A stretch of 64,000 bases of DNA, from NCBI GenBank assembly GCA_004293915.1, contig RDZG01000063.1, positions 1 through 64,000 on the forward strand. The letters are read 5' to 3'. Origin of the DNA: Bacteroidota bacterium. Its GTDB lineage: Bacteria > Bacteroidota > Bacteroidia > Cytophagales > UBA9547. Below the pieces are notes generated by a model. The model did not search any database, was not told the DNA's origin, and worked only from the letters and a program-made list of their open reading frames with translations. The translations under genes and the position numbers were made by a program. This document shows positions 1 to 64,000 of the stretch, in pieces; position 1 is the stretch's first letter, and each line of letters opens with the position of its first letter.

Positions 1-102
1 CACTCCATTTGTTAGTTTAGACAAAAAAAACAAAGACTTCAATCTATCTCTAAAATGATATTTTTGATTCTCTTCATACACACTTTTTAGGATACTACCA
101 TT

Positions 103-582
103 TTGATAAAAAAAGCCAATGCTTATGATACTACTCATTTTCCTTCTGCATTGATAGGAAAGGTTGGCAAAGGAAAATTGGGGATGGTGTTTTATAATAT
201 GAGTTGGAGTTACGAAGGACGTAAATCTAATACTGAGCGTGATTTTTTATTTCAAATACTAAATGAACTTGACAGTACTCAAACCTTAAATATCATTGGT
301 AGTAGATACTTGCATTCTAGCTTAATGAAAAATAATAATAATAATAATATTTATGTTCATTTAATCAATACTGGTGGAGAACATAACAGTATTCATACGG
401 TAACTTACGATACCATTCCTCCAATTACAAATATCAAAATAAAACTAAAAGTAGAGACCAGACCTAAAACCGTGTTATTACAGCCTAGAAATAGAGAAGT
501 AAATTATACATACTTTAACAATAGCATAGAAGCTGAGATACCCAAAATAGATTTATATGAAATTTTAGAAGTAAAATTCTAA
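103..582 (+). pseudogene. C-terminal fragment of a secreted glycosidase-like protein
   Basis: The open frame of about 160 codons starts only at a TTG and has no signal peptide. The N-terminal half (FPSALIGKVGKGKLG) resembles the segment after the catalytic barrel in large Bacteroidota glycosidases. The second half (VHLINTGGEHNS, then a proline-rich linker and a run ending EIPKIDLYEILEV) resembles their C-terminal beta-sandwich. An in-frame TAG lies just upstream at 88-90, and the sequence before it does not read as a catalytic domain in any frame. I therefore read this as a stranded 3' remnant rather than an intact gene. A short AAT/AAC run encodes about six asparagines. The family match is from pattern memory, so the parent family is not named. 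It could still be a small expressed protein. Confidence 0.4.
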
Positions 583-716
583 ATATAAAAGTTTATCATG
601 CATTAAATCCAAATTTGCTTTTTGTTTAATTCAATATTTCGGATTTTTTTAAATATGAAATATAAAATAATCTATTTTTTGTGATATAACCGAATAATTT
701 TTTAAGAGTTGTAATT

Positions 717-1910
717 TTAAGATTGTGGATTTGCCTTTATTCTCGAAATTACAAATATGGAAAGAATATTTATTGCAATGGCAACATAGCCAACGTAATT
801 AAAATGTTCATATAATCCATTTGAATTTTTTACAACAATTGCACCTGCAAGAAATGCTGCAACTCCTGAACCTAATTGTTGTACAGAGGCATTAAACGCC
901 ATAAAACTTCCTCTTTGTTGTGGCTCGACTGCAGATGTTGCTGTTGCCGTTGCAGGAATTACTCGTCCTCCAATAACAATGAAAAAAATACTTGTAATTA
1001 CTAACGCCAATGCAACAGGCATTTGTGGAAGATTTGTAACCACAAATATAATTGGTAAAATAAGTAAGGCAAAAAATATGTACACCTTTTTTTTGCCTAA
1101 TTTGTCGGTATATTTTCCTATGAGTGGTGAACTAAAAAACGTTACAAAACCACCCACTAAATAAATTAAACTTAATTGTGTTTCAGCAAAGCCAACATTG
1201 GCAACCAAGTAAGGACTTAAAAAAGTAAAAACGATAAAGTGTCCTGACATTAAAAGAAAAGTCAACAGTAATGCGTTTCGTTGATTGGCAGATTGTAAAA
1301 CTGTACTCACTACTGAATACCATTTTTGTTTTAGATTAATTCTGTTTAAATGTAGCGTCATATTTTCCATATATTTGAATAGGAAAATACCAATAATTAA
1401 ACTTAATGTACCTAAAAAATAAAACGGAGCATTCCAATTAAATTTAGTTGCTAAAATTAAGCCAATAGGAATACCAACTACTGATGCCAATGAAAAAGCA
1501 CCCATAACAATGCCTATGGCTTTTCCTCTTTGTTTTTCTGCAACTGCATCGCCAATGACTGCCATTACCATAGAGCCTAACAAACCACCAAATGCCCCTG
1601 TAAAAATTCTTGCAGCAACTAACAATTCAAATTGGTTACTCAATGCACAAAAAAATGTCCCAATCACAAAACCTATGTACAAAAAAAGTAAAGCTGATTT
1701 TCGGTTGTATTTGTCTAGGAAAAAGGCACCTATTAAACCTGAAATAGCTGCACTAAAAGTATAAGCCGAAACGACTACTCCAAATTGTGTAGGGTTTATA
1801 TTTAGAGTCCGCATTAATTGTGGACCAAGCGGCATCATAATTACAAAATCCACTATATGCGTAAACTGAACTGCTGCCATTAAGGCTATTAAAATATGTT
1901 GTTTTTTCAT
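717..1910 (-). CDS. MFS drug-efflux-type transporter
   Basis: About 397 residues with the hydrophobic pattern of twelve membrane helices. An MFS motif-A-like loop follows helix 2 (GAFFLDKYNRKSALL). Residues near TM4-5 (AVIGDAVAEKQRGKAIGIV) match the DHA1 exporter family, which uses proton antiport to expel small molecules. The ATG at 1910 is preferred over the track start at 1946, because the longer form only adds a basic tail overlapping the upstream gene. It is the last gene of a minus-strand run with a nitroreductase, a DoxX-like protein and a small hypothetical protein, downstream of a divergent HxlR regulator. That context suggests efflux of a toxic electrophile or quinone-like compound. 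Substrate unknown. Confidence 0.85.
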   Translation of the reverse strand: MKKQHILIALMAAVQFTHIVDFVIMMPLGPQLMRTLNINPTQFGVVVSAYTFSAAISGLIGAFFLDKYNRKSALLFLYIGFVIGTFFCALSNQFELLVAARIFTGAFGGLLGSMVMAVIGDAVAEKQRGKAIGIVMGAFSLASVVGIPIGLILATKFNWNAPFYFLGTLSLIIGIFLFKYMENMTLHLNRINLKQKWYSVVSTVLQSANQRNALLLTFLLMSGHFIVFTFLSPYLVANVGFAETQLSLIYLVGGFVTFFSSPLIGKYTDKLGKKKVYIFFALLILPIIFVVTNLPQMPVALALVITSIFFIVIGGRVIPATATATSAVEPQQRGSFMAFNASVQQLGSGVAAFLAGAIVVKNSNGLYEHFNYVGYVAIAINILSIFVISRIKANPQS

Positions 1911-1914
1911 TTTT

Positions 1915-2235
1915 TTAATTATTAATTTGTTTTTTAAATTCTTCAAACTGAAATATCAATTTTTGAAAACTGTTTATTTCTATGCTGTATTTATCTAATA
2001 TGATTAATAAATGATAAAGAGTTTTTTCTACTTCCTGCTCTGAAAAATACACTGCTTGTTTTGGGATATATTTTTTTGAAAGTAAAGAATGATAAAATAT
2101 AAGTTCCTTATGTTTTTCTTTTGATACGTATAAATCTACTTTTGAAAAACTATGCTTGTGTTTATCAAGCATAGTTTTTAATGTATATAACAGAAATTTA
2201 AAATTTTGATAATTTTCTAATTTGCTTTGCACCAT
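1915..2235 (-). CDS. Hypothetical protein, 106 aa
   Basis: No family was recognised. The product is charged and Lys/Tyr-rich, predicted alpha-helical and probably cytosolic, with no signal peptide or membrane segment. It ends four bases before the likely start of the MFS transporter and begins 42 bases after the DoxX-like gene, so it is probably co-transcribed. The tight packing supports it being real. A helper role in the same response is a guess. Confidence 0.55.
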   Translation of the reverse strand: MVQSKLENYQNFKFLLYTLKTMLDKHKHSFSKVDLYVSKEKHKELIFYHSLLSKKYIPKQAVYFSEQEVEKTLYHLLIILDKYSIEINSFQKLIFQFEEFKKQINN

Positions 2236-2277
2236 TGCATATTTATTATTATTTTATTTTTTGAATTAAAATAAATT

Positions 2278-2658
2278 TTACTTCCCAACTTTATTTGAAT
2301 AGTAGTAGGAAATAGTTAATAACACTGTAGTAATTGATCCTGGATTTATCCATCCATCACCTGCCAATCCATGAGCAATAGTTGCTAGAATACAATTGCA
2401 GAAATAAGCAGAATATACCCAATCTTTAACACTTTTATTTTTATTAAAAATCAATAATATTGCTACTAATAATTTAGTGAATGGTAAAATATTAGCCAAA
2501 TAAGGTGGATACCCTAAATGTTTCATATTTTCAACTACCATATCGTGCTTAACTATATAAAATATGGCTGCTGCCACCATTCCAAATACAACCAAACCTG
2601 TTGTAATCCAATAAATAATCAAATCTTTTTTTGAAACTTTTTTTATTTCTTGATTCAT
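2278..2658 (-). CDS. DoxX-like family membrane protein
   Basis: A 126-residue protein with four hydrophobic segments. The central LGYPPYLANILPFTKLL motif is typical of the DoxX-like family: a conserved Gly/Pro-rich turn after helix 1-2, then helix 3. Members are small inner-membrane proteins often found beside nitroreductases and HxlR regulators, with poorly defined biochemistry linked to redox or thiol stress. It lies 10 bases downstream of the nitroreductase on the same strand, so it is the second gene of the presumed HxlR-controlled operon. Start at ATG 2658. Confidence 0.8.
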   Translation of the reverse strand: MNQEIKKVSKKDLIIYWITTGLVVFGMVAAAIFYIVKHDMVVENMKHLGYPPYLANILPFTKLLVAILLIFNKNKSVKDWVYSAYFCNCILATIAHGLAGDGWINPGSITTVLLTISYYYSNKVGK

Positions 2659-2668
2659 AATAATTCAA

Positions 2669-3304
2669 TTATATTTTAATAAATAATTTTTCAGCACTCC
2701 ATCGATGTTTTGGAGCTTTCTCCATAAAATCATTCGCAGAATCTCTATAGCCTAAGGCTAACAATGCAACACTGCGTAAGTTTCTTTCTTGTAAACCTAA
2801 CAGCTCATCCACTTTTGAAGGTAAGAAGCCTTCCATAGGTGTTGCATAAATTTCTAAACTTGCTGCTGCAATGATTCCTGTTCCTAATGCGATGAATGCT
2901 TGTTTTGCAGCCCAATGGTATTGCTCGTCTTGTGGCATACCTACAATGGCTTGCATCATTCTGTCTTTAACTCCAAAAGCTAGTATTTTCTCCAACGGCA
3001 TACTCGTAGTTTCAGAATAGGCTTGTAAATATTCATCCACTTTTGCTTCATCAACCGAGTTCCAAGCTGCAAAAACTAAAACATGTGAACTTTCAACGAT
3101 TTGTGCTTGCCCATAGGCCAAAGGCTGTAATTGCTTTCTTAATTCTTCACTTTCAATTACGATTACATTATAAGGTTGCAAACCATAACTTGATGCCGAT
3201 AGTCGTATAGCATCTAAAATAGTTTGTAAATCTTGTGCAGGTAATTTTTTACCTGTCATTCTTTTGGTGGCATAACGCCAATTAAGGCTTTTTAAAATAT
3301 CCAT
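2669..3304 (-). CDS. NAD(P)H-dependent oxidoreductase, nitroreductase family
   Basis: A 211-residue nitroreductase-fold flavoenzyme. The N-terminus (LNWRYATKRMTGKKL) matches the NfsB/YfkO-type subgroup, where the Arg and Lys contact FMN phosphate. The ASSYGLQPYNVIVIES segment and the late GLQERNLRSVALLALGYR segment are also typical. The family reduces nitroaromatics, quinones or related electrophiles with NAD(P)H and FMN. It is the first gene of a four-gene minus-strand operon and is divergent from the HxlR regulator. Members of this pair are often mutually linked, with HxlR repressing the reductase until an electrophile modifies it. The substrate is not known. Confidence 0.88.
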   Translation of the reverse strand: MDILKSLNWRYATKRMTGKKLPAQDLQTILDAIRLSASSYGLQPYNVIVIESEELRKQLQPLAYGQAQIVESSHVLVFAAWNSVDEAKVDEYLQAYSETTSMPLEKILAFGVKDRMMQAIVGMPQDEQYHWAAKQAFIALGTGIIAAASLEIYATPMEGFLPSKVDELLGLQERNLRSVALLALGYRDSANDFMEKAPKHRWSAEKLFIKI

Positions 3305-3332
3305 TTTTAAAATTATTTTATTGATTAAGTTG

Positions 3333-3385
3333 TAAATCTATATCCATTACTATACTTTTGCAAGTAGTACATAGAAACTGTACTA
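3333..3385. promoter_or_regulatory. Divergent promoters with a palindromic operator (HxlR site)
   Basis: A perfect inverted repeat TAGTAC-N9-GTACTA lies at 3365-3385. Just upstream, TACTTTTG at 3353-3360 matches the Bacteroidota -7 element TAnnTTTG on the plus strand, with a weak TTGT about 19 bp before it. On the minus strand, TTGC-N19-TAGATTTA points toward the nitroreductase. The palindrome therefore sits at the expected transcription start of the regulator and next to the divergent promoter, as expected for a repressor that controls itself and the operon. HxlR-family operators are known to be short inverted repeats. Binding by this particular protein is inferred. Confidence 0.5.
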
Positions 3386-3426
3386 ATATTGTAAACAATA
3401 GTAATGCTGTTAATCAAGATATTAAG

Positions 3427-3765
3427 ATGGAAAATAAATCAAAAATAATTTGTCCTGTTCAATATTCTTTAGACATATTGAGCGGAAAATGGAAATTACC
3501 TATACTTCACGCCTTGCATAAAGCTAGTCCGAAACGATTTAAAGAACTTGAACGAGAACTTGATGGTATCACTCCAACAATGCTAACTACTCAATTAAGA
3601 GATTTAGAAAAAAATGGACTTGTCAGTAGAGAAATTTTTGCAACAGTACCGCCAACTGTTGAATATCGAACTACTGAATTAGGAAAAACATTGAAGTCGC
3701 TCATTTATGAATTTAAAAAATGGGGTTTAATGCATATGAAAGAAATTGAAGCTGAAAAGTCATAG
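3427..3765 (+). CDS. HxlR-family winged-helix transcriptional regulator
   Basis: 112 residues from the ATG at 3427. The track start at 3358 is a TTG inside the promoter, and the added residues do not belong to the family. The sequence CPVQYSLDILSGKWKLPIL is the HxlR hallmark: a conserved Cys near the N-terminus followed by the first helix. It continues through the winged HTH (RFKELERELDGITPTMLTTQLRDLEKNGLV) and the wing (TVEYRTTELGK). In YodB/QorR/HypR-type relatives this Cys senses quinones or disulfide stress. The gene is divergent from a nitroreductase operon and its promoter holds a palindrome, which fits local autoregulation. It ends in a genuine TAG stop. Confidence 0.9.
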   Translation: MENKSKIICPVQYSLDILSGKWKLPILHALHKASPKRFKELERELDGITPTMLTTQLRDLEKNGLVSREIFATVPPTVEYRTTELGKTLKSLIYEFKKWGLMHMKEIEAEKS

Positions 3766-3814
3766 TTAATTTATACATCTGGTATAAGTCCAACTTTTTT
3801 TCTTGATAGATTTT

Positions 3815-4186
3815 TTACCTTGTCCACTCAGTCCAAGGAATAACGAATGGCAAAACTAAAACCCAAATTAAAAAGAATAATGCCATACCTGTAGGATAAG
3901 ATTGGTTATTTCTTATTGCTGGTAATGCCACAATTAAGAGCCAAGTTCCTTTGTAAACAAGTTGCACTAAAAGAATTGGTGAAAATGAAATGGGTCGCCA
4001 AAGTCCTAAAATGGACAAGACTGTAATAGCAAACCATAAGCAACCTACCAATTTCATCACTTCTGTTGGTTGATAGGAGTATTGAAAAACAGTCTCTGCT
4101 GCTTTTTTAGGTGATGTCATTGATGTAATGCTAATCCAACCTGCTACTATTATGTTTGCTATGTAAACTATTTTTAGTGCTATCAT
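3815..4186 (-). CDS. Small multi-pass membrane protein, unknown function
   Basis: About 123 residues from the ATG at 4186. The track's longer start at 4213 would overlap the upstream gene by 17 bases. There are four predicted membrane segments (IVYIANIIVAGWISI, LVGCLWFAITVLSIL, ILLVQLVYKGTWLLIVALP and a C-terminal LIWVLVLPFVIPW). The layout resembles small four-helix DoxX/DUF-type proteins, but I cannot assign a family. It is the third gene of a run with an SRPBCC protein and an outer-membrane-like protein, downstream of a Crp/Fnr-type regulator. Confidence 0.65.
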   Translation of the reverse strand: MIALKIVYIANIIVAGWISITSMTSPKKAAETVFQYSYQPTEVMKLVGCLWFAITVLSILGLWRPISFSPILLVQLVYKGTWLLIVALPAIRNNQSYPTGMALFFLIWVLVLPFVIPWTEWTR

Positions 4187-4196
4187 TTTTTTTATT

Positions 4197-4655
4197 TTAA
4201 AAGGTTCGTCCAATGCCTGTTTTTAAAACAGGAAGAATTAAGTTATTGTCCGCATTTGTTGTTCTGCCAATGCCTAATCTGCTGTCAAACGTCCAAGCAT
4301 TTGACTTTCCAAATCTGTGAGCATAACCATACCCTGCATAAGGTAAAATAGTTATGTTTTTGTCTTTACGCAAAAAGTCGTTTTCAATAAATGCAGTACC
4401 AACAAAAATAAAATGTCCGTTCATTCTTTCGTTGATGAAATATTTCAAGTTCACTCCATGAGTGTTGATGAAATTTGTTTCTAACTGAATTGTCAATTTA
4501 TCAAATGTTCTCATTTCTAATGTAAGCAAAGGACTAAATGGTGGAAAAATCAAAAAACTTAATCTGATATTTCCAACAGGCAATTTAGGTTCACTTGTTT
4601 GTGCTTGTATAGTTGAAAACATACCAATCAAGCAAAATAAAATTATTGTTTTCAT
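4197..4655 (-). CDS. Secreted, probable small outer-membrane beta-barrel protein
   Basis: 152 residues with a clear signal peptide (MKTIILFCLIGMFSTIQAQ). Alternating strand-like segments follow and the chain ends in GIGRTF. A terminal aromatic on a short amphipathic strand is typical of outer-membrane beta-barrels. Length fits a small eight-strand barrel. Start ATG at 4655 overlaps the stop of the SRPBCC gene by four bases, implying translational coupling. No family name can be given, and the function is unknown. Confidence 0.6.
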   Translation of the reverse strand: MKTIILFCLIGMFSTIQAQTSEPKLPVGNIRLSFLIFPPFSPLLTLEMRTFDKLTIQLETNFINTHGVNLKYFINERMNGHFIFVGTAFIENDFLRKDKNITILPYAGYGYAHRFGKSNAWTFDSRLGIGRTTNADNNLILPVLKTGIGRTF

Positions 4656-5080
4656 TTACTTTCTGCAATTCTTTTAAAATTATTCATTACTTCGGGTAAA
4701 ACTTTTCTGAATTGACCGCCAAGCATAAACCCAAAAATATACTTTAAGAAACCTGTAAATGCAATATCATCTGTAAAATGAACTTCGTTGTTTGTTTCTA
4801 TCAAACTTCGTTTGATTACAAGTTCGCCAACTGGCATAATTGTATTGATGGTGTAGGACTGATTAGTGATAAGTTCTGAAATGTAAAACTTCAATTTCGG
4901 GCTCGTTTTGGGTTTCATAGTGCCTTTTGCACCTACTTCAAAATCGCCTTCAAGGTTTGCCTCAAGGAGTTCTGTGTCCCATTGATTCCAATTTTGAACA
5001 TCAATAAGTGTTTGCCAAACATTGGCTTTTGTAGTGTTTACAGTTATTGTAAAACTAAAATGATGATTGCTCTGCTTCAT
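4652..5080 (-). CDS. SRPBCC (START-like) domain protein
   Basis: 142 residues forming one SRPBCC/polyketide-cyclase-like fold. The N-terminal strand is FSFTITVNTTKANVWQTL, then the VQNWNQWDTELLEA segment typical of the first helices, a beta sheet, and the long C-terminal helix (GGQFRKVLPEVMNNFKRIAE). Such proteins bind hydrophobic ligands in a cavity, and many have no known ligand. It is the first gene of a three-gene minus-strand unit, 69 bases downstream of the Crp/Fnr-type regulator gene. Confidence 0.8.
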   Translation of the reverse strand: MKQSNHHFSFTITVNTTKANVWQTLIDVQNWNQWDTELLEANLEGDFEVGAKGTMKPKTSPKLKFYISELITNQSYTINTIMPVGELVIKRSLIETNNEVHFTDDIAFTGFLKYIFGFMLGGQFRKVLPEVMNNFKRIAESK

Positions 5081-5149
5081 TTTTTCAGATAGAATTTAAA
5101 AACTTTCTGTAAAGTTCTATCTATAAAATGAGAAACTACTGCACCTATG

Positions 5150-5716
5150 TTAAGTCATTATTTTTTTTCTAATTCTGCTCAAAGATTGTGGGGCAATGCC
5201 TAAATAGGAAGCCAAAATTTTTAATGGAATACGTTTTAAAAGTTCAGGTTCATTTTTGAGCATCTTTTCGTAGCGAAACTCTGCTGTTTCGGTTTGCAAT
5301 TCTTCCAATATTTCTTCTGTAAAAAATTGTACTTCTTGGATTATTTTTCTTGCAAACTCTGTCCAACTTTTAAGTTTATATAATTCATTTGCTTGATTAT
5401 AAGAAATTTGCCAAACTATAGACTCTTCTATGGCTTGGATATTTTCAGTTGCAGGTTTTTGAGCATTAAAACTTGCTTGTGATGTAAAAAAATATGGTGC
5501 TTCGGTAAAGAATTTAGTAATGTTGTTTCCGTCCTTGTTTATATAAAAGTGAAAAAGTCCGCTTTCCACAAAATAAAGATGTCTACAAACTTTACCTTCT
5601 GCTAAAAGAACTTGGTCTTTGTCGAAAACTCGCTGTTCAAAACATTTGTATATTTCCTTCCAATCGCTATCGGAAAGTGTCGTGTAATTTTCTATGAATT
5701 GTCTGAATTTTTCCAA
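5150..5716 (-). CDS. Crp/Fnr-family transcriptional regulator
   Basis: 188 residues: an N-terminal cyclic-nucleotide-binding-like jelly roll (residues ~15-115, with VFDKDQVLLAEGKVCRHLYFVESG) and a short C-terminal HTH (IPLKILASYLGIAPQSLSRIRKKI). This compact form is common in Bacteroidota, where the effector is usually unknown and the classical cAMP phosphate-binding Arg motif is absent. It lies on the same strand as, and just upstream of, the SRPBCC/barrel/membrane-protein run, so it may control that unit. No operator could be pinned down. Confidence 0.85.
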   Translation of the reverse strand: MEKFRQFIENYTTLSDSDWKEIYKCFEQRVFDKDQVLLAEGKVCRHLYFVESGLFHFYINKDGNNITKFFTEAPYFFTSQASFNAQKPATENIQAIEESIVWQISYNQANELYKLKSWTEFARKIIQEVQFFTEEILEELQTETAEFRYEKMLKNEPELLKRIPLKILASYLGIAPQSLSRIRKKIMT

Positions 5717-5885
5717 TTATAAACTTTCAAATTGTTTTTAGGAGTTACACATTTTTAGATTAGCCGATAAGGGTTTTAGGCTTAAATAAGGAGTGTATTT
5801 AGAATGCTTTTATGAGCAAAATCGAAACTAAAATAATAAATAAAAGTAGATTTTACAAAATATTTAGCGATTAGGTTATTGCTTT

Positions 5886-8561
5886 CTACTCTCTTATTAA
5901 AACAGATCTAAAATAGTCAATTTTAGCAGTGTTTACATCTTGGTTCATATTGGTATTCCATTCTTGAAATTTTAGATTGAAGGTGTGTCTTCCTTTCTTC
6001 AGATAGGTTTCTTTATAGTTTGAGAATGCCCAATTTTCCCATTCATCTAATCCACGCTGAGGAAATACAATAGTCCCAAGATACTTTTCATCTAAATATA
6101 AACTTCTTATGGCACATTTGTTATCTGTATTCAAAGGACCCGAGCCATTGGCATACCTAAAATCAAAACGGTAAAAACCTTCTTTTTTGATCTCGATATC
6201 AAATTTTAATTCTTTGTTTTCTTTCAAAGAAACTTCAATTGACTTTTCGTGTTTTGGGTTTGTACTTAAAATGTTTTCCATCTCTATTTTAGATGATTTA
6301 CTTCTAGGAAACACCAAAAAAGGCTCACTTGTAAACGACTCTCCAACTAAAGTGTTAAAAGCACTTACCTTATATTCACACACTTGGTTTGTATCAACTT
6401 CTATTGTATTCAATATGGTTTTAGTTAGAATTGAATTATTTTTGTAAACGATATAGTACTGACAATTAGAAACTGGAGTCCATGCTATTTTACCATTTTC
6501 ATATATAGCTTTTGGTGCTGCTAACGATACTTTGTTTTCAACTAAATTGAATGGCGTTTTATCAAAGGAATTATTATTCATTTCAATCAAAACGCTATGT
6601 TTACCAACCAATTCTGAACCAATAAAAGGTGCTTTCAACAGTATACCATCTATTGAAATACTTTTTATTTTATTTCCAAATCCTCTTACTTCAATGTCAA
6701 GCAAGGCTTTTCTATATATAAACCCACTTAGTTTTTTATATCCATCAAAAACTTTAGGAATGACAGGTGTAAATCGAATCCCATTTTCATGAAAAGACAT
6801 TCCCAAAAATATTCTAAAAACGGTAGATAAATTTCCAGAAATGCTCCAAAGCATGTTATCAGAATTAATTTCCGTTCCTTTAAAGTGCCCAGTACTTGCC
6901 ACCATGTTTTCATAATTTGTTAGAAACAAAGTAGAGGCTCTGTATATAGAAGCAATTCCGTATACAAGTGCATTTTCATCATTGGCTTTTGCGGCAGCTA
7001 AATTCCAATAGGCTTGTACAAAAGGCCATATAGACTCATTATGATAGGGGCTTATATAAGGAATTTGGGGATAAATGCAAGGTACTCCAAAAGCTAATTT
7101 AGGCGTATTTTGAATGATTCTGGAGTATAAAGTGGAATCGGCTACTGAAAAATATATTGATAAAGCATTTCCTAATGCTTCATATTTTGGAGATAGAATC
7201 AAACCATTTCTTCCATACAGATATTGCCCAAAGTATCCTTTTTCCTGCTGCCACAACTTGTTTTTAATAGTCTTTTTTAAATTTTTAGATTTTAAAAAAT
7301 AGATAGCCCCATTTTGATCTAGTGCTTCTGCCATTTGCCCTAATACATCATAAGCCTGTGAAAAAACCACATTTGTACCTAAGTTTTTTGAATCATAAAT
7401 ATCTACATTGTTCATCCAGGTAGGATAGGTTTGTTCTCTCCAATCCAAAAAAGTTGATTCTCCACCAAAAAGCCCTGATGAGGAGTCGAAGAGCGTTTTC
7501 TCATCATCTTCGAGCGTGTTTTTTATCACCTTATAAATATAGGTTAGCCAGTCTTTATCTCCAGTAATTTTATATATTTCCCAAGCAGCTATTGCCCATA
7601 CCACTCTATCAGACGATACTGGCCAAGCCCCGCCTGAACCAGTATCTTGAATAATTCTATCTCTGCTTACTTTTCTTAGTAAGCTCTTCTTTGCCACTTC
7701 TGGCTCTAGGTAGGCTAATGCTAATATGGTACTATAACTCACATCTCTTGTCCAAACACCACTCCATTTTGTGCCTGTTCTAAAAGTGCTATCCTTTTCA
7801 ATATTTTTAACCATCTCTTCCAGCGAAAGATTGTAGTTAGCATCAACAATAGCAATTCCCGAACTAAAAGTGGGTTTTCCTAGCGTTGAAGGTGTAAATT
7901 TTCTGGTATTTTCAACAGGCTCAGTAGGGCATGGATTTAAATTAACAGTCAATACATAAATGTTATTCTTTTCTGATTGCAATAATTTTAGCCCTTTTTT
8001 GCCTAGGTTTGAATATTCCCATGACAATGGCTCAGCATTACCCGCTACATACACTCCTTCAAATTCTTTTTTATATATTTTTTCGCCAGTATTGGTTTCA
8101 TAAAATCCCACTTTCTCAAATTGATCAAAAACGGGGGTCATGTCTAACGCTATTTCATAAGAATAATTAGCCCCTAAATACCCATTTGTGATGAGTTCAT
8201 TAGGAGCTTTAGGTTTGCCAAATACAAATTTTTGTGTTTTTTCATTCTCATTAATTACTAAAAAATGATTTTTACCTGATTCGTTTTCATTGTCTTTTTG
8301 ATTAATACTAAATTTTATAGGAATAAATCTTAGGTATTTTGAGTCAGAATAAACTCTGGTTTTAGCAATAATTTCATTGGCTGACAAAACAATAGCCACA
8401 TTTTCGCCTTGAATGACTTTGTCGGTAAATACACTATAGTTATCCGATTTATAAATATTAGAATGTAATTTTTGCCCTAAGCAGATATTATTCACATAAA
8501 GGGTCATTAATAGGCTAATAAATAAATTTCTATTACCTGATTTTAAATTAGCTATGTTCAT
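5886..8561 (-). CDS. Secreted six-hairpin (alpha/alpha) glycosidase with C-terminal carbohydrate-binding domain
   Basis: 891 residues. A signal peptide ends near residue 29. An N-terminal beta-sandwich (~30-230) precedes a probable (alpha/alpha)6 barrel (~240-640), with WSGVWTRDVSYSTILALAYL, a GGAWPVSSDRVVWAIAAWEIY helix pair and an acidic TFLDWREQTYPTWMNN segment. This layout fits six-hairpin glycosidases of the GH37/GH63/GH78 type, and I cannot pick the family. A fibronectin-like stretch (~685-745) and a CBM6/35-like domain with paired aromatic residues (~765-885) follow. It ends without a T9SS sorting domain, so it is likely periplasmic or lipid-independent. It lies in a carbohydrate locus with a GH140-like pseudogene and a sulfatase. 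Confidence 0.75.
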   Translation of the reverse strand: MNIANLKSGNRNLFISLLMTLYVNNICLGQKLHSNIYKSDNYSVFTDKVIQGENVAIVLSANEIIAKTRVYSDSKYLRFIPIKFSINQKDNENESGKNHFLVINENEKTQKFVFGKPKAPNELITNGYLGANYSYEIALDMTPVFDQFEKVGFYETNTGEKIYKKEFEGVYVAGNAEPLSWEYSNLGKKGLKLLQSEKNNIYVLTVNLNPCPTEPVENTRKFTPSTLGKPTFSSGIAIVDANYNLSLEEMVKNIEKDSTFRTGTKWSGVWTRDVSYSTILALAYLEPEVAKKSLLRKVSRDRIIQDTGSGGAWPVSSDRVVWAIAAWEIYKITGDKDWLTYIYKVIKNTLEDDEKTLFDSSSGLFGGESTFLDWREQTYPTWMNNVDIYDSKNLGTNVVFSQAYDVLGQMAEALDQNGAIYFLKSKNLKKTIKNKLWQQEKGYFGQYLYGRNGLILSPKYEALGNALSIYFSVADSTLYSRIIQNTPKLAFGVPCIYPQIPYISPYHNESIWPFVQAYWNLAAAKANDENALVYGIASIYRASTLFLTNYENMVASTGHFKGTEINSDNMLWSISGNLSTVFRIFLGMSFHENGIRFTPVIPKVFDGYKKLSGFIYRKALLDIEVRGFGNKIKSISIDGILLKAPFIGSELVGKHSVLIEMNNNSFDKTPFNLVENKVSLAAPKAIYENGKIAWTPVSNCQYYIVYKNNSILTKTILNTIEVDTNQVCEYKVSAFNTLVGESFTSEPFLVFPRSKSSKIEMENILSTNPKHEKSIEVSLKENKELKFDIEIKKEGFYRFDFRYANGSGPLNTDNKCAIRSLYLDEKYLGTIVFPQRGLDEWENWAFSNYKETYLKKGRHTFNLKFQEWNTNMNQDVNTAKIDYFRSVLIRE

Positions 8562-8877
8562 TTTGCTTGAGTTGAGGTAAATATACTTGAATGAAGATGT
8601 GGTTTTTTATTAAAAAGGTTGGTTATTCTATTCAAAAAGTTGAATAGTACAAAACTATATAACTTATACTTGAAATAATATGAAAGGTGTATTTATCTGT
8701 TAAATTCAAAAAATGCGTTGTGTAAAACTATTTTCTATTTGATAATCAAATAGTTATATAATTTTTAGTACATTTTAAACTACACTTATCAATACTTTAT
8801 TCTGTTTTATATTGTAAATATGATGAAATTAAATATGATATTTTTGGTACAATTCTAACAATAAACATACTCTAAAA
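8562..8877. other. Intergenic region between divergent glycosidase genes
   Basis: 316 AT-rich bases between the minus-strand six-hairpin glycosidase and the plus-strand GH140-like pseudogene. No ORF, RNA or long repeat was seen. The only signal recognised is a probable -7 element for the plus-strand gene (listed separately). Confidence 0.5.
8811..8846 (+). promoter_or_regulatory. Putative promoter of the GH140-like gene
   Basis: TATTTTTG at 8839-8846 matches the Bacteroidota -7 consensus TAnnTTTG. An ATTG at 8811-8814 could act as the -33 element, but the spacing (~24 bp) is long. The start codon follows 31 bases later. The broken gene still seems to have a promoter. Confidence 0.35.
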
Positions 8878-10206
8878 ATGAAAAATCCACAACAACAAAT
8901 CGTTATTAGAAATCAAATTTTAAAATTAAGAAATTATTTTTCTTTAAGAATTCTCGGATTGGCACTATTGGTATCATTATTTCCAAATCTGAACAATTAC
9001 TTAACCGCAGCACCTATCACAGGCATACCTAAAGTATCATCCAATGGACGATACCTCGTTCGCAGCGATGGAACACCATTTGTTTTGATGAGCGACACCG
9101 AGTAGCTTTTAAATAAATATGACGATAATGGAGTGAAAGCTATTTTGGACAACCGGGCAGCCAAAGGTTTCACATCTGTTCAGGTTTTTGCCACACGTGG
9201 TTGGGGTGGGAACGAAAGGGATGTAAACAACAATCTTCCTTTCAATAACAACAATCCTACATCGTTAGTTTCGGACTATTGGAGTCGTTGGCGTTGGATT
9301 GCAGATGAGGCAGCAAGCAGAGGTTTATATTTTATTCTGATAATGGGTGAGCCAACAAAAAACTGGGGACAACCTAGCCGGGTAGCAGGCAATACCACAG
9401 ATGCTTACAGCTATGGAAGACAAGTGGCAGAATTTTTTCGTACTTCTCCAAATATCATTTTTTCAATGGGTTATGATGACAATGCTGATCAACTTACCGA
9501 CCGCAAACGTGCCTGCGCTGAAGGTGTAGCTGATGGTGTAAACAGTGTGAATAATTTTGACGGCAACGCCAATTATTCTAACAATACCATGACTTATCAT
9601 GGCTATGCTGTGTCTCTAACCTTGCATTTTGATAGCTGGTGCGATTTTTATGGGACTGAAGTATTTCATAATACTGCTGGTGTTTATGGTCAAGTAAATG
9701 GTGATTACAATTTAGGAGTACCCATAAAACCATCGTTTCTTATGGAAGGCTGGTATGAGGCAGAAAGCGGTCAAACACCAACTAGTGTTCGAAACGAGGC
9801 TTGGTTTTCATTTTTAGGTGCAGTTTGTGGTTATGGCTATGGTCATTATGGCAACTGGAGTCAAGTAGGGAATCTATCTTTCTTAGATGCAACTGGAGCT
9901 TTTGGAATGGGTGAGTTGGTGAAATTTGCAAACAGATACAATTGGTGGAACTGGCAGCCTAATAATGGTCTTGGAAAACTGGTTGTTAAATCAAGCAATG
10001 GTACAGAAATAGTAGTTTATTATTCAAACAACTCTACTGCTACCATTAATAACACACTTTCTGCTGGAACTACAGCAACTTGGGTAGATCCACGAAATGT
10101 TGGCAATACTGCTTCTGGTGGCACATTTTCTGCTGGTCAATCTCGTAGTATGACCCCGCCAAGTGGATGGGAAGATGCCATTTTGGTTTTGTCTACTGGT
10201 GGTTAG
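8878..10206 (+). pseudogene. GH140-like (DUF4038) glycosidase interrupted by an in-frame TAG
   Basis: The track ORFs of 75 and 357 codons are in the same frame, separated only by a TAG at 9103-9105. Joined, they give signal peptide, a PITGIPKVSSNGRYLVRSDG strand, SDTE-[stop]-LLNKYDDNGVKAIL, and a TIM-barrel domain with SMGYDDNADQLTDR and SFLMEGWYEAES. Asp and Glu in those two motifs are the likely catalytic pair by analogy with GH140 apiosidases. In this family the residue after the GDT-type motif is normally Trp, so TGG to TAG is the simplest event. The decayed copy at 10420-10664 has TGG there. Downstream of the second TAG (10204-10206) the frame still resembles an Ig-like domain. Substrate is unknown. 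Confidence 0.8.
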
Positions 10207-10419
10207 ACTATTGTTTTTGTTACTGGTGTTACATTAAATCCAACATCTACTTCTATTTCTACAGGCAGCACCAATAGATTCTTTTAGCCACTATTGCATT
10301 CTCAAATGCTTACAGTGGTAGCTAGTGGTTCGGCTATTATACCGTAACCACAGCAGATCAAAACAAAACAGCCAGCCAGTTGTACAGCAATGATATAGCC
10401 AAATCTTAATAATATCATA
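10207..10419 (+). pseudogene. Decayed Ig-like (Big_2) domain remnant after the GH140-like gene
   Basis: Reading on past the TAG at 10204, the same frame gives VTGVTLNPTSTSISTGST, a typical first strand of a bacterial Ig-like group 2 domain. It then hits another TAG and becomes unreadable. This suggests the parent gene was longer, a catalytic domain followed by Ig-like repeats, and has since decayed. The two small minus-strand ORFs of the track overlapping 10291-10512 are not credible genes. Confidence 0.55.
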
Positions 10420-10664
10420 GCAGCAACTATCACAGGCATACCTATAAGTTTCATCCAATGGACGATACCTTGTTTGAAGCGATGGAACACCATTTGTATT
10501 TATGTGCGACACCGTGTGGCTTTTAAATAAATATGACTACAATAGTGTAAAAACTATTTTGGATAACCAATCTGCAAAAGGGTACTATGCAAGTTTTTGA
10601 CAAACGTGGTTGGAGTGGAAACGAAAAAGATGTTAACAACAATATTCCTTTTAATAATAATAAC
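10420..10664 (+). pseudogene. Degenerate partial duplicate of the GH140-like gene
   Basis: About 245 bases align with 9007-9255 from GCAGCAxCTATCACAGGCAT through the GTGG-TTGG and AACAACAAT segments. The copy carries many substitutions and a net loss of a few bases that shifts the frame, so it is not translatable. At the codon matching the TAG of the first copy it reads TGG (acc-gtg-tgg-ctt), the presumed ancestral Trp. It ends directly at the terminator hairpin. It is either a tandem duplication relic or the second module of a longer gene. Confidence 0.75.
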
Positions 10665-10666
10665 AA

Positions 10667-10698
10667 AAAAGCCTCTCAAAATCATTTGAGAGGCTTTT
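10667..10698. terminator. Bidirectional intrinsic terminator
   Basis: A perfect 14-bp hairpin: AAAAGCCTCTCAAA, four-base loop ATCA, TTTGAGAGGCTTTT. A-tracts and T-tracts flank it on both sides. It lies 23 bases from the stop of the minus-strand T9SS protein and just after the plus-strand pseudogene, so it can stop both. Confidence 0.9.
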
Positions 10699-10720
10699 AA
10701 AAATGTTATTCTAATCGAAA

Positions 10721-13700
10721 TTAGTTTTTGACTACTTTCAATCTTTTCAGTATTCCATTTTTATTCACTAACACAAAATAGATGCCAGAAGGAGAAGTAG
10801 CTAAATCGAAAGTTGTTTTTGAGGCTACTTTTGATTCAATCAACTGACCATGATTGTTAAACAACGTTATCGTAGAAACTTCATTTGCATCTATAGTAAG
10901 TATGCTTGTTACTGGATTTGGATATAAAGAGATATTTTCCAATTCATTTGATGTAACACTCACACCAGTAGTTGTATTTGCAGTTCCTGCAACCGATACC
11001 GTTATCATATTACTCAAAATTGTAGTATTGGCAGCATTGTTGCTAATCACAAATACATCTACACTTCCATTTGACAAACCAGTTAATAATCCAGATCCAC
11101 TGATTGTGGCAATGGCAGTATTGCTAGTATACCACATTTCTGATACAGGATTAGTAGCATTGATTGGGCTATATCCATCTACTGAAAATTGAATAGTAGA
11201 ACCCACAGAAACTGAACTCGCACCGCTGATGGTAGACGAAACTAAAGCAACAATAGGATTACTCACAGTTACTGAAATAATATTACTCATTACTGTAGTA
11301 TTGGCAGGATTATTATGCACTGCAAATACATTAACCGATCCTGGACTGATAGCAGTTAATATTCCACTTCCATTGATAGTTGCAATGGCACTATTGCTTG
11401 TATACCAAGTTGTAGACACTGTAGCAGTAGCATTTGAAGGGCTATAACCAACAAGTGAGAATGTAGTAGTAGTGCCTGTGATTACAGCATTAGCACCACT
11501 AATGGTAGAAGATGCTACCGGGATGATAGGTGTAACTACCGTAACTGTATACATATTACTGGTTACGGTAGTTGCAATATTGCTCATTACTAAAGAAATA
11601 GTTGTAAGTCCATTTGCCAAAGCTCTCAAATTGCCAGTACCATCAATAGTTGCTACTGTTGTGTTTGATGAAACCCAATTTATACCTAAAGGAGTAGTTG
11701 GATTTAAGGGTAAATAATTTAGTAACGAATATTGTTTAGTACTACTTACATTGACTATTGCATTTCCACCCGTAATAGTTACGCCATTTATTCCTATGAT
11801 TGGATTTGTAATAGTAACCGTGATTATATTACTTGTTACAGTAGTTCCTGTACCATTGTCAAGAGTTGCAGACACATTGATTGTACCTACGTTTCCTGCA
11901 CCAACAGGAGTTAAGATTCCATTTGCATCAATAGTAGCAATCGATGTATTACTACTTCTCCAAGTTGAAATTACAGTTCCTACTCCAGAAGAAGGTGTAT
12001 ATCCAACTAAGGTGTAAGTGGTAGTAGTATTAGTCAAAAGCGAAGTAGCTCCTGAAATAGTAGCAGTTAAAATAGGATTAATAACATTTACAGAAATGAC
12101 ATTACTTGTAATAGTACCTAATGGATTCATTACTTTACAAGAAATGTTAGCCATTCCAATTCCTAATGCTGTAAATGCACCAGTTGATGGATTAATAACT
12201 ATTACACTAGGATTGCTCGAGGACCAAGTATTGATAACTGGAGAAGTGATAATAGTAGGTGAATATCCAGCTAAAGTATAAGTATAAGTCTGACCTGTAA
12301 CTAAAGCAGAAAGACCACTAATAGTTGCACTAACCACACCAGCTTGAATTTGAGGAGTAACTGTAGCCCAAGTTGAGCCAAATCTAAATTCATCTAAGAG
12401 CAATTGATTAGATTGATCTGCATAAATATGCATACTTTTAAATGAGATATTAGCAGAAGTATTTGCAGTTGTAGTTGGAGTATTTGGTTCATCCATAGCT
12501 TCAAATGTAGATTTGTCGGGATTTACATATACTGAAATGGTAGAATTATTTGAAAAATCTACTTTCAAAACTACAAATATAGTTTCATTCACAACAACAG
12601 GTTTTGTAGTTTGAACATAATTATTTCCAATTCTTAATGTCCAATATTTTACTCCAGCTGTTTCTGATCTAGAAGGGTCATAATAACCAAATCCAAATGT
12701 TTTACTTTGATTGGCTCCTCCATCATCTGTTGGGTTATTCTGATCATGAAATGTAATCTTGCTTTCATTTTGATTTTCAACTGTTTTTGAAATTATAAAA
12801 CTAATAAACAAAGTTTTGCCATTCTGACTACCAATATTTCTATTGTTATTAAATTGTTCTGAAGCATCAAAATAACCTGAAAATGGACCTGTATAACCAT
12901 TATCAAATTTTCTACCTGCCCCTTCAAAATTTTGACCAGCACTCATGTAAAAATCACTTGATTGTAACCCTGGAATAACAAGAGGGTTTGCATTTGCATA
13001 AGCAAATCCATTGCTACTTGCTTGTGCCCATGCTGCAGAAAATCCAAAACCACTTACGTTCGAACCTTGTATAAATGTAGCTCCTGGTACACTAAAACCT
13101 TCATATGCTAACAATGGAGGAATAGGTTGATTAGTAATTGTAATAACTGACATTCCAGAAACTGAATTTACTGAATTTGTAAAAGTACCTGTAATTGTAA
13201 CAATTCCATTTTTTATTGGGGTTACAATTCCATTAGTTGATACACTTGCTAAAGATGGATTAGAAGATATCCAAGTTGTGATTATTGGAGAAGTAGCAGA
13301 ACTTGGAAAAACAAGTCCAGATAAAGTTGATTTACCACCTGGAGTATTAATTGCGTTTGTTGAAGCAGTTACATTTACACCACTAATTGAAACAATAGGA
13401 ACTGCAGGTGTTACATCTGCCCAAGTAGAACCAAAACGAAATTCATCTATTAACAATTGATTTGCTTGATCTGCGTAGATATGTATACTTTTGAAAGAAA
13501 TTTTATCGTTTGTAGAACTAACAATAGTTGAAACATTTGGTGCATTTGCCAATCCAAAACTAGATTTATTTGGGTTTATAAAAGCAGTAATGGTAGATGT
13601 TGAAGCAAAATCAACTTTTAAAACCGCAAATATAGTTTCTCCTACAACTAATTCTTTAGTTGTTTTTACATAACTATTACCAATTCTTAAAGTCCAATAT

Positions 13701-14260
13701 TTTATACCTGAATCTTCAGACCTAGCAGCATCATAATATCCAAACCCAAAAGATTTTGACTGAGTAGCTCCTCCATCATCTGTTGGGTTATTCTGATCAT
13801 GAAATGTAATTTTACTTTCATTTTGATTATTTACTGTTTTCTGAATAACAAAACTGATGTAAAGAGTAGTACCTGATTGGTTTCCTATATTTCTAGAACC
13901 ATTGCTATTATCACCACTTTCAAAATAAGATGCGAATGGACCAGTAAAGCTATTGTCTAGTACTCTCCCTGCACCTTGAAAGTTACGACCTGCTGTCAAG
14001 TAAAAATCGTTACTTAATAATCCAGAAACTAATAATGGTGAAGTATTTGTATAGGCAAAACCCTCATTTGAAGCTTGTTGCCATCCACTTTGAAATCCAA
14101 ATCCACTCACATTTGAACCCTGTATAAATGTAGCACCTGGCACACTAAAGCCTTCATAAGCTAGTAATTGAGCATTTGAAAATTGTGTAGATAGTAAATA
14201 GAATAATATAGCAATTCTGATGCTAAACCTATTTTTTAGTATTGATTTGAAATTTCGCAT
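10721..14260 (-). CDS. T9SS type A-sorted surface protein with duplicated jelly-roll-like domains and Ig-like repeats
   Basis: 1179 residues. A signal peptide (to ~30) is followed by two copies of a ~255-residue beta-rich domain (~32-285 and ~382-640). Each begins LLAYEGFSVPGATFIQGSN and ends DEFRFGSTWA-VTP, which resembles LamG/concanavalin-like jelly rolls. One Ig-like Big_2 domain lies between them and about five follow (~645-1095; repeated AxIsgxxxVxxGxTxxYxL and WxSSNxxIATIxxxG). The last ~75 residues (ISLYPNPVTS to LKRLKVVKN) are a type A T9SS sorting domain. The protein is thus predicted to be exported and anchored at the cell surface. No catalytic motif was recognised. An adhesion or glycan-binding role next to glycosidases and a sulfatase is inference. 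Confidence 0.88.
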   Translation of the reverse strand: MRNFKSILKNRFSIRIAILFYLLSTQFSNAQLLAYEGFSVPGATFIQGSNVSGFGFQSGWQQASNEGFAYTNTSPLLVSGLLSNDFYLTAGRNFQGAGRVLDNSFTGPFASYFESGDNSNGSRNIGNQSGTTLYISFVIQKTVNNQNESKITFHDQNNPTDDGGATQSKSFGFGYYDAARSEDSGIKYWTLRIGNSYVKTTKELVVGETIFAVLKVDFASTSTITAFINPNKSSFGLANAPNVSTIVSSTNDKISFKSIHIYADQANQLLIDEFRFGSTWADVTPAVPIVSISGVNVTASTNAINTPGGKSTLSGLVFPSSATSPIITTWISSNPSLASVSTNGIVTPIKNGIVTITGTFTNSVNSVSGMSVITITNQPIPPLLAYEGFSVPGATFIQGSNVSGFGFSAAWAQASSNGFAYANANPLVIPGLQSSDFYMSAGQNFEGAGRKFDNGYTGPFSGYFDASEQFNNNRNIGSQNGKTLFISFIISKTVENQNESKITFHDQNNPTDDGGANQSKTFGFGYYDPSRSETAGVKYWTLRIGNNYVQTTKPVVVNETIFVVLKVDFSNNSTISVYVNPDKSTFEAMDEPNTPTTTANTSANISFKSMHIYADQSNQLLLDEFRFGSTWATVTPQIQAGVVSATISGLSALVTGQTYTYTLAGYSPTIITSPVINTWSSSNPSVIVINPSTGAFTALGIGMANISCKVMNPLGTITSNVISVNVINPILTATISGATSLLTNTTTTYTLVGYTPSSGVGTVISTWRSSNTSIATIDANGILTPVGAGNVGTINVSATLDNGTGTTVTSNIITVTITNPIIGINGVTITGGNAIVNVSSTKQYSLLNYLPLNPTTPLGINWVSSNTTVATIDGTGNLRALANGLTTISLVMSNIATTVTSNMYTVTVVTPIIPVASSTISGANAVITGTTTTFSLVGYSPSNATATVSTTWYTSNSAIATINGSGILTAISPGSVNVFAVHNNPANTTVMSNIISVTVSNPIVALVSSTISGASSVSVGSTIQFSVDGYSPINATNPVSEMWYTSNTAIATISGSGLLTGLSNGSVDVFVISNNAANTTILSNMITVSVAGTANTTTGVSVTSNELENISLYPNPVTSILTIDANEVSTITLFNNHGQLIESKVASKTTFDLATSPSGIYFVLVNKNGILKRLKVVKN
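12357..13117 (-). repeat. Internal gene duplication, copy 2 (jelly-roll-like module)
   Basis: Encodes residues ~382-635 of the T9SS protein. It is clearly related at DNA and protein level to 13408-14170, offset by about 1.05 kb (351 codons). Short exact blocks survive (for example the segment encoding FHDQNNPTDDGGA). The duplication is in frame. Confidence 0.75.
13408..14170 (-). repeat. Internal gene duplication, copy 1 (jelly-roll-like module)
   Basis: Encodes residues ~31-285 of the T9SS protein. Partner of the repeat at 12357-13117. Approximate edges were judged by eye. Confidence 0.75.
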
Positions 14261-14857
14261 AACTTTTTATTTTTAAATTTATGTATGAATAACACTAAAA
14301 GTAAAATAGATTTAATAAACTTATATAATGGTAGAGATTTTATAAGTAATCAAATGCGTATATTTATAAAAATCAAATGATATATAATATATTGAAAGTC
14401 AGATATTTATATGTATGCAGAAAAAGTATAAAGTTCTTTTTATAACAAATGAATGCAATTTTATATTGGAAATGTTTTAGTAGAAAATAAATTAAAATAT
14501 TTTGAAGAAAAGACTGATAAAACCTTAATTTATAGATTATGTAAATAATTATTCAAGACTCAAAAAAGTCATTTTTAAGATTATAATCAATGCCAATTTG
14601 GTGGCAATTAAAATAGGAATGGCTTATAAAAAATGTCATTTATTTTTCCAAAACATGAATAATGTAATTAATAAGCATCAACGCTTAAATTATGTTTCAA
14701 AAGCCAGGTGTTAGTTAGCCGAATTAACTTCATGTAAGGTACGTTGAGAAAAAAAGAACTTGGCATAATCAAAAGACTTTGCATTTAACTTTGTATAATA
14801 TAAAAAATTCAATGAATAATATATAAATAATTTTAACTTTATGGCAAAAAACATTAG
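14261..14857. other. 597-bp intergenic region between divergent genes
   Basis: Very AT-rich, with no credible ORF or RNA gene. It holds a short inverted repeat TGCCA-ATTTGG-TGGCA at 14591-14606, which may be chance, and a plausible -7 element TAACTTTG at 14786-14793 for the sulfatase. The promoter of the minus-strand T9SS protein must also lie here, but no good match was found. Confidence 0.5.
14786..14793 (+). promoter_or_regulatory. Putative -7 element for the sulfatase gene
   Basis: TAACTTTG matches TAnnTTTG, 65 bases before the ATG. The -33 element is weak (TTGG about 22 bp upstream). Confidence 0.3.
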
Positions 14858-16273
14858 ATGAAAAGCATATTTAAAGCAAGTTTAGCTGTATTTTTATTTT
14901 CAATACACCCCAATGAAGTTATAGCTCAATCCAAACCGAATATTGTTTTTATTTTGGCAGACGATTTAGGCATTGGCGATATAGAACCATACGGACAAAA
15001 AGAAATAAAAACCCCAAATTTGCAACAAATGGCAAAAGAAGGAAAGGTTTTTACAAATCATTATAGTGGAAATTCGGTTTGTGCACCTTCAAGATGTGTG
15101 CTTATGACAGGCAAACATACAGGTCATGCAATTGTTAGAGGTAATTTACAAGATAAAATTAAAGGGCAATTCCCTTTGCCTGATGACGAATTAACTGTAG
15201 CTCAAGTACTTAAAAACCAAGGTTATAGCACTGGTATTTTTGGCAAATGGGGTTTAGGAGAAACATACTCTACTGGCGATCCGCTCAAAAAAGGATTTGA
15301 TGTTCATTTTGGATATACTGATCAGGTTTTGGCTCACAATCATTTTCCCGAATTTTTGTTACGAAATGGTAAAAAAGAATTCTTAAATAATAAAGTAATA
15401 TATGGCGACACTACAGCTTGGCACAAAGGTTTAGGAAGTTATTCAATAATAAAAAACCAATATGCAGATGAACTTTTTGCTAATGAGGCGATTAACTTTA
15501 TTGACTTGAATAAAAACAAACCTTTTTTCGTTTACCTCGCATTTGTGCTTCCACATGATAATGGCGAATATGATAAAATAGAAAATTGCTATGAAGTTCC
15601 AAGTCAAGGAATTTATAAATGCAAAAAAGGATGGACAAAACAAGAAAAAGATTATGCAGCTTCAGTTACCTTACTTGATAAATATACTGGAAAAGTACTT
15701 GATTATTTAAAAAAATCTGGATTAGATAAAAATACTTTAGTGATTTTTACAAGTGATAATGGCACACAACAAATCGATTTGCGTTTCAAAAGTAATGGCA
15801 AATTTAGGGGAATGAAACGTGATATTTTAGAAGGTGGAATACGTGCACCTTTTATAGCTTGGATGCCTTCAAAAATAAAAGCAAACTCTGTTTCTAATCT
15901 TCCTTCTGCTTTTTATGATTTTTTGGCTACTGCAGCTGAAGTTTCGGACTCAAAAACAAAAAATATTCCAACAGATGGTATTTCGTATTGGAATGAATTG
16001 TTGGGTAAATCGCAACAAAAACATCCTTATTTATATTTTGAAATTCCTGAAAAAAATGGAGGTTGGGCAGTTATAAAAGGCAAATGGAAAGCTCTACAAA
16101 CTAATATTTGTACTGACAAACCATTAGATGTTGAACTTTATAATATCGAAATCGATCCGTCTGAATCTAAAAACCTTGCATCAGAAAATCGAGAAATTGT
16201 AAAAGAAATGGTAGAAATCATGAAAAAAGAGCGTCAAAAATCGCCACTTTTTCCTATGAACGCTATAGATTAA
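14858..16273 (+). CDS. Secreted formylglycine-dependent sulfatase (family S1)
   Basis: 471 residues with a signal peptide (cleavage after VIAQ, ~residue 24). The metal-binding start PNIVFILADDLGIGD holds the two Asp ligands. The activation motif is SVCAPSRCVLMTGKHTGH, with Cys75 in C-x-P-S-R being the residue oxidised to formylglycine. FTSDNGTQ supplies the later metal-binding Asp-Asn. Length and layout fit arylsulfatase/GalNAc-6-sulfatase-like S1 enzymes. It would remove sulfate esters from a polysaccharide, and the linkage cannot be told. The maturase (anaerobic sulfatase-maturating enzyme) is not in the window. Neighbouring glycosidases suggest a sulfated glycan target. Confidence 0.92.
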   Translation: MKSIFKASLAVFLFSIHPNEVIAQSKPNIVFILADDLGIGDIEPYGQKEIKTPNLQQMAKEGKVFTNHYSGNSVCAPSRCVLMTGKHTGHAIVRGNLQDKIKGQFPLPDDELTVAQVLKNQGYSTGIFGKWGLGETYSTGDPLKKGFDVHFGYTDQVLAHNHFPEFLLRNGKKEFLNNKVIYGDTTAWHKGLGSYSIIKNQYADELFANEAINFIDLNKNKPFFVYLAFVLPHDNGEYDKIENCYEVPSQGIYKCKKGWTKQEKDYAASVTLLDKYTGKVLDYLKKSGLDKNTLVIFTSDNGTQQIDLRFKSNGKFRGMKRDILEGGIRAPFIAWMPSKIKANSVSNLPSAFYDFLATAAEVSDSKTKNIPTDGISYWNELLGKSQQKHPYLYFEIPEKNGGWAVIKGKWKALQTNICTDKPLDVELYNIEIDPSESKNLASENREIVKEMVEIMKKERQKSPLFPMNAID

Positions 16274-16309
16274 TTTCAAAGTCGTTAAAATAAATAGTAG
16301 CTAAATTAT

Positions 16310-16825
16310 TTACTCAATTATAACCTCAAAATCAACTAAAACTTTATCGCTCATTATCCAGCTATTACCACCAACACCAAAATCTCTTCGATTGATAGCG
16401 AAATTTCCTTTAAAAGTCTTATTAACATACGTAAATGGGAATTGGATTTTCTTTTTAACGTTTTTAATCGACAGTTCGCAAGTTACTTGATATAAATCCG
16501 CTTTTGTTTGGGTAAATTCTGTTGATACAAAAGTAATTTTTGGATATTTTTCAATATCAAAATATTCTTCTTTTTTAAGATGCTTATCTCTAGCATTTAT
16601 ATCTGTATTTAAGGTGTTTACATCGATTTTTGCTTCGATTTTAGAATTAGTTACATCCTGTGTATTGAAATTTATTTGGGCTTCAAATCCAGTAAATTTG
16701 CCATCAACTTTTAAGCCCGCATTTTTAATCGAAAACTTGATACTTGCAGATTTTATTTTAAGTTCTGGTTGTGCAAACAAAACACAAGAACTATTTAATA
16801 TCAAAAATAAAATTATATTTTTCAT
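16310..16825 (-). CDS. YceI-family periplasmic protein
   Basis: 171 residues from the ATG at 16825. The upstream gene's TAA overlaps this ATG (TAATG), so the track start three codons earlier is less likely. A signal peptide (MKNIILFLILNSSCVLFAQ) precedes the YceI lipocalin-like beta barrel. The diagnostic parts are VDGKFTGFEAQINFN, LNTDINARDKHLKKEEYFDIEKYPKITFVST and the C-terminal NRRDFGVGG. The family binds polyprenoid lipids such as ubiquinone precursors in a hydrophobic pocket. It is translationally coupled to an outer-membrane-like protein. Confidence 0.9.
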   Translation of the reverse strand: MKNIILFLILNSSCVLFAQPELKIKSASIKFSIKNAGLKVDGKFTGFEAQINFNTQDVTNSKIEAKIDVNTLNTDINARDKHLKKEEYFDIEKYPKITFVSTEFTQTKADLYQVTCELSIKNVKKKIQFPFTYVNKTFKGNFAINRRDFGVGGNSWIMSDKVLVDFEVIIE

Positions 16826-17547
16826 TATTCCCAAGGTTTGAAAGTTACACCCACCGAAACCAAATTAGAAACCAACCGAAATCTATCGTTTTCTTCAGGA
16901 AATCTTTGGACTGGAATCGCAGTTTTTATTTCTGTAAACAAATGACTTACAGCAAGTTTTGCAGCCCATTTTTTTGAAAACCAATACCTAACAAAAAGTT
17001 CTGAATTTAAACTGCCTCTATCATTTACATCAATCAAAAGTAAATTAAAATTTGATTGACTTGGGTTTACAGGAGTTGAAATTATAAATACTTGGTCGTT
17101 ACCATATACACCCTTATTTTTTAGTCCAAATCCAAAACCTATTACATCAATATTAAATCCAATATCTAGTTTATCAAAAAAAGTATATTGCAAAATAATA
17201 TATGTGTTCAGAAAAGCCATTGTTGAATTATTTAAACGTACATAATCCAAGTTGTTTTCTATGGTTTTGGTAAACAAAACGGCTGGTCCTGAAGTGTTTT
17301 TTGCAATTATTGCTGGTGCACTCGAATAGGTTTGTAGTCCATCGCCAAAAAAACTTGTAAACCGCAAACCATACCCAAACTTAAGTTTTTTGTTTTTGCT
17401 TATTGGATGCAAATGATGCCAATTTAAGTTGAAATCGTATCTATTTTTTGCAAAAGCAACATTTGCTTCAAAATAGTTTGCTTGCTTATATTGAGCATTT
17501 GAGTTAATAAATGAAATTATAAGCAAAAGAAATATAAAATGTCTCAT
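16825..17547 (-). CDS. Secreted, probable outer-membrane beta-barrel protein
   Basis: 240 residues with a signal peptide (to SNAQ, ~residue 18) and many alternating amphipathic strands rich in Tyr, Phe and Asn. The chain ends in SVGVTFKPWE. It has the look of a small-to-medium outer-membrane barrel. It is directly upstream of, and coupled to, the YceI gene. No family was recognised. A terminator separates it from rpmH. Confidence 0.65.
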   Translation of the reverse strand: MRHFIFLLLIISFINSNAQYKQANYFEANVAFAKNRYDFNLNWHHLHPISKNKKLKFGYGLRFTSFFGDGLQTYSSAPAIIAKNTSGPAVLFTKTIENNLDYVRLNNSTMAFLNTYIILQYTFFDKLDIGFNIDVIGFGFGLKNKGVYGNDQVFIISTPVNPSQSNFNLLLIDVNDRGSLNSELFVRYWFSKKWAAKLAVSHLFTEIKTAIPVQRFPEENDRFRLVSNLVSVGVTFKPWE

Positions 17548-17580
17548 TCAAAAGTATGTTTGTAAAAATATAAACAACAA

Positions 17581-17609
17581 AAAAGGGCAATTAGTTCTAT
17601 TGCCCTTTT
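17581..17609 (-). terminator. Intrinsic terminator of rpmH
   Basis: Hairpin AAAAGGGCAA-N9-TTGCCCTTTT. On the minus strand it is followed by a T-run. It lies 27 bases beyond the rpmH stop. Confidence 0.85.
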
Positions 17610-17635
17610 GAAATATATTTAAGAAAAACTAGGTG

Positions 17636-17791
17636 TTATTTACCAGCTCTTTCGCTCGAAACAGTCAATTTTTTTCTACCTCTTCTTCTGCGTGCAGAAA
17701 GAACTCTTCTTCCATTTGCAGTAGACATTCTTTCTCTGAAACCATGTTTGTTAACTCTTTTTCTTCTCGATGGCTGGAATGTGCGTTTCAT
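17636..17791 (-). CDS. rpmH: 50S ribosomal protein L34
   Basis: Missing from the ORF track because it has only 51 codons. The minus strand reads [20 protein letters not shown], continues with [10 protein letters not shown] and [12 protein letters not shown], and ends ERAGK. This is the full L34 signature, extremely Arg/Lys-rich. L34 is a small protein of the large ribosomal subunit. Here it is monocistronic with its own strong promoter and terminator, and is not beside rnpA or dnaA as in many bacteria. Confidence 0.97.
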
Positions 17792-17820
17792 TTTATTTGC
17801 TTTTTTTGAAAATCGGATTG

Positions 17821-17850
17821 CAAAAATACTAAATTTTTATGATTTACAAA
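17821..17850 (-). promoter_or_regulatory. Bacteroidota-type promoter of rpmH
   Basis: Minus strand TTTG-N18-TATTTTTG, an almost exact match to the TTTG/TAnnTTTG consensus. The -7 element ends 29 bases before the start codon. Confidence 0.65.
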
Positions 17851-17892
17851 AAAAAGGTTGAAATATTTTTTAGAATCAATCTTCAATCTAAT

Positions 17893-19875
17893 TTATTTTA
17901 AACTTCCAGCATTTAGAAATGCCAAAAACTTATTGATATCCAAATTATAGGTAACTGGGTTACTAATAGTTTTACCCGAAGAATCAATAATTACATAAAA
18001 AGGTTGAGCATTGGTATTGTATTTTAATATTTGCAAATCTGCATTTTGTTTGCCAATAGTTTTTTTGATTTTATTATCAATTTTTGATATATACCACTGA
18101 TTTTCAGGTAATTCAGTTTTGTCATCAACATACATAGCCAAAACTATAAAATCATTTTGAAGTTTTTTCAATACCTCAGGATTAGACCAAACATTTGCTT
18201 CCATTTCTCGGCAATTGGTGCAGGAGTGTCCAGTAAAATCTATAAAAATAGGTTTTCCTGTTTTTTGCGAACAAGCTATGGCTTGATTATAGTCAAAATA
18301 GCCTTTCAAACCATGTGGAAGTTCTAAAAAATCGGCATATTTTGGTGTTTCGCATAATGAATTATAGTCTTTGTTTTCGTTTAAACTGATGGTTTTTAGC
18401 CCAAAATCAGTACTTTTTTGCGGTGGCAGATAACCAGAAAGTGGTTTTAGCGGTGCTCCAAACAATCCCGGAACTAAATAAATCACAAATGAAAAAGTAA
18501 GTATGGCTAATATTACTTTAAACACACTAATTTTCTGTGTAAGATAATCTTCGTCATCGTGTGGTAATTTTATTTTGTGCAATAAATACAACCCAATCAT
18601 CGCAAAAATGGCTATCCATATCGAAATATTTATATCTCTAGGCAAAATATTCCAATGATAGGCTTGGTCGGCAAGACTCAAAAATTTGAGTGCCAAAGCC
18701 AATTCCAAAAACCCCAAAACTACTTTTACAGAATTGAGCCAACCACCAGATTTTGGTAAGTTTTTGAGCCAAGATGGAAACAACGCAAATAGCGTAAACG
18801 GAATTGCAAAAGCCAAAGAAAAGCCCAACATTACTAAAACATTTCCAACAATCGGACCAGTGCAAGAAAACGATACCAAACACAAGGTAAATGCCATAAA
18901 AAATACACCTAAAAACCCGCCTTTTTCGGATTGTTTATCAACTGCGTTCACTACCGAAGAAGGCAACGTGATTTCAAATAATCCCAAAAAAGATAGAGCA
19001 AAAATAATAAATACGCCAAAGAAAAATAAATTTGGCAACCAATGTGTGCTGATAAAATTTGCAGCTTCAGCTCCAGCCAAAAAGGCTACCAAAACGCCTA
19101 TTGTGGTGTAAATCAATACAATAGATAGGGCATAAACCAAGGCTTTTATTTTTCCATCACGTTTCGATTTCGATGCGTTTAAGAAAAACGTTACCGTCAT
19201 TGGTATCATTGGAAACACACAAGGAGTTATCAAAGCTGCCAAGCCTGAAAGAAATGCTAGTACAAAAAATCCCCATAAACTTGCTGTTTCGCTGGTTTCT
19301 GTGGTTGTTTGTTTGGATTCGATTTTAGTGTTTTTGATTTCACTCACAACGGTATTAATTGGTGTTGTTATTTCTGTTTTTGAAACAGTATCTACTTTTA
19401 CAACACTTCTAATAACTTTCAAATCTATCGAAAAATCGGTTTCTTTGGGTGGCAAACAAATTCCAGATTCTTGTGAGCAAGTGCTATATTCATAAACACC
19501 TTTAATGATTGGATTTTGGGTTAAAATTTTTATTTTCTGAACAAAAGTAGCTTTATCAATTACATAATCATATTCGCCAATGTATTCATCGTTTTTATGT
19601 TTATATTTTGGTGTAATTAGACCGCCAACAAGTGCTATGGTTTTGTTTTTTTCAAATGTAAAAACAGAAGAAGGTGCAGATTCGTATTTGCCCGTTCCAT
19701 ACACATACCAACCTTTTTCGATGGTTGCATTAAACGAAATTTCTATAATGTCGCCTATTTTTGCTTCTTTTTTTGATGAATTTACACTAAAACTGACGGG
19801 GTTTTCTACTTGTCCAAATCCTAAAAGTGAGTTTATTAATAGTAAAATAAAAAAAGTTGTTTTGAGAAATCGCAT
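17893..19875 (-). CDS. dsbD: Protein-disulfide reductase DsbD family
   Basis: 660 residues in the DsbD order. A signal peptide and an N-terminal alpha domain come first, with a Cys pair in YSTCSQESGICLPP (~residues 130-142). Eight membrane helices follow, with the redox Cys in ITPCVFPMIP and SFSCTGPIVG. The C-terminal thioredoxin domain carries GHSCTNCREME around residue 550. It carries electrons from cytoplasmic thioredoxin across the membrane to reduce periplasmic disulfides, supporting cytochrome c maturation and disulfide isomerisation. It is downstream of dapF-gldA-SGNH on the same strand with a 57-base gap. Start ATG at 19875. Confidence 0.93.
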   Translation of the reverse strand: MRFLKTTFFILLLINSLLGFGQVENPVSFSVNSSKKEAKIGDIIEISFNATIEKGWYVYGTGKYESAPSSVFTFEKNKTIALVGGLITPKYKHKNDEYIGEYDYVIDKATFVQKIKILTQNPIIKGVYEYSTCSQESGICLPPKETDFSIDLKVIRSVVKVDTVSKTEITTPINTVVSEIKNTKIESKQTTTETSETASLWGFFVLAFLSGLAALITPCVFPMIPMTVTFFLNASKSKRDGKIKALVYALSIVLIYTTIGVLVAFLAGAEAANFISTHWLPNLFFFGVFIIFALSFLGLFEITLPSSVVNAVDKQSEKGGFLGVFFMAFTLCLVSFSCTGPIVGNVLVMLGFSLAFAIPFTLFALFPSWLKNLPKSGGWLNSVKVVLGFLELALALKFLSLADQAYHWNILPRDINISIWIAIFAMIGLYLLHKIKLPHDDEDYLTQKISVFKVILAILTFSFVIYLVPGLFGAPLKPLSGYLPPQKSTDFGLKTISLNENKDYNSLCETPKYADFLELPHGLKGYFDYNQAIACSQKTGKPIFIDFTGHSCTNCREMEANVWSNPEVLKKLQNDFIVLAMYVDDKTELPENQWYISKIDNKIKKTIGKQNADLQILKYNTNAQPFYVIIDSSGKTISNPVTYNLDINKFLAFLNAGSLK

Positions 19876-19932
19876 ATAGTTTTTAAAGTTTATTTTCTAA
19901 CGTTTTTTTATGCAAAAAAGTGCAATATTTTT

Positions 19933-20511
19933 TTATTTATCCAAATGTTTTAAAATTTCTTCAGCCCATTTTTGATATTGAAGTGCCGAAGGATGTAGCT
20001 CATCTTCACAATAATACGCCTTTTGCTCAGTTTGCGAAATGGGAGTTATGTCTATAAATTTTGTTTCTAACGCCAATGCATTTTTTCGAATAACTTGATT
20101 TATTTTTTCAATTTCAGCTGATATTTTATCTTTTGTTGGTTTTCCAAAATTACTAAATCCATAATCAGGAACTGAAAGAATAAAAACGTAATTTTTCTTT
20201 TTAGCGTATGATTTTGCTTTAGTAATTAATAATTTTAACTCGTTTTCAAAAATTTCTATATTTCTGTTTTGGTATTGATTATTTACGCCAATGAGTAAAA
20301 AAACATAATCAAATTTTTCGTTTATTGCTTCTAAACGTATGGCATCGAGCAAGTTATCTGTTCGCCAACCCGTGCGAGCAATTATTTTTATTACTTCAAT
20401 TTTGGTGGTTTTTTGTTCTTCTAATTTTGAAAATTGATATACATAATTTTGGTTTGGCAAAACTCCCTCTCCAATGGTGTAAGAATCTCCCAAAGCCAAA
20501 ATCGAAGCCAT
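19933..20511 (-). CDS. SGNH/GDSL-family hydrolase
   Basis: 192 residues. Block I is ILALGDSYTIGEG (nucleophile Ser), block III is IGVNNQYQ (oxyanion Asn), and block V is DELHPSALQY with the catalytic Asp and His. No signal peptide is seen, so it is probably cytosolic. The family comprises esterases, lysophospholipases and carbohydrate esterases, and the substrate cannot be told. It starts two bases after the gldA stop, so it belongs to the dapF-gldA transcription unit. Confidence 0.88.
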   Translation of the reverse strand: MASILALGDSYTIGEGVLPNQNYVYQFSKLEEQKTTKIEVIKIIARTGWRTDNLLDAIRLEAINEKFDYVFLLIGVNNQYQNRNIEIFENELKLLITKAKSYAKKKNYVFILSVPDYGFSNFGKPTKDKISAEIEKINQVIRKNALALETKFIDITPISQTEQKAYYCEDELHPSALQYQKWAEEILKHLDK

Positions 20512-20512
20512 T

Positions 20513-21436
20513 TTATGTGTTTTTTGTAGTTAAAGATTGAAAAACTTCTTCTAGCGAATACTCTTCCAATTTGAGTTCAATCAAATTTAGATTTTGTGCT
20601 GAAATAGCTTTAAAAATAGCACTCCTAATGTCTTTTTGTGTTGAATAAAGTATGAATTTTGATGCAGAAATAGCTTCAACTTTTTCAATTCCATCAATAT
20701 TTTGTAATACTGAAATAGCAGTTTCGGTTTCAAATTCTACAGAAATTCGAAATCCTTTTTTTATTTCCATTGAAGAGGCAATATTTGAAATAATATCGTT
20801 TGCCACAATTTTGCCACCATTTATAATTACAACTCTATCACATACTTGCTGGACTTCTTGCATAATATGTGTCGAAAAAATCACAGTTTTTTCTTTACCA
20901 AGTTGTTTGATTAAATTCCGAATTTCTACAACCTGATTTGGATCTAGCCCTGTTGTGGGTTCGTCTAAAATTAATATTTCGGGATTGTGCAACATAGCTG
21001 CTGCAAGCCCCACACGTTGTTTATATCCTTTTGAAAGTTGTCCTGTTTTCTTTTTTCGTTCGAGTGTAAGTCCTGTTAGTTCTATGGTTTCGTTGATACG
21101 TGTAGATAAAAAATCACTTTTCATGCCAAAAGCTTTTCCACAAAATTCCAAATATTCTCGCACATACATATCTATATATAGCGGATTGTTTTCGGGCAAA
21201 TAGCCAATCAAACGCTTGGTTACTTTATTGTTTACATCAACATCAAATCCGCAAACCGAAATCGAGCCGCTAGTTTGTGGCAAATAGCCCGTTGTGATTT
21301 TCATTGTAGTAGATTTTCCAGCTCCATTTGGTCCTAAAAAGCCCAAAATTTCGCCTTTTTTTGCCGAAAACGAAATATTATCTACGGCTTTTTGTTCGCC
21401 ATAAATCTTTACAAGATTTTTTATTTCTACCGACAT
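20513..21436 (-). CDS. gldA: Gliding-motility ABC transporter ATP-binding protein GldA
   Basis: 307 residues. Walker A GPNGAGKST, Q-loop IGYLPENNPLY, ABC signature LSKGYKQRVGLA, Walker B ILILDEPTTGLDP and the H-loop STHIMQEV are all intact. A ~80-residue C-terminal extension matches the GldA/ABC-2 ATPase subgroup. GldA acts with the membrane proteins GldF and GldG in gliding bacteria. Those two are not in the window, and gldA is unlinked to gldFG in Flavobacterium johnsoniae as well. The gene sits between dapF (3-base gap) and the SGNH hydrolase. The symbol rests on overall similarity; a generic ABC-2 ATPase is the alternative. Confidence 0.85.
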   Translation of the reverse strand: MSVEIKNLVKIYGEQKAVDNISFSAKKGEILGFLGPNGAGKSTTMKITTGYLPQTSGSISVCGFDVDVNNKVTKRLIGYLPENNPLYIDMYVREYLEFCGKAFGMKSDFLSTRINETIELTGLTLERKKKTGQLSKGYKQRVGLAAAMLHNPEILILDEPTTGLDPNQVVEIRNLIKQLGKEKTVIFSTHIMQEVQQVCDRVVIINGGKIVANDIISNIASSMEIKKGFRISVEFETETAISVLQNIDGIEKVEAISASKFILYSTQKDIRSAIFKAISAQNLNLIELKLEEYSLEEVFQSLTTKNT

Positions 21437-21439
21437 AAA

Positions 21440-22222
21440 TTAGACTTTCTCAATGTAAAATTTACCTTTATAAACCATTTCTGCTGGTCCAATCAAATAT
21501 ACATTTTCAAAACTGTTAATCACTTTGTTAAACGAAACTTTCAGTTTTCCTCCCAAAACTTTTATTGTAACAGGACTAAAAAATCCTTTTTTTGCTGCTA
21601 CCAAAGCTGCGGCTGTTGCTCCTGTGCCGCACGACAAAGTTTCGTCTTCTACTCCACGTTCGTATGTACGTAAGAAAAGTTCATTTTCTCCAATTTTCTC
21701 TACAAAATTTACATTTGTACCGTCAGGTTTGTATTCTTCGCTATATCTTACTGCTCTTCCTTCGCCAAAAACATCATATTTTTCTACATTTTCAACAAAT
21801 TTCACATGATGTGGCGATCCTGTATTTAAAAAATAGCTATCCGATTTTGTTTCGATTTGTACCACATCATTCATTTTTAAAAACACCAATTCGTCAATAA
21901 TATGTGCTTGATGCACTCCATCTATGGCTTTAAAACTGCATTTATCTCCAATAATGCCCAGAAATTGTGCAAACATCACGATACATCTACCGCCATTTCC
22001 ACACATCGAACTTTCTCTGCCATCACTATTAAAATATACCATTCTAAAGTCATGTTTTTTATGCCCTTGAAGCAAAATTAATCCATCGGCACCAACTCCA
22101 AATTTGCGGTCACAGATTTGTTTTATCAATTCTGTGTTTGTGATGTCAAAATTTTCGTCACGGTCGTCTATCATCACAAAATCGTTTCCCGTTCCTTGAT
22201 ATTTGCAGAATTTTATTTTCAT
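21440..22222 (-). CDS. dapF: Diaminopimelate epimerase
   Basis: 260 residues. Both catalytic Cys motifs are present: [14 protein letters not shown] and [14 protein letters not shown]. The N-terminus [20 protein letters not shown] is diagnostic. The enzyme interconverts LL- and meso-diaminopimelate in the cytosol for lysine and peptidoglycan synthesis. It is the first gene of a unit with gldA and the SGNH hydrolase, and divergent from nadE. Confidence 0.97.
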
Positions 22223-22250
22223 GACCTTATTTTAAGCTTAAAATCTTATG

Positions 22251-22258
22251 TATATTTG
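22251..22258 (+). promoter_or_regulatory. Putative -7 element for nadE
   Basis: TATATTTG matches TAnnTTTG, 53 bases before the GTG start. No convincing -33 element was found. Confidence 0.35.
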
Positions 22259-22311
22259 TTTTTATAACTTGCTAAAAGCGATACAATTATAACCATTATT
22301 TAGTCAATTAC

Positions 22312-24195
22312 GTGCAAAAAAATCAAAAAATTAGAATTGGTGGTGCAACACTAAACCAAACTCCTATCGATTGGGAAGGAAACAAACAACGCATTATTTA
22401 TGCCATCGAATATGCACGTATGAATGGTGTTGAGTTAGTGGCATTGCCCGAAATGTGCATTTGTGGATATGGTTGCGAGGATTTATTTTTGAGCGATTGG
22501 CTGTACGAAACTGCATTAGAAAAACTGCTCGAATTATTACCTTTTTGTTATGATATTTCGGTTTGTTTAGGTTTGCCCATTTTGTATAACAACAAAAGAT
22601 ATAACTGTACGTGTTTGATACAAAACACTGAAATTCAGGGCTTTTATGCAAAACAATTTTTAGCAAACGATGGTATTTTTTATGAAACACGTTGGTTTTC
22701 TGCTTGGGATAAAAAAGGCGAATTTGAATATCTTGAAATTCAAAAATTAAATCAAAAGTTCGTTTTTGGCGATGCTATTTTTAATTTAAAACTAAATCAT
22801 AATCACACGTATAAAATTGGATTTGAAATTTGCGAAGATGCTTGGCGAAGCAATGTTCGTCCTGCTTTTTTACATCAAAAGAGGGGAGTGGATATTATCA
22901 TTAATCCCAGTGCAAGCAATTTTGAATTTGGAAAAACCAAACGTAGAGAAGATTTGATAGTGAGTTCTTCCGAGCAATTTAATTGCATCTATATTTATGC
23001 CAATTTGCTTGGAAATGAGGCTGGTAAAGTAATTTTTGATGGCGAAATAATTCTTGCCCAAAAAGGAATTTTGTTGGCAAAAAATCAGCTTTTATCTTTT
23101 CAAGAATTTAATGTGGTTTTTACAGATGTAGATGTTAAAAATAAAGAAAATTCGGCTATCATAAACAAGCCAAATGTTTTTGATAGCAAAGAAATTGAGT
23201 TTAGAGATGCTGTTTCGCTTGCTCTTTTTGATTATATGCGAAAAAGTAAATCGCAAGGTTTTGTGCTTTCGCTCAGTGGTGGTGCCGATTCGTGTTGTTG
23301 TGCCATTATGGTTTCTGAAATGGTAAAAAAAGGCGTTTTAGAACTAGGTAATGAGTATTTTAATAAAAAATCTGGTGTTAAAATTAGTAATGAAAATCAA
23401 AATATACTTGCAAATTATTTAATTACTGCTTATCAAGGAACCGAAAATTCTTCTGCCGATACATTGCTTTCGGCAAAGGCATTGGCAGATTCTATTGGAG
23501 CAGTTTTTTGTGATTGGAAAATTGATGATACAATTGAAATTAACACACAAATAATTGAAAATCAAATTAATAGAAATTTAACTTGGCAATCCGATGATTT
23601 GACTTTGCAAAATATTCAGGCTCGTGTCCGAAGTCCTTTGATTTGGATGTTGGCAAATATCAAAAATGCACTTTTGATTACAACTTCAAATCGCTCTGAA
23701 GGCGATGTAGGATATTGCACAATGGATGGCGACACTTCTGGGAGTATTTCGCCAATTGCTGGTGTAGATAAAAGTTATATAAAAAACTGGCTCGTTTGGG
23801 CAGAAAAAAACCTGAATTACACTGCTTTACAGTATGTGAATCAGTTGCAACCTACAGCCGAATTGCGACCTTTAGAAACCCATCAAACCGATGAAAAAGA
23901 TTTGATGCCTTATTCTGTTTTGAACGAAATTGAGCTTTTGTCAATCCGAAAATGGAAATCGCCATCCGAAGTTTATTTATTATTAAAAGATGAACAATTG
24001 GTTGAAAATCAGTTATTGAAACAATATATTAAAAAGTTTTTCCAACTTTGGGCTCGTAGTCAATGGAAAAGAGAGCGTTTTGCACCAGCATTTCATTTGG
24101 ATTTACACAATGTTGATCCCCGCAGTTGGTGTCGTTTTCCGATTTTGAGCGGTGGTTTCGAGGATGAATTGAAAAAATTAGATAAGCTCGTTTAA
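22312..24195 (+). CDS. nadE: Glutamine-dependent NAD+ synthetase
   Basis: 627 residues starting with GTG. The N-terminal nitrilase-type glutaminase domain (~1-270) has its Glu-Lys-Cys triad in ALPEMCICGYG, GFYAKQFLANDG and GFEICEDAWRS. The C-terminal synthetase domain has the ATP pyrophosphatase loop SLSGGADSCC and the TTSNRSEGDVGYCTMDGD region. It amidates deamido-NAD+ using glutamine-derived ammonia, the last step of NAD+ synthesis. Monocistronic and divergent from dapF. Confidence 0.95.
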   Translation: MQKNQKIRIGGATLNQTPIDWEGNKQRIIYAIEYARMNGVELVALPEMCICGYGCEDLFLSDWLYETALEKLLELLPFCYDISVCLGLPILYNNKRYNCTCLIQNTEIQGFYAKQFLANDGIFYETRWFSAWDKKGEFEYLEIQKLNQKFVFGDAIFNLKLNHNHTYKIGFEICEDAWRSNVRPAFLHQKRGVDIIINPSASNFEFGKTKRREDLIVSSSEQFNCIYIYANLLGNEAGKVIFDGEIILAQKGILLAKNQLLSFQEFNVVFTDVDVKNKENSAIINKPNVFDSKEIEFRDAVSLALFDYMRKSKSQGFVLSLSGGADSCCCAIMVSEMVKKGVLELGNEYFNKKSGVKISNENQNILANYLITAYQGTENSSADTLLSAKALADSIGAVFCDWKIDDTIEINTQIIENQINRNLTWQSDDLTLQNIQARVRSPLIWMLANIKNALLITTSNRSEGDVGYCTMDGDTSGSISPIAGVDKSYIKNWLVWAEKNLNYTALQYVNQLQPTAELRPLETHQTDEKDLMPYSVLNEIELLSIRKWKSPSEVYLLLKDEQLVENQLLKQYIKKFFQLWARSQWKRERFAPAFHLDLHNVDPRSWCRFPILSGGFEDELKKLDKLV

Positions 24196-24242
24196 ACGTA
24201 TCGTCAAGCCTTTTAGTAATTACAATATTTCTTGGCAAAATA

Positions 24243-24273
24243 TTTGTGGTAATTATTTTTTATAGTAAATTTG
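24243..24273 (+). promoter_or_regulatory. Canonical Bacteroidota promoter
   Basis: TTTG at 24243-24246, 19-bp spacer, TAAATTTG at 24266-24273. This is an exact consensus match upstream of two small membrane-protein genes and the polysaccharide deacetylase/feoAB group. Transcription should start near 24280. Confidence 0.65.
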
Positions 24274-24280
24274 TACAGAA

Positions 24281-24328
24281 ATGATTCAAAAATGGAAACA
24301 GACGAATAAATACAAAGTAAGCAAATGA
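24281..24328 (+). CDS. Possible 15-aa leader peptide ORF
   Basis: ATG at the expected transcription start, reading MIQKWKQTNKYKVSK. Its TGA overlaps the ATG of the next gene (ATGA). Expression is unproven and it may be chance, but the coupling geometry is neat. Confidence 0.25.
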   Translation: MIQKWKQTNKYKVSK

Positions 24329-24531
24329 AAATATTGAAAGATATTTATGTTACATTATCTAATATATTTTCAAAACAATTTTATTTTTTAGCCTCCTTAG
24401 CTTCGTTTGTAAGCTTGTTTGTAGTTTTTTTTAATGATAAGTATGCCATTTTAATTGCTTTATGTTTTTTTTGTTTGATGTTGCATAAATTTAAAAAAAT
24501 ACTTCCAAATCATACGAGTTGCATTTATTAA
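24325..24531 (+). CDS. Small membrane protein, 68 aa
   Basis: Two hydrophobic segments (FYFLASLASFVSLFVVFF and YAILIALCFFCLMLHKF) and a basic tail. No family recognised. It follows a consensus promoter, which supports expression. It could act as a small inner-membrane protein of unknown role. Confidence 0.5.
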   Translation: MKILKDIYVTLSNIFSKQFYFLASLASFVSLFVVFFNDKYAILIALCFFCLMLHKFKKILPNHTSCIY

Positions 24532-24584
24532 AACCTGATATTGGATATATTTACAAATTGAGTTGGATAAGATAAGTTCACGGA

Positions 24585-24779
24585 ATGAAAATTATAGGAT
24601 ATATTTTGCTTTTTTGTGTTGCAATGTATTGTATATTTTTCTGCATTCCTAGTGCAATTGTAATATTTTCTTATGCTGGAAAATCACATTTTTATTATTC
24701 TATTTTGATTGCTCTACCATTTTTAATTCATCTTTTGGCTTTAATTTGGTTTTCTATATTTTTAATTAAATACAAATAA
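24585..24779 (+). CDS. Small membrane protein, 64 aa
   Basis: Two predicted membrane helices (YILLFCVAMYCIFFCIPSAI and ILIALPFLIHLLALIWFSIF). No family recognised. It ends eight bases before the polysaccharide deacetylase, so it is probably co-transcribed with it. Confidence 0.5.
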   Translation: MKIIGYILLFCVAMYCIFFCIPSAIVIFSYAGKSHFYYSILIALPFLIHLLALIWFSIFLIKYK

Positions 24780-24787
24780 CATCTGCA

Positions 24788-25423
24788 ATGATTCGCTTTT
24801 TCAAAACGCCATTTTTTTTCTCAAAACTATTTCCTGATTTGATTTTTCATCAATCTAGAAATGAAAAAAAGATATATTTAACTTTTGATGATGGTCCAAT
24901 TCCAGAAATTACCCCTTTTGTGTTGTCAGAATTAGAAAAACACAAAGCAAAAGCTACTTTTTTTTGTATTGGCGATAATATTAGAAAACATCCTGAAATT
25001 TTTGCTCAAATTTTAAATAATAATCATGCCATTGGTAATCATACTTTCCATCACCTAAATGGAAAAAATACAACTCAAAAATTATATTTCGATGATATTT
25101 TATCTTGTAAAAACACGTTGATAAATAATAATTATATTTCTGAAAATCAATTGTTTAGACCTCCTTATGGTGCCATCAAAAAAAGTCAATTAACTAAATT
25201 AAAGCAAGAATATAAAATTATTTTTTGGGATGTTTTAACTTATGATTTTGATAAAAATATAAGTCCAGAAAAATGTTTGGAAAAAGCAATTAAGCACACA
25301 AAAAACGGCTCAATTGTTGTTTTTCATGATAGTTTGAAAGCCGAAAAAAACCTAAAATATGTTTTGCCACGATTTTTAAATCATTTTTCAGAAAAAGGCT
25401 TTGAGTTTGAAGCAATACATTAA
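24788..25423 (+). CDS. Polysaccharide deacetylase (NodB-like, carbohydrate esterase 4)
   Basis: 211 residues. Motif 1 is YLTFDDGPIPE (catalytic base Asp and metal Asp), motif 2 is GNHTFHHL (metal His pair H-x3-H), motif 3 is FRPPYGA, and a late IVVFHDS holds the final His. It removes N- or O-acetyl groups from polysaccharides such as peptidoglycan or chitin-like polymers with a divalent metal. The N-terminus carries a short hydrophobic stretch (FFKTPFFFSKLF) but no clear signal peptide. The next gene, feoA, begins ten bases after it. Confidence 0.9.
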   Translation: MIRFFKTPFFFSKLFPDLIFHQSRNEKKIYLTFDDGPIPEITPFVLSELEKHKAKATFFCIGDNIRKHPEIFAQILNNNHAIGNHTFHHLNGKNTTQKLYFDDILSCKNTLINNNYISENQLFRPPYGAIKKSQLTKLKQEYKIIFWDVLTYDFDKNISPEKCLEKAIKHTKNGSIVVFHDSLKAEKNLKYVLPRFLNHFSEKGFEFEAIH

Positions 25424-25433
25424 TTTTGCATTC

Positions 25434-25661
25434 ATGATATTTACTATTCTCGATTTGAAAAAAGACGAAAAAGCAGAAATTGTTCGATTGCTGCCTTCGG
25501 ATTTAGAAATTAAATTTTTGGAAATGGGATTTTTGCCTGGAAACGAATTGAAATTATTACAAAAAACAGCTTTTGACGCTACTTTTAACGTTCAAATTTT
25601 AGGATATACCATTGCCCTAAGAAAATCAGAAGCCTCGCTTATCGAAATTAAAAAATGTTGA
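25434..25661 (+). CDS. feoA: Ferrous iron transport accessory protein FeoA
   Basis: 75 residues from ATG 25434. The track's longer start runs back into the deacetylase gene. The SH3-like FeoA fold is shown by VRLLPSDLEIKFLEMGFLPGNELKLLQ and the final strand TIALRKSEASLIEI. FeoA assists FeoB-mediated Fe(II) uptake at the inner membrane. Its 3' end overlaps feoB by seven bases. Confidence 0.9.
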   Translation: MIFTILDLKKDEKAEIVRLLPSDLEIKFLEMGFLPGNELKLLQKTAFDATFNVQILGYTIALRKSEASLIEIKKC

Positions 25662-27769
25662 AAATTGGTTTAATTGGCAATCCAAATTGTGGGAAATCTA
25701 CACTTTTTAACCAACTCACTGGCTTAAACCAAAAAACAGGAAATTTTGCTGGTGTAACGATTGAGCGAAAATCGGGTTTTTTTCATTTGTCTGATAATCA
25801 AGAGGTTGAATTAATTGATTATCCTGGCACATATAGTATTTATCCATATTCTTATGACGAAAAAGTGGTTTACGATGAGCTGCTAAATGCTAAATTTGAG
25901 TCGCAACCCGATTTGTATTTGGCAATTGTTGATGCTTCTAATTTGAATCGAAATTTATTACTTTTTTCGCAACTTTATGATTTGGGTTTGCCATTGGTTT
26001 TGGTATTAAACATGATGGATGTGGCTGAATATAAAGGATTTACATTCGATATCCCAAAGCTAAAATCATATTTGCCAAATGTTGACATTATAAAAATCAA
26101 TGCAAAAAATGGCGAAAATATTAGTGAACTCAAACAGATTATTTTACAAAAAATAAATCATAAAAATGTCAAAAATAGTAGTTTTTCGTTTTATGAAATG
26201 AGTACTGAAACTACTTTGATTTGCGAAGAGCTAAAATCTGTTTTGAATCTAAAAAACAATTATCAAAGCTTGGTTTTGTTGAACGAAAGCAATAATACTT
26301 CGCTTGGGCTTAGCGTGTATCAGTCTGATTTAGAGAATATTAAATCGAAACACAACTTTGATTGTGTTCGTTCTAAATCGCATGAAACAATTTCTCGCTA
26401 CAAAAAAATTAATGAAATTTTAAATAAATGTGTACAAAAAACCACACAGAAAAATATAATTACCAAAAAAATAGACCAATTTTTATTACATCCTTATTTT
26501 GGTTTTGCTTTTCTGATTGCTGTATTTTTTCTTGTATTTCAAGCCATTTTTTCTTGGGCATTGCTACCAATGGATGGAATTGATTTTTTGTTTTATGCTA
26601 TAAATGGCTTTATTAAAAACAATTTTTCGGAATCTAAATGGCTCGATTTTCTTACCGATGGACTTCTAGCGGGCATTGGAGGTGTTTTGATTTTTGCTCC
26701 TCAAATTGCCATTTTGTTTTTCTTTATTGCATTGCTCGAAGAGTCTGGTTACATGGCAAGAGTAATATTTTTGATGGATTCTTTAATGAAAAAGTTTGGT
26801 TTAAATGGCAGAAGTATTGTTCCTCTTTTTTCGAGTGCTGCTTGTGCCATTCCAGCCATGATGAGTGCACGAAATATTAGCCATAAAAAAGAAAGATTAA
26901 TTACTATTTTTATTGCTCCGCTCATCAGTTGTTCTGCTCGAATTCCTGTTTATACCATCATTATTTCTTTGGTTATTCCACATAAATATTTTATTGGATT
27001 TATTGATTATCAAGCTGTTGCCATGCTTTCGATGTATGCTTTGGGTTTTATAACAGCTTTAATTAGTGCTTTTGTTTTGAGTAAGATTTTAAAATCAGAT
27101 GAAAAAAGTTTTTTAATACTCGAAATGCCTGATTATAAAGTACCTAAAATCAAAAATATCTTAGTTATAATGAAACAAAAAGTATGGAGTTTTATATCAG
27201 AATCTGGCAAAATTATAATTGCAATTTCATTGATTTTATGGATTTTATCGAATTTTGGATATAGTAATAATATTGAAAATGCTGAAAAAAATATCATTGC
27301 AAAATACGAAACAGGAGAAGAAAAAAACATAGCCGAAATAGATGCAAAAATTTCTTCCGCCAAACTTGAAGCTTCTTATGCTGGTAGTTTTGGCAAATTT
27401 ATAGAGCCAATTATCAAACCATTGGGCTTCGATTGGAAGATTGGAATAGCAATTCTTACTTCTTTTGCTGCTCGAGAGGTTTTTGTTGGAACAATTTCTA
27501 CCATTTATACCATCGAAAACCAAGATGATAATCAATCAATTATCGAAAAACTTAAATCGGTAAAAGATAACAATGGAAATCTGTTTTTTAATTTTGCACG
27601 TGGAATGTCTTTGTTGGTGTTTTATGCCTTTGCTTTGCAATGTATGAGCACCATAGCTGTATCCAAAAAAGAAACTGGAAATTGGAAAATACCCCTATTG
27701 CAATTTATTTATTTTGGTTTTTTGGCTTACTTTTCGTCTTATTTGGTGTATAAAGCATTGTGTATGTAA
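25655..27769 (+). CDS. feoB: Ferrous iron transporter FeoB
   Basis: 704 residues. The N-terminal G domain has G1 GNPNCGKST, G3 DYPGTYS and G4 LNMMD. A short helical region precedes the polytopic membrane domain with two Gate-type repeats. Conserved segments include ESGYMARVIFLMD, GRSIVPLFSSAACAIPAMMSAR and the later FAAREVFVGTISTIY. It imports Fe(II) across the inner membrane, driven or gated by GTP hydrolysis. It overlaps feoA. No feoC or Fur box was seen. Confidence 0.97.
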   Translation: MLKIGLIGNPNCGKSTLFNQLTGLNQKTGNFAGVTIERKSGFFHLSDNQEVELIDYPGTYSIYPYSYDEKVVYDELLNAKFESQPDLYLAIVDASNLNRNLLLFSQLYDLGLPLVLVLNMMDVAEYKGFTFDIPKLKSYLPNVDIIKINAKNGENISELKQIILQKINHKNVKNSSFSFYEMSTETTLICEELKSVLNLKNNYQSLVLLNESNNTSLGLSVYQSDLENIKSKHNFDCVRSKSHETISRYKKINEILNKCVQKTTQKNIITKKIDQFLLHPYFGFAFLIAVFFLVFQAIFSWALLPMDGIDFLFYAINGFIKNNFSESKWLDFLTDGLLAGIGGVLIFAPQIAILFFFIALLEESGYMARVIFLMDSLMKKFGLNGRSIVPLFSSAACAIPAMMSARNISHKKERLITIFIAPLISCSARIPVYTIIISLVIPHKYFIGFIDYQAVAMLSMYALGFITALISAFVLSKILKSDEKSFLILEMPDYKVPKIKNILVIMKQKVWSFISESGKIIIAISLILWILSNFGYSNNIENAEKNIIAKYETGEEKNIAEIDAKISSAKLEASYAGSFGKFIEPIIKPLGFDWKIGIAILTSFAAREVFVGTISTIYTIENQDDNQSIIEKLKSVKDNNGNLFFNFARGMSLLVFYAFALQCMSTIAVSKKETGNWKIPLLQFIYFGFLAYFSSYLVYKALCM

Positions 27770-27840
27770 CTTTTCTGCACAAAAATTGGTTCGTAATAAA
27801 AAAAATGTAAACTTTGTTGCAGTTAACTACAGTAAATAGC

Positions 27841-28659
27841 GTGAAAGATTCTACAAAATCTTTGTTAAGGGTTATTTTTTTAAGCATATTTTTTGTTTTT
27901 GCATCCTTTTTTGGATTTGCAGATGATAAAACATCAAGCAATACCATCATATTAAATGGTGCTTATCAAGGTAAAAATCTGTATGTTCAAAATCCTTTTA
28001 CAGTAAATATGAAAGATTTTTGTACAGACGAAGTGTATGTTAATAGCGAAAAAGTGATGAGCCAAATCAAATCAAGTGCTTATGAAATTGATTTGTCGTA
28101 TTTAGCTATAAACGAACCTGTTACAATAGAAATCATACACAAAGCTGATTGTAAACCAAAGGTTTTGAATGCCCAAGTCATACGTTTAAATAGTAATTTG
28201 CAGTTTACAAACTTAGTTTCAAATGAAACCAGTATTAGTTGGTCTACAAAAGGAGAAAAAATTGGCGACAAAATGTATGTTGAACAGTTTTTGTACAATT
28301 CTTGGATTACTTTAAAAGAAATTCCTTCAAAAGGTTCGTCATCAAATAGCAGTTATTCTTCCGAAAGCCATCATACTTCTGGAATTAATAAATATCGTAT
28401 AAAATATACTGATAAAGATGGAACGGCATTTTACTCTCGTGTAATTGAATATCAATCTGGATTGCCAGAAATTACATTTTATCCAAAACGAGTTTCAAAC
28501 AAAATATACCTTTCTCGTGGCTCTGATTATGAAATTACAGACGAAAAAGGAGTTGTTTTAAATAAAGGAAAAGGAAAAGAAATACCGTGCGAAACCCTAA
28601 AAGAAGGCGTTTATTATCTAAATGTTGATAATAAAACCGAGAAATTTCTCAAGAAATAA
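27841..28659 (+). CDS. Secreted protein with degenerate T9SS-like C-terminus
   Basis: 272 residues if started at GTG 27841. The track start is a TTG nine codons earlier. The signal peptide ends near ...SFFGFAD. The middle reads as beta-rich FN3-like strands (QFTNLVSNETSISWSTKGE, KYRIKYTDKDGTAFYSRVIEY). The last ~65 residues (ITFYPKRVSNKIYLS to GVYYLNVDNKTEKFLKK) follow the type A T9SS sorting pattern, but with YPKR in place of YPNP. A cell-surface location is likely. Function unknown. Confidence 0.6.
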   Translation: MKDSTKSLLRVIFLSIFFVFASFFGFADDKTSSNTIILNGAYQGKNLYVQNPFTVNMKDFCTDEVYVNSEKVMSQIKSSAYEIDLSYLAINEPVTIEIIHKADCKPKVLNAQVIRLNSNLQFTNLVSNETSISWSTKGEKIGDKMYVEQFLYNSWITLKEIPSKGSSSNSSYSSESHHTSGINKYRIKYTDKDGTAFYSRVIEYQSGLPEITFYPKRVSNKIYLSRGSDYEITDEKGVVLNKGKGKEIPCETLKEGVYYLNVDNKTEKFLKK

Positions 28660-28729
28660 GCTTAGTTTCTTTAAGTTTTATTTAAAATTACCTCAATTAT
28701 ACTTTGAATTATAACTACACTAAGGTTTT

Positions 28730-30193
28730 ATGCAAGATACTTTGTCTATTGCTATTAAAAATTCTTTAAGTACAATTACATTCACTCTAGATACTTCATA
28801 CCGATATATTACTTTTTCATCTTTGCACCAAAGCACCATGTTTGCTATTTGGAATGCAAAGATTAATAAAGGCGATTGTATACTAGATTTTTTGAGTGAG
28901 GAAGATAAAATTAAAGCAAAAAAGAATTTCGATAGGGCTTTAAAAGGCGAATCGTTTGTTTTAGTTGAAGAATACGGAGATAAAAATATTCAACGCTTTT
29001 TTTGGGAAGACAAGTATTCTCCAGTAATCCTTGATGGCAAAGTTATTGGTGTTACAGTTGTTGCTGTTGATGTTAGTAATCATGTTGAGGTTTCAAAAAA
29101 GCTTGAAGAAACTCAAAACAGACTAAATATTGCATTAGAATCTAGCCAAATAGGTGTTTGGGAGTGGGATGTTAATCTGGATAAGATTTATTGGTCTGAA
29201 CACATGTATGATATTTTTGAGGTTGAAACCAACACAAAACTCAAATTAGATACTTATTTGCCTTTATTGCATCCAGAAGATAAAGAAAATGTGTTATTCA
29301 TAATTCAAAATAGCATTGCAAATAAGCTAGATTATGAAGTTGTACATAGAATTATTCTTAAAGATACGAGTATTCGTTGGATTTTGGGAAAAGCAAAAAT
29401 GGTTTTAAATCAAAATGGAGATGTAATACAGATTATTGGGACATGTTTAGATATTACATCACAGAAAAAAATCGAAACTGAATTATTACTCAAAAACGAT
29501 GAACTAACCAAAACAAACGCAGAATTAGATAAATTTGTATATAGTGCATCGCACGATTTGCGAGCTCCTGTTGCTTCAATGCTTGGCTTAGTAGATTTGG
29601 CTCGTATGGAGAAAAATCCTGAAAACTTGATTCAATTATTTGAATTACAAGTAAAAAGCCTGAAACGCATGGATAGTTTTATTCATGATATTATCGATTA
29701 TTCTAGAAACACAAGATTAGAATTAGCTTTTTCAATCATTGATTTTCAATCAATTATCAATGAAGCATTTGAACAGTTAAATTTTATTAATAACTCAGTG
29801 CAAATCACAAAAAATATTTCAATAAATCAACATGCTACTTTTGTATCTGATTCTAAAAGAATTCAAATTGTAATAAATAATATTATTTCAAATGCTATAA
29901 AATATTATGATGCTGGAAAAAAAGATTCTTTTGTAAATGTAGACATTGAAATAGATGAACAAAATGCAGTTTTAACCATTGCTGATAATGGCATTGGGAT
30001 TCATGAAAATGAATTAGCAAAAATTTTTAATATGTTTTATCGTGCAACAGAAATAGGAAAAGGCTCTGGTTTGGGTTTGTATATCGTAAAAGAAGTTGTT
30101 GAAAAACTTAAAGGTAAAATAGAATACAAATCCACTTATGGTTTGGGAACAGAAGTTAAAATTACCTTATTCAACTTTTTAAATCACAAGTAA
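28730..30193 (+). CDS. PAS-domain sensor histidine kinase
   Basis: 487 residues: PAS-like region 1 (~10-120), PAS 2 (~130-250, with SSQIGVWEWDVNLDKIYWSEHMYDIF and the PAC-type LGKAKMVLNQNGDVIQIIGTCLDITSQKK), a short coiled linker, HisKA with His275 in VYSASHDLRAPVASML, and HATPase with INNIISNAIKYYD, DNGIGI and GSGLGLYIVKEV. No membrane helix, so it is cytosolic. The signal is unknown and no response regulator lies beside it (an orphan kinase). It converges on nspC. Confidence 0.93.
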   Translation: MQDTLSIAIKNSLSTITFTLDTSYRYITFSSLHQSTMFAIWNAKINKGDCILDFLSEEDKIKAKKNFDRALKGESFVLVEEYGDKNIQRFFWEDKYSPVILDGKVIGVTVVAVDVSNHVEVSKKLEETQNRLNIALESSQIGVWEWDVNLDKIYWSEHMYDIFEVETNTKLKLDTYLPLLHPEDKENVLFIIQNSIANKLDYEVVHRIILKDTSIRWILGKAKMVLNQNGDVIQIIGTCLDITSQKKIETELLLKNDELTKTNAELDKFVYSASHDLRAPVASMLGLVDLARMEKNPENLIQLFELQVKSLKRMDSFIHDIIDYSRNTRLELAFSIIDFQSIINEAFEQLNFINNSVQITKNISINQHATFVSDSKRIQIVINNIISNAIKYYDAGKKDSFVNVDIEIDEQNAVLTIADNGIGIHENELAKIFNMFYRATEIGKGSGLGLYIVKEVVEKLKGKIEYKSTYGLGTEVKITLFNFLNHK

Positions 30194-30202
30194 TTTTCTC
30201 AA

Positions 30203-31345
30203 TTATAATCGTGCTTTATACTCTTCATATCCAAACGATTTAATGAGTTTAAAGGTATTATCTTCTCTCCAAATTCCAATATTTGGCAAATTTACACCAT
30301 TAAATGTGGTTGTTTTTACCATCGTGTAATGCATCATATCTTCAAAAACTATAGTGTCGCCAATTTTAAGCGGCTTTTTGAACGCATAGGGTCCCATGTG
30401 GTCGCCTGCTAGGCATGTTAGTCCTCCCATTTTATATACATAATTGCCTTTTTCTGTAACTTCTGCATCTGATATTTTTGCTGTATAAGGCATTTCGATA
30501 CAATCGGGCATGTGTGCCGATATCGAACAATCTAAAATAGCTACATTTTTGCCACCACTTTCAACAAAATCTAAAACTTTTGATACCAAATAGCCTGTTT
30601 TCCAGCCAAATGCTGAACCTGGCTCGAGTATGATTTCTTTAATATTTGGATATTTTTTATATACTCCTTTTATGAACGAAATCAAGTGCGGATGGTCGTA
30701 GCCCAAACGTGTCATCAAATGCCCACCTCCCATATTAAACCACTGAATTTGAGTGAGTAATGAGCCAAATCGCTTTTCTATTTCTAGCCAAGTTCTTTCC
30801 AAAGCATAGCTATCTTTTTCGCACAAATTGTGCATGTGTAACCCTTCTATTCCTTGGGGTAATTTACCATTAAATTTATCGGCTGTCATTCCTAATCTAG
30901 AACCTGGAATACAAGGATTATACAAATCGGTTTCTACTTCCGAATATTCTGGATTGATACGAATGGCACATGAAATTTTCTTTTTATTTGCCTGTATTTG
31001 AGGTTTAAATTTTTCCCATTGTGCGATAGAATTAAAAGTAATATGTCCGCAATGTTGCATTGTTTCCTCAAATTCGCTTTCCAAGTAGGCAACATTATAG
31101 GCATGTACCTCGCCTCCAAATTCTAAGGCTCCAAGTCGAGCCTCGTTTAGTGAGCTTGCTGTTGTGCCTGGCACATATTGTTTTACCAAATCAAATGTGC
31201 TATACATCGAAAAACCTTTCAAAGCCAAAATTATTTTTGCTCCAGATTGTTCGGCAATAGATTTAATTAACGTTAAATTTTTGCGAAGCAATTTTTCTTC
31301 TAGCAAAAAACAAGGACTTGGAATTTCTGAAAACGGAATAGACAT
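30203..31345 (-). CDS. nspC: Carboxynorspermidine decarboxylase
   Basis: 380 residues of the fold-III PLP decarboxylase family. The PLP lysine is in KIILALKGFSMY, the glycine-rich phosphate loop is WFNMGGGHL, LEPGSAFGWKTG follows, and the catalytic Cys is in GGLTCLAGDHMGPY. The first residues (IPSPCFLLEE) are characteristic. It decarboxylates carboxyspermidine or carboxynorspermidine in the alternative polyamine pathway that replaces SpeD/SpeE in many Bacteroidota. The partner dehydrogenase (CASDH) is not in the window. It has its own promoter. Confidence 0.94.
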   Translation of the reverse strand: MSIPFSEIPSPCFLLEEKLLRKNLTLIKSIAEQSGAKIILALKGFSMYSTFDLVKQYVPGTTASSLNEARLGALEFGGEVHAYNVAYLESEFEETMQHCGHITFNSIAQWEKFKPQIQANKKKISCAIRINPEYSEVETDLYNPCIPGSRLGMTADKFNGKLPQGIEGLHMHNLCEKDSYALERTWLEIEKRFGSLLTQIQWFNMGGGHLMTRLGYDHPHLISFIKGVYKKYPNIKEIILEPGSAFGWKTGYLVSKVLDFVESGGKNVAILDCSISAHMPDCIEMPYTAKISDAEVTEKGNYVYKMGGLTCLAGDHMGPYAFKKPLKIGDTIVFEDMMHYTMVKTTTFNGVNLPNIGIWREDNTFKLIKSFGYEEYKARL

Positions 31346-31359
31346 TTTAATATTTTTTA

Positions 31360-31389
31360 CAAAAATACAGTTATACCAGTATTTTCAAT
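31360..31389 (-). promoter_or_regulatory. Bacteroidota-type promoter of nspC
   Basis: Minus strand ATTG-N18-TATTTTTG. The -7 element lies about 15 bases before the ATG, giving a very short leader. Confidence 0.5.
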
Positions 31390-31420
31390 ATCAATTTATC
31401 TTTTATGAGTATTTTTTTTA

Positions 31421-31428
31421 TACTTTTG
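31421..31428 (+). promoter_or_regulatory. Putative -7 element for the GntR-family gene
   Basis: TACTTTTG matches TAnnTTTG about 95 bases before the start. No clear -33 element. Confidence 0.3.
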
Positions 31429-31522
31429 AAAATAATGGGACTATTCATAATTTTATTTGTATTTTCAAAAGAATTTTGATTAAAATGAAGATAGAAAATG
31501 TAAACAATCAAAAAATAATAAC

Positions 31523-32236
31523 ATGAAAGAAGCTCAATACAAACGTGTTTACAACGCTTTGAATGCCCAAATTGCTAAAAAAGAATTTTTGGAAGGCGAT
31601 TTGTTGCCGTCCGAAAATCTGCTAACTACTCAGTTTGGTGTGGCTCGCAGTGTGGTTAGGCAGGCTTTACTCGAACTCGAAAAAGAAGGAAAAATAGTGA
31701 AACAACAAGGCAAAGGCAGCATTGTTGTTCCCGAACGCAAATCGTTGGCTTTGTTGTCGGTAAAAGGATTTTCGCAGGTTGTTGGTGCTGAGCGGAAAAT
31801 AAACACAATTATGCTTCAAAATCCGATAAAACGAAAATGGGATGGTGTATTCTTTTTTCCGCTTTCAGAAAAAGAACTTGCTGCCGATTGTTTTTACCTC
31901 AAACGCTTGCGGTTAGTTGATAATCAGACTGTGATGTTAGAAAACACTTATTTGCCCGACTTATATCTAGAAGATTTTTTGACACAAAAGTTTGTAGATG
32001 GATCATTATTTCAACTATTAAAATCGCAATATAATATCGAAATAAAAGGAGTTGAGCAAGAGTTGAGAGCCATAAATGCCGAAGTTGATTTAGCCACAAA
32101 TTTGGCTATTGAGCCAAATCAAGCAGTTTTGCATGTTCAACGAAAATACATTACAAATAAAAAAGACTTCTTTATTTATAGTTCACTTTTTTGTAACACA
32201 CACAATTACTCATTTAGCAATATAATAAAAACGTAG
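31523..32236 (+). CDS. GntR-family transcriptional regulator (HutC/UTRA type)
   Basis: 237 residues. The N-terminal winged HTH is QYKRVYNALNAQIAKKEFLEGDLLPSENLL then RSVVRQALLELEKEGKIVKQQGKGSIV (~1-70). The C-terminal UTRA-type ligand domain (~90-237) contains CFYLKRLRLVDNQTVMLENTYLP. HutC-type members sense sugars, amino acids or related small molecules. It ends about 270 bases upstream of the giant surface-protein gene on the same strand, so a local control role is possible but unproven. Confidence 0.92.
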   Translation: MKEAQYKRVYNALNAQIAKKEFLEGDLLPSENLLTTQFGVARSVVRQALLELEKEGKIVKQQGKGSIVVPERKSLALLSVKGFSQVVGAERKINTIMLQNPIKRKWDGVFFFPLSEKELAADCFYLKRLRLVDNQTVMLENTYLPDLYLEDFLTQKFVDGSLFQLLKSQYNIEIKGVEQELRAINAEVDLATNLAIEPNQAVLHVQRKYITNKKDFFIYSSLFCNTHNYSFSNIIKT

Positions 32237-32509
32237 TTAATTTTATTGCATCTAAACAATCTTAACTAATTTTTCGTATAAATATTTTACAAATTTTAAA
32301 CAAATAAATGCAATTTTTATTTGTAATAATTGAATAATATTAAGAATATTGTAAATTATTTTAATATTTTATTGGTTACTTCATTTATGTTTAGTGTATA
32401 AATGTGTATACAATATAATATGTTAAATTTATAAACAACTGAAAATTAGGTAATTATATTTATATTAAAACGTTACATTAAGAAATAAACCACTTTATTT
32501 TATAAGATT

Positions 32510-35500
32510 ATGAACAAAATAAATACTGCTTCGAGAATATTTTTATTCGTATTAGCACAATTTTGTACGCTAAATTTTGCCATCGCTCAAAATAATTGTT
32601 TGAAGATTGGGCAAAATGTAACTGGTATTCAGTTTAAAGATGTGTTTAAGGAAAATATTGGGTGGCGATTTCCTGGTACAAGCCCAGCTGCGGTTTGTTC
32701 AGGTATTTTTGGCGCTCCTGGATGTCCTGAACAACCAATTATAGATGCTTTGCCAAAAGATGCAAATGGATATGTTACAGGTGGTATTCCTTATAATGTA
32801 TCTGGTTTGCAAACATCTATAAATAATACCTATTCTGGTTCTATTACCTCTATCACTACCTATATGCAGCGTGAAAGCTACGCTCCGTATGCATTGGGTG
32901 ATTATTATGTTTTTTGGCAAGGACAAGGTACTATGCGATTCTTTTGGAACGATGGTCCTGGTATGATAAGAATTACGGCAGGTTCTTACGGAACTATTCC
33001 TGTAGCCAATGGTTACGAACTTAATTTTGGTGTCGCTAACAATGGAATTACAGCCATTTCTGCCAATGCAGTAACTTCCGATGCTTCTGCGGGAGTGCAT
33101 TATTGTAGAATAACTGTTCCTGCCACTACAGGTACTCCAGCAAAAGATCCATTTAATAATATTGCTGGAATCGGAATGCAGATAACTTCATCTGCGGTTG
33201 CTCCCAACCATTTAAGAGGGATTTCTGTAGTAGCACCCGATTTTGGCTCAAACCCTGGTGGGTATAATGGATCTAGTAAATTTATAGCCGATGGCACTAA
33301 TGCTCGTACGTTTGTTAATTCTGGTCCCGAACATTTCAAAACACAGCCTTTTCATCCAGCATTTTTAAATTGGATTAAAATTTTTCCTGTTTTTCGTTTT
33401 AAAGATGCCATAGGAGTAGATCAAGAAACTCCTAAAGATGTATCTTGGCTCAATGTGCGTCCGTATGATTATTATACGCAAACCGCTCAAATTCCTGGTG
33501 TTGGACATCCTTATGCTTATATGTACATGATTCAGCTATGTAACTTGCTTAAAAAGGATGCATGGATAAATGGTTTTGTGAACTCTGACGAAAATTATCA
33601 ACGGAATTTGGGAAAATTATTTAAAGATAATTTAGATCCAAATCTCAAAGTGTATTTAGAGTTAAGTAATGAAAATACATGGAATTTTTTTCAGGGCTTT
33701 AATGGACCAGGTTTGATAAGTAACTACGCACAATCCAACAGCATGGACTTTTTTGATGCTGCATCCTTTTTAGAAAATAGATTTTGGGTAAATTTCGGCA
33801 GCAGTTGGAAAGGCGAAGACCAAGATCGTATGGTGCGTGTTGTAGCTGGGCAAGCGGTAAACGGATATCATTGTGCTCGTAAAACACAATATCACGAAGC
33901 CAGAAACGAAAGATATGATGTGTTGTCAGTGGCTTGGTACTTAGATCAGGTACAAGATAATGCCGCTCTTATTCCTCAAAATGGTACGCCACTTCAGTTG
34001 CTCAATGCCATGATTGCAGATAATAATTTTAATAGAAATCAAAACTCTTCTGTAAACCCTAATGGAAATATTTTCCCTTCTATTGCAAAAGTTATGCAAA
34101 TGCATGTGGGTATGGCACGTGCAAAAGGTAAAAAACTTGCACTTTACGAAGGTGGAACGCATCATTCTTATGAACAAAAGGTAAATGGGGTTGGGGTTGA
34201 TCGAGCAATTTGGGATAGGTCTAAGTTCATTAAATGGTTGCCAGAGATTCGTACATTTTATCGTTCCTTAATTGATACACTTAGAAACTTTCCAGAAGTG
34301 GAGTTGGCAATGGCATTCAATCTTTATGGTGGAAGCGGTGAACCATTATCTAATGGACAAATTGTAGAAGCGCATAATTTTGGTTTTGTACCAAACGCAT
34401 TTTCAGATACAACCGCAACAGGAGATAAGTCTTTTACATCTACGGAATTTGGAAATATTAATATTTTCGGTACCAATGCCCATGGCGTATGGAAAGAATT
34501 GAATGCACAAAACAATGTTTGGAAATTCAACTCAATCTGTACTCCTACCATCACATCCGATATTGTAGGTTCGGGTTTGTCGTTAAATTTTGTAAGCACT
34601 AGAAGTCAATATGTAAATGTAACTGGAGCTTCGCTTTTCGATCCCTTAGCTACAGCCAATTACACCATCGAAACTTGGGTAAAACCAGCCGAACTCGAAC
34701 GGCAGCAAGCTGTTTGGGCTTACTCTAATGGTTCAAATGTATTAAATGCACTTAATATTACTGCACTAAACAAATTAGAGTGGAATATTGGCAATGGCTC
34801 GACAATATTAACAGGTCCACTCGTGGAACGAGATAAATGGTACCATGTGGCAGTAGTCAAAAATGGTACAAGTGTACAAATGTATGTAAATGGTACGGTG
34901 GCAGCATCGGGTTCGGCATCGGGTTCGGCTGGTGTGCCAACCAACTACACACTTGGTGCATCAAATGCGGGTAGCCTAGCCAATTATTTTCGTGGTGGAT
35001 TAGACGAACATAGAGTTTGGAGCGGTGTAGCACTCTCGCAACCTACGATTCGAGATTATATGTGTAAAAAAATAATACCAGCCACACCTAACTATGCTTC
35101 GCTTTCTACCTATATCGAATTTAATAGCATTTCGGGCACTAATTTGATGGATAGAAAAACAGCACTTTCGCATGGCACATTAGTCAATTTTGTAGCTACC
35201 GAATCTTATGGTTATTTGCCGTCTGGTGCACCTATTGGCGATTTGAGTACCAATATTTATCCTGGCTCGTGGGCTAATACAGGGCTTTCATATACAAACC
35301 CTGTTGGTGGAGATATTATCAATGTAAATGGCATAGGAGCAGGCAATCCAGATGGCGTACATATATACGTAGTAAATCAAGCCCCAACGCTTAATACCAA
35401 ACCACAGTTTTACACCTCAATTGCAGGAAAATATTTTGGTGTATTTTTAGCAAATGGCACAAATCCAAGTTATAATGTAAATTATAACTTTCAAGGCAAT

Positions 35501-38500
35501 GCATCTGCCTCTGCTACTGTTGGGTTTAATCGTTTGGTAAAACGCGATGGAGGTTCAGATTATGCTTGGGATAATTCTGGAGCAAGAATTGACCCTTTAA
35601 ATAAAACATTGATAACCAACTGCACCGAAAATTATAGAGCAGAATATATTTTAGGTGTTCGACAAAATCAGTTAATCCAAAGACCTGGTTCAGGAACTTG
35701 TATCAGTTTACCAGGTACTTCAGTAGGAACATTTCTTAGTTTTAAAAGATCTAATGTTTATACGCTTTCGTTTTGGGCTAAAGGCGTAGGAGATGGTGTA
35801 ATGGGATTTCGTGATCCTTTTACTGAGCGTTATATTAATTATCGAGCAACGAATAGTTCTGATTTTGTGGCTAGATATCAAGATTTATCTTTAGGAAATC
35901 AAAACAAAATTAGTGGGGGAGAAAATACATCTTGGACTCACTATGCTTACACGAGAGATGCCTCTGGTTTGTTTGTTTATTATGTTAATGGTTATCCATC
36001 TTCTTCTATTGATTTTCCTGGCGATACATCAATGGTAGATATGTTCATAAAAGCAGGGGGACCTTGGGCTGGTCAATTTGATGAGCTTTCTGTATGGAAA
36101 AGAAATTTGAGCCTTACAGAAATTAGAGATTTGATGTGTAAAAAAATCACACCTTCTCACCCAAGCTATTGCGATTTACAAGCTTATTTCAAATTTGACG
36201 AAGGCAGTGGTAATGTGATGGAAAATACTTTAGGTGCAGGCAATATTGTATTTGATGGTCCGATTGCTTGGGTGAGATCTGGAGCTGCCATAGGAGATGA
36301 AAGTAAACATAACTACAACGCTCCTTTTATTGCAAGCATTGCACATCCTGATGGTGATTTTATAAAAGTAACTCCCACAGTGCAAAATGGTATGGTAGGC
36401 ACACAGGTCTATATTGTAAATTCAGATCCCAATTATCCTATTTTCCCAAGTACAGAAACCTATCCTGTAGGCATTCCAAATAGAGATACTTCAAGATATT
36501 TTGGAACGTATGTAATTCCATTCTATCCAATAGCTAATAACGACAATCAAAGGTCTTACTTATATGAATACAATTATGCGGGTAACAAAAATATTAATTT
36601 CACCAATGAGGCAAATCTTAGATTGATTCGTAGAGAAACTAATCAAGTTTTAAATTGGACAAACACTGGTATTAATCCTGTTATTGCTTCAAAAACTTTA
36701 ACTTGGCAATCTCCAATAAGACTAGATCCGCATCATCCTGTTGGTGAGTTTTTGTTAGCAGGTACCAATCCAAGCCCATTTATTGCTCCGCTCAATGGTA
36801 TTCCCACTCTGGCTGGAATTACAGGAAAATCTACTTTATGTTTAGGAGAATCTAATGCTTTATATAAAGTACTGGCTCCAGTTGATAAACGTGCATTATC
36901 ATTCAAATGGATAGCTTCAAATGGGTTGTCTTTATCAAATTCTACAGCAGATACAGTAAATGTTACAGCCTTAACAGCAGGTGCACAAACATTAACTGTT
37001 ATAGGAATTAATAAATTCGGCACTAGCACACCATTCATATATCCAATTAATGTTCAAAATACGGGTTATTTGAGTTCTAATATCACTGGAAATTTAAACC
37101 CATGTAATTCTGCAACTGCAACATATTCAGTTTCAAATGTTTCGCCATCGCCAATAGCCTATCTTTGGTCTGTAACTGGCGATGCCATTAATCCTACTCC
37201 CTCTAATTTAACTCCTTCAAACGCATTTAATTTTGGGGGTGGTGGGCAAAGCATTGTTCGTATCTCTGTATATGGACAATATTCTTGTGGATTGGCATTG
37301 ATAAATACATTAAATGTAAACAACAATAGTTTGCCAACTACTACATTAGGAATACTAGGAGATTCACTTTGTTTGATAGACAATTCTACAACAATTGCTA
37401 TAAAAGTTAATAATTCTCAAAATGGAGTTACCTACACAGCCTTTGATGGTGCAACCCCAGTGGCTACCACTACTGGTAACGGAGGCACACTTTTATTGAA
37501 TGTCCCAACAGGCATTTTAACGACTTTTGTAAATAAAGTAATTACAGTAAAAGCTCAAAATAATCTTTGTCCACTCATTCCAGTTAATATGGCAACATCG
37601 GCAAATATTTTGATGGGAAATACCCTAACTGGGGGTCAGTTAGCTCCTACTTTTGCAAATCCTGGTAATATTTGTTATGATTTGAATACAGGAGATATCA
37701 AAGATTTTCCATTAGTTATTACAAGTGGCGCTGTTTCTGGAACTACTTATACTCCCAATTATTTAACTTTTGCACAGCCTTATGGCGAACCTTTTGAATC
37801 TGTTATGGGAAGATCAGTTATTGCTACTGGTACTTCAGTAACCATGTTAGCCAAACCAAGTTCTTTCCCGTTTTGGTTGTCGTTTGGAGTTCCAAATAGT
37901 ATTAGTGGTTTTGCAAAAGCTCCCGGTTGCCCAACGCAAAAATTAACTACTAAAACTACATTTACACTCAACAACACCCCTGGAGTTGCTGTTCCTTCAA
38001 AAGTTGCCGGTCCAGGCAAAGATCAAAAAATGGATGGTGATGGTAAATATCCTGTATGTACTGGAACACCTACAAGCCATTTTACTACTGCAAAAGGTGG
38101 TTCAATTTCTCAATTTAACCAACGCTATTTTAATGGTGCTATGACGAATGGTAGTGCTAATATTACCATGAGTAGTTATTCTAATATGACTTCTGCTCAG
38201 ATTGATATCAATGATGTAGTGTATATTTTAGGAACTCAGACAGATGGAAGTGGTTTACCTGCTGGCAATAATTTGCCACAATTAGATGGTAATGGAAATA
38301 AAACACCATATTTCGTAGTAGCTGTAAACTCAGGTGCTAATACGATTCAATTAGCAACATCAAGAGGTGGTGGAGCAATTACAATGAATTTTAATGCTAC
38401 AAATATTAAATTCTGGGCACCTATTACCATTGATATTCCAGCTGGCACAAATACATTTAATATTCCTAATCGTTTTGGAACATTAGGTTTAGGTTTATAT

Positions 38501-41500
38501 TCACAAATTAATTTTATTTATGCTTCACAAGCACCAGGTGGTGTGTGTGTAGGATATAGTGGTGTTCAGTGCCATCCTACACAATATGTGGCGAGTTTTA
38601 GTGGAAGAAATTTCCAGATTTCTGCAAATCAAAGACAAGGAGGGAATAAATCTGCGGGTTACTTTATCAATCGTGGTAGAATTACATATTCTGCTGGTAA
38701 TGTTAATGTGACTGGTTTTGCTACTGTTTTTGCAAATGAAGATTTGGCTGATAATGGCGATGGGCTTGGTGGGGCTTTGTTAAGAGACATGAATAATAAC
38801 ATTATTGGTGAAGTGAACTCTGTAACCAACGAAGGTGCTTTGGTATTAAAAGCTGGTGCTATAGGGAATGGCACAAATGTAGCATTCTCATCTAGCAAAA
38901 GAATATGGTTTAGCAGTGTAGGAGAAAGCGTAGTATTATCAGCTCCACAAGATACGGATCCTAATGGCGTTGAATGGACGGTTGGACCCAAAGATGCCAT
39001 TTTAACTGTTACCTCATTTTATGGAGGGGGTGCTTACAATGCAGCTACTGGTGTATTTAGTGGAGGTAATTCTGATCCAGATTTAGTTAAAAATGGTATT
39101 ACTATCACTTGGAATGGAACATTTTCTGGAGTTGCAACCATTGGTGTTACATCATCAAAATCAACACCTTGTTTTGCAAAAAGCAATCCTCAAGGATTAC
39201 CTAGTGCGCCAGGATACGAACAGACTAACATTACTTTAGATATGTTAGGTCAAATTCCTAGTCCACCTTTGCCTATTGGCTTTACTGAACTTAGTTTTTG
39301 TCAATCGCAAAGCAACACAAATTTTGTAACCAACTCAAAAAGTGCAGTTGGAGGATATCAATGGCAATTGCAAAATGCTGGAACCAGTAATGTAGTTGCT
39401 TCTGGAGGTACTTGCGGTTGGAGCAAAGTATCTAATGTAGTTGGTGATAAAGGATTTAATGATGCATTTGGTACTTTAGGTTTTGGCGGTGGTTACTGGG
39501 CAGAAAACACTTCACCTTGTTTAAATTCAACCCCATTAGGTGGTTCACCTAGTCCGAATAATAATACAGCTGAAGTAAGTTGGCAGCCAGGCTTTACAGG
39601 ACTTGCAACTATTCGTGTTCGTACGTTAGGTTGCGGATCTATGTCGAATGCAGGTGATATGCGTGCTTCGCCTTGGGTTACGGCTGTAATCACTATTGGT
39701 GGTGCTCCAAACCCAGGAAATATTAACTTGGCAGGACAATTACAGTTATGCCAAGGAGCAAGCCCTACCCAACAATACATCGCAACTGGAACTAATATTG
39801 ATCAATTTAAGTATTATCTACGCAAACCAGGACAAATAGGAGACATAGACCCAGGATTATTGGCATACTATTCTTTCGATGGAGATTATAACAATAAAGC
39901 TACTGGAGTTTGGTCGCTTGGAGCAGCAGCAAATGGTACACCAAATAGCGTTACGGTAGCAGCTAATAAAAATGCTGTTGCTGCAAGAGCAATAACTTTT
40001 GATAATGGTGGTGATTATGTTGATTTAGGCTCAGATAGTAGATTGAATTTAACAAAAAGTTTTTCTATTGCGGCATGGATAAATTCAACGGGTGGTAATG
40101 GTTCATATTCAATTTATTCGAGAGGAACAGGTGGAGCAAATTGGCAAAATGATGTTCAGTTTCTAATAGATATAAATGGTTCAAATGCAACATTAGGAAT
40201 TAGAGGTACTACAGCTCCTTTTGCTACTCCCTATGGAGGAAGTTGGCCAGGAACATACATTGGTGCAAACTTTAGTGCTATAGGATGGAAGCATATTGTA
40301 TATACTGGTGTTTACGGTGCGGGCATACTGTCTTTGACTGGGTATGTAGATGGGGCTTTGTTAGGAAGCGTCAATATACCATTCTCTAATTCACCATTTA
40401 CTGGCAATGTGAGTACGAATTCTCGTATAGGTACTAATGGAGCACAAGGCGGCTCTCTAATTGGTGGTATAGATGAAGTGATGGTATTTGACAGGGTTTT
40501 ATTACCAGCTGATGTATCAGCTATTTATGCACTCAATGCGAATGCATTTACCGATCCATCAGATTACATTGGAGAAATAAATGGAAACACAGGTCTTTGT
40601 GCATGGCAAACTACATTCTCTGGTGCTGCTCAAATTGGTGTGCAAGCTATTGGTTGCGGTGGTTCGTCCATTAGATTATACGATGCTTTTATTTCACCGA
40701 AACCAAGTATTTTAGGTGTTTCAATTGCTGATCCATCGGGTTGTGGTAATCCATTGGCTTCTGGTTCTGTAACTATAACTTTAGCAAGTTTCAATCCAAG
40801 TACATTTACTGGCTCTCCGTGGGCAGTTTCTTGGAACAACGATTTAATTTCGGATGGTACAGCTACATTATCAGGCAATAATACAATAACTTTAAATACT
40901 GGTTTATTTGCAGGCTCTAGTGTTACAGGAGTTACTGCTTGGTATAACGGTTCTAATGGTTGTAATGCCCCTATTTCTATAACATCTAAAATCATAATTG
41001 GTACTTCACCGCCTTCTTCTTTAATAGGAACTTCTCTTATGGGAGCAAGTCAAGTCTGTACTGCGAGTACAAGTAGTGGAATAAATGTGCTCGGTTCAGA
41101 AAATAACGTTCGCTATTATGCCATGATTGGCAGTTTAATGGTTTCTCCAACCGTTGTTGGTACAGGTGGAAACATTCAATTATCAATTACAGGTAATAAC
41201 ATACTCACTTCATCAGGAGTAAACCAAGTTTATCAAATAAGAACATTAGCTTTTAGTCCAGGTTGCTCTTTGGTTACTTTAGCTGGTGTTCAAAATATTA
41301 CTGTAAATGGTTTAAGTTCAGCAAGTGGAGCAATAATCACAGGAACAAATCCAGTTTGTAATCCAGGTACCTCAGTTGTATCTGTAGGTGGTGTAAATGG
41401 AACTATAGATTGGCAAGTTTCTACAAGTGGTGCATTTGCTTCTACAGGAGGAACAGTTGCTAATTACACTACGCCATCATTAACACAAACAAGTACATTT

Positions 41501-42307
41501 AGGGCATTAGTTACAAATGGTGCATGTCCAGCTATTACTACAACTTCTTTAGTCGTAACAGTTAATTCGCCAGTTACAACTACTTTTGCTTATAATCAGC
41601 CTGCCTATTGTAATAATTTAACTACTGTAGTATCTCCAGTTTTATCTAATACAGTTGCTGGAGGTGTATTTACAGTTGCTCCTACAGGATTAACTTTGAA
41701 TGCTACTACTGGTGCTGCAACAATAAATTCAAGTTCAGCTGCTTTATATACAGTTACTTATAGTTATACTGTGCCAGGCTGTCCAGCTTTGACTACAACA
41801 ACCAGTATGCGTATTGGTTCTATACCAGGTTTAGCTTTTGGATTTATACCAACTGTATTTTGTACTTCTAGTGGTAATCAAACACCGGGAACAACTTTTA
41901 CAGGTTTAGGTTCAGGTGGTACTTTCAGCTCAACCTCGGCTGGATTAGTGTTTGCAAATGCTTCAACTGGTCAAGTTAATATAGCAGGCTCAACGGCTGG
42001 TACATATCCATTAATTTATAATGTATCAGTTGTTGGTTGTGGAAATGTAACAAGTACAGTAGGTAATGCAATCACGATAAATTCTTTATCAGGAACTTCA
42101 ATTTCATATACAGGAACTCCGTATTGTAATAATGTTTCATCTGCAAATGTAGTTGCAGTTAATACAGTTTCAGGAGGAATATATACTTCTGCCCCCGTAG
42201 GATTAACAATTAATTCAATTACTGGACTTGTAACACCAACAAGTAGTACACAAGGAATTTATACTATTACATATAGCTACACCATTCCAGGTTGTGGACT
42301 TTGGTAA
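32510..42307 (+). CDS. Giant secreted multidomain protein, N-terminal part (frameshifted)
   Basis: 3265 codons. Signal peptide to ~27. Residues ~28-690 form a glycosidase-like TIM-barrel region with KVYLELSNENTWNF (candidate acid/base Glu388) and ALYEGGTHHS (candidate nucleophile Glu547). Three LamG-like domains follow (~687-840, ~1064-1200, ~2447-2675; each with an ETWVKP/SFWAKG/AAWINS strand and a GGLDEHRVW-type end). Between them lie Ig/PKD-like strands (~1427-1520) and unassigned beta-rich regions. From ~2940 there are ~85-residue Ig-like repeats (PYCNN...TINSITGLVTPTSS...YTIPGCG). The frame ends abruptly inside a repeat with no sorting domain. The rest continues in another frame from 42292. 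Predicted extracellular. The glycan target is unknown. Confidence 0.85.
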   Translation: MNKINTASRIFLFVLAQFCTLNFAIAQNNCLKIGQNVTGIQFKDVFKENIGWRFPGTSPAAVCSGIFGAPGCPEQPIIDALPKDANGYVTGGIPYNVSGLQTSINNTYSGSITSITTYMQRESYAPYALGDYYVFWQGQGTMRFFWNDGPGMIRITAGSYGTIPVANGYELNFGVANNGITAISANAVTSDASAGVHYCRITVPATTGTPAKDPFNNIAGIGMQITSSAVAPNHLRGISVVAPDFGSNPGGYNGSSKFIADGTNARTFVNSGPEHFKTQPFHPAFLNWIKIFPVFRFKDAIGVDQETPKDVSWLNVRPYDYYTQTAQIPGVGHPYAYMYMIQLCNLLKKDAWINGFVNSDENYQRNLGKLFKDNLDPNLKVYLELSNENTWNFFQGFNGPGLISNYAQSNSMDFFDAASFLENRFWVNFGSSWKGEDQDRMVRVVAGQAVNGYHCARKTQYHEARNERYDVLSVAWYLDQVQDNAALIPQNGTPLQLLNAMIADNNFNRNQNSSVNPNGNIFPSIAKVMQMHVGMARAKGKKLALYEGGTHHSYEQKVNGVGVDRAIWDRSKFIKWLPEIRTFYRSLIDTLRNFPEVELAMAFNLYGGSGEPLSNGQIVEAHNFGFVPNAFSDTTATGDKSFTSTEFGNINIFGTNAHGVWKELNAQNNVWKFNSICTPTITSDIVGSGLSLNFVSTRSQYVNVTGASLFDPLATANYTIETWVKPAELERQQAVWAYSNGSNVLNALNITALNKLEWNIGNGSTILTGPLVERDKWYHVAVVKNGTSVQMYVNGTVAASGSASGSAGVPTNYTLGASNAGSLANYFRGGLDEHRVWSGVALSQPTIRDYMCKKIIPATPNYASLSTYIEFNSISGTNLMDRKTALSHGTLVNFVATESYGYLPSGAPIGDLSTNIYPGSWANTGLSYTNPVGGDIINVNGIGAGNPDGVHIYVVNQAPTLNTKPQFYTSIAGKYFGVFLANGTNPSYNVNYNFQGNASASATVGFNRLVKRDGGSDYAWDNSGARIDPLNKTLITNCTENYRAEYILGVRQNQLIQRPGSGTCISLPGTSVGTFLSFKRSNVYTLSFWAKGVGDGVMGFRDPFTERYINYRATNSSDFVARYQDLSLGNQNKISGGENTSWTHYAYTRDASGLFVYYVNGYPSSSIDFPGDTSMVDMFIKAGGPWAGQFDELSVWKRNLSLTEIRDLMCKKITPSHPSYCDLQAYFKFDEGSGNVMENTLGAGNIVFDGPIAWVRSGAAIGDESKHNYNAPFIASIAHPDGDFIKVTPTVQNGMVGTQVYIVNSDPNYPIFPSTETYPVGIPNRDTSRYFGTYVIPFYPIANNDNQRSYLYEYNYAGNKNINFTNEANLRLIRRETNQVLNWTNTGINPVIASKTLTWQSPIRLDPHHPVGEFLLAGTNPSPFIAPLNGIPTLAGITGKSTLCLGESNALYKVLAPVDKRALSFKWIASNGLSLSNSTADTVNVTALTAGAQTLTVIGINKFGTSTPFIYPINVQNTGYLSSNITGNLNPCNSATATYSVSNVSPSPIAYLWSVTGDAINPTPSNLTPSNAFNFGGGGQSIVRISVYGQYSCGLALINTLNVNNNSLPTTTLGILGDSLCLIDNSTTIAIKVNNSQNGVTYTAFDGATPVATTTGNGGTLLLNVPTGILTTFVNKVITVKAQNNLCPLIPVNMATSANILMGNTLTGGQLAPTFANPGNICYDLNTGDIKDFPLVITSGAVSGTTYTPNYLTFAQPYGEPFESVMGRSVIATGTSVTMLAKPSSFPFWLSFGVPNSISGFAKAPGCPTQKLTTKTTFTLNNTPGVAVPSKVAGPGKDQKMDGDGKYPVCTGTPTSHFTTAKGGSISQFNQRYFNGAMTNGSANITMSSYSNMTSAQIDINDVVYILGTQTDGSGLPAGNNLPQLDGNGNKTPYFVVAVNSGANTIQLATSRGGGAITMNFNATNIKFWAPITIDIPAGTNTFNIPNRFGTLGLGLYSQINFIYASQAPGGVCVGYSGVQCHPTQYVASFSGRNFQISANQRQGGNKSAGYFINRGRITYSAGNVNVTGFATVFANEDLADNGDGLGGALLRDMNNNIIGEVNSVTNEGALVLKAGAIGNGTNVAFSSSKRIWFSSVGESVVLSAPQDTDPNGVEWTVGPKDAILTVTSFYGGGAYNAATGVFSGGNSDPDLVKNGITITWNGTFSGVATIGVTSSKSTPCFAKSNPQGLPSAPGYEQTNITLDMLGQIPSPPLPIGFTELSFCQSQSNTNFVTNSKSAVGGYQWQLQNAGTSNVVASGGTCGWSKVSNVVGDKGFNDAFGTLGFGGGYWAENTSPCLNSTPLGGSPSPNNNTAEVSWQPGFTGLATIRVRTLGCGSMSNAGDMRASPWVTAVITIGGAPNPGNINLAGQLQLCQGASPTQQYIATGTNIDQFKYYLRKPGQIGDIDPGLLAYYSFDGDYNNKATGVWSLGAAANGTPNSVTVAANKNAVAARAITFDNGGDYVDLGSDSRLNLTKSFSIAAWINSTGGNGSYSIYSRGTGGANWQNDVQFLIDINGSNATLGIRGTTAPFATPYGGSWPGTYIGANFSAIGWKHIVYTGVYGAGILSLTGYVDGALLGSVNIPFSNSPFTGNVSTNSRIGTNGAQGGSLIGGIDEVMVFDRVLLPADVSAIYALNANAFTDPSDYIGEINGNTGLCAWQTTFSGAAQIGVQAIGCGGSSIRLYDAFISPKPSILGVSIADPSGCGNPLASGSVTITLASFNPSTFTGSPWAVSWNNDLISDGTATLSGNNTITLNTGLFAGSSVTGVTAWYNGSNGCNAPISITSKIIIGTSPPSSLIGTSLMGASQVCTASTSSGINVLGSENNVRYYAMIGSLMVSPTVVGTGGNIQLSITGNNILTSSGVNQVYQIRTLAFSPGCSLVTLAGVQNITVNGLSSASGAIITGTNPVCNPGTSVVSVGGVNGTIDWQVSTSGAFASTGGTVANYTTPSLTQTSTFRALVTNGACPAITTTSLVVTVNSPVTTTFAYNQPAYCNNLTTVVSPVLSNTVAGGVFTVAPTGLTLNATTGAATINSSSAALYTVTYSYTVPGCPALTTTTSMRIGSIPGLAFGFIPTVFCTSSGNQTPGTTFTGLGSGGTFSSTSAGLVFANASTGQVNIAGSTAGTYPLIYNVSVVGCGNVTSTVGNAITINSLSGTSISYTGTPYCNNVSSANVVAVNTVSGGIYTSAPVGLTINSITGLVTPTSSTQGIYTITYSYTIPGCGLW
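42200..42256 (+). repeat. 57-bp direct repeat, copy 1
   Basis: GGATTAACAATTAATTCA... identical over 57 bases to 42685-42741. It encodes GLTINSITGLVTPTSSTQG in the frame of the first ORF. Confidence 0.95.
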
Positions 42308-42312
42308 TAAAT
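42289..42312 (+). other. Frameshift junction of the giant surface-protein gene
   Basis: Upstream the frame reads ...YTIPGCG-LW-stop. Downstream a different frame reads LVINSLPG. In sister repeats GCG is followed by about seven codons (such as ALTTTTS) before the L-x-INS segment, but only two bases lie here. A loss of about 19 bases therefore explains both the missing residues and the frame change. The TTG at 42292 is not a credible start. Confidence 0.8.
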
Positions 42313-45300
42313 TCTTTACCAGGAATATTATTTAATTATTCAAATTCGCCATTTTGCAAAAATGGTGGTACAAGTTCTGCTCCATCAGCTACTATTGGTG
42401 GTATAGGAGGTAGTTATTCGGGTACAGCTGGTTTGGTATTTGCAAATACAACTACTGGTACAATTGATTTGAACGCATCTACTGCAGGTACATATAATGT
42501 AACTTACACCGTTTCAATTGCAGGTTGCGGAAACGTAACAAGTACAGTTGGTAATGCAATCACGATAAATTCATTACCTGGAACTAGTATTTCTTATGCA
42601 GGTTCGCCTTATTGTAATAATGTTGCATCTGCGAATGTAACAGCCGTAAACACTGTAACAGGCGGAATTTTTACAGCTCCAGCAGGATTAACAATTAATT
42701 CAATTACTGGACTTGTAACACCAACAAGTAGTACACAAGGAACATATACTGTAACGTATAATTATACGATTGCAGGTTGTGGAGCATTAACAACTACCAC
42801 TAGTTTAAGGATAAATAGTGTGCCTGGCTTATTATTTGGCTTTACAGGTAGTCCATATTGTAATATAGGTACAGCAACACCAACAACTTCTGGCTTTAAT
42901 GGAGGTGGTTTTAGTTCGGCTTCATCAAGTTTAGTATTTACAAATACTGTAACTGGAATAGTAAATTTAGCAAGTTCAACTGCAGGCACATATCCATTAA
43001 CCTATACTGTTTCAGTACCAGGTTGCGGAAATATATCGAGTACAGTTGGTAGTGCATTAACTATTAATAGTGTTCCAGGCGTGAATATATCATACGTTAG
43101 CCCAGTTTGTAATACGTCAACTATTTCAGGTGTTACAGCACTAAACACTGTCTCAGGTGGTATTTATTCAGCAACTGGTGGATTAACAATTAATCCTACA
43201 AATGGAACTGTAAATCCTTCAGGATTTGGAGGTACATATACGATTACTTATAGCTATACCATCGCAGGTTGCGGACCGCAAAGCACAACTACTAGTTTGG
43301 TTGTAACTACGTTGCCAAGTACCCCAACATTGAGTTATGGTGCTGCACCATATTGTAGTAGCAGTTCTCCAATTAGTTTGGTTTCTTCTACAAATGCTTT
43401 AAATGGCTCATTCTTTAGTACTGCCACCGGTTTTAGCGTAAATGCTACAAATGGACAAATTACGATTCCACAAAATACATTAGCTGGTGTTTTTGTAGTT
43501 CGTTATGATATTCCAGCTGGTGCAGGATGTGCATCCGTAACGGGAAATAATACCATTACATTATCGGGAGTACCTAATGTTTTGACTATCACAAATATAC
43601 CAGCCACACAATGTTATAATGCTCAAGTTGTTTTAAATGCAACAGGTACAATACCAGGTGCATCTATACAATGGTTGCAAGATGGAGTAGCAGTTGGTAC
43701 AAACTCAGCAGTTTATACTACTACTGGTTTAACAAATACATCATATACTTATGTTGCGGTTCTTAATAATGGTGTTTGTACCACAGTTCCATCAGCACCT
43801 ATGGTTGTAAATGTAAATGTAAATCCAACGGTTACAGGAATTAGCTCAAGCCAAAGTTTTGCTTGTAGTTCGCAATCGGTAACCTTTAACAATACTGGTT
43901 TAGTTGGAAGTATAGTTTATGCAGTAAATACAGGTACAGGTTTTAATGTATTGCCAAGCAATATTTATACATTTACCAATACGATTGTTGGTAATGCCTT
44001 TAGTTTTGTAGGTTATGCGTTTGTAGCTGGTTGTCAAACAGTAACTTCAACTCCAATTATAGTTAATTCAAGTCTTTGCGGATTAACAGCTGCGTTTGCT
44101 TCTAACCCAACACCAATTTGTTTAACTAATGCATCTTCTACCGGAGTTACATTTACAAATACTTCTTCAAGTGCTGGAGGAACAATTTTAGGTTATGTTT
44201 GGAATTTTGGTGCAAATGCAACACCAGCATCAACGGTCATTGGTATAAATTCAACAAGTTATACTATTAATGTAACTTATTCTGCAGCTGGTCCGAAAAC
44301 GATAACATTATCTATTTTGGGAACAGGAGGTTTAACAAGTACGATTTCTGGTTCTGTGCAAGTAGATGCTTTGAGTACAATTTCTGCAATGTCTATTCCC
44401 GTAACTGCAATATGCGAAACCAATACCTCATCTGTAGTATCTGTAACCGCTCTAGGAAACATTCAATGGTATAAAGCAGGAGTTGCACAAGGCACGGCAG
44501 GTTTACAAGTGGCAGGTGCAATGACATCAAACACAACATTTATTGCTACTGCGGTAAATGGCGTTTGTCCGATGGTAACTGCTACAGGAGTTGTTACAGT
44601 AACAAATCTGAATGTTGGTGGTTCAATCGCAGGAGCTAGTCCAATATGTGCAAGTTCTTCTGGACTTAATTTAACAGTAACGAGTCAAGTGGGTAATAGC
44701 TATACTTGGTATAATAGTACCAACAGTGGAACTACTTGGAATGCATTATCAAGCAATGTGAATACTATTGCAACGGGTACATTATCTACTACAACTTCTT
44801 ATGTTGTGAGTGTAACTGGTGGAGCTTGTCCAAATGTAGCATCTGGAATTGTAAATATAAATGTAACGCCAACACCAATTGCAGGTACATCAAGTGTGGA
44901 TAGAATGATAGTATGTACGAGCGATGGAAATGGTGGAATTTACACATTAGCAAATTCATCTGGTACGATTCAGTGGGAACGCTCTTTAGATTTAAGCTCT
45001 TGGGCAAATGCAGCAGGTGCAGGTAATACAACAGCATCATTGACAGCAAATGTTGAAACCGTTATTGGTCCGAAATATTTCAGAGCAAGAGTAACCAACG
45101 GTGGTGCTTGTGGAGATGTTTACTCAAATGTAATTACTGTTACAGCATCGAGCTGTGGTTTACAAGCTGCGTTTACTCCAATCCTTACCACAGTTTGCGT
45201 AAGTGTTGGTAACACGGTACGTTTCACAGACGCATCTACTTCTACAAACACAATCTTAGGATATACTTGGGATTTTGCAGGAGGTACAGGCGGAAATGTA

Positions 45301-48300
45301 AATACTGCTGGTCCGCATGATATTACTTTTGGAACTTCAGGTCCAAAAAATGTACGTTTAACAATTTTAGGTCTAGGAGGATTAACAAGTATTGCTAATG
45401 GTAGTGTAACTGTGGATGGAACAAGCTTACAAGGCTCAATATCATCAGGCTTAGCTGCTCCTATATGTTATAAAACAGGTTCTACTTTAACATTGACAGG
45501 TAGCTTAGGTGCTATTCAATGGTATAGTACAACTACTGGATTGTTAGTAGGTACAACCTCTACTTTGGGTACTGGTAACCTAACTGCAAGTGATGGTTAT
45601 TTTACAACGGTTAAAAATGGTGTTTGTCCGATGCTAACTACTTCTGGCGTTTCTGTAGCAGTTCATCCACAAAGCAATGCGGGTACTATCACATCAAATG
45701 CCGCAAGTGTTTGTCAAAACTTAACAGCTACGTTGGGAGTAACAGGAAATACAGGTACAATATACCAATGGCAGTCATGGAATGGCTCGGCTTTTGTAAA
45801 TGTTCCAAATGCTACTTTAGCTGGCTTTACTACTTCTGCATTAACAAATACCATATCAGGAACTTATCAATACAGATTAGAAGTTAAAAGCGGTATAAAT
45901 GCATGTACACCTGCTTATTCTAATACAGTTACAGTAGATGCTATTGTATGTTCGTTGTCTGCAAATGTTACTGTTAATGGAACTTTATTACCAACAGCAA
46001 TTAGTTTACAAAATGCTTCGGGTACTGGTCTTAATTTTGGAGTACAATTAATTAGTGGTACTGTGGTTGGTTACAACTGGAGCTTAGCTGGAGCAGGAAC
46101 AACCTCTTCTGCAGCTTCAACAGTAAATACAGGTTATGCAACCCCAGGTGTTTATAATGTATTAGTTACTGTAATTGGAGTTGGTAATGTGCCATTCCCT
46201 TATTTAGTAGTAATCACTATTGATGGAATGAGCCTACCAGGTACTATTACAGGTAATGGTACTTCTGTAAATCCAATTTGTTATAACACAAACGATGTAC
46301 TCACGTTGTCAGGTTTTGTAGGCAATGCCATACAATGGTATAATAGTTCAGGAATAATTGTAGGTGCAAATGCTGCAACTTACACTACGCCAAACTTAAC
46401 GGCAAATGAAACTTATTTTGCTACTGTTAGAAATGGAGTATCTCCAATGGTAACAGCAACTGGTTTTATTGTAAATGTGCGCCAACAAGCTACATCTACT
46501 GGTGTAAATATTCCTGCTACTTTGTGTATTGGTACTAATGCTAGCATTACTGCAACTGGAATTTTAGGAACTGTTACCGGATGGGAATCTTCAGCTGATA
46601 ATTCTTCATGGAGTTCGACTGCTTTAACTGGTAATCCAACTACATTGGTATCATTAACTGATCCCATTGTTTATTACAGACCGCTAATTACAAACGGAAT
46701 TGGTTGTACGCCTGTTGGTGGAAATTCAGTGTTAATTGATGCTATTGGTTGTACAGCTACTGTTTCATTTACTGGTCATCCTTTGGCTACACAATGCGTA
46801 AGCACAGCAAGTGTTGCAGGATACACCATGGTAGATGCAACAATTTCTGCGGCTCCTAAATTAGCTTGGGCTTGGAATTTTGGATCTGGCGCTAATCCAC
46901 TAACTGCTACTACTTCGGCTCCTGGTGTAGTAACCTATTCAACGCCAGGTGCTAAACAAATTACTTTAACGGTAACTATTGCTGGCGGAAATGTATTTAC
47001 TTCGACTACAACGGTTGGTATTTCTGACTCATTTACGTTAGATGGACTTGCTTTTGCTAGTTCAATAGTTTCAAATTCTACTGCACTTTGTTCGGGCAAT
47101 AGCTTAAATCTAAGTATATCTGGTGTGCCAACTGCAACTACTTATGCTTGGGAAAGAGCAGCTACAAATACATTTGTTTCGCCAACTTCTTTAGGTAGTG
47201 TAACCACAGCAGGAGAATCAATGCCTATCCCAACTGGCACATCATCTGATTATTTCTACAGATTAGGTGTTACAAATGGTGCTTGTTTGGTTACAAATTA
47301 TTCAAATGTAATTACTGTAAGTTCTACTTTGCAGCCTTCGGCTTCAATTTCTTACACATTAGATAATTGTAAAGGTAATGTTAGTCAATCTGATGTTCTA
47401 GTTACGGTTACAACTGTGGCAGGAGGTTCATTCCCTTATTCATTCTCTTCGGGTTCTTTAGGAGGAAGTTTAAATTCAAGTTCAGGTTTGATAAGTATTG
47501 CTTCTGCTCCAATTGGTAACCATGTTGTAACATTAACTGCGTCTGCGTTCAAAGGTTGTAATGCTTTCACAACTACTACGGGTGTTAATATCAATCAAAA
47601 TCCAACTGCTTCGTTTAGTTATCCTAATGCCTCATACTGCGAAAACTATGGAACTGTACCAGTTGCTTTATTTAACACCTCTGGAACCACCACTACTGGT
47701 AACTTCTTTAGTAACTCTACTTTAGTTGTGAATGCTACAAACGGAGAAGTAACTACCAATAATACTACTCCTAGTAATTATTCTGTATTTTATGCTTTGA
47801 ATGCAACAGCTGGTTGCCCTGCAAGTACCTCTTCTGGGGTATCATTTACAATTAGAGCAAATCCAGTTGCAAACACGCCAACATACTCAAATAATTCAAA
47901 TAATTTGTATTGTAATATTGGTACATCTGGTGATGCAACTTCTACTAATGCTGGTGGTTCTTATGCTTCAAGTCCTAGCGTTGCGTTCTCAAATGCTTCG
48001 ACAGGTAATATAAACCTTGCTAGTGTTACAACTAACAGTATATTTAACATACGGTATGTAATAAATGCAACGCCAACTTGTGCTGCAGTTACTTCTACTG
48101 GGTTTGCAACAGTTAGTGTTAATCCACAAGTTACGCCAAGCATTTCTTATGCAAATTCTGTTTATTGTTATAATAATAGTACAAATACTGAACCTGCAAG
48201 CGTTAATCCAAGTGGTGGTACTTTTGCAGTTAATGGTGCAGGCTTTACGATTAATAATAACAGACAAGTTGTGTTTGGAAACAGTATTGGCAAGTCATCA

Positions 48301-49560
48301 TCGTTTACTGTATCTTATACTACAACTGTTCCTGGATGTACTTCACAAACTATTACTACTACTGGTATTACAGTTGTTAGAATGGTTGCACCAACTAGTT
48401 TTGGTTATACTTCAAACACAAAAGGTGTTGGTGGTCAGTTTTGTAATAGTGGTGCTGACTTAGTCCCTACTTTTGTTGGTTCTGCATTTGATGGTTGGAA
48501 TCCTACTTTCAGTGTTAATATAGCAGGTGTGCCTTCTAGTAACGTAATTAAATCAGATGGTACAATTATGATTAGTAAATTACCTGTAGGTAGTTGGACA
48601 GTAACTTATACCGATAATGTAAATAATTGTGGTGCTTTTACTGCCCTTACAGCAGTAGTAAATGTAACCTCTTCGGGTGTTGCAGATATATTCCAAACTG
48701 ATAAAGGAGTTTGCGATGGAAGCCCAATTGTTTTAGTAGTTGATCCACAAAAAATTGCTGATGCTTCTACATTTGTATGGTCTGAAAAATTCAATAATGG
48801 CGTTACAACTTTAGCTGAAACCACAAAAGAATTAAATCATACAATGACTGGTAGTGGCTTACATACAATAAAAGTATCAGTAACAAATGGTCAATGTTTG
48901 CCAAAAGCAGATTCTGTAAATATAAGTGTTGATGCATATCCAGAAGCTGGTGTGATAAAAACAGTAATACCTGGCGATACCTTATTATGTTATGAACCTA
49001 CAATTGCCAATTTGACAATCATTGGGTTCAGAGGTAATAATTTTATTTGGGAATACTCTAAAAAGGAAGTTGATGAAGAAAAAAATGTAAAATATTTGCC
49101 AGCTCAAGGTTTTTATCAAAGTTTCTTGGCTTACGATAGTAAACTTCCATCTGCTACATCTCCAGCATTTAATTCAAATGCAGATTTTACAAGTAAGTTA
49201 TATATTAGAGCAAAAGTATACAATGGTGTTTGTACACTTGGTCCTGACGGAAAAGATGTTTATACGCCAGTGTTTATTATTTCTAAATGTCCTAAAAATA
49301 ATTTTATTCCAAATGCTTTAACTCCAGGCTCAGCAGATGGTAATTCGTTCTGGGATATTCAAAAATTACGTTTGCCTGATAATGTTACAATAACAATCTT
49401 TAATCGTTATGGAGTAGAAGTTTATAGCATGACAGGCAAAGATTTACAAACTCGCACTTTCGATGGCGATGGCTTGCCAGCAGGTACTTATTATTATTTG
49501 ATTGATTATAAAGGTGCAAAAACAGAAAATGATCGTGGGGATTTAACAATTATTCGTTAA
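42292..49560 (+). CDS. Giant secreted multidomain protein, C-terminal part with T9SS type B sorting domain
   Basis: 2422 codons continuing the interrupted giant gene, with no start signal of its own. Ig-like ~85-residue repeats fill ~1-430. Further Ig-like units follow, and four PKD-like domains (~600-700, ~960-1050, ~1222-1320, ~1487-1590; typical cores GYVWNFG, GYTWDFAGG, GYNWSLAG, AWAWNFG). The last ~90 residues (CPKNNFIPNALTPGSADGN, ITIFNRYGVEVY, DGDGLPAGTYYYLIDY) are a type B T9SS domain of the gliding-motility-associated (CHU_C) kind. Type B signals typically direct surface or extracellular release, often with PorP/SprF partners. None is in the window. As it stands this half probably is not made. 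Confidence 0.85.
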   Translation: MWTLVINSLPGILFNYSNSPFCKNGGTSSAPSATIGGIGGSYSGTAGLVFANTTTGTIDLNASTAGTYNVTYTVSIAGCGNVTSTVGNAITINSLPGTSISYAGSPYCNNVASANVTAVNTVTGGIFTAPAGLTINSITGLVTPTSSTQGTYTVTYNYTIAGCGALTTTTSLRINSVPGLLFGFTGSPYCNIGTATPTTSGFNGGGFSSASSSLVFTNTVTGIVNLASSTAGTYPLTYTVSVPGCGNISSTVGSALTINSVPGVNISYVSPVCNTSTISGVTALNTVSGGIYSATGGLTINPTNGTVNPSGFGGTYTITYSYTIAGCGPQSTTTSLVVTTLPSTPTLSYGAAPYCSSSSPISLVSSTNALNGSFFSTATGFSVNATNGQITIPQNTLAGVFVVRYDIPAGAGCASVTGNNTITLSGVPNVLTITNIPATQCYNAQVVLNATGTIPGASIQWLQDGVAVGTNSAVYTTTGLTNTSYTYVAVLNNGVCTTVPSAPMVVNVNVNPTVTGISSSQSFACSSQSVTFNNTGLVGSIVYAVNTGTGFNVLPSNIYTFTNTIVGNAFSFVGYAFVAGCQTVTSTPIIVNSSLCGLTAAFASNPTPICLTNASSTGVTFTNTSSSAGGTILGYVWNFGANATPASTVIGINSTSYTINVTYSAAGPKTITLSILGTGGLTSTISGSVQVDALSTISAMSIPVTAICETNTSSVVSVTALGNIQWYKAGVAQGTAGLQVAGAMTSNTTFIATAVNGVCPMVTATGVVTVTNLNVGGSIAGASPICASSSGLNLTVTSQVGNSYTWYNSTNSGTTWNALSSNVNTIATGTLSTTTSYVVSVTGGACPNVASGIVNINVTPTPIAGTSSVDRMIVCTSDGNGGIYTLANSSGTIQWERSLDLSSWANAAGAGNTTASLTANVETVIGPKYFRARVTNGGACGDVYSNVITVTASSCGLQAAFTPILTTVCVSVGNTVRFTDASTSTNTILGYTWDFAGGTGGNVNTAGPHDITFGTSGPKNVRLTILGLGGLTSIANGSVTVDGTSLQGSISSGLAAPICYKTGSTLTLTGSLGAIQWYSTTTGLLVGTTSTLGTGNLTASDGYFTTVKNGVCPMLTTSGVSVAVHPQSNAGTITSNAASVCQNLTATLGVTGNTGTIYQWQSWNGSAFVNVPNATLAGFTTSALTNTISGTYQYRLEVKSGINACTPAYSNTVTVDAIVCSLSANVTVNGTLLPTAISLQNASGTGLNFGVQLISGTVVGYNWSLAGAGTTSSAASTVNTGYATPGVYNVLVTVIGVGNVPFPYLVVITIDGMSLPGTITGNGTSVNPICYNTNDVLTLSGFVGNAIQWYNSSGIIVGANAATYTTPNLTANETYFATVRNGVSPMVTATGFIVNVRQQATSTGVNIPATLCIGTNASITATGILGTVTGWESSADNSSWSSTALTGNPTTLVSLTDPIVYYRPLITNGIGCTPVGGNSVLIDAIGCTATVSFTGHPLATQCVSTASVAGYTMVDATISAAPKLAWAWNFGSGANPLTATTSAPGVVTYSTPGAKQITLTVTIAGGNVFTSTTTVGISDSFTLDGLAFASSIVSNSTALCSGNSLNLSISGVPTATTYAWERAATNTFVSPTSLGSVTTAGESMPIPTGTSSDYFYRLGVTNGACLVTNYSNVITVSSTLQPSASISYTLDNCKGNVSQSDVLVTVTTVAGGSFPYSFSSGSLGGSLNSSSGLISIASAPIGNHVVTLTASAFKGCNAFTTTTGVNINQNPTASFSYPNASYCENYGTVPVALFNTSGTTTTGNFFSNSTLVVNATNGEVTTNNTTPSNYSVFYALNATAGCPASTSSGVSFTIRANPVANTPTYSNNSNNLYCNIGTSGDATSTNAGGSYASSPSVAFSNASTGNINLASVTTNSIFNIRYVINATPTCAAVTSTGFATVSVNPQVTPSISYANSVYCYNNSTNTEPASVNPSGGTFAVNGAGFTINNNRQVVFGNSIGKSSSFTVSYTTTVPGCTSQTITTTGITVVRMVAPTSFGYTSNTKGVGGQFCNSGADLVPTFVGSAFDGWNPTFSVNIAGVPSSNVIKSDGTIMISKLPVGSWTVTYTDNVNNCGAFTALTAVVNVTSSGVADIFQTDKGVCDGSPIVLVVDPQKIADASTFVWSEKFNNGVTTLAETTKELNHTMTGSGLHTIKVSVTNGQCLPKADSVNISVDAYPEAGVIKTVIPGDTLLCYEPTIANLTIIGFRGNNFIWEYSKKEVDEEKNVKYLPAQGFYQSFLAYDSKLPSATSPAFNSNADFTSKLYIRAKVYNGVCTLGPDGKDVYTPVFIISKCPKNNFIPNALTPGSADGNSFWDIQKLRLPDNVTITIFNRYGVEVYSMTGKDLQTRTFDGDGLPAGTYYYLIDYKGAKTENDRGDLTIIR
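42685..42741 (+). repeat. 57-bp direct repeat, copy 2
   Basis: Identical to 42200-42256, offset 485 bp. 485 is not divisible by three, and the two copies are read in different frames. Adding the ~19 missing bases gives 504, which is divisible by three. Confidence 0.95.
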
Positions 49561-49581
49561 TAGATTTGAAAAATAGAAAAC

Positions 49582-49618
49582 AAAAAAGGGTTGGTAAATT
49601 TTTACCAACCCTTTTTTT
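49582..49618. terminator. Intrinsic terminator after the giant gene
   Basis: AAAAAAGGGTTGGTAAA paired with TTTACCAACCCTTTTTT, then a T-run. It serves the plus-strand gene and, being symmetrical, probably also nuoB on the other strand. Confidence 0.9.
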
Positions 49619-49662
49619 GTTTTTAAATGAGTAATCTCAATTTTCTGTTTGATTACAAACTT

Positions 49663-50172
49663 TTATAAAAACTTCTCAATCGCTAAAGGTTTATTTACAA
49701 TGGTTTCTTTGCGGATTTTATCTTGCAGTTTTAAGATTCCTCCAATAAGTGCTTCGGGTCGTGGGGGGCAGCCAGGCACATATACATCAACGGGTATGAT
49801 GCGATCTACACCTTTTACTACATGATAGCCGTGTTCCCAATATGGTCCACCACAATTTGAACACGAACCCATCGAAATTACATAACGTGGTTCGGGCATT
49901 TGCTCATAAAGGCGTTTGATGCGATCTGCCATTTTAAAAGTAACAGTACCAGCCACAAGCATAATATCTGATTGGCGTGGAGATGGACGTGGAATAACGC
50001 CAAAACGATCTAAATCATAGCCCGAAGCATAGGTACTCATCATTTCGATGGCACAGCAAGCCAAGCCAAAACCCATGGGCCAAAGTGATGAAAGCCTTGC
50101 CCAATTTACTAAATCGTCAAATTTTGTGATAAAAACGCCACCATGTTCTAAATCTCTATCTAGTAATCCCAT
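49663..50172 (-). CDS. nuoB: NADH-quinone oxidoreductase subunit B
   Basis: 169 residues. The four Cys that bind the terminal N2 4Fe-4S cluster are all visible: Cys39 and Cys40 in [12 protein letters not shown], Cys104 in [12 protein letters not shown] and Cys135 in [10 protein letters not shown]. The subunit passes electrons from the NADH arm to quinone in complex I. No other nuo gene adjoins it: the giant gene lies downstream and a divergent EVE-protein gene upstream. That makes it an apparently solitary nuoB. Confidence 0.97.
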
Positions 50173-50228
50173 AATATTTGCAAATTAACAGTTTATATTT
50201 TTCATTTGGAAAATATTTGAGCAAGTTT

Positions 50229-50633
50229 ATGAATTATTGGTTAATTAAATCCGAACCTGATGTGTATAGTTTTGACAAATTGGTGAGCGATAAAAAAGGT
50301 ATTTGGGACGGTGTACGAAATTATCAGGCTCGAAACAACCTCAAAGAAATGAAAAAAGGCGATTTGGCACTTTTTTATCATAGTAATATTGGCAAGGAAG
50401 TTGTCGGTGTTGTAAAAATTATAAAAGAAAATTATCCAGATCCAACAATTGATGATGCACGTTGGGTGGCGGTGGAGGTTGAGCCTGTTAAAAAACTCAA
50501 AACACCTGTTACGCTTCAAAAAATAAAAACAGATGCTGTTTTGCAACAAATTGGGTTGATAAAACAAAGTCGACTTTCGGTAATTAAACTCAAAAAAGAA
50601 GAATTTGATTATATTTTGCTTTTAGGAGAATGA
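50229..50633 (+). CDS. EVE-domain protein
   Basis: 134 residues from ATG 50229. The track start at 50178 adds residues foreign to the family. The whole protein is one EVE domain: NYWLIKSEPDVYSFDKL, IWDGVRNYQARNNL, LALFYHSN and VGVVKIIKE. The PUA-like fold binds modified bases in nucleic acids, and bacterial members are mostly uncharacterised. It ends four bases before the convergent mutL stop. Confidence 0.92.
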   Translation: MNYWLIKSEPDVYSFDKLVSDKKGIWDGVRNYQARNNLKEMKKGDLALFYHSNIGKEVVGVVKIIKENYPDPTIDDARWVAVEVEPVKKLKTPVTLQKIKTDAVLQQIGLIKQSRLSVIKLKKEEFDYILLLGE

Positions 50634-50637
50634 GTTT

Positions 50638-52458
50638 TTAGTTTTTGAATAACTCTTCTAGTTTTTCACTATCAAAATTTACTATTGTGAAATTTCCATC
50701 GGGAGTAAAACTTGGATTGGGACTACTAAGCAATTGTTCGAGCAAAGTACTCATTTCGGTTTGCGATAGTTTTGTACCTTTTTTGATTGCCGAACGTTTG
50801 GCTAAGGCTCGTGCCAAATTTTCTTTTGTAGGTAATTTAAGCTGCGATTGATTATATTTATATTGTTCTAAAAATCCTTCAAAAAGACTTTTTTCGCTGC
50901 CTGGTCGCATCGAAGTAGGCACGCCATTAATCACTATGGCAGATTTTCCAAAAATTGAGAACGAAAAACCAAGTGCATGAATTTCTTCGGAAAGCGAATT
51001 TACCAATTCAAAATCGGCAACCGAAAGTTCGAGCGTTAGTGGAAACAAAAACTGTTGCGATGCACCATATTTTTTTGATAAGGTTTCGATAAATTTATCA
51101 TATAAAACCCGCTCGTGAGCTGCTTGTTGGTCGATAATCATCATTCCAGACCGAACTTGAGTTACAATATAGCTATTTTGAATTTGAAAAATTAAATGAT
51201 GCTCGGCTTTAATTTCGTTTTTATCGATACTATGAATGGTGTCTAATTCGCTTTTAAAACGTAATTCCATTTTTTCTTGCGATGCAGTTGGGCTTGGACT
51301 AAAACTGTTTTTTTCGATTCCTTCATATAGTTTTTCCCAACTTTGAGCTGTTTTTTTCTCCGATTGAAAGGTTGATTGTTTTTTAAAAGCTTCAAAATCT
51401 GGCTTTTGGACCGGCACAGCACTAAACGAATTGTGATTTATATCTTCCGAAAAATCAATTTTTGATAAGTTTGAAGTCGCAATGGCTTTACGTACAGCCG
51501 CATTTACGATTCTGTAAACGGTGTGTTCGTCATCAAATTTGATTTCGGTTTTGGTTGGATGTACATTTATATCAATATGTTTTGGGTCTATTTCAAAGAA
51601 TAATACATAAAATGGATGTTCATCTTCATCAATTAATCCTTTGAAACTATCTTTTACTGCATGATGCAAATAGCCATGTTTGATATATCTTTTATTAGCA
51701 AAAAAATATTGATCGCCACGTTTTTTACGAGCTGATTCGGGCTTTCCAATATAGCCTGTGATTTTTATAAATGGTGTATCTTCTTGACAAGCAACCAATT
51801 GTGATTTATATTGATTTCCCAATAGTAATAAAATGCGTTGAGCCAATTTTCCATCAGGTAAAATATAAACTTCTTGGTCTTGGTTGTAAAACGAAAAATT
51901 AATTTGCGGATTTGCCAATGCCACTCTCACGAACTCATCTTGGATATGTGCAAATTCTATATTATTGTTTTTTAAGAAATTTCTTCGTGCAGGAACATTA
52001 AAAAATAAATTTTTGACTGTTATCGAAGTGCCTTTTGGCGTTTGCGTAGGTTCAAGTTTTATAATTTGTGAAGCTTCAATTTGCAATACAACACCTGTTT
52101 CGTCCGTATCTTTTCTGGTTTTTAGTTCGACTTGTGCCACTGCAGCAATCGAAGCCAAGGCTTCGCCTCTAAAACCCATAGTCATGATTTTGAACAAATC
52201 TTCGGTAGCTTTTATTTTTGAAGTTGCATGGCGTTCAAAACTCATGCGGGCATCGGTTTCTGTCATTCCCGAACCGTTGTCTATTACCTGAATCCAGGTT
52301 TTTCCAGCATCTTTTACAATTAATTTTATTTCGGTTGCCCCTGCATCAATGGCGTTTTCCAATAATTCTTTTACCACAGAAGCTGGTCGTTGAACCACCT
52401 CGCCAGCGGCAATTTGGTTGGCTAAAGACTCTGGAAGCAATCGAATAATATCAGGCAT
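50638..52458 (-). CDS. mutL: DNA mismatch repair protein MutL
   Basis: 606 residues. The N-terminal GHKL ATPase has ELLENAIDAGATEI, DNGSGM and GFRGEALASIAAV, followed by the transducer domain (HPTKTEIKF). A linker (~340-410) leads to the C-terminal dimerisation domain with MMIIDQQAAHERVLYDKF. It couples mismatch recognition by MutS to strand incision. The endonuclease motif reads DQQA-x2-E-x4-D instead of DQHA-x2-E-x4-E. The usual Cys-containing zinc motifs are replaced (AKRSAIKKGTKL, FTPDGN). Nicking activity is therefore uncertain. Confidence 0.96.
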   Translation of the reverse strand: MPDIIRLLPESLANQIAAGEVVQRPASVVKELLENAIDAGATEIKLIVKDAGKTWIQVIDNGSGMTETDARMSFERHATSKIKATEDLFKIMTMGFRGEALASIAAVAQVELKTRKDTDETGVVLQIEASQIIKLEPTQTPKGTSITVKNLFFNVPARRNFLKNNNIEFAHIQDEFVRVALANPQINFSFYNQDQEVYILPDGKLAQRILLLLGNQYKSQLVACQEDTPFIKITGYIGKPESARKKRGDQYFFANKRYIKHGYLHHAVKDSFKGLIDEDEHPFYVLFFEIDPKHIDINVHPTKTEIKFDDEHTVYRIVNAAVRKAIATSNLSKIDFSEDINHNSFSAVPVQKPDFEAFKKQSTFQSEKKTAQSWEKLYEGIEKNSFSPSPTASQEKMELRFKSELDTIHSIDKNEIKAEHHLIFQIQNSYIVTQVRSGMMIIDQQAAHERVLYDKFIETLSKKYGASQQFLFPLTLELSVADFELVNSLSEEIHALGFSFSIFGKSAIVINGVPTSMRPGSEKSLFEGFLEQYKYNQSQLKLPTKENLARALAKRSAIKKGTKLSQTEMSTLLEQLLSSPNPSFTPDGNFTIVNFDSEKLEELFKN

Positions 52459-52503
52459 AAATTAATTTTGGTGCAAATTTATGTTTAATTTTTTCTAATC
52501 TTT

Positions 52504-53286
52504 TTATTTATCAAAAACTAAAGATTGAGGAAGCATTAATAAAAATGGAACTGATTTTTCGTAGTCTAATCCTTCATAGAATAAACCTAATCTTGACAGA
52601 TTTTTATAATAATCATTAATATTTTTATAGTAATATTTTTCAGATTTAATATACCATGCTCTTTCCCCCAGTTTTTCTACCAAAAACCATTTTTCTAGCA
52701 GGCGTGAAATTCTACCGTTGCCATCACTAAATGGATGTATATTAACAAATGCTAAATGAATATAAGATGCATAATAAAAAACTTCTTCAATTGATAATTC
52801 TTGTTTTAGTAGTTTATTTATTTCATCCCATAATTGTTTGTAATGACTTTTTACTAAAATTAAAGGTGCAGCTTCATATTGTATTCTACCTGTTTTATGT
52901 TCCATAACAAGCATTTCAGTTTTTCTAATTACCCCTTGTTGAAATTTAGGAAGTAAATGTGTTGAAATTAATTTGTGCGTTTTTAAGAAATTATTATGAT
53001 TTAAGCTATTTTCATTTGCAAACAGATAGGCTTGATATAAATCATTTGGCTTTTCTGTTAGTTCTGGAATATATTTAACTTTTAACATTTTATGTTTTAC
53101 ATAACTATCTACTTCTAGTTGCTCTCCTTCTATTTTTGAAGATGACATTACCGAAACAGATGTATAAAATGTAAAACTATGAGGCTCTAATTTTATTTGC
53201 TCTAAATCAGAAAATTCTTTTTGAATATCAATATCTAACATTGATCTCCATGTTTTTAAAAAATCAGATTTTATTATATTGCTCAT
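52504..53286 (-). CDS. Fic-family protein (predicted AMP transferase) with N-terminal inhibitory motif
   Basis: 260 residues. The active-site loop is NIHPFSDGNGRISRLLEKW, with His184 and an intact HPFxDGNGR. The motif SSKIEG (Ser49 to Gly54, Glu53) matches the (S/T)xxxE(G/N) inhibitory helix, so this is a class II Fic that restrains itself in cis. The family transfers AMP (or other phosphate groups) to protein hydroxyls. The target is unknown. No antitoxin gene adjoins it, which fits built-in inhibition. It lies between mutL and the ilvD promoter region. Confidence 0.9.
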   Translation of the reverse strand: MSNIIKSDFLKTWRSMLDIDIQKEFSDLEQIKLEPHSFTFYTSVSVMSSSKIEGEQLEVDSYVKHKMLKVKYIPELTEKPNDLYQAYLFANENSLNHNNFLKTHKLISTHLLPKFQQGVIRKTEMLVMEHKTGRIQYEAAPLILVKSHYKQLWDEINKLLKQELSIEEVFYYASYIHLAFVNIHPFSDGNGRISRLLEKWFLVEKLGERAWYIKSEKYYYKNINDYYKNLSRLGLFYEGLDYEKSVPFLLMLPQSLVFDK

Positions 53287-53541
53287 TTTTAAGTTGATAT
53301 TTTTTGTTTGTATTATTGATTTTAATAAGTCGGTTTAATTATATCCAATTATTTATTCTTGAATATCAAATCAATAATTATATTACAATTTCAAAATTGA
53401 CTGTAAAGATAATTTTTAAAATCTTTATGCCACATAATTTAATTTTAAGTTCTTGAGTATAAAACTAAGAATTTATAATGCCTTTGAATTAAAACTTGGA
53501 TATAAATTTTTAAAACTCATTCATAAATTTTTAAAACCCTT

Positions 53542-53549
53542 TACATTTG
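53542..53549 (+). promoter_or_regulatory. Putative -7 element of ilvD
   Basis: TACATTTG matches TAnnTTTG, 17 bases before the ATG at 53567. Its position argues against the far upstream track start. The -33 element is not clear. Confidence 0.4.
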
Positions 53550-53566
53550 TAAAAAAATCACTAAAA

Positions 53567-55240
53567 ATGGTATTAAATAAATATAGTCGCACACTCACAC
53601 AAGACGAAACTTTGCCTGCAGCTCAAGCCATGCTTATTGGCTCTGGTATTCCGTATGAAGATTTAGGAAAACCCTTTGTAGGCATTGGTAGCACAGGTTT
53701 TGATGGCAATCCTTGCAATATGCACCTAACTAATTTTTCTGCTATAATGAAAGATTCTGTTGGCAAAAACAATATGGTTGGTTTGGTTTTTAATACTATT
53801 GGTGTTAGTGATGGTATCACAAACGGAAACGATGGTATGCGCTATTCGTTGCCATCGAGAGAAATTATTGCTGATTCAATTGAAACTGCTGCCGGTGCTC
53901 ATTTTTATGATGCGGTGCTTTTTACTGCTGGTTGTGATAAAAATATGCCAGGAGCAATTATGGCTATGGCTCGATTGAATAGACCTGCCATTATGATTTA
54001 TGGTGGAACAATAAACGGTGGCGAATATAAAGGAGAAAAACTCAATATTGTTTCGGCTTTTGAAGCACATGGAAAAAAAGTGGCTGGCAAAATCACTCCC
54101 GAAGATTTTAAAGAAATCATCAAACATTCATGCCCAGGTCCGGGTGCTTGTGGCGGAATGTACACTGCAAATACTATGGCATCAGCAATCGAAGCAATGG
54201 GAATGAGTTTGCCACACAGTTCTTCGAGTCCAGCTCGAAGCGATGAGAAAAAAAACGAATGCAAAGAAGCTGCAAAATATATTTTGAATTTGTTGGAAAA
54301 AGACATCAAGCCAAAAGATATTATGACTCGTGCCGCTTTTGAAAATGCCATGAAAATAATTACTGTTTTGGGTGGTTCTACAAATGCTGTTTTGCATTTG
54401 ATAGCCATGGCAAACACAGTTGGAATAAAATTAACTATTGATGATTTTCAGAAAGTTACAGACACAACGCCTCTTTTGGCAGACATGAAACCTTCTGGAA
54501 AATATTTGATGGAAGATTTATATAAAGTAGGCGGAATTCCTGCTATTATGAAATTTATGCTCAAAAATGGCATGATTGATGGTTCGTGTTTGACTGTAAC
54601 GGGAAAAACGGTGGCTGAAAATTTAGCAACGGTGGCTGATTTACCAGCTGGTCAGGATTTATTGCGACCGCTTAATAATCCTATCAAACCACAAGGTCAT
54701 ATTCAGATTTTGTATGGAAATATTGCCACAAAAGGCTCGGTTGCTAAAATTACGGGACATGAAGGCGAACGATTTGAAGGCAAAGCCATTTGTTTTGATT
54801 CGGAAGCCGAACTAAACGAAGGTATTATTTCGGACAAAGTTCAGCCTGGTCATGTGGTTGTGATTCGTTATGTTGGTCCAAAAGGTGGTCCGGGAATGCC
54901 CGAAATGCTTAAACCAACTTCGGCTATTATGGGAAAAGGATTGGGCAATACAGTAGCACTAATCACAGATGGTCGCTTTTCGGGTGGCACACATGGTTTT
55001 GTAGTTGGGCATATTACTCCAGAAGCTATGGAAGGTGGAGCAATAAGTTTAATAAAAGATGGAGATACAATTGTGATTGATGCCGTAAACAATACTTTAA
55101 ATGTATTGATTTCTGACGAAGAAATGCAAAAACGCAAAGCTGTATGGAAAAAACCTCCTTATCGTGTAACTAGTGGTTATTTGTGGAAATACATCAAAAA
55201 TGTGGAAGATGCAAGCCAAGGTTGTTTGACGGATAGATAA
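53567..55240 (+). CDS. ilvD: Dihydroxy-acid dehydratase
   Basis: 557 residues from ATG 53567. The track's TTG start adds 38 basic residues not expected in the family. The Fe-S/metal motifs are [16 protein letters not shown] and [16 protein letters not shown], with the late [14 protein letters not shown] region also intact. It dehydrates 2,3-dihydroxy acids to 2-keto acids in valine, isoleucine and pantothenate synthesis. It is monocistronic here with its own terminator. Other ilv genes are not in the window. Confidence 0.96.
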
Positions 55241-55245
55241 AAATT

Positions 55246-55282
55246 AAAAAGCCCTCTTAAATTTAATTTCAGAGGGCTTTTT
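55246..55282. terminator. Intrinsic terminator, shared by ilvD and the convergent gene
   Basis: AAAAAGCCCTCT-N13-AGAGGGCTTTTT, flanked by A- and T-runs. It lies between convergent stops. Confidence 0.88.
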
Positions 55283-55305
55283 GTTAAAATATCAATTTTC
55301 AAACA

Positions 55306-55767
55306 TCAAAACACATCCAAAATCTCAACTTTTTTACCATTAAAATCAAAAACAAAACCTATTTTTTGGTTCAATATTTTTTGAGCAACTGGCGAAACAG
55401 GCGATATGGCATAATAATCCGTGTTTTCTATTTTAATATTGCCAATAGCTGCCGAAATAAAATAGTTGTTTACAGAAGTTAGCACTACACATCCCGATTT
55501 TATAGTCGCATGAATATTTTTGTAATCTAATCCATTAAAAAGTTGGTGCATTTGTTTGGCTTCCGATAGCAATTTTGCACTTCTATCTCTGTCGTTTTGG
55601 CTCATGGCTCTGCCTGTTTCGTATTTATCTCCAGCACTGCTTTTTGTTTCTGCATTGGCAGATTGTTGGGCATGTTGCATATCGGCACTAGAAATATCAA
55701 TTTTTGATTGAATAATTTGGGTGCATTTTTCAAAAAGTATCGCTTTGATTTTAAGTTTTTCGTGCAT
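55306..55767 (-). CDS. GreA/GreB C-terminal-like small protein
   Basis: 153 residues. The N-terminal half is helical (LKIKAILFEKCTQIIQSKID, then SSAGDKYETGRAMSQNDRD). The C-terminal half (SVNNYFISAAIGNIKI, YYAISPVSPVAQKILNQKIG) resembles the FKBP-like C-terminal domain of Gre transcription factors. Bacteroidota databases often carry the label 3-oxoacyl-ACP synthase for this family, which the sequence does not support. A role at RNA polymerase is inference. Confidence 0.7.
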   Translation of the reverse strand: MHEKLKIKAILFEKCTQIIQSKIDISSADMQHAQQSANAETKSSAGDKYETGRAMSQNDRDRSAKLLSEAKQMHQLFNGLDYKNIHATIKSGCVVLTSVNNYFISAAIGNIKIENTDYYAISPVSPVAQKILNQKIGFVFDFNGKKVEILDVF

Positions 55768-55778
55768 AAAAATAAAAC

Positions 55779-55807
55779 AAAAAGCACAAGCCTAAACTTG
55801 TGCTTTT
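55779..55807 (-). terminator. Intrinsic terminator of brxA
   Basis: AAAAGCACAAG-CCTAAA-CTTGTGCTTTT. It lies 30 bases past the bacilliredoxin stop, with a T-rich tail on the minus strand. Confidence 0.88.
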
Positions 55808-55837
55808 ACAAATTAATAAAATGTTAGTTTGAAAAAC

Positions 55838-56263
55838 TTAAACCGTTTGACCGCAATATTCTTCAAATGCCATCATTAAGTTTTCAGCAATCATTTCGGC
55901 AGGTCTGCCTTCAATGTGGTGACGCTCAACGATATGTACCAATTCTCCGTCTTTAAACAAAGCCATCGAAGGCGAAGATGGTGGATAAGGCATCATAAAC
56001 TCACGAGCTTTTGAAACCGCATCTTTATCTACACCAGCAAAAACGGTAATCAAATGATCTGGTTTTGCTTTGCCAGATTCCACAGCCATTTTAGCTGCCG
56101 GACGTGCATTTCGAGCTGCACAGCCACAAACCGAATTTACAACCACAAAAGTTGTACCTTTTTTATTTATAACCGAGGCTACATCGGCTGGATTAACAAC
56201 ATCCATAAAACCTACCGCAGTAAGTTCCTTTTTCATTGGGATAACTAATTCTTCTGGATACAT
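55838..56263 (-). CDS. BrxA/BrxB-family bacilliredoxin
   Basis: 141 residues with a thioredoxin-like fold and the signature CGC active site in VNSVCGCAARNARPA. The family removes bacillithiol from proteins (de-bacillithiolation). That makes bacillithiol a likely thiol in this organism, although no bsh gene is in the window. MYPEELVIPMKKELTAVGF is the typical family N-terminus. Monocistronic. Confidence 0.93.
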   Translation of the reverse strand: MYPEELVIPMKKELTAVGFMDVVNPADVASVINKKGTTFVVVNSVCGCAARNARPAAKMAVESGKAKPDHLITVFAGVDKDAVSKAREFMMPYPPSSPSMALFKDGELVHIVERHHIEGRPAEMIAENLMMAFEEYCGQTV

Positions 56264-56356
56264 ATTTTTAGTTGAAAGTTTAAAATTGATAGTTGATAGT
56301 TTATTTCTTCTAGTTGATAACTTTTTATTTTATGGTATGATTTTTTAATTTTTTTT

Positions 56357-56453
56357 AACAATTAACAATTAACAATTAACAATTAACAATTAACAATTAA
56401 CAATTAACAATTAACAATTAACAATTAACAATTAACAATTAACAATTAACAAT
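56357..56453. repeat. Octamer tandem repeat (AACAATTA)x12
   Basis: About 97 bases made of a perfect 8-bp unit, roughly 12 copies. The right end runs into the 3' end of the sufT-like gene and supplies its last codons and stop. The stretch just to the left (56270-56330) has looser TTGATAGTTGATAGTT-type repeats. There are no spacers, so it is not CRISPR. Confidence 0.97.
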
Positions 56454-56762
56454 AGCAACTTCGGTCATCATGTCTTGTGTCCAAGGTGGGTCGAAAGTAA
56501 CTTCCACGTTTACATCGTTGAAAATGTTTAAATCCATAATTTTTTGTTTTGCTTCATTTGGCAATTCCTGTGCCGATGGGCAAGCAGGAGATGTTAAAGT
56601 CATACTTACAAAACAATTATTGATTGGATAAATACTAACTTCGTATATCAAACCGAGTTCAAAAATGTTTACAGGAATTTCAGGATCATAAACGCTTTTG
56701 ATAGCATCTATTGCTTTTTCCTTTTTTTGTTCATCGGTTAATATTGCTATTTCAGTATCCAT
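56439..56762 (-). CDS. MIP18/DUF59-family Fe-S assembly protein (SufT-like)
   Basis: 107 residues. The DUF59 core is visible: IKSVYDPEIPVNIFELGLIYEV, MTLTSPACPSAQELP with the conserved Cys, and VEVTFDPPWTQDMMTEVA. SufT-type members help mature iron-sulfur proteins; the PaaD-like group is the alternative. The final VNC and TAA are encoded by the octamer repeat, so the natural C-terminus may have been changed. Upstream is the FKBP gene with its terminator. Confidence 0.88.
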   Translation of the reverse strand: MDTEIAILTDEQKKEKAIDAIKSVYDPEIPVNIFELGLIYEVSIYPINNCFVSMTLTSPACPSAQELPNEAKQKIMDLNIFNDVNVEVTFDPPWTQDMMTEVAIVNC

Positions 56763-56886
56763 TTGCTATTTCAATTTTTACAACAATTTATTAAATCGTT
56801 AAGTTCGATTAATTTTAAAATATTGTTTGCGATGCAAATTTAGCCAAAATTGAATAAAATACGATTATTGTTTCAAAAATAAGCAC

Positions 56887-56922
56887 AAAAAAGGCTTACA
56901 ATGTTCTTAGTAAGCCTTTTTT
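56887..56922 (-). terminator. Intrinsic terminator of the FKBP isomerase gene
   Basis: AAAAAAGGCTTAC-N10-GTAAGCCTTTTTT. It lies 13 bases past the stop of the minus-strand FKBP gene. Confidence 0.9.
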
Positions 56923-56934
56923 GTTTGTAAAAAA

Positions 56935-57651
56935 TTATTTTTTATTGATAGAAATCAATTCAACTTCAAATATCAAAGTAGTTCCTGGTCCAATTTTTGG
57001 TCCAGCACCTTGGTTTCCATAAGCCAAATTTGCAGGCACAAAAAGTTTCCATTTCGAACCCGTTTTCATCATTGGTAGGGCTTCTTGCCATCCTTGAATC
57101 ACACCATTTACAGGAAAACTAGCTGGCTGACCACGATCAACAGAACTATCAAAAACTTCGCCATTGATTAATGTGCCATGATAATGTGTAGTAACCTCGT
57201 CTATCGGAGATGGTTTTTCGCCATTTCCTTCTTTCAAAATTTCGTACTGCAAACCGCTAGGAGTTACAATTACACCCGCACGTTTTTTGTTTTCTTCCAA
57301 AAACGCTTTGCCCAAAGCTTCATTTGGTCCAGTTTTTTTGGCTTGTTCGGCAGCAAAAAATGTTTGAATAATATTTTGTGCTTCGTCCATTGTAAGTAAA
57401 GTTTTGTTTCCTTTAAATACATCATCCAACGCCATCGAAACGGCACTTGGTTTTATAGCGTTTCCGATTCCTTGTTGTTTCATGTTTTGAGCGATACTCA
57501 AACCTATGGCATAGCTTAGTTTTTCTTGTTCAGTCGTTAGCATTTTTTTGGGTGGAGATGGTTTTGAAATAGGTTTTTTTGTTTGTCCGAAGCTCAATTG
57601 AGTTGCTAAAACGCAAACTGCAACCGAAAGTGAAATATTTATAATTTTCAT
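56935..57651 (-). CDS. Secreted FKBP-type peptidyl-prolyl isomerase
   Basis: 238 residues. A signal peptide ends near SFGQ (~23). An FkpA/Mip-like N-terminal helical dimerisation domain (~35-125, SYAIGLSIAQNMKQQGI) precedes the C-terminal FKBP domain (~130-235, VTTHYHGTLINGEVFDSS, GVIQGWQEALPMMKTGSKW, ANLAYGNQG, TTLIFEVELI). It assists proline-limited folding in the periplasm. It is divergent from the lipoprotein gene. Confidence 0.94.
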   Translation of the reverse strand: MKIINISLSVAVCVLATQLSFGQTKKPISKPSPPKKMLTTEQEKLSYAIGLSIAQNMKQQGIGNAIKPSAVSMALDDVFKGNKTLLTMDEAQNIIQTFFAAEQAKKTGPNEALGKAFLEENKKRAGVIVTPSGLQYEILKEGNGEKPSPIDEVTTHYHGTLINGEVFDSSVDRGQPASFPVNGVIQGWQEALPMMKTGSKWKLFVPANLAYGNQGAGPKIGPGTTLIFEVELISINKK

Positions 57652-57671
57652 TTTGATTTTTACATTTTTGG

Positions 57672-57693
57672 CAAATATATTTAATTATTTTTG
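57672..57693. promoter_or_regulatory. Overlapping divergent -7 elements (FKBP gene / lipoprotein gene)
   Basis: On the minus strand TATATTTG (57672-57679) faces the FKBP gene. On the plus strand TATTTTTG (57686-57693) faces the lipoprotein gene, 13 bases before its ATG. Both match TAnnTTTG. The -33 elements are weak. Confidence 0.4.
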
Positions 57694-57706
57694 TATCGAA
57701 AAATTT

Positions 57707-59395
57707 ATGAAAAAACTTCCCATTTATTTTATAATCGTAGTGCTGTTTTATTCTTGTGCAGCCCGAACGCCAAATAGTAGTCAATCTAAATCGGATGACG
57801 AAAAATATGTTTTAGCCAAAGAATTATTAGCTCAAAGTGCTTATAGTGAGGCTTTTAAATTATTTCAAGGCTTATATCAAGGATCGGCAGAAAAGTCTGA
57901 TTTTATTACCAGTAGCAAATATTATGCAGCCTATTGTCAGTACAAATTAGAGAACTATAAAGATGCCAATTTTATACTTTATCAACTCATAACTATTCAT
58001 CCAGAATGGAAAAAAATAGATTTGGCTTATTATTTAAAAGCAGTGGTGCAACTCGAAACACACAATTATATAGATGCTTTTATACAGTTTGCAAAAGTTA
58101 AATCGGAGCCTTATTTATCAAAATCAAATGCGGCAAAAGGATTTTATTTGCAAACAAAAATCACTGCTGACACAGTAGAGATTCTCAAAAAGCGTTTTCC
58201 AACGGATAAATTTTTGACATCCTTTCAAAACAAACCCACTATAATTTCCGAAGTTTTAACTTTTTCGGGAAAAGATTTGAATATTGCCGTTTTGATGCCT
58301 TTCGAAGCTAGTGCAAACAATCATTTTGTGTATGAAATGTACGAGGGAATGCTTTTGGGAGCCGATTCGCTCAAAAAAAATGGACTTACAATCAACCTTT
58401 TGCTATACGAAACAGGCAAAGATTCGGCTAAAGTTATAGAATTTACTAATTTACAAAATGCTGCTAATTTTGATGCCATTATTGGACCTGTTTATAACAA
58501 CCAACAAGCTACAATTGCACAATTTGCAAAAGATAAAAAAGCAATTGTAATCAACCCACTTTCTCAATTTAGCACTTTTTCAAAATCAATTTCTGGCTAT
58601 TTTCTCAATAAACCAAGTTTCGAAACACAAGGAAAACAAGCTGCTGAATATGCATTTCAAAATTTTAATCGAACTAAAAATGCTGTAATAATTTATGGTC
58701 TCGATGGTGGCGATAGCTTAATGGCAAAAGCTTATAAAATCAAGTACGAACAAATGGGAGGTAAAGTATTGGTTTTTAGAAGATTAAGCAAATTTACTGC
58801 CAATCTTTTGCCAACTGTAATGAGTAAAACCAAAATGGATAGTGTTTCGCATTTTACCATTTTTACATCCGAACCTACACTTGGTGCCAATGTTTTTACA
58901 TACCTAGAAACAACTTTATTAGAAAAAACCGCTACGTATAAAGTTGTAAATGAAGAAGGAAAAGAAGAAGAAAAAAAAGTTGAAAACAAAACTAAAGTAA
59001 CTGATATTCCTGTAATAGTAACTTCAAAATGGCTTGATTTTCAGGCTATTAACCTCGAACAGTTAGTGCTTCATCAAACACATTTTGTTTTTTCTGAAAA
59101 CATTAATCCTTCAGATACAATTTATAAAAATATTGAAACATTGTATTTTGACAAAACAGGCTTAAACCCCACGCCTTATGTGTATTATGGTTACAATTTA
59201 ATGTTGTATTGGGGAGCTTTATTAGGAAAATATGATAAAAAAATTGCTCAATATATTAAACAAACGGCTCCAATTAGATTCGATGATTTTTATTATAAAA
59301 ATTATACATCAGGAAACGACAACGGTTTTGTGCCTTTGTTTAAATTAGAAAATAATATTTTACAAATTGTAAATGCTCCACTAAAAAATGAATAG
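57707..59395 (+). CDS. Lipoprotein with TPR and periplasmic-binding-protein-like domain (LpoA-like)
   Basis: 562 residues from ATG 57707; the track start lies in the promoter. The lipobox is VLFYSCAAR, so Cys becomes lipidated. TPR-like helices occupy ~30-150 (EAFKLFQGLYQG, YAAYCQYKLENYKDANFILYQL). A type 1 periplasmic-binding fold follows (~200-560; IAVLMPFEASANNHFVYEMYEGMLLGAD, FDAIIGPVYNNQQ). This order resembles LpoA-type activators of penicillin-binding proteins or branched-chain amino-acid binding proteins. An outer-membrane anchor facing the periplasm is likely. It overlaps hemL by eight bases. Confidence 0.8.
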   Translation: MKKLPIYFIIVVLFYSCAARTPNSSQSKSDDEKYVLAKELLAQSAYSEAFKLFQGLYQGSAEKSDFITSSKYYAAYCQYKLENYKDANFILYQLITIHPEWKKIDLAYYLKAVVQLETHNYIDAFIQFAKVKSEPYLSKSNAAKGFYLQTKITADTVEILKKRFPTDKFLTSFQNKPTIISEVLTFSGKDLNIAVLMPFEASANNHFVYEMYEGMLLGADSLKKNGLTINLLLYETGKDSAKVIEFTNLQNAANFDAIIGPVYNNQQATIAQFAKDKKAIVINPLSQFSTFSKSISGYFLNKPSFETQGKQAAEYAFQNFNRTKNAVIIYGLDGGDSLMAKAYKIKYEQMGGKVLVFRRLSKFTANLLPTVMSKTKMDSVSHFTIFTSEPTLGANVFTYLETTLLEKTATYKVVNEEGKEEEKKVENKTKVTDIPVIVTSKWLDFQAINLEQLVLHQTHFVFSENINPSDTIYKNIETLYFDKTGLNPTPYVYYGYNLMLYWGALLGKYDKKIAQYIKQTAPIRFDDFYYKNYTSGNDNGFVPLFKLENNILQIVNAPLKNE

Positions 59396-60683
59396 AAGCC
59401 TAAGTCAACAACTGTTTTTAAAAGCACAAAACTTGATACCTGGCGGAGTTAATTCGCCAGTAAGAGCCTTTAGAGCCGTTGGCGGAACACCCGTTTTTAT
59501 GAAATCTGCAAAAGGAGCTTATTTATTTGATGTAGATGGAAATCGCTACATTGACTTAATTGGCTCGTGGGGACCTATGATTTTGGGACATGCACATCCC
59601 GAAATAGAAGAAGCAATAATAAAAGCTGTAAAAGATTCTACTTCGTTTGGAACACCATCGGAGCGAGAAGTAGAAATGGCTGAGCTTATTATTTCGATGG
59701 TGCCTTGTATCGAAAAAGTGCGTATGGTAAATTCTGGTACCGAAGCTTGTATGGCTGCCATCCGTGTGGCTCGTGGCTATACAGGAAAAAACAAAATCAT
59801 AAAATTCGAAGGTTGTTATCACGGACATGGCGATAGTTTTTTGATTGCTGCTGGTAGTGGAGCTGCCACTTTTGGCGAACCAGACAGTTTGGGAGTTACG
59901 CAAGGTGTTGCAAACGACACACTTACAGTACCTTATAATAACTTTGAAAAACTTGAAGAAATTGTACAGGCAAATAAAAACCAAATCGCATGTATTATTA
60001 TCGAACCTGTGGTTGGTAATATGGGTTGCGTTCTGCCACAAGCTGGGTATTTACAAAAAATCAGAACACTTTGTACCAAAGAAAACATTGTGTTTATTTT
60101 TGATGAAGTAATGACAGGCTTTCGATTAGCCAAAGGTGGAGCTTCCGAACTTTTTGGTGTTACTCCTGATCTTTGCACATTAGGCAAAATTATTGGAGGA
60201 GGTTTGCCAGTGGGTGCTTATGGCGGCAAAGCCGAAATCATGAATTGTGTTTCACCAGCTGGAAAAGTATATCAGGCAGGTACACTTTCGGGCAACCCTG
60301 TTGCAATGGCAGCTGGATTGGCAATGCTTACCAAACTCAAAAACACACCTTATATATATGAGCATCTAAATTCGATTACTCAAAAAATAACTTCGGGAAT
60401 AAAAAATGAATTAGCAAAATACAATAAAAACCTAACTATCAACCAAATAGGGTCTATGTATAGTTTGTTTTTTACAGAAAAAAATGTGGTTGATTTTGAA
60501 TCTGCCAAAACATCAAACCTAAATCAGTTTTCGGTTTATTTTAACCAAATGCTTGATAGAGGTGTGTACCTTGCTCCCTCTCAATTTGAAAGCCTTTTTG
60601 TTTCAAATGCCATTGAAAATCAAGACATTGAATTTATTTTAGAAGCAAATGCACAAAGTTTAAAAAAAGTATTTGATGCGTAG
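59388..60683 (+). CDS. hemL: Glutamate-1-semialdehyde 2,1-aminomutase
   Basis: 431 residues of a fold-I PLP enzyme. IPGGVNSPVRAF is the diagnostic N-terminal motif, EGCYHGHGDSFLIAAGSGAAT the substrate loop, FDEVMTGFR the PLP Asp region, and LGKIIGGGLPVGAYGG carries the Schiff-base Lys. It makes 5-aminolevulinate in the C5 haem pathway. The gene ends in a genuine TAG. It is cotranscribed with the lipoprotein upstream and a small membrane protein downstream. Confidence 0.97.
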   Translation: MNRSLSQQLFLKAQNLIPGGVNSPVRAFRAVGGTPVFMKSAKGAYLFDVDGNRYIDLIGSWGPMILGHAHPEIEEAIIKAVKDSTSFGTPSEREVEMAELIISMVPCIEKVRMVNSGTEACMAAIRVARGYTGKNKIIKFEGCYHGHGDSFLIAAGSGAATFGEPDSLGVTQGVANDTLTVPYNNFEKLEEIVQANKNQIACIIIEPVVGNMGCVLPQAGYLQKIRTLCTKENIVFIFDEVMTGFRLAKGGASELFGVTPDLCTLGKIIGGGLPVGAYGGKAEIMNCVSPAGKVYQAGTLSGNPVAMAAGLAMLTKLKNTPYIYEHLNSITQKITSGIKNELAKYNKNLTINQIGSMYSLFFTEKNVVDFESAKTSNLNQFSVYFNQMLDRGVYLAPSQFESLFVSNAIENQDIEFILEANAQSLKKVFDA

Positions 60684-61071
60684 TTCGATGGTAATACTGA
60701 TTTTTTTGTATCTTATTTTGGTTATTGGCATTGTGATATATCATTATCTTCAATTAAAAAATACGGTTGAAATAAAAGGGCAAATTAGTGCTGCTCAAAC
60801 AGAAAAAATAAATAGTGGCAAGATGTCTTTTTCGATTACCAAAACACAAATTGATTATTTATATAACTCACAAAAATATAGTTTAGTTTTTGATACTGAT
60901 CTGATTGAAAATTCTCAAAAGAATGAAATTAATTTGTTAGTAAATATTTCAAACCCTTCAAAAGCATATATCAACACACTAAAAGGTAAATGGCTTGAAA
61001 AATGTTATTTAATATTGTTTTTTTCAATAGCCTCCGTTTTTATATTGTTGTTTTTTGTAGCAAAAAACTAG
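60676..61071 (+). CDS. Small membrane protein with two helices, unknown function
   Basis: 131 residues. The ATG at 60676 overlaps the hemL stop (ATGCGTAG). An N-terminal helix (VILIFLYLILVIGIVIYHYL) and a C-terminal helix (CYLILFFSIASVFILLFFVA) enclose a ~70-residue soluble loop with beta-like character. No family recognised. Likely translationally coupled to hemL. Confidence 0.65.
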   Translation: MRSSMVILIFLYLILVIGIVIYHYLQLKNTVEIKGQISAAQTEKINSGKMSFSITKTQIDYLYNSQKYSLVFDTDLIENSQKNEINLLVNISNPSKAYINTLKGKWLEKCYLILFFSIASVFILLFFVAKN

Positions 61072-61153
61072 ATTTACTCCCTTAAAAATCAAATTAAAAT
61101 TAAAATAATACAAAAATAGTTACTTAATATTTTTTTATTGTATAAATCTTATA

Positions 61154-61161
61154 TAATTTTG
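61154..61161 (+). promoter_or_regulatory. Putative -7 element for the 3'-terminal large gene
   Basis: TAATTTTG matches TAnnTTTG, 32 bases before the ATG at 61194. No good -33 element. Confidence 0.35.
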
Positions 61162-61193
61162 TACTTATTAATAAATCTTAAATTCATATCAAA

Positions 61194-64000
61194 ATGAAAA
61201 ATTTAATACGATTAATTATTGCTAGTAGTTTGCTTTTTGCTGCTAGCAGTTATGCACAAAACAGTCCGACAATTGGTACAATAACTTCAAATATTATTGA
61301 AAAAGGTACTGGCGACAATTATATAATTGTTGGAAACGTAACAGATGGTGATGCATTAGCTGTCCAAAATCTTACTGTTACAGCAGTTTCAAGTAACAAT
61401 ACAGTTTTGAGTGTTACTGGGGTTTTATACACACAAGGTCAATCTTTTGCAATCATTAAAGTAAAAGAATTTGGCATTGATGGTACGGCTACAATTAACT
61501 TTTCAGCTCAAGATGATGATGGAACTACGCCTAAGCCATTTGTTATCAATGTAGGATTTTTTTATACACAAGGTTGCAGATGGAGTATATATGATATCGT
61601 ATTTTGGCAAAATGCATTTCCGCCAGATAATGAAATAACAAAATTAGATTCAATTATACCTCGTGTACAATTGCCTACAAATATTGAAATATGGAGAAAT
61701 ATAGGTATGACTGCTGGTCCGATTCAACTTGGTGGAGGGTTTACATTTCATGATGGATATACTACAGGATACAGAGGTACAATAATACCAACTGCAACTG
61801 GAATTTATATGTTTACTTTGGACTGGCAGGATGGTGGAGAGTTTAGAATATCAAAATCTGCAAGTTATAAAGATGTTTTTCAAATTGGTGGATTTAGAAA
61901 ACGTTCAGAAGGGACTCCTCAAGTAATTACTGATACTGTATATTTAGAAGCTGGAAGACCATATGGTTACAAATGTGCTTATTGGACAGTTTTCTCCGAA
62001 CTATTCTCTCTGCGATGGGCATATTTAGGTCCTAATCCTACAAATGTAACAACAGTTACAGCCTCTGCTATGCCAACAAATGTTGGAGGAACAACTTTTT
62101 TAGCTACTACACAAGATGTGAATATGTTTATTCCAGGTTTTTATGCCAAAACATTAACGGCTGGTACTGTTAATTTTAGTGTTTTGGGTACGGGAGGTGC
62201 ATTAGCAACTTATCCATATTATGATTTAATGAAACCAGTTTCTGTTTCTGGTTTAACATTATTAAGAAAAGGGAATGATAAAATGGAGTTTAAATGGAAT
62301 GCCAGTTTTGATTCAATTGGTGTAAAAAAATATAATGTTTATGTTGATGGAATATTAAGATTTAGCACAAAAAATGATAAGCAACTAAGTTATGTGCTTA
62401 CAGGTTTAAATCCAAGTACTTCGTACGCTATATTTGTAACAGCTATCGATAATGCTGGAAATGAGTCAAATATTAGTAATGTACTATTTGATACCACATT
62501 TCCAAACGATGCAATTGCACCTTCTGCACCTAACGGTCTCATAGTTAATGTTTTAGCCGACATGAGTGCTAAAGTGTCTTGGTCTCCTGCCACAGATAAT
62601 GCATCAGGTATTTACGGATATAAAGTATATGTTGATGGGTCAGCAATTCCATATAATACAGATACCGCAAATGTTACATCAATGATATTAAAAACATTTG
62701 ACCCCTTATCATCACATACTTTTACTTTACAAGCAATTGATGGAAATTTCAATGCATCTGCTTTGAGTACCGCATTAGGCTTTACTACCATAGCATACGA
62801 TCCATTACTTACTTCGCCTGGAGTTAAAAAACTGAGAATGAATATAAGTAAAGAATACGTAGGTAAAATAGATGGTTTTGGTTTGAATGTAGACTTTAGC
62901 AATTATGCTACAACATATATTAATAACGTTAAACGTATTAATCCAGGTTTAGTTCGATGGGGTTCAATAGATGCAAATCCATTATCTTATTCAATTTCTT
63001 CTGCTGGACCTAGAACTTTTGCAAAATTTGTGGATTTTGCTAATAAAGTAGGTGCTGCAGTAGATATTAGTATTGGTACAGATGGCACACCCCTAATAGA
63101 TTGGAGAAATGAAAGTATAGTTGGTGTTGATTTTGCTGGAACAGTAAAGCAAATGACTATAATGGAACGTACAGCGCAACAAATGATTGCTTACTTGTTT
63201 GCACCAGATTCTATGGCAACAAAATCAGTACTTGGAGCTAACTTTTTTCCTTATCATGCTGATGTTAGAAAACGTTTAAATGAAGGATTCAGACAATCAA
63301 CATTTACTGGTACATCATCAGCATTTAAAGGCATGATTATTGAGTTAGGATGTGAAGTTTGGGGAGGTACATCACTAGGTGAATCTGGAACAGTAGATCA
63401 TAATGCAGATGGATTTAACAACTACACCACGTATGGACTATGGGCTAGAAAAATGGCTAGGGCATTCAAATCAAGTCCGTTTTATGATTCTACCAAAATT
63501 AAATTAACATATTCAATGAGAGAACCACAACCAGGAAATAGTTTTGGACTAACAGAAGCAATTCTTGCAACAAATTCAGACCCATTGGATGTTGATTTAG
63601 GTGATTTGCTTTCACCAGCAGGATATATGGGGGGGAATTTAGAGTATTCGCCAGGTGTACCTGCAGCTAATTCAGAACTAGGGTATTACAGAAATAGTTT
63701 GGAATATATGTTTAAAAACTTAAATGGTTTTTATTCTACCAAAAATCTTGATAATACATTTAGAAAAAAACAAAGAGGTTTTTTCTTGTATGAATCAGCA
63801 ATGACAAAATCTACATACAATCAACGTATGGGGCAGGCTATTGTGTTATCTGATTATTTACTGACTGCTCATAAAGCAGGTTCGTATTACCCAGGCTTAT
63901 TTTCATATGAAGGTGGTGAGTGGGGGATTACCAGTAATAATTTTGCTGTGCTTAATCCTATGTTTAAAGCTACGTTATTAATTAATAATGTAACTAAAGG
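61194..64000 (+). CDS. Large secreted multidomain glycosidase-like protein (3' end outside window)
   Basis: Absent from the ORF track because it is open at the right edge; I read 935 codons without a stop. The signal peptide ends near SSYAQ (~22). A beta-rich domain (~25-120) precedes a PA14-like domain (~127-290, GGGFTFHDGYTTGYRGTIIP, YMFTLDWQDGGEFRIS). After a linker come two FN3 domains (~346-435, ~441-535; KKYNVYVDGILRF, YGYKVYVDGS). From ~545 there is a glycosidase-like TIM-barrel region with MIIELGCEVWGG (Glu721) and LFSYEGGEWG (Glu906). It is predicted to be extracellular. A T9SS sorting domain is expected beyond the edge. The Glu pair parallels the giant protein at 32.5 kb. Confidence 0.85.
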   Translation, partial: MKNLIRLIIASSLLFAASSYAQNSPTIGTITSNIIEKGTGDNYIIVGNVTDGDALAVQNLTVTAVSSNNTVLSVTGVLYTQGQSFAIIKVKEFGIDGTATINFSAQDDDGTTPKPFVINVGFFYTQGCRWSIYDIVFWQNAFPPDNEITKLDSIIPRVQLPTNIEIWRNIGMTAGPIQLGGGFTFHDGYTTGYRGTIIPTATGIYMFTLDWQDGGEFRISKSASYKDVFQIGGFRKRSEGTPQVITDTVYLEAGRPYGYKCAYWTVFSELFSLRWAYLGPNPTNVTTVTASAMPTNVGGTTFLATTQDVNMFIPGFYAKTLTAGTVNFSVLGTGGALATYPYYDLMKPVSVSGLTLLRKGNDKMEFKWNASFDSIGVKKYNVYVDGILRFSTKNDKQLSYVLTGLNPSTSYAIFVTAIDNAGNESNISNVLFDTTFPNDAIAPSAPNGLIVNVLADMSAKVSWSPATDNASGIYGYKVYVDGSAIPYNTDTANVTSMILKTFDPLSSHTFTLQAIDGNFNASALSTALGFTTIAYDPLLTSPGVKKLRMNISKEYVGKIDGFGLNVDFSNYATTYINNVKRINPGLVRWGSIDANPLSYSISSAGPRTFAKFVDFANKVGAAVDISIGTDGTPLIDWRNESIVGVDFAGTVKQMTIMERTAQQMIAYLFAPDSMATKSVLGANFFPYHADVRKRLNEGFRQSTFTGTSSAFKGMIIELGCEVWGGTSLGESGTVDHNADGFNNYTTYGLWARKMARAFKSSPFYDSTKIKLTYSMREPQPGNSFGLTEAILATNSDPLDVDLGDLLSPAGYMGGNLEYSPGVPAANSELGYYRNSLEYMFKNLNGFYSTKNLDNTFRKKQRGFFLYESAMTKSTYNQRMGQAIVLSDYLLTAHKAGSYYPGLFSYEGGEWGITSNNFAVLNPMFKATLLINNVTK

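Follow-up and report, generated by a model that had tools for sequence, protein, structure and literature searches.

A probable GH-A-type glycosidase domain of an apparently undescribed family in a giant Cytophagales surface protein, with relatives in phages and exopolysaccharide loci

The 64,000-nt stretch of Cytophagales DNA analysed here (the window) encodes a giant protein whose residues 27 to ~680 are almost certainly a polysaccharide-cutting enzyme, and probably a secreted, retaining glycosidase of GH-A type that belongs to an unlisted family and acts on bacterial exopolysaccharide or matrix. The computation supports the fold type, the catalytic layout, the secretion signals and the distribution of the family across phages and exopolysaccharide loci. 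The kind of enzyme, a clan GH-A glycosidase, is known; the family itself appears to be undescribed in Pfam, NCBIfam, PHROGs and PDB, and it shows an unusual insertion and a notable occurrence in phages and exopolysaccharide loci. Rather tentatively, we further propose that these proteins form one large unnamed GH-A-type family acting on exopolysaccharides, common to polysaccharide loci and tailed phages, that carries a beta domain after strand 1 and is built here into a giant T9SS surface protein.

The ORF at 32510–42307 on the forward strand encodes 3265 aa. Its likely signal peptide was recognized from a basic N-terminus, a hydrophobic core and an A-x-A preceding Q27 and, together with the C-terminal sorting domain, it gives the product the features of a T9SS cargo, encoded by a gene that is frameshifted in the assembly. 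TIGR04131 matched at the sorting domain just under its cut-off (E 2.1e-8, 34.2 bits vs. 35). The Laminin_G_3 match listed in Table 1 is one of three matched stretches within this ORF. An enzyme fused to LamG, Ig and PKD modules and a T9SS signal had been predicted, and the modules were indeed recovered with Pfam, but they do not lie in a single ORF: the gene is split at ~42300 in the assembly, where ORFs 32510–42307 and 42292–49560 overlap in differing frames. Comparison with a relative (L002) indicated that ~17–20 bases are absent at window position 42298, inside a repeat. In two congeneric genomes (G001 and G002), the giant gene is open throughout as a single ORF of 5,737 or 5,941 aa. Because these relatives are intact, the break at 42292–42307 may be either an assembly error or a recent, real mutation. 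A match to TafC (NF052521) in the giant ORF fell in a LamG-like region, far under its cut-off, and was rejected.

Table 1. Features of the giant gene and its glycosidase-like domain (window coordinates)
Feature	Position	Strand	Basis
Likely signal peptide, residues 1–26, MNKINTASRIFLFVLAQFCTLNFAIA	32510..32587	+	By eye
Glycosidase-like domain, residues 27 to ~680	32588..34549	+	Family alignments; AlphaFold2 model of residues 27–707
Predicted barrel strand 1, KIGQNV, residues 32–37, family motif G-x-N	32603..32620	+	Model strand E6–11
Beta-rich insertion of ~230 residues, residues ~46–276, between strands 1 and 2	32645..33337	+	Almost exclusively strands in model, modest confidence
R296, strand 2 invariant Arg	33395..33397	+	78/78 members; model strand E268–271, plus 26
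E384-L-S-N387-E388, end of strand 4	33659..33673	+	Strand 4 = 381–385 in model
Y477, end of strand 6	33938..33940	+	76/76 members; strand 471–477
Y546-E547-G-G, strand 7	34145..34156	+	Y546 and E547 76/76, GG 89%; strand from residue 542
First LamG/ConA-like domain (Laminin_G_3)	34604..35050	+	Pfam PF13385, E 3.2e-39
Frameshift within repeat, splits giant gene into two ORFs	42292..42307	+	ORF overlap in different frames
Giant gene remainder, Ig-like and PKD modules	42292..49560	+	PF19081, PF18911
C-terminal T9SS type B sorting domain (CHU_C)	49306..49548	+	PF13585, E 4.8e-14

The fold of the domain was modelled with AlphaFold2 from 32 sequences. The model had a pTM of 0.74 and a mean pLDDT of 62.7, with values of ~80–94 across most barrel strands. 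The beta insertion and the loops were modelled with low confidence; a single-sequence model (pLDDT 30) was discarded. When residues 32–37 are taken as strand 1, exactly eight barrel strands are present and, judging from strand order alone, the insertion would follow the first of them. The original prediction had described residues ~28–690 as a TIM barrel. Its barrel order was borne out, whereas its continuity was not, as the beta-rich segment interrupts it. In a Foldseek search of the PDB, 58 structures matched at E ≤ 0.001, the lowest value being 3e-7, and the best 50 of these were essentially all GH-A enzymes (GH53, GH26, GH51, GH10, GH1, GH5, GH79 and similar beta-glycosidases; we take the numbered families to belong to clan GH-A). 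Thus, the anticipated likeness to this clan held, in that the solved structures nearest to the model were GH-A glycosidases, GH5 and GH79 included, at moderate TM-scores of ~0.3–0.5 by target length. Strand and helix order and the Foldseek matches both point to the (beta/alpha)8 barrel of clan GH-A, in a model of moderate confidence. The best structural match was the GH53 endo-beta-1,4-galactanase of Bacteroides thetaiotaomicron (6gpa, 6gp5), which has in common with the domain the predicted TIM barrel and the Arg, Asn-Glu, Tyr and Glu on strands 2, 4, 6 and 7. The two differ in that identity is ~10% and the domain bears a large beta-rich insertion after strand 1. We hardly credit the idea that the domain is some other TIM-barrel enzyme, GH-A-like by fold alone and not a glycosidase: TIM barrels are common and the TM-scores are moderate, but the best structural matches are to GH-A enzymes and not to a variety of barrels, the catalytic residues lie on the GH-A strands, and one member is fused with GH16.

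Enzymes of clan GH-A carry an Arg on strand 2, Asn-Glu on strand 4, a Tyr on strand 6 and a Glu on strand 7; they hydrolyse glycosides with retention, using catalytic glutamates that lie ~5 Å from each other. The ORF contains the motifs ELSNENTWN, with the codon for Glu388 at 33671–33673, and LALYEGG, with that for Glu547 at 34148–34150. The 159 residues predicted to separate the glutamates of ELSNE and YEGG were found in the translation from 32510, and the model agrees with their assignment to strands 4 and 7, placing Asn387-Glu388 just past strand 4 and Glu547 on strand 7. In an alignment of 87 non-identical stretches, with 76–81 covering sequences per position, eight residues were invariant wherever covered (R296, E384, N387, E388, W391, Y477, Y546 and E547). 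E384, N387, E388 and W391 were each found in all 81 covering members. Within the viral set, the invariance of the SNE and YEGG letters is in part a product of selection, as most viral members were collected with patterns holding one of the two motifs. R296 and Y477 are outside the collection patterns, and the plasmid members (found by tblastn) and Bacteroidota members (found by sequence or profile) were gathered without the motif. Overall identity to the window domain outside its own genus is only ~17–26%, and as both glutamates are nevertheless identical in all covering members, the two motifs are not a product of chance. With N387-E388 and E547 invariant on strands 4 and 7, R296 on strand 2 and Y477 on strand 6, the invariant residues match the Arg/Asn-Glu/Tyr/Glu set and thereby support assignment to clan GH-A. 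E388 is the proposed acid/base and E547 the proposed nucleophile. Conservation was also high at G34 (81%), N36 (83%) and G87, G130 and G138 (89–97%). Adhesive modules amounting to thousands of residues are fused to the domain, as might be expected if the barrel had lost catalysis and now had a carbohydrate-binding or structural role within a giant adhesin. We consider this very improbable, because a decaying enzyme would not keep its whole catalytic set, and both the window and every covering member retain that set in full.

Placement of the domain among known families proved unsuccessful. Neither Pfam nor NCBIfam gave a match at E values up to 10, and members scanned singly showed no relevant Pfam, NCBIfam or PHROGs family across the barrel. 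Searches of PDB sequences gave nothing meaningful for the single domain, and two family profiles likewise found no PDB relative; we attribute the weak matches to lipases, kinase SH3 domains and scaffoldins to chance. The original prediction could not place the domain in a numbered GH family either, and Pfam, NCBIfam, PHROGs and PDB provided no such placement. Profile–profile comparison with hhalign gave P 0.25 for GH5 (PF00150, no Pfam match up to E 10), P 0.27 for GH39 (PF01229, no Pfam match; a target of only four rows) and a best P of 0.13 on 50 columns for GH53 (PF07745, no Pfam match). GH53 ranked first of the compared profiles, and its Asn-Glu aligned with that of the domain, though P was not significant. 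None of the three gave a significant match, and neither did DHDPS, the negative control. Likeness to GH79 was found in fold only, with no Pfam or PDB sequence match. As the comparison with GH5, GH39 and GH53 shows no relationship, the family looks to be a separate one. CAZy holds more families than Pfam, and the domain could on that account belong to a recent numbered CAZy family lacking Pfam, NCBIfam and PDB representation, in which case only the label would be missing. This is rather improbable given that two profiles had no PDB sequence match and that literature searches found neither a paper on such a CAZy family nor a description of the domain family.

Relatives of the domain were detected in bacteria and in viral contigs. 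A tblastn search against plasmids found them in Novosphingobium, Roseobacter, Shinella, Thioclava, Rhizobium, Gloeothece and Sulfitobacter, and the Shinella member as query added Paracoccus, Rhodobacter, Neorhizobium, Parasedimentitalea and Pseudoalteromonas. A profile search identified members in 12 of 393 Bacteroidota genomes. Scanning a whole-genome collection with a single sequence yielded the two closest relatives only, and one query against the INPHARED phage collection yielded no relative. The family spans Bacteroidota, Alphaproteobacteria, one gammaproteobacterium, one cyanobacterium and 54 IMG/VR contigs. On a tree of 64 members, viral and bacterial sequences were interleaved with moderate support, and the window domain clustered with its Bacteroidota relatives. 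Two further members were found in the window's own genome (contigs C78, 15145–17016, and C31, 12169–13056); of their reading frames, one has 2475 residues and the other, which ends early, has 415.

Several bacterial members were encoded next to polysaccharide genes. The Shinella zoogloeoides member adjoins an O-antigen ligase, an export protein and glycosyltransferases; that of Roseobacter litoralis, glycosyltransferases, a nucleotide-sugar dehydrogenase and chain-length (Wzz-type) and CpsD/CapB proteins; and that of R. denitrificans, two glycosyltransferases. Neighbours of the Thioclava member include a mannose-1-phosphate guanylyltransferase, a nucleotide-sugar dehydrogenase, a phosphomannomutase and a flippase. 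Polysaccharide genes also adjoin the Rhodobacter member and a member on a Paracoccus plasmid that is a fusion with GH16 and RTX repeats. No polysaccharide genes were found alongside the Paracoccus pCP157 and Pseudoalteromonas members. Control stretches on three plasmids contained no polysaccharide genes (Shinella), about one (Rhodobacter) and another exopolysaccharide locus (Thioclava), and the association of the alphaproteobacterial members with exopolysaccharide clusters is therefore only suggestive. The Paracoccus fusion, encoded on a Paracoccus marcusii plasmid (L073, 3459–10364), is 2302 residues long and combines GH16 and the family domain with numerous RTX calcium-binding repeats.

Two characterized hydrolases allow a comparison. 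PelA is a glycosidase of a different type, and PslG belongs to GH39. Like several family members, PslG is a glycosidase encoded inside an exopolysaccharide gene cluster, but the organisms and clusters are others, and the domain has no profile similarity to GH39, as represented by four rows. The hydrolase domain of PelA, compared by role only, resembles the family in being located in an exopolysaccharide locus, where it trims the polymer (PMC9894940). PslG is described as a retaining endo-beta-glucosidase of the Psl cluster (PMC11912335).

At least five of the 54 IMG/VR member contigs (L019, L021, L040, L060 and L067) carried phage structural or packaging genes, namely terminase, head protease, portal, capsid, head–tail adaptor or tail genes. 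Family members on these contigs, as distinct from the window protein, are located among virion genes, as would be expected of phage depolymerases. Parts of the L067 member itself also resemble virion structural proteins. As in the DepoScope set of depolymerases, these candidates are phage proteins with a predicted polysaccharide-degrading fold encoded near structural genes. The predicted TIM barrel sets them apart, since most known phage depolymerases are beta-helices or propellers, and TIM barrels accounted for 10 of 984 structures in that set (PMC11326577). Two further observations concern individual members on viral contigs. On the IMG/VR contig L029 (3223–7059), the member carries at its C-terminus an additional domain that matches phage phosphodiesterase/hydrolase families. 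On L019, the member (9095–11824), which includes a phrog_644 match, and the ORF starting at 11982 have similar N-terminal sequences, suggesting a common N-terminal module with different ends.

The location of relatives in slime-making gene clusters and phage genomes suggests that the family cuts bacterial surface polysaccharides. We infer retaining catalysis, endo action and the family's substrate, which would be a bacterial exopolysaccharide or matrix glycan. Hydrolysis would proceed by double displacement, with Glu547 as the nucleophile and Glu388 as the acid/base. In bacteria, members may trim or edit the cell's own exopolysaccharide, and in phages they may breach host slime. In the window protein, the signal peptide and T9SS sorting domain would direct secretion. 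The enzyme would form the N-terminal part of a giant surface protein and be kept on polysaccharide or on the cell surface by the LamG, Ig and PKD modules.

The case for bacterial exopolysaccharide as substrate is weakest for the window protein itself, because its scanned neighbours include no exopolysaccharide cluster or glycosidase and its branch differs at conserved sites. Ten neighbours of the giant gene were scanned, FeoB, a histidine kinase, a GntR regulator, MutL and IlvD among them, and no exopolysaccharide cluster, polysaccharide utilisation locus or other glycosidase was found in this set. In the window branch, M338 and F356 stand in place of the Glu and Pro, respectively, that are each found in 86% of members, and one additional residue follows E388. 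T9SS proteins of Cytophagales with LamG modules, of which the window protein is one, are typical of polymer scavengers. These three points would suit a genuine GH-A glycosidase that digests foreign (algal, plant or detrital) polysaccharide for food or attachment, the phage and exopolysaccharide links not extending to the window branch. We find this credible but unlikely, as a polysaccharide utilisation locus or second glycosidase is missing among the same ten neighbours and the family elsewhere points to bacterial glycans.

If the preferred reading of a GH-A-type family acting on bacterial exopolysaccharide is true, dozens of proteins annotated as "hypothetical" or "calcium-binding" could be reannotated as predicted polysaccharide-degrading enzymes whose catalytic residues are already specified. 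They would offer a direct route to enzymes acting on bacterial exopolysaccharides, for most of which no degrader is known. The phage members would represent a TIM-barrel class of depolymerase largely missed by present tools, as the DepoScope counts given above illustrate, and exopolysaccharide gene clusters would be linked in a testable way to the phages that must cross that layer. As a separate observation, a polysaccharide deacetylase gene is located at window positions 24788–25423, ~7 kb upstream of the giant gene and adjoining feoB.

Follow-up and report, generated by a model that had tools for sequence, protein, structure and literature searches.

A giant type B T9SS surface-protein gene in a Cytophagales bacterium, probably broken by a recent 19-nt frameshift deletion

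Two long open reading frames (ORFs) overlap by 16 bases in different frames on the forward strand of a 64,000-nt stretch of the genome of an environmental Bacteroidota bacterium (assembly GCA_004293915.1, contig RDZG01000063.1, positions 1 to 64,000; hereafter the window), raising the question of whether they are two genes, two frames joined during translation, one state of a variable gene, or a single gene whose frame was lost either in the sampled strain or in the assembly. The two parts are as follows.

32510-42307, + strand: 5' part of the giant surface-protein gene (ORF1; 3265 aa, ATG start)
42292-49560, + strand: 3' part of the same giant gene (ORF2; 2422 codons, TTG start), the gene segment itself taken as 42295-49560

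ORF1 encodes a signal-peptide-like N-terminus (a call made from sequence alone), LamG-like (Laminin_G_3) domains and the first section of a repeat array, and its product terminates as YTIPGCG-LW-stop, with no sorting domain found in ORF1. ORF2 is stop-free across 2420 sense codons and encodes the remaining repeat array, PKD/Ig-like domains and, at the C-terminus, the CHU_C sorting domain that marks a T9SS type B cargo protein, as evidenced by a match to CHU_C/PF13585 with an E value of 4.8e-14 (52.7 bits, cut-off 27); the score against TIGR04131 (E 2.1e-08, 34.2 bits) falls slightly below the cut-off of 35. These coordinates and domains agree with an earlier note on this DNA, which had described ORFs of 3265 and 2422 codons sharing 16 bases, the first ending mid-repeat with no sorting domain and the second ending with a type B T9SS domain. 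No Rfam match was obtained in the window. An intergenic perfect tandem array of 14 copies of the heptamer TTAACAA was observed at 56355-56453, and matching arrays recur in many contigs of the two closest relatives described below.

Comparison with 59 related genomes recovered the whole protein in two, both of the same genus (G001 and G002), which correspond to the public MAGs JAAFIH01 and REAG01, labelled Cytophagales bacterium. The orthologue is a single uninterrupted frame in each, of 5737 codons stop to stop in G002 (5733 aa from ATG) and 5941 codons in G001 (5932 aa from ATG), and both have a type B-like (CHU_C) T9SS domain at the C-terminal end. In G002 and G001, one polypeptide thus carries signal peptide and sorting domain, whereas in the window the frame is broken between the two. 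The point of the break, and the repeat unit in which it lies, were located by alignment.

42298/42299, + strand: site where 19 nt are missing in comparison with G002 (single-gap alignment, unit alignment)
42290-42522, + strand: shortened repeat unit of 233 nt; its G002 orthologue has 252 nt (84 codons)

Half-units, each about 246-258 nt (82-86 codons) long, make up the array. From 41777 to 43266, the window units measure 258, 255, 233, 252, 246 and 246 nt and correspond one-to-one with G002 units of 258, 255, 252, 255, 246 and 246 nt, the third window unit being the sole one of the six with a length not divisible by three. Direct alignment with G002 placed a single 19-nt gap at 42298/42299, on both sides of which the sequence is otherwise in frame. 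Given the unit-by-unit correspondence with G002 and the uninterrupted frames of both relatives, the two ORFs are a single gene from which 19 nt are missing; undamaged, it would have about 5,690 codons. The loss shifts the frame, with translation ending at the TAA at 42305-42307, two codons past the break. The suggestion of the earlier note that one gene for some 5,700 residues had been split by the absence of about 19 bases near 42300 is borne out by the two intact relatives. As expected of a frameshifted pseudogene, a close relative retains the orthologue intact, and against this unbroken G002 frame the window shows an out-of-frame gap of 19 nt.

The surroundings of the break are mosaic, with three features close to it.

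42200-42256, + strand: 57-bp exact repeat, copy 1 (exact match)
42685-42741, + strand: 57-bp exact repeat, copy 2 (exact match)
42299-42528, + strand: divergent tract; scored per 12-codon step, identity to G002 is 48-83% and mostly under 75%

The two 57-bp copies, already noticed earlier as flanking the break, are offset by 485 bp (0 expected by chance), and each lies in the same codon phase of its own ORF. They are identical in the window but their G002 counterparts are not identical to one another, a sign of homogenisation or unit exchange in the lineage of the window. The left edge of the divergent tract coincides with the break; identity to G002 is 79-100% to its left, and to its right is mixed (67-97%) up to about 42778 and then mostly 86-100%. 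By whole units, the broken one is 66% identical to its G002 counterpart, compared to 81-93% for the neighbouring units. A search for the donor of the divergent unit (42308-42680) found no match better than 79% across ten genomes of the family. Over the whole gene, identity to G002 is 97-100% in most of the initial ~2400 aligned codons, after which tracts of 45-77% alternate with tracts of 84-100%. The last ~900 codons (46786-49555), which include the sorting-domain region, differ from G002 as much as from G001, the more distant relative, and the 3' end has therefore probably been replaced or shuffled independently of the 5' half.

The high identity of the 5' half is itself unusual for this pair of genomes. 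Positions 32510-39871 of the window align with positions 8993-16345 of the G002 stretch L012 at no less than 97% DNA identity, and over the first 2000 aligned codons dS is 0.065 between window and G002 and about 1.5 between window and G001. In contrast, gltB, which lies on the same G002 contig as the giant gene, has a dS of 1.30 and 81% identity to the window's genome, and for most other genes the identity between the two genomes lies at 68-85%. Similarity between window and G002 reaches back only about 12 nt from the ATG. Given the dS of 0.065 in codons 1-2000 against 1.30 in gltB, a recent exchange of the giant gene between species is probable. Formally, the high identity could also stem from a chimeric contig in G002. 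A misbinned G002 contig was rejected as its source, since the gltB on that contig is only 81% identical and the contig is not simply from the species of the window. An N-terminal part at 97-100% among other genes at 68-85% points to recent within-genus exchange of giant surface-protein genes and to mosaic evolution of their repeats, and this exchange and the mosaic repeats are more notable than the frameshift itself.

Combining the orthologues, the unit lengths and the junction, we favour a real and recent frameshift deletion of 19 nt in the sampled strain, at a probability of roughly 0.7. The frame break, the shortfall of 19 nt, the intact orthologues and the mosaic structure are shown by the sequences, whereas the presence of the deletion in living cells, how it arose and what becomes of the product are inferred. 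The loss may have arisen during the unit-to-unit recombination that makes the gene a mosaic, and the simplest history would be a recombination event involving the divergent unit that left an imperfect, out-of-frame left junction. As to its age, changes were assigned to lineages with G001 as outgroup. The ratio of nonsynonymous to synonymous changes in ORF2 is 104:160 in the window lineage and 84:147 in the lineage of the intact G002 gene, and in ORF1 the corresponding values are 29:97 and 44:98. Neither stops nor substitution counts gave any sign of prolonged decay or relaxed selection past the lesion in ORF2, suggesting that the break, if real, is recent. An undecayed ORF2 is equally expected under an assembly error, and does not separate deletion from error.

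An artefact of assembly or sequencing, in which the gene is whole and 19 nt were lost as repeat-containing or mixed-strain reads were joined, is unlikely, more so than first appearances suggest. The genome is a draft in 156 contigs and probably a metagenome bin, in which strain mixtures or chimeric reads can cause local errors; repeats lie on either side of the break, one exact 57-bp copy ending 42 nt upstream of it; the divergent tract that starts at the break could be a chimeric join of strain variants; and the gene is whole in both relatives. Against this stands the manner in which the assembly was evidently made. Contig ends in the window's genome fall into families that are identical over 95-99 bp and then diverge, as found in seven unrelated repeat families (three contig starts that are masked N stretches were left out of this estimate), which indicates a short-read de Bruijn assembly with a last k near 99-100. 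The 57-bp repeat is shorter than this final k, and a misjoin through it would alter the length by about one unit rather than by 19 nt. A false join in a de Bruijn assembly needs a common word at least as long as the smallest k, commonly about 20. Words of at least 12 nt spanning the junction have no second occurrence in the sequence stretches examined, and, with up to 3 mismatches allowed, the genome has a single copy of the 21-nt junction. A graph misjoin is thus implausible, as the junction offers no common word through which it could act, although chimeric reads or strain mixtures could still have produced the gap. Elsewhere in this assembly, two giant type B genes stay open over 4946 and 5285 codons. 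The window contains no runs of N.

Two further observations concern other contigs of the window's genome (G000). Six of them (C2, C7, C26, C89, C149 and C81; stretches L025-L030) share the same ~98 bp at their start, ending TTATTAGACTTTATATAA, which is possibly the end of an assembly-breaking multicopy insertion sequence. Contig C1 (L036, 3505 bp) carries near its start the word GCGATCGC (HIP1, typical of cyanobacteria) and may be a contaminant, which would fit a cyanobacteria-associated sample. A paper on Microcystis-associated Cytophagales (PMC8477515) offered ecological context only.

Another explanation takes the window to hold the OFF state of a variable gene, in which part of the population has had its frame altered, reversibly or recurrently, by recombination between repeat copies. 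The 57-bp copies flank the break 485 bp apart and are in phase, and a crossover between them would therefore take out the break and some of the array, giving an open frame; neighbouring units are also homogenised and of mosaic ancestry. However, such a crossover is a one-way loss of units that is possible in any repeat array, and a single state has been seen. Neither a short tandem repeat at the break nor inverted repeats in 41000-44500, as a slipped-strand or inversion switch would use, were found, and slippage on a simple repeat was ruled out by the missing tandem repeat. A variable gene is thus improbable. It is similarly doubtful that ON/OFF switching would come with variation in length, near-identical units being exchanged repeatedly to give in-frame and out-of-frame arrays and so to switch the export of a horizontally exchanged giant protein.

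That the locus comprises two separate genes, as the two long ORFs might suggest, is very improbable. ORF2 begins within a repeat and has no signal peptide and no credible start, the earliest Met being residue 503 of its frame, and both relatives have a single frame. A separate second gene was rejected on the missing Met before residue 503 and on the intact orthologues; of the start codon, promoter and signal peptide that, according to the earlier note, would argue for two genes, ORF2 has neither a credible start nor a signal peptide. Programmed -1 (or +2) ribosomal frameshifting, to which the 16-nt overlap of two open frames might lend itself, is scarcely credible and was rejected, since the orthologues are unsplit and need no frameshift, a unit read through by slippage in the overlap would in any case lack several residues, and no X XXY YYZ slippery heptamer occurs in 42200-42330. 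Of the four causes that had been left open at the outset, a recent deletion is thereby favoured and an assembly error is less likely in view of the contig ends and the lack of junction homology, while a phase switch lacks a dedicated mechanism in the sequence and programmed frameshifting does not hold.

Under the favoured reading of a real 19-nt deletion, translation from 32510 would yield 3,265 residues, beginning with a signal-peptide-like sequence and lacking a type IX sorting domain. In T9SS, the C-terminal domain has an established role in export. Because this domain is absent from ORF1, T9SS export of the 5' product is predicted to fail, as the earlier note had anticipated; the truncated protein would reach the periplasm with neither export nor anchoring, and the 3' half, having no start of its own, should not be made. 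For the analysis of draft genomes, the locus illustrates how comparison with intact relatives can identify a split giant ORF as one broken gene, and contig-end overlaps offer a reusable test of whether such breaks came from a graph misjoin.

A search of the literature on giant T9SS genes and on repeat-driven frameshifts in Bacteroidetes yielded nothing directly comparable among the results listed, and the locus was compared to three known kinds of system. Giant T9SS surface proteins of Bacteroidota of the CHU_C/type B class (TIGR04131) have the same N-terminal signal peptide, LamG, PKD and Ig-like repeats and C-terminal CHU_C domain, and the window's genome itself holds 33 CHU_C matches, two of them in the open frames of 4946 and 5285 codons; unlike in these proteins, no single product of the window gene has both signal peptide and sorting domain. 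Phase-variable adhesin genes can be switched by changes in repeat number. Like them, the window gene encodes a surface protein and is out of frame with repeats nearby, but its break has no short tandem repeat and only one state has been observed. With frameshift-inactivated surface-protein genes, the window gene shares a small out-of-frame deletion, intact relatives and an undecayed remainder, differing from them in size only, and the case is best seen as ordinary gene damage, a frameshifting deletion that is probably real.
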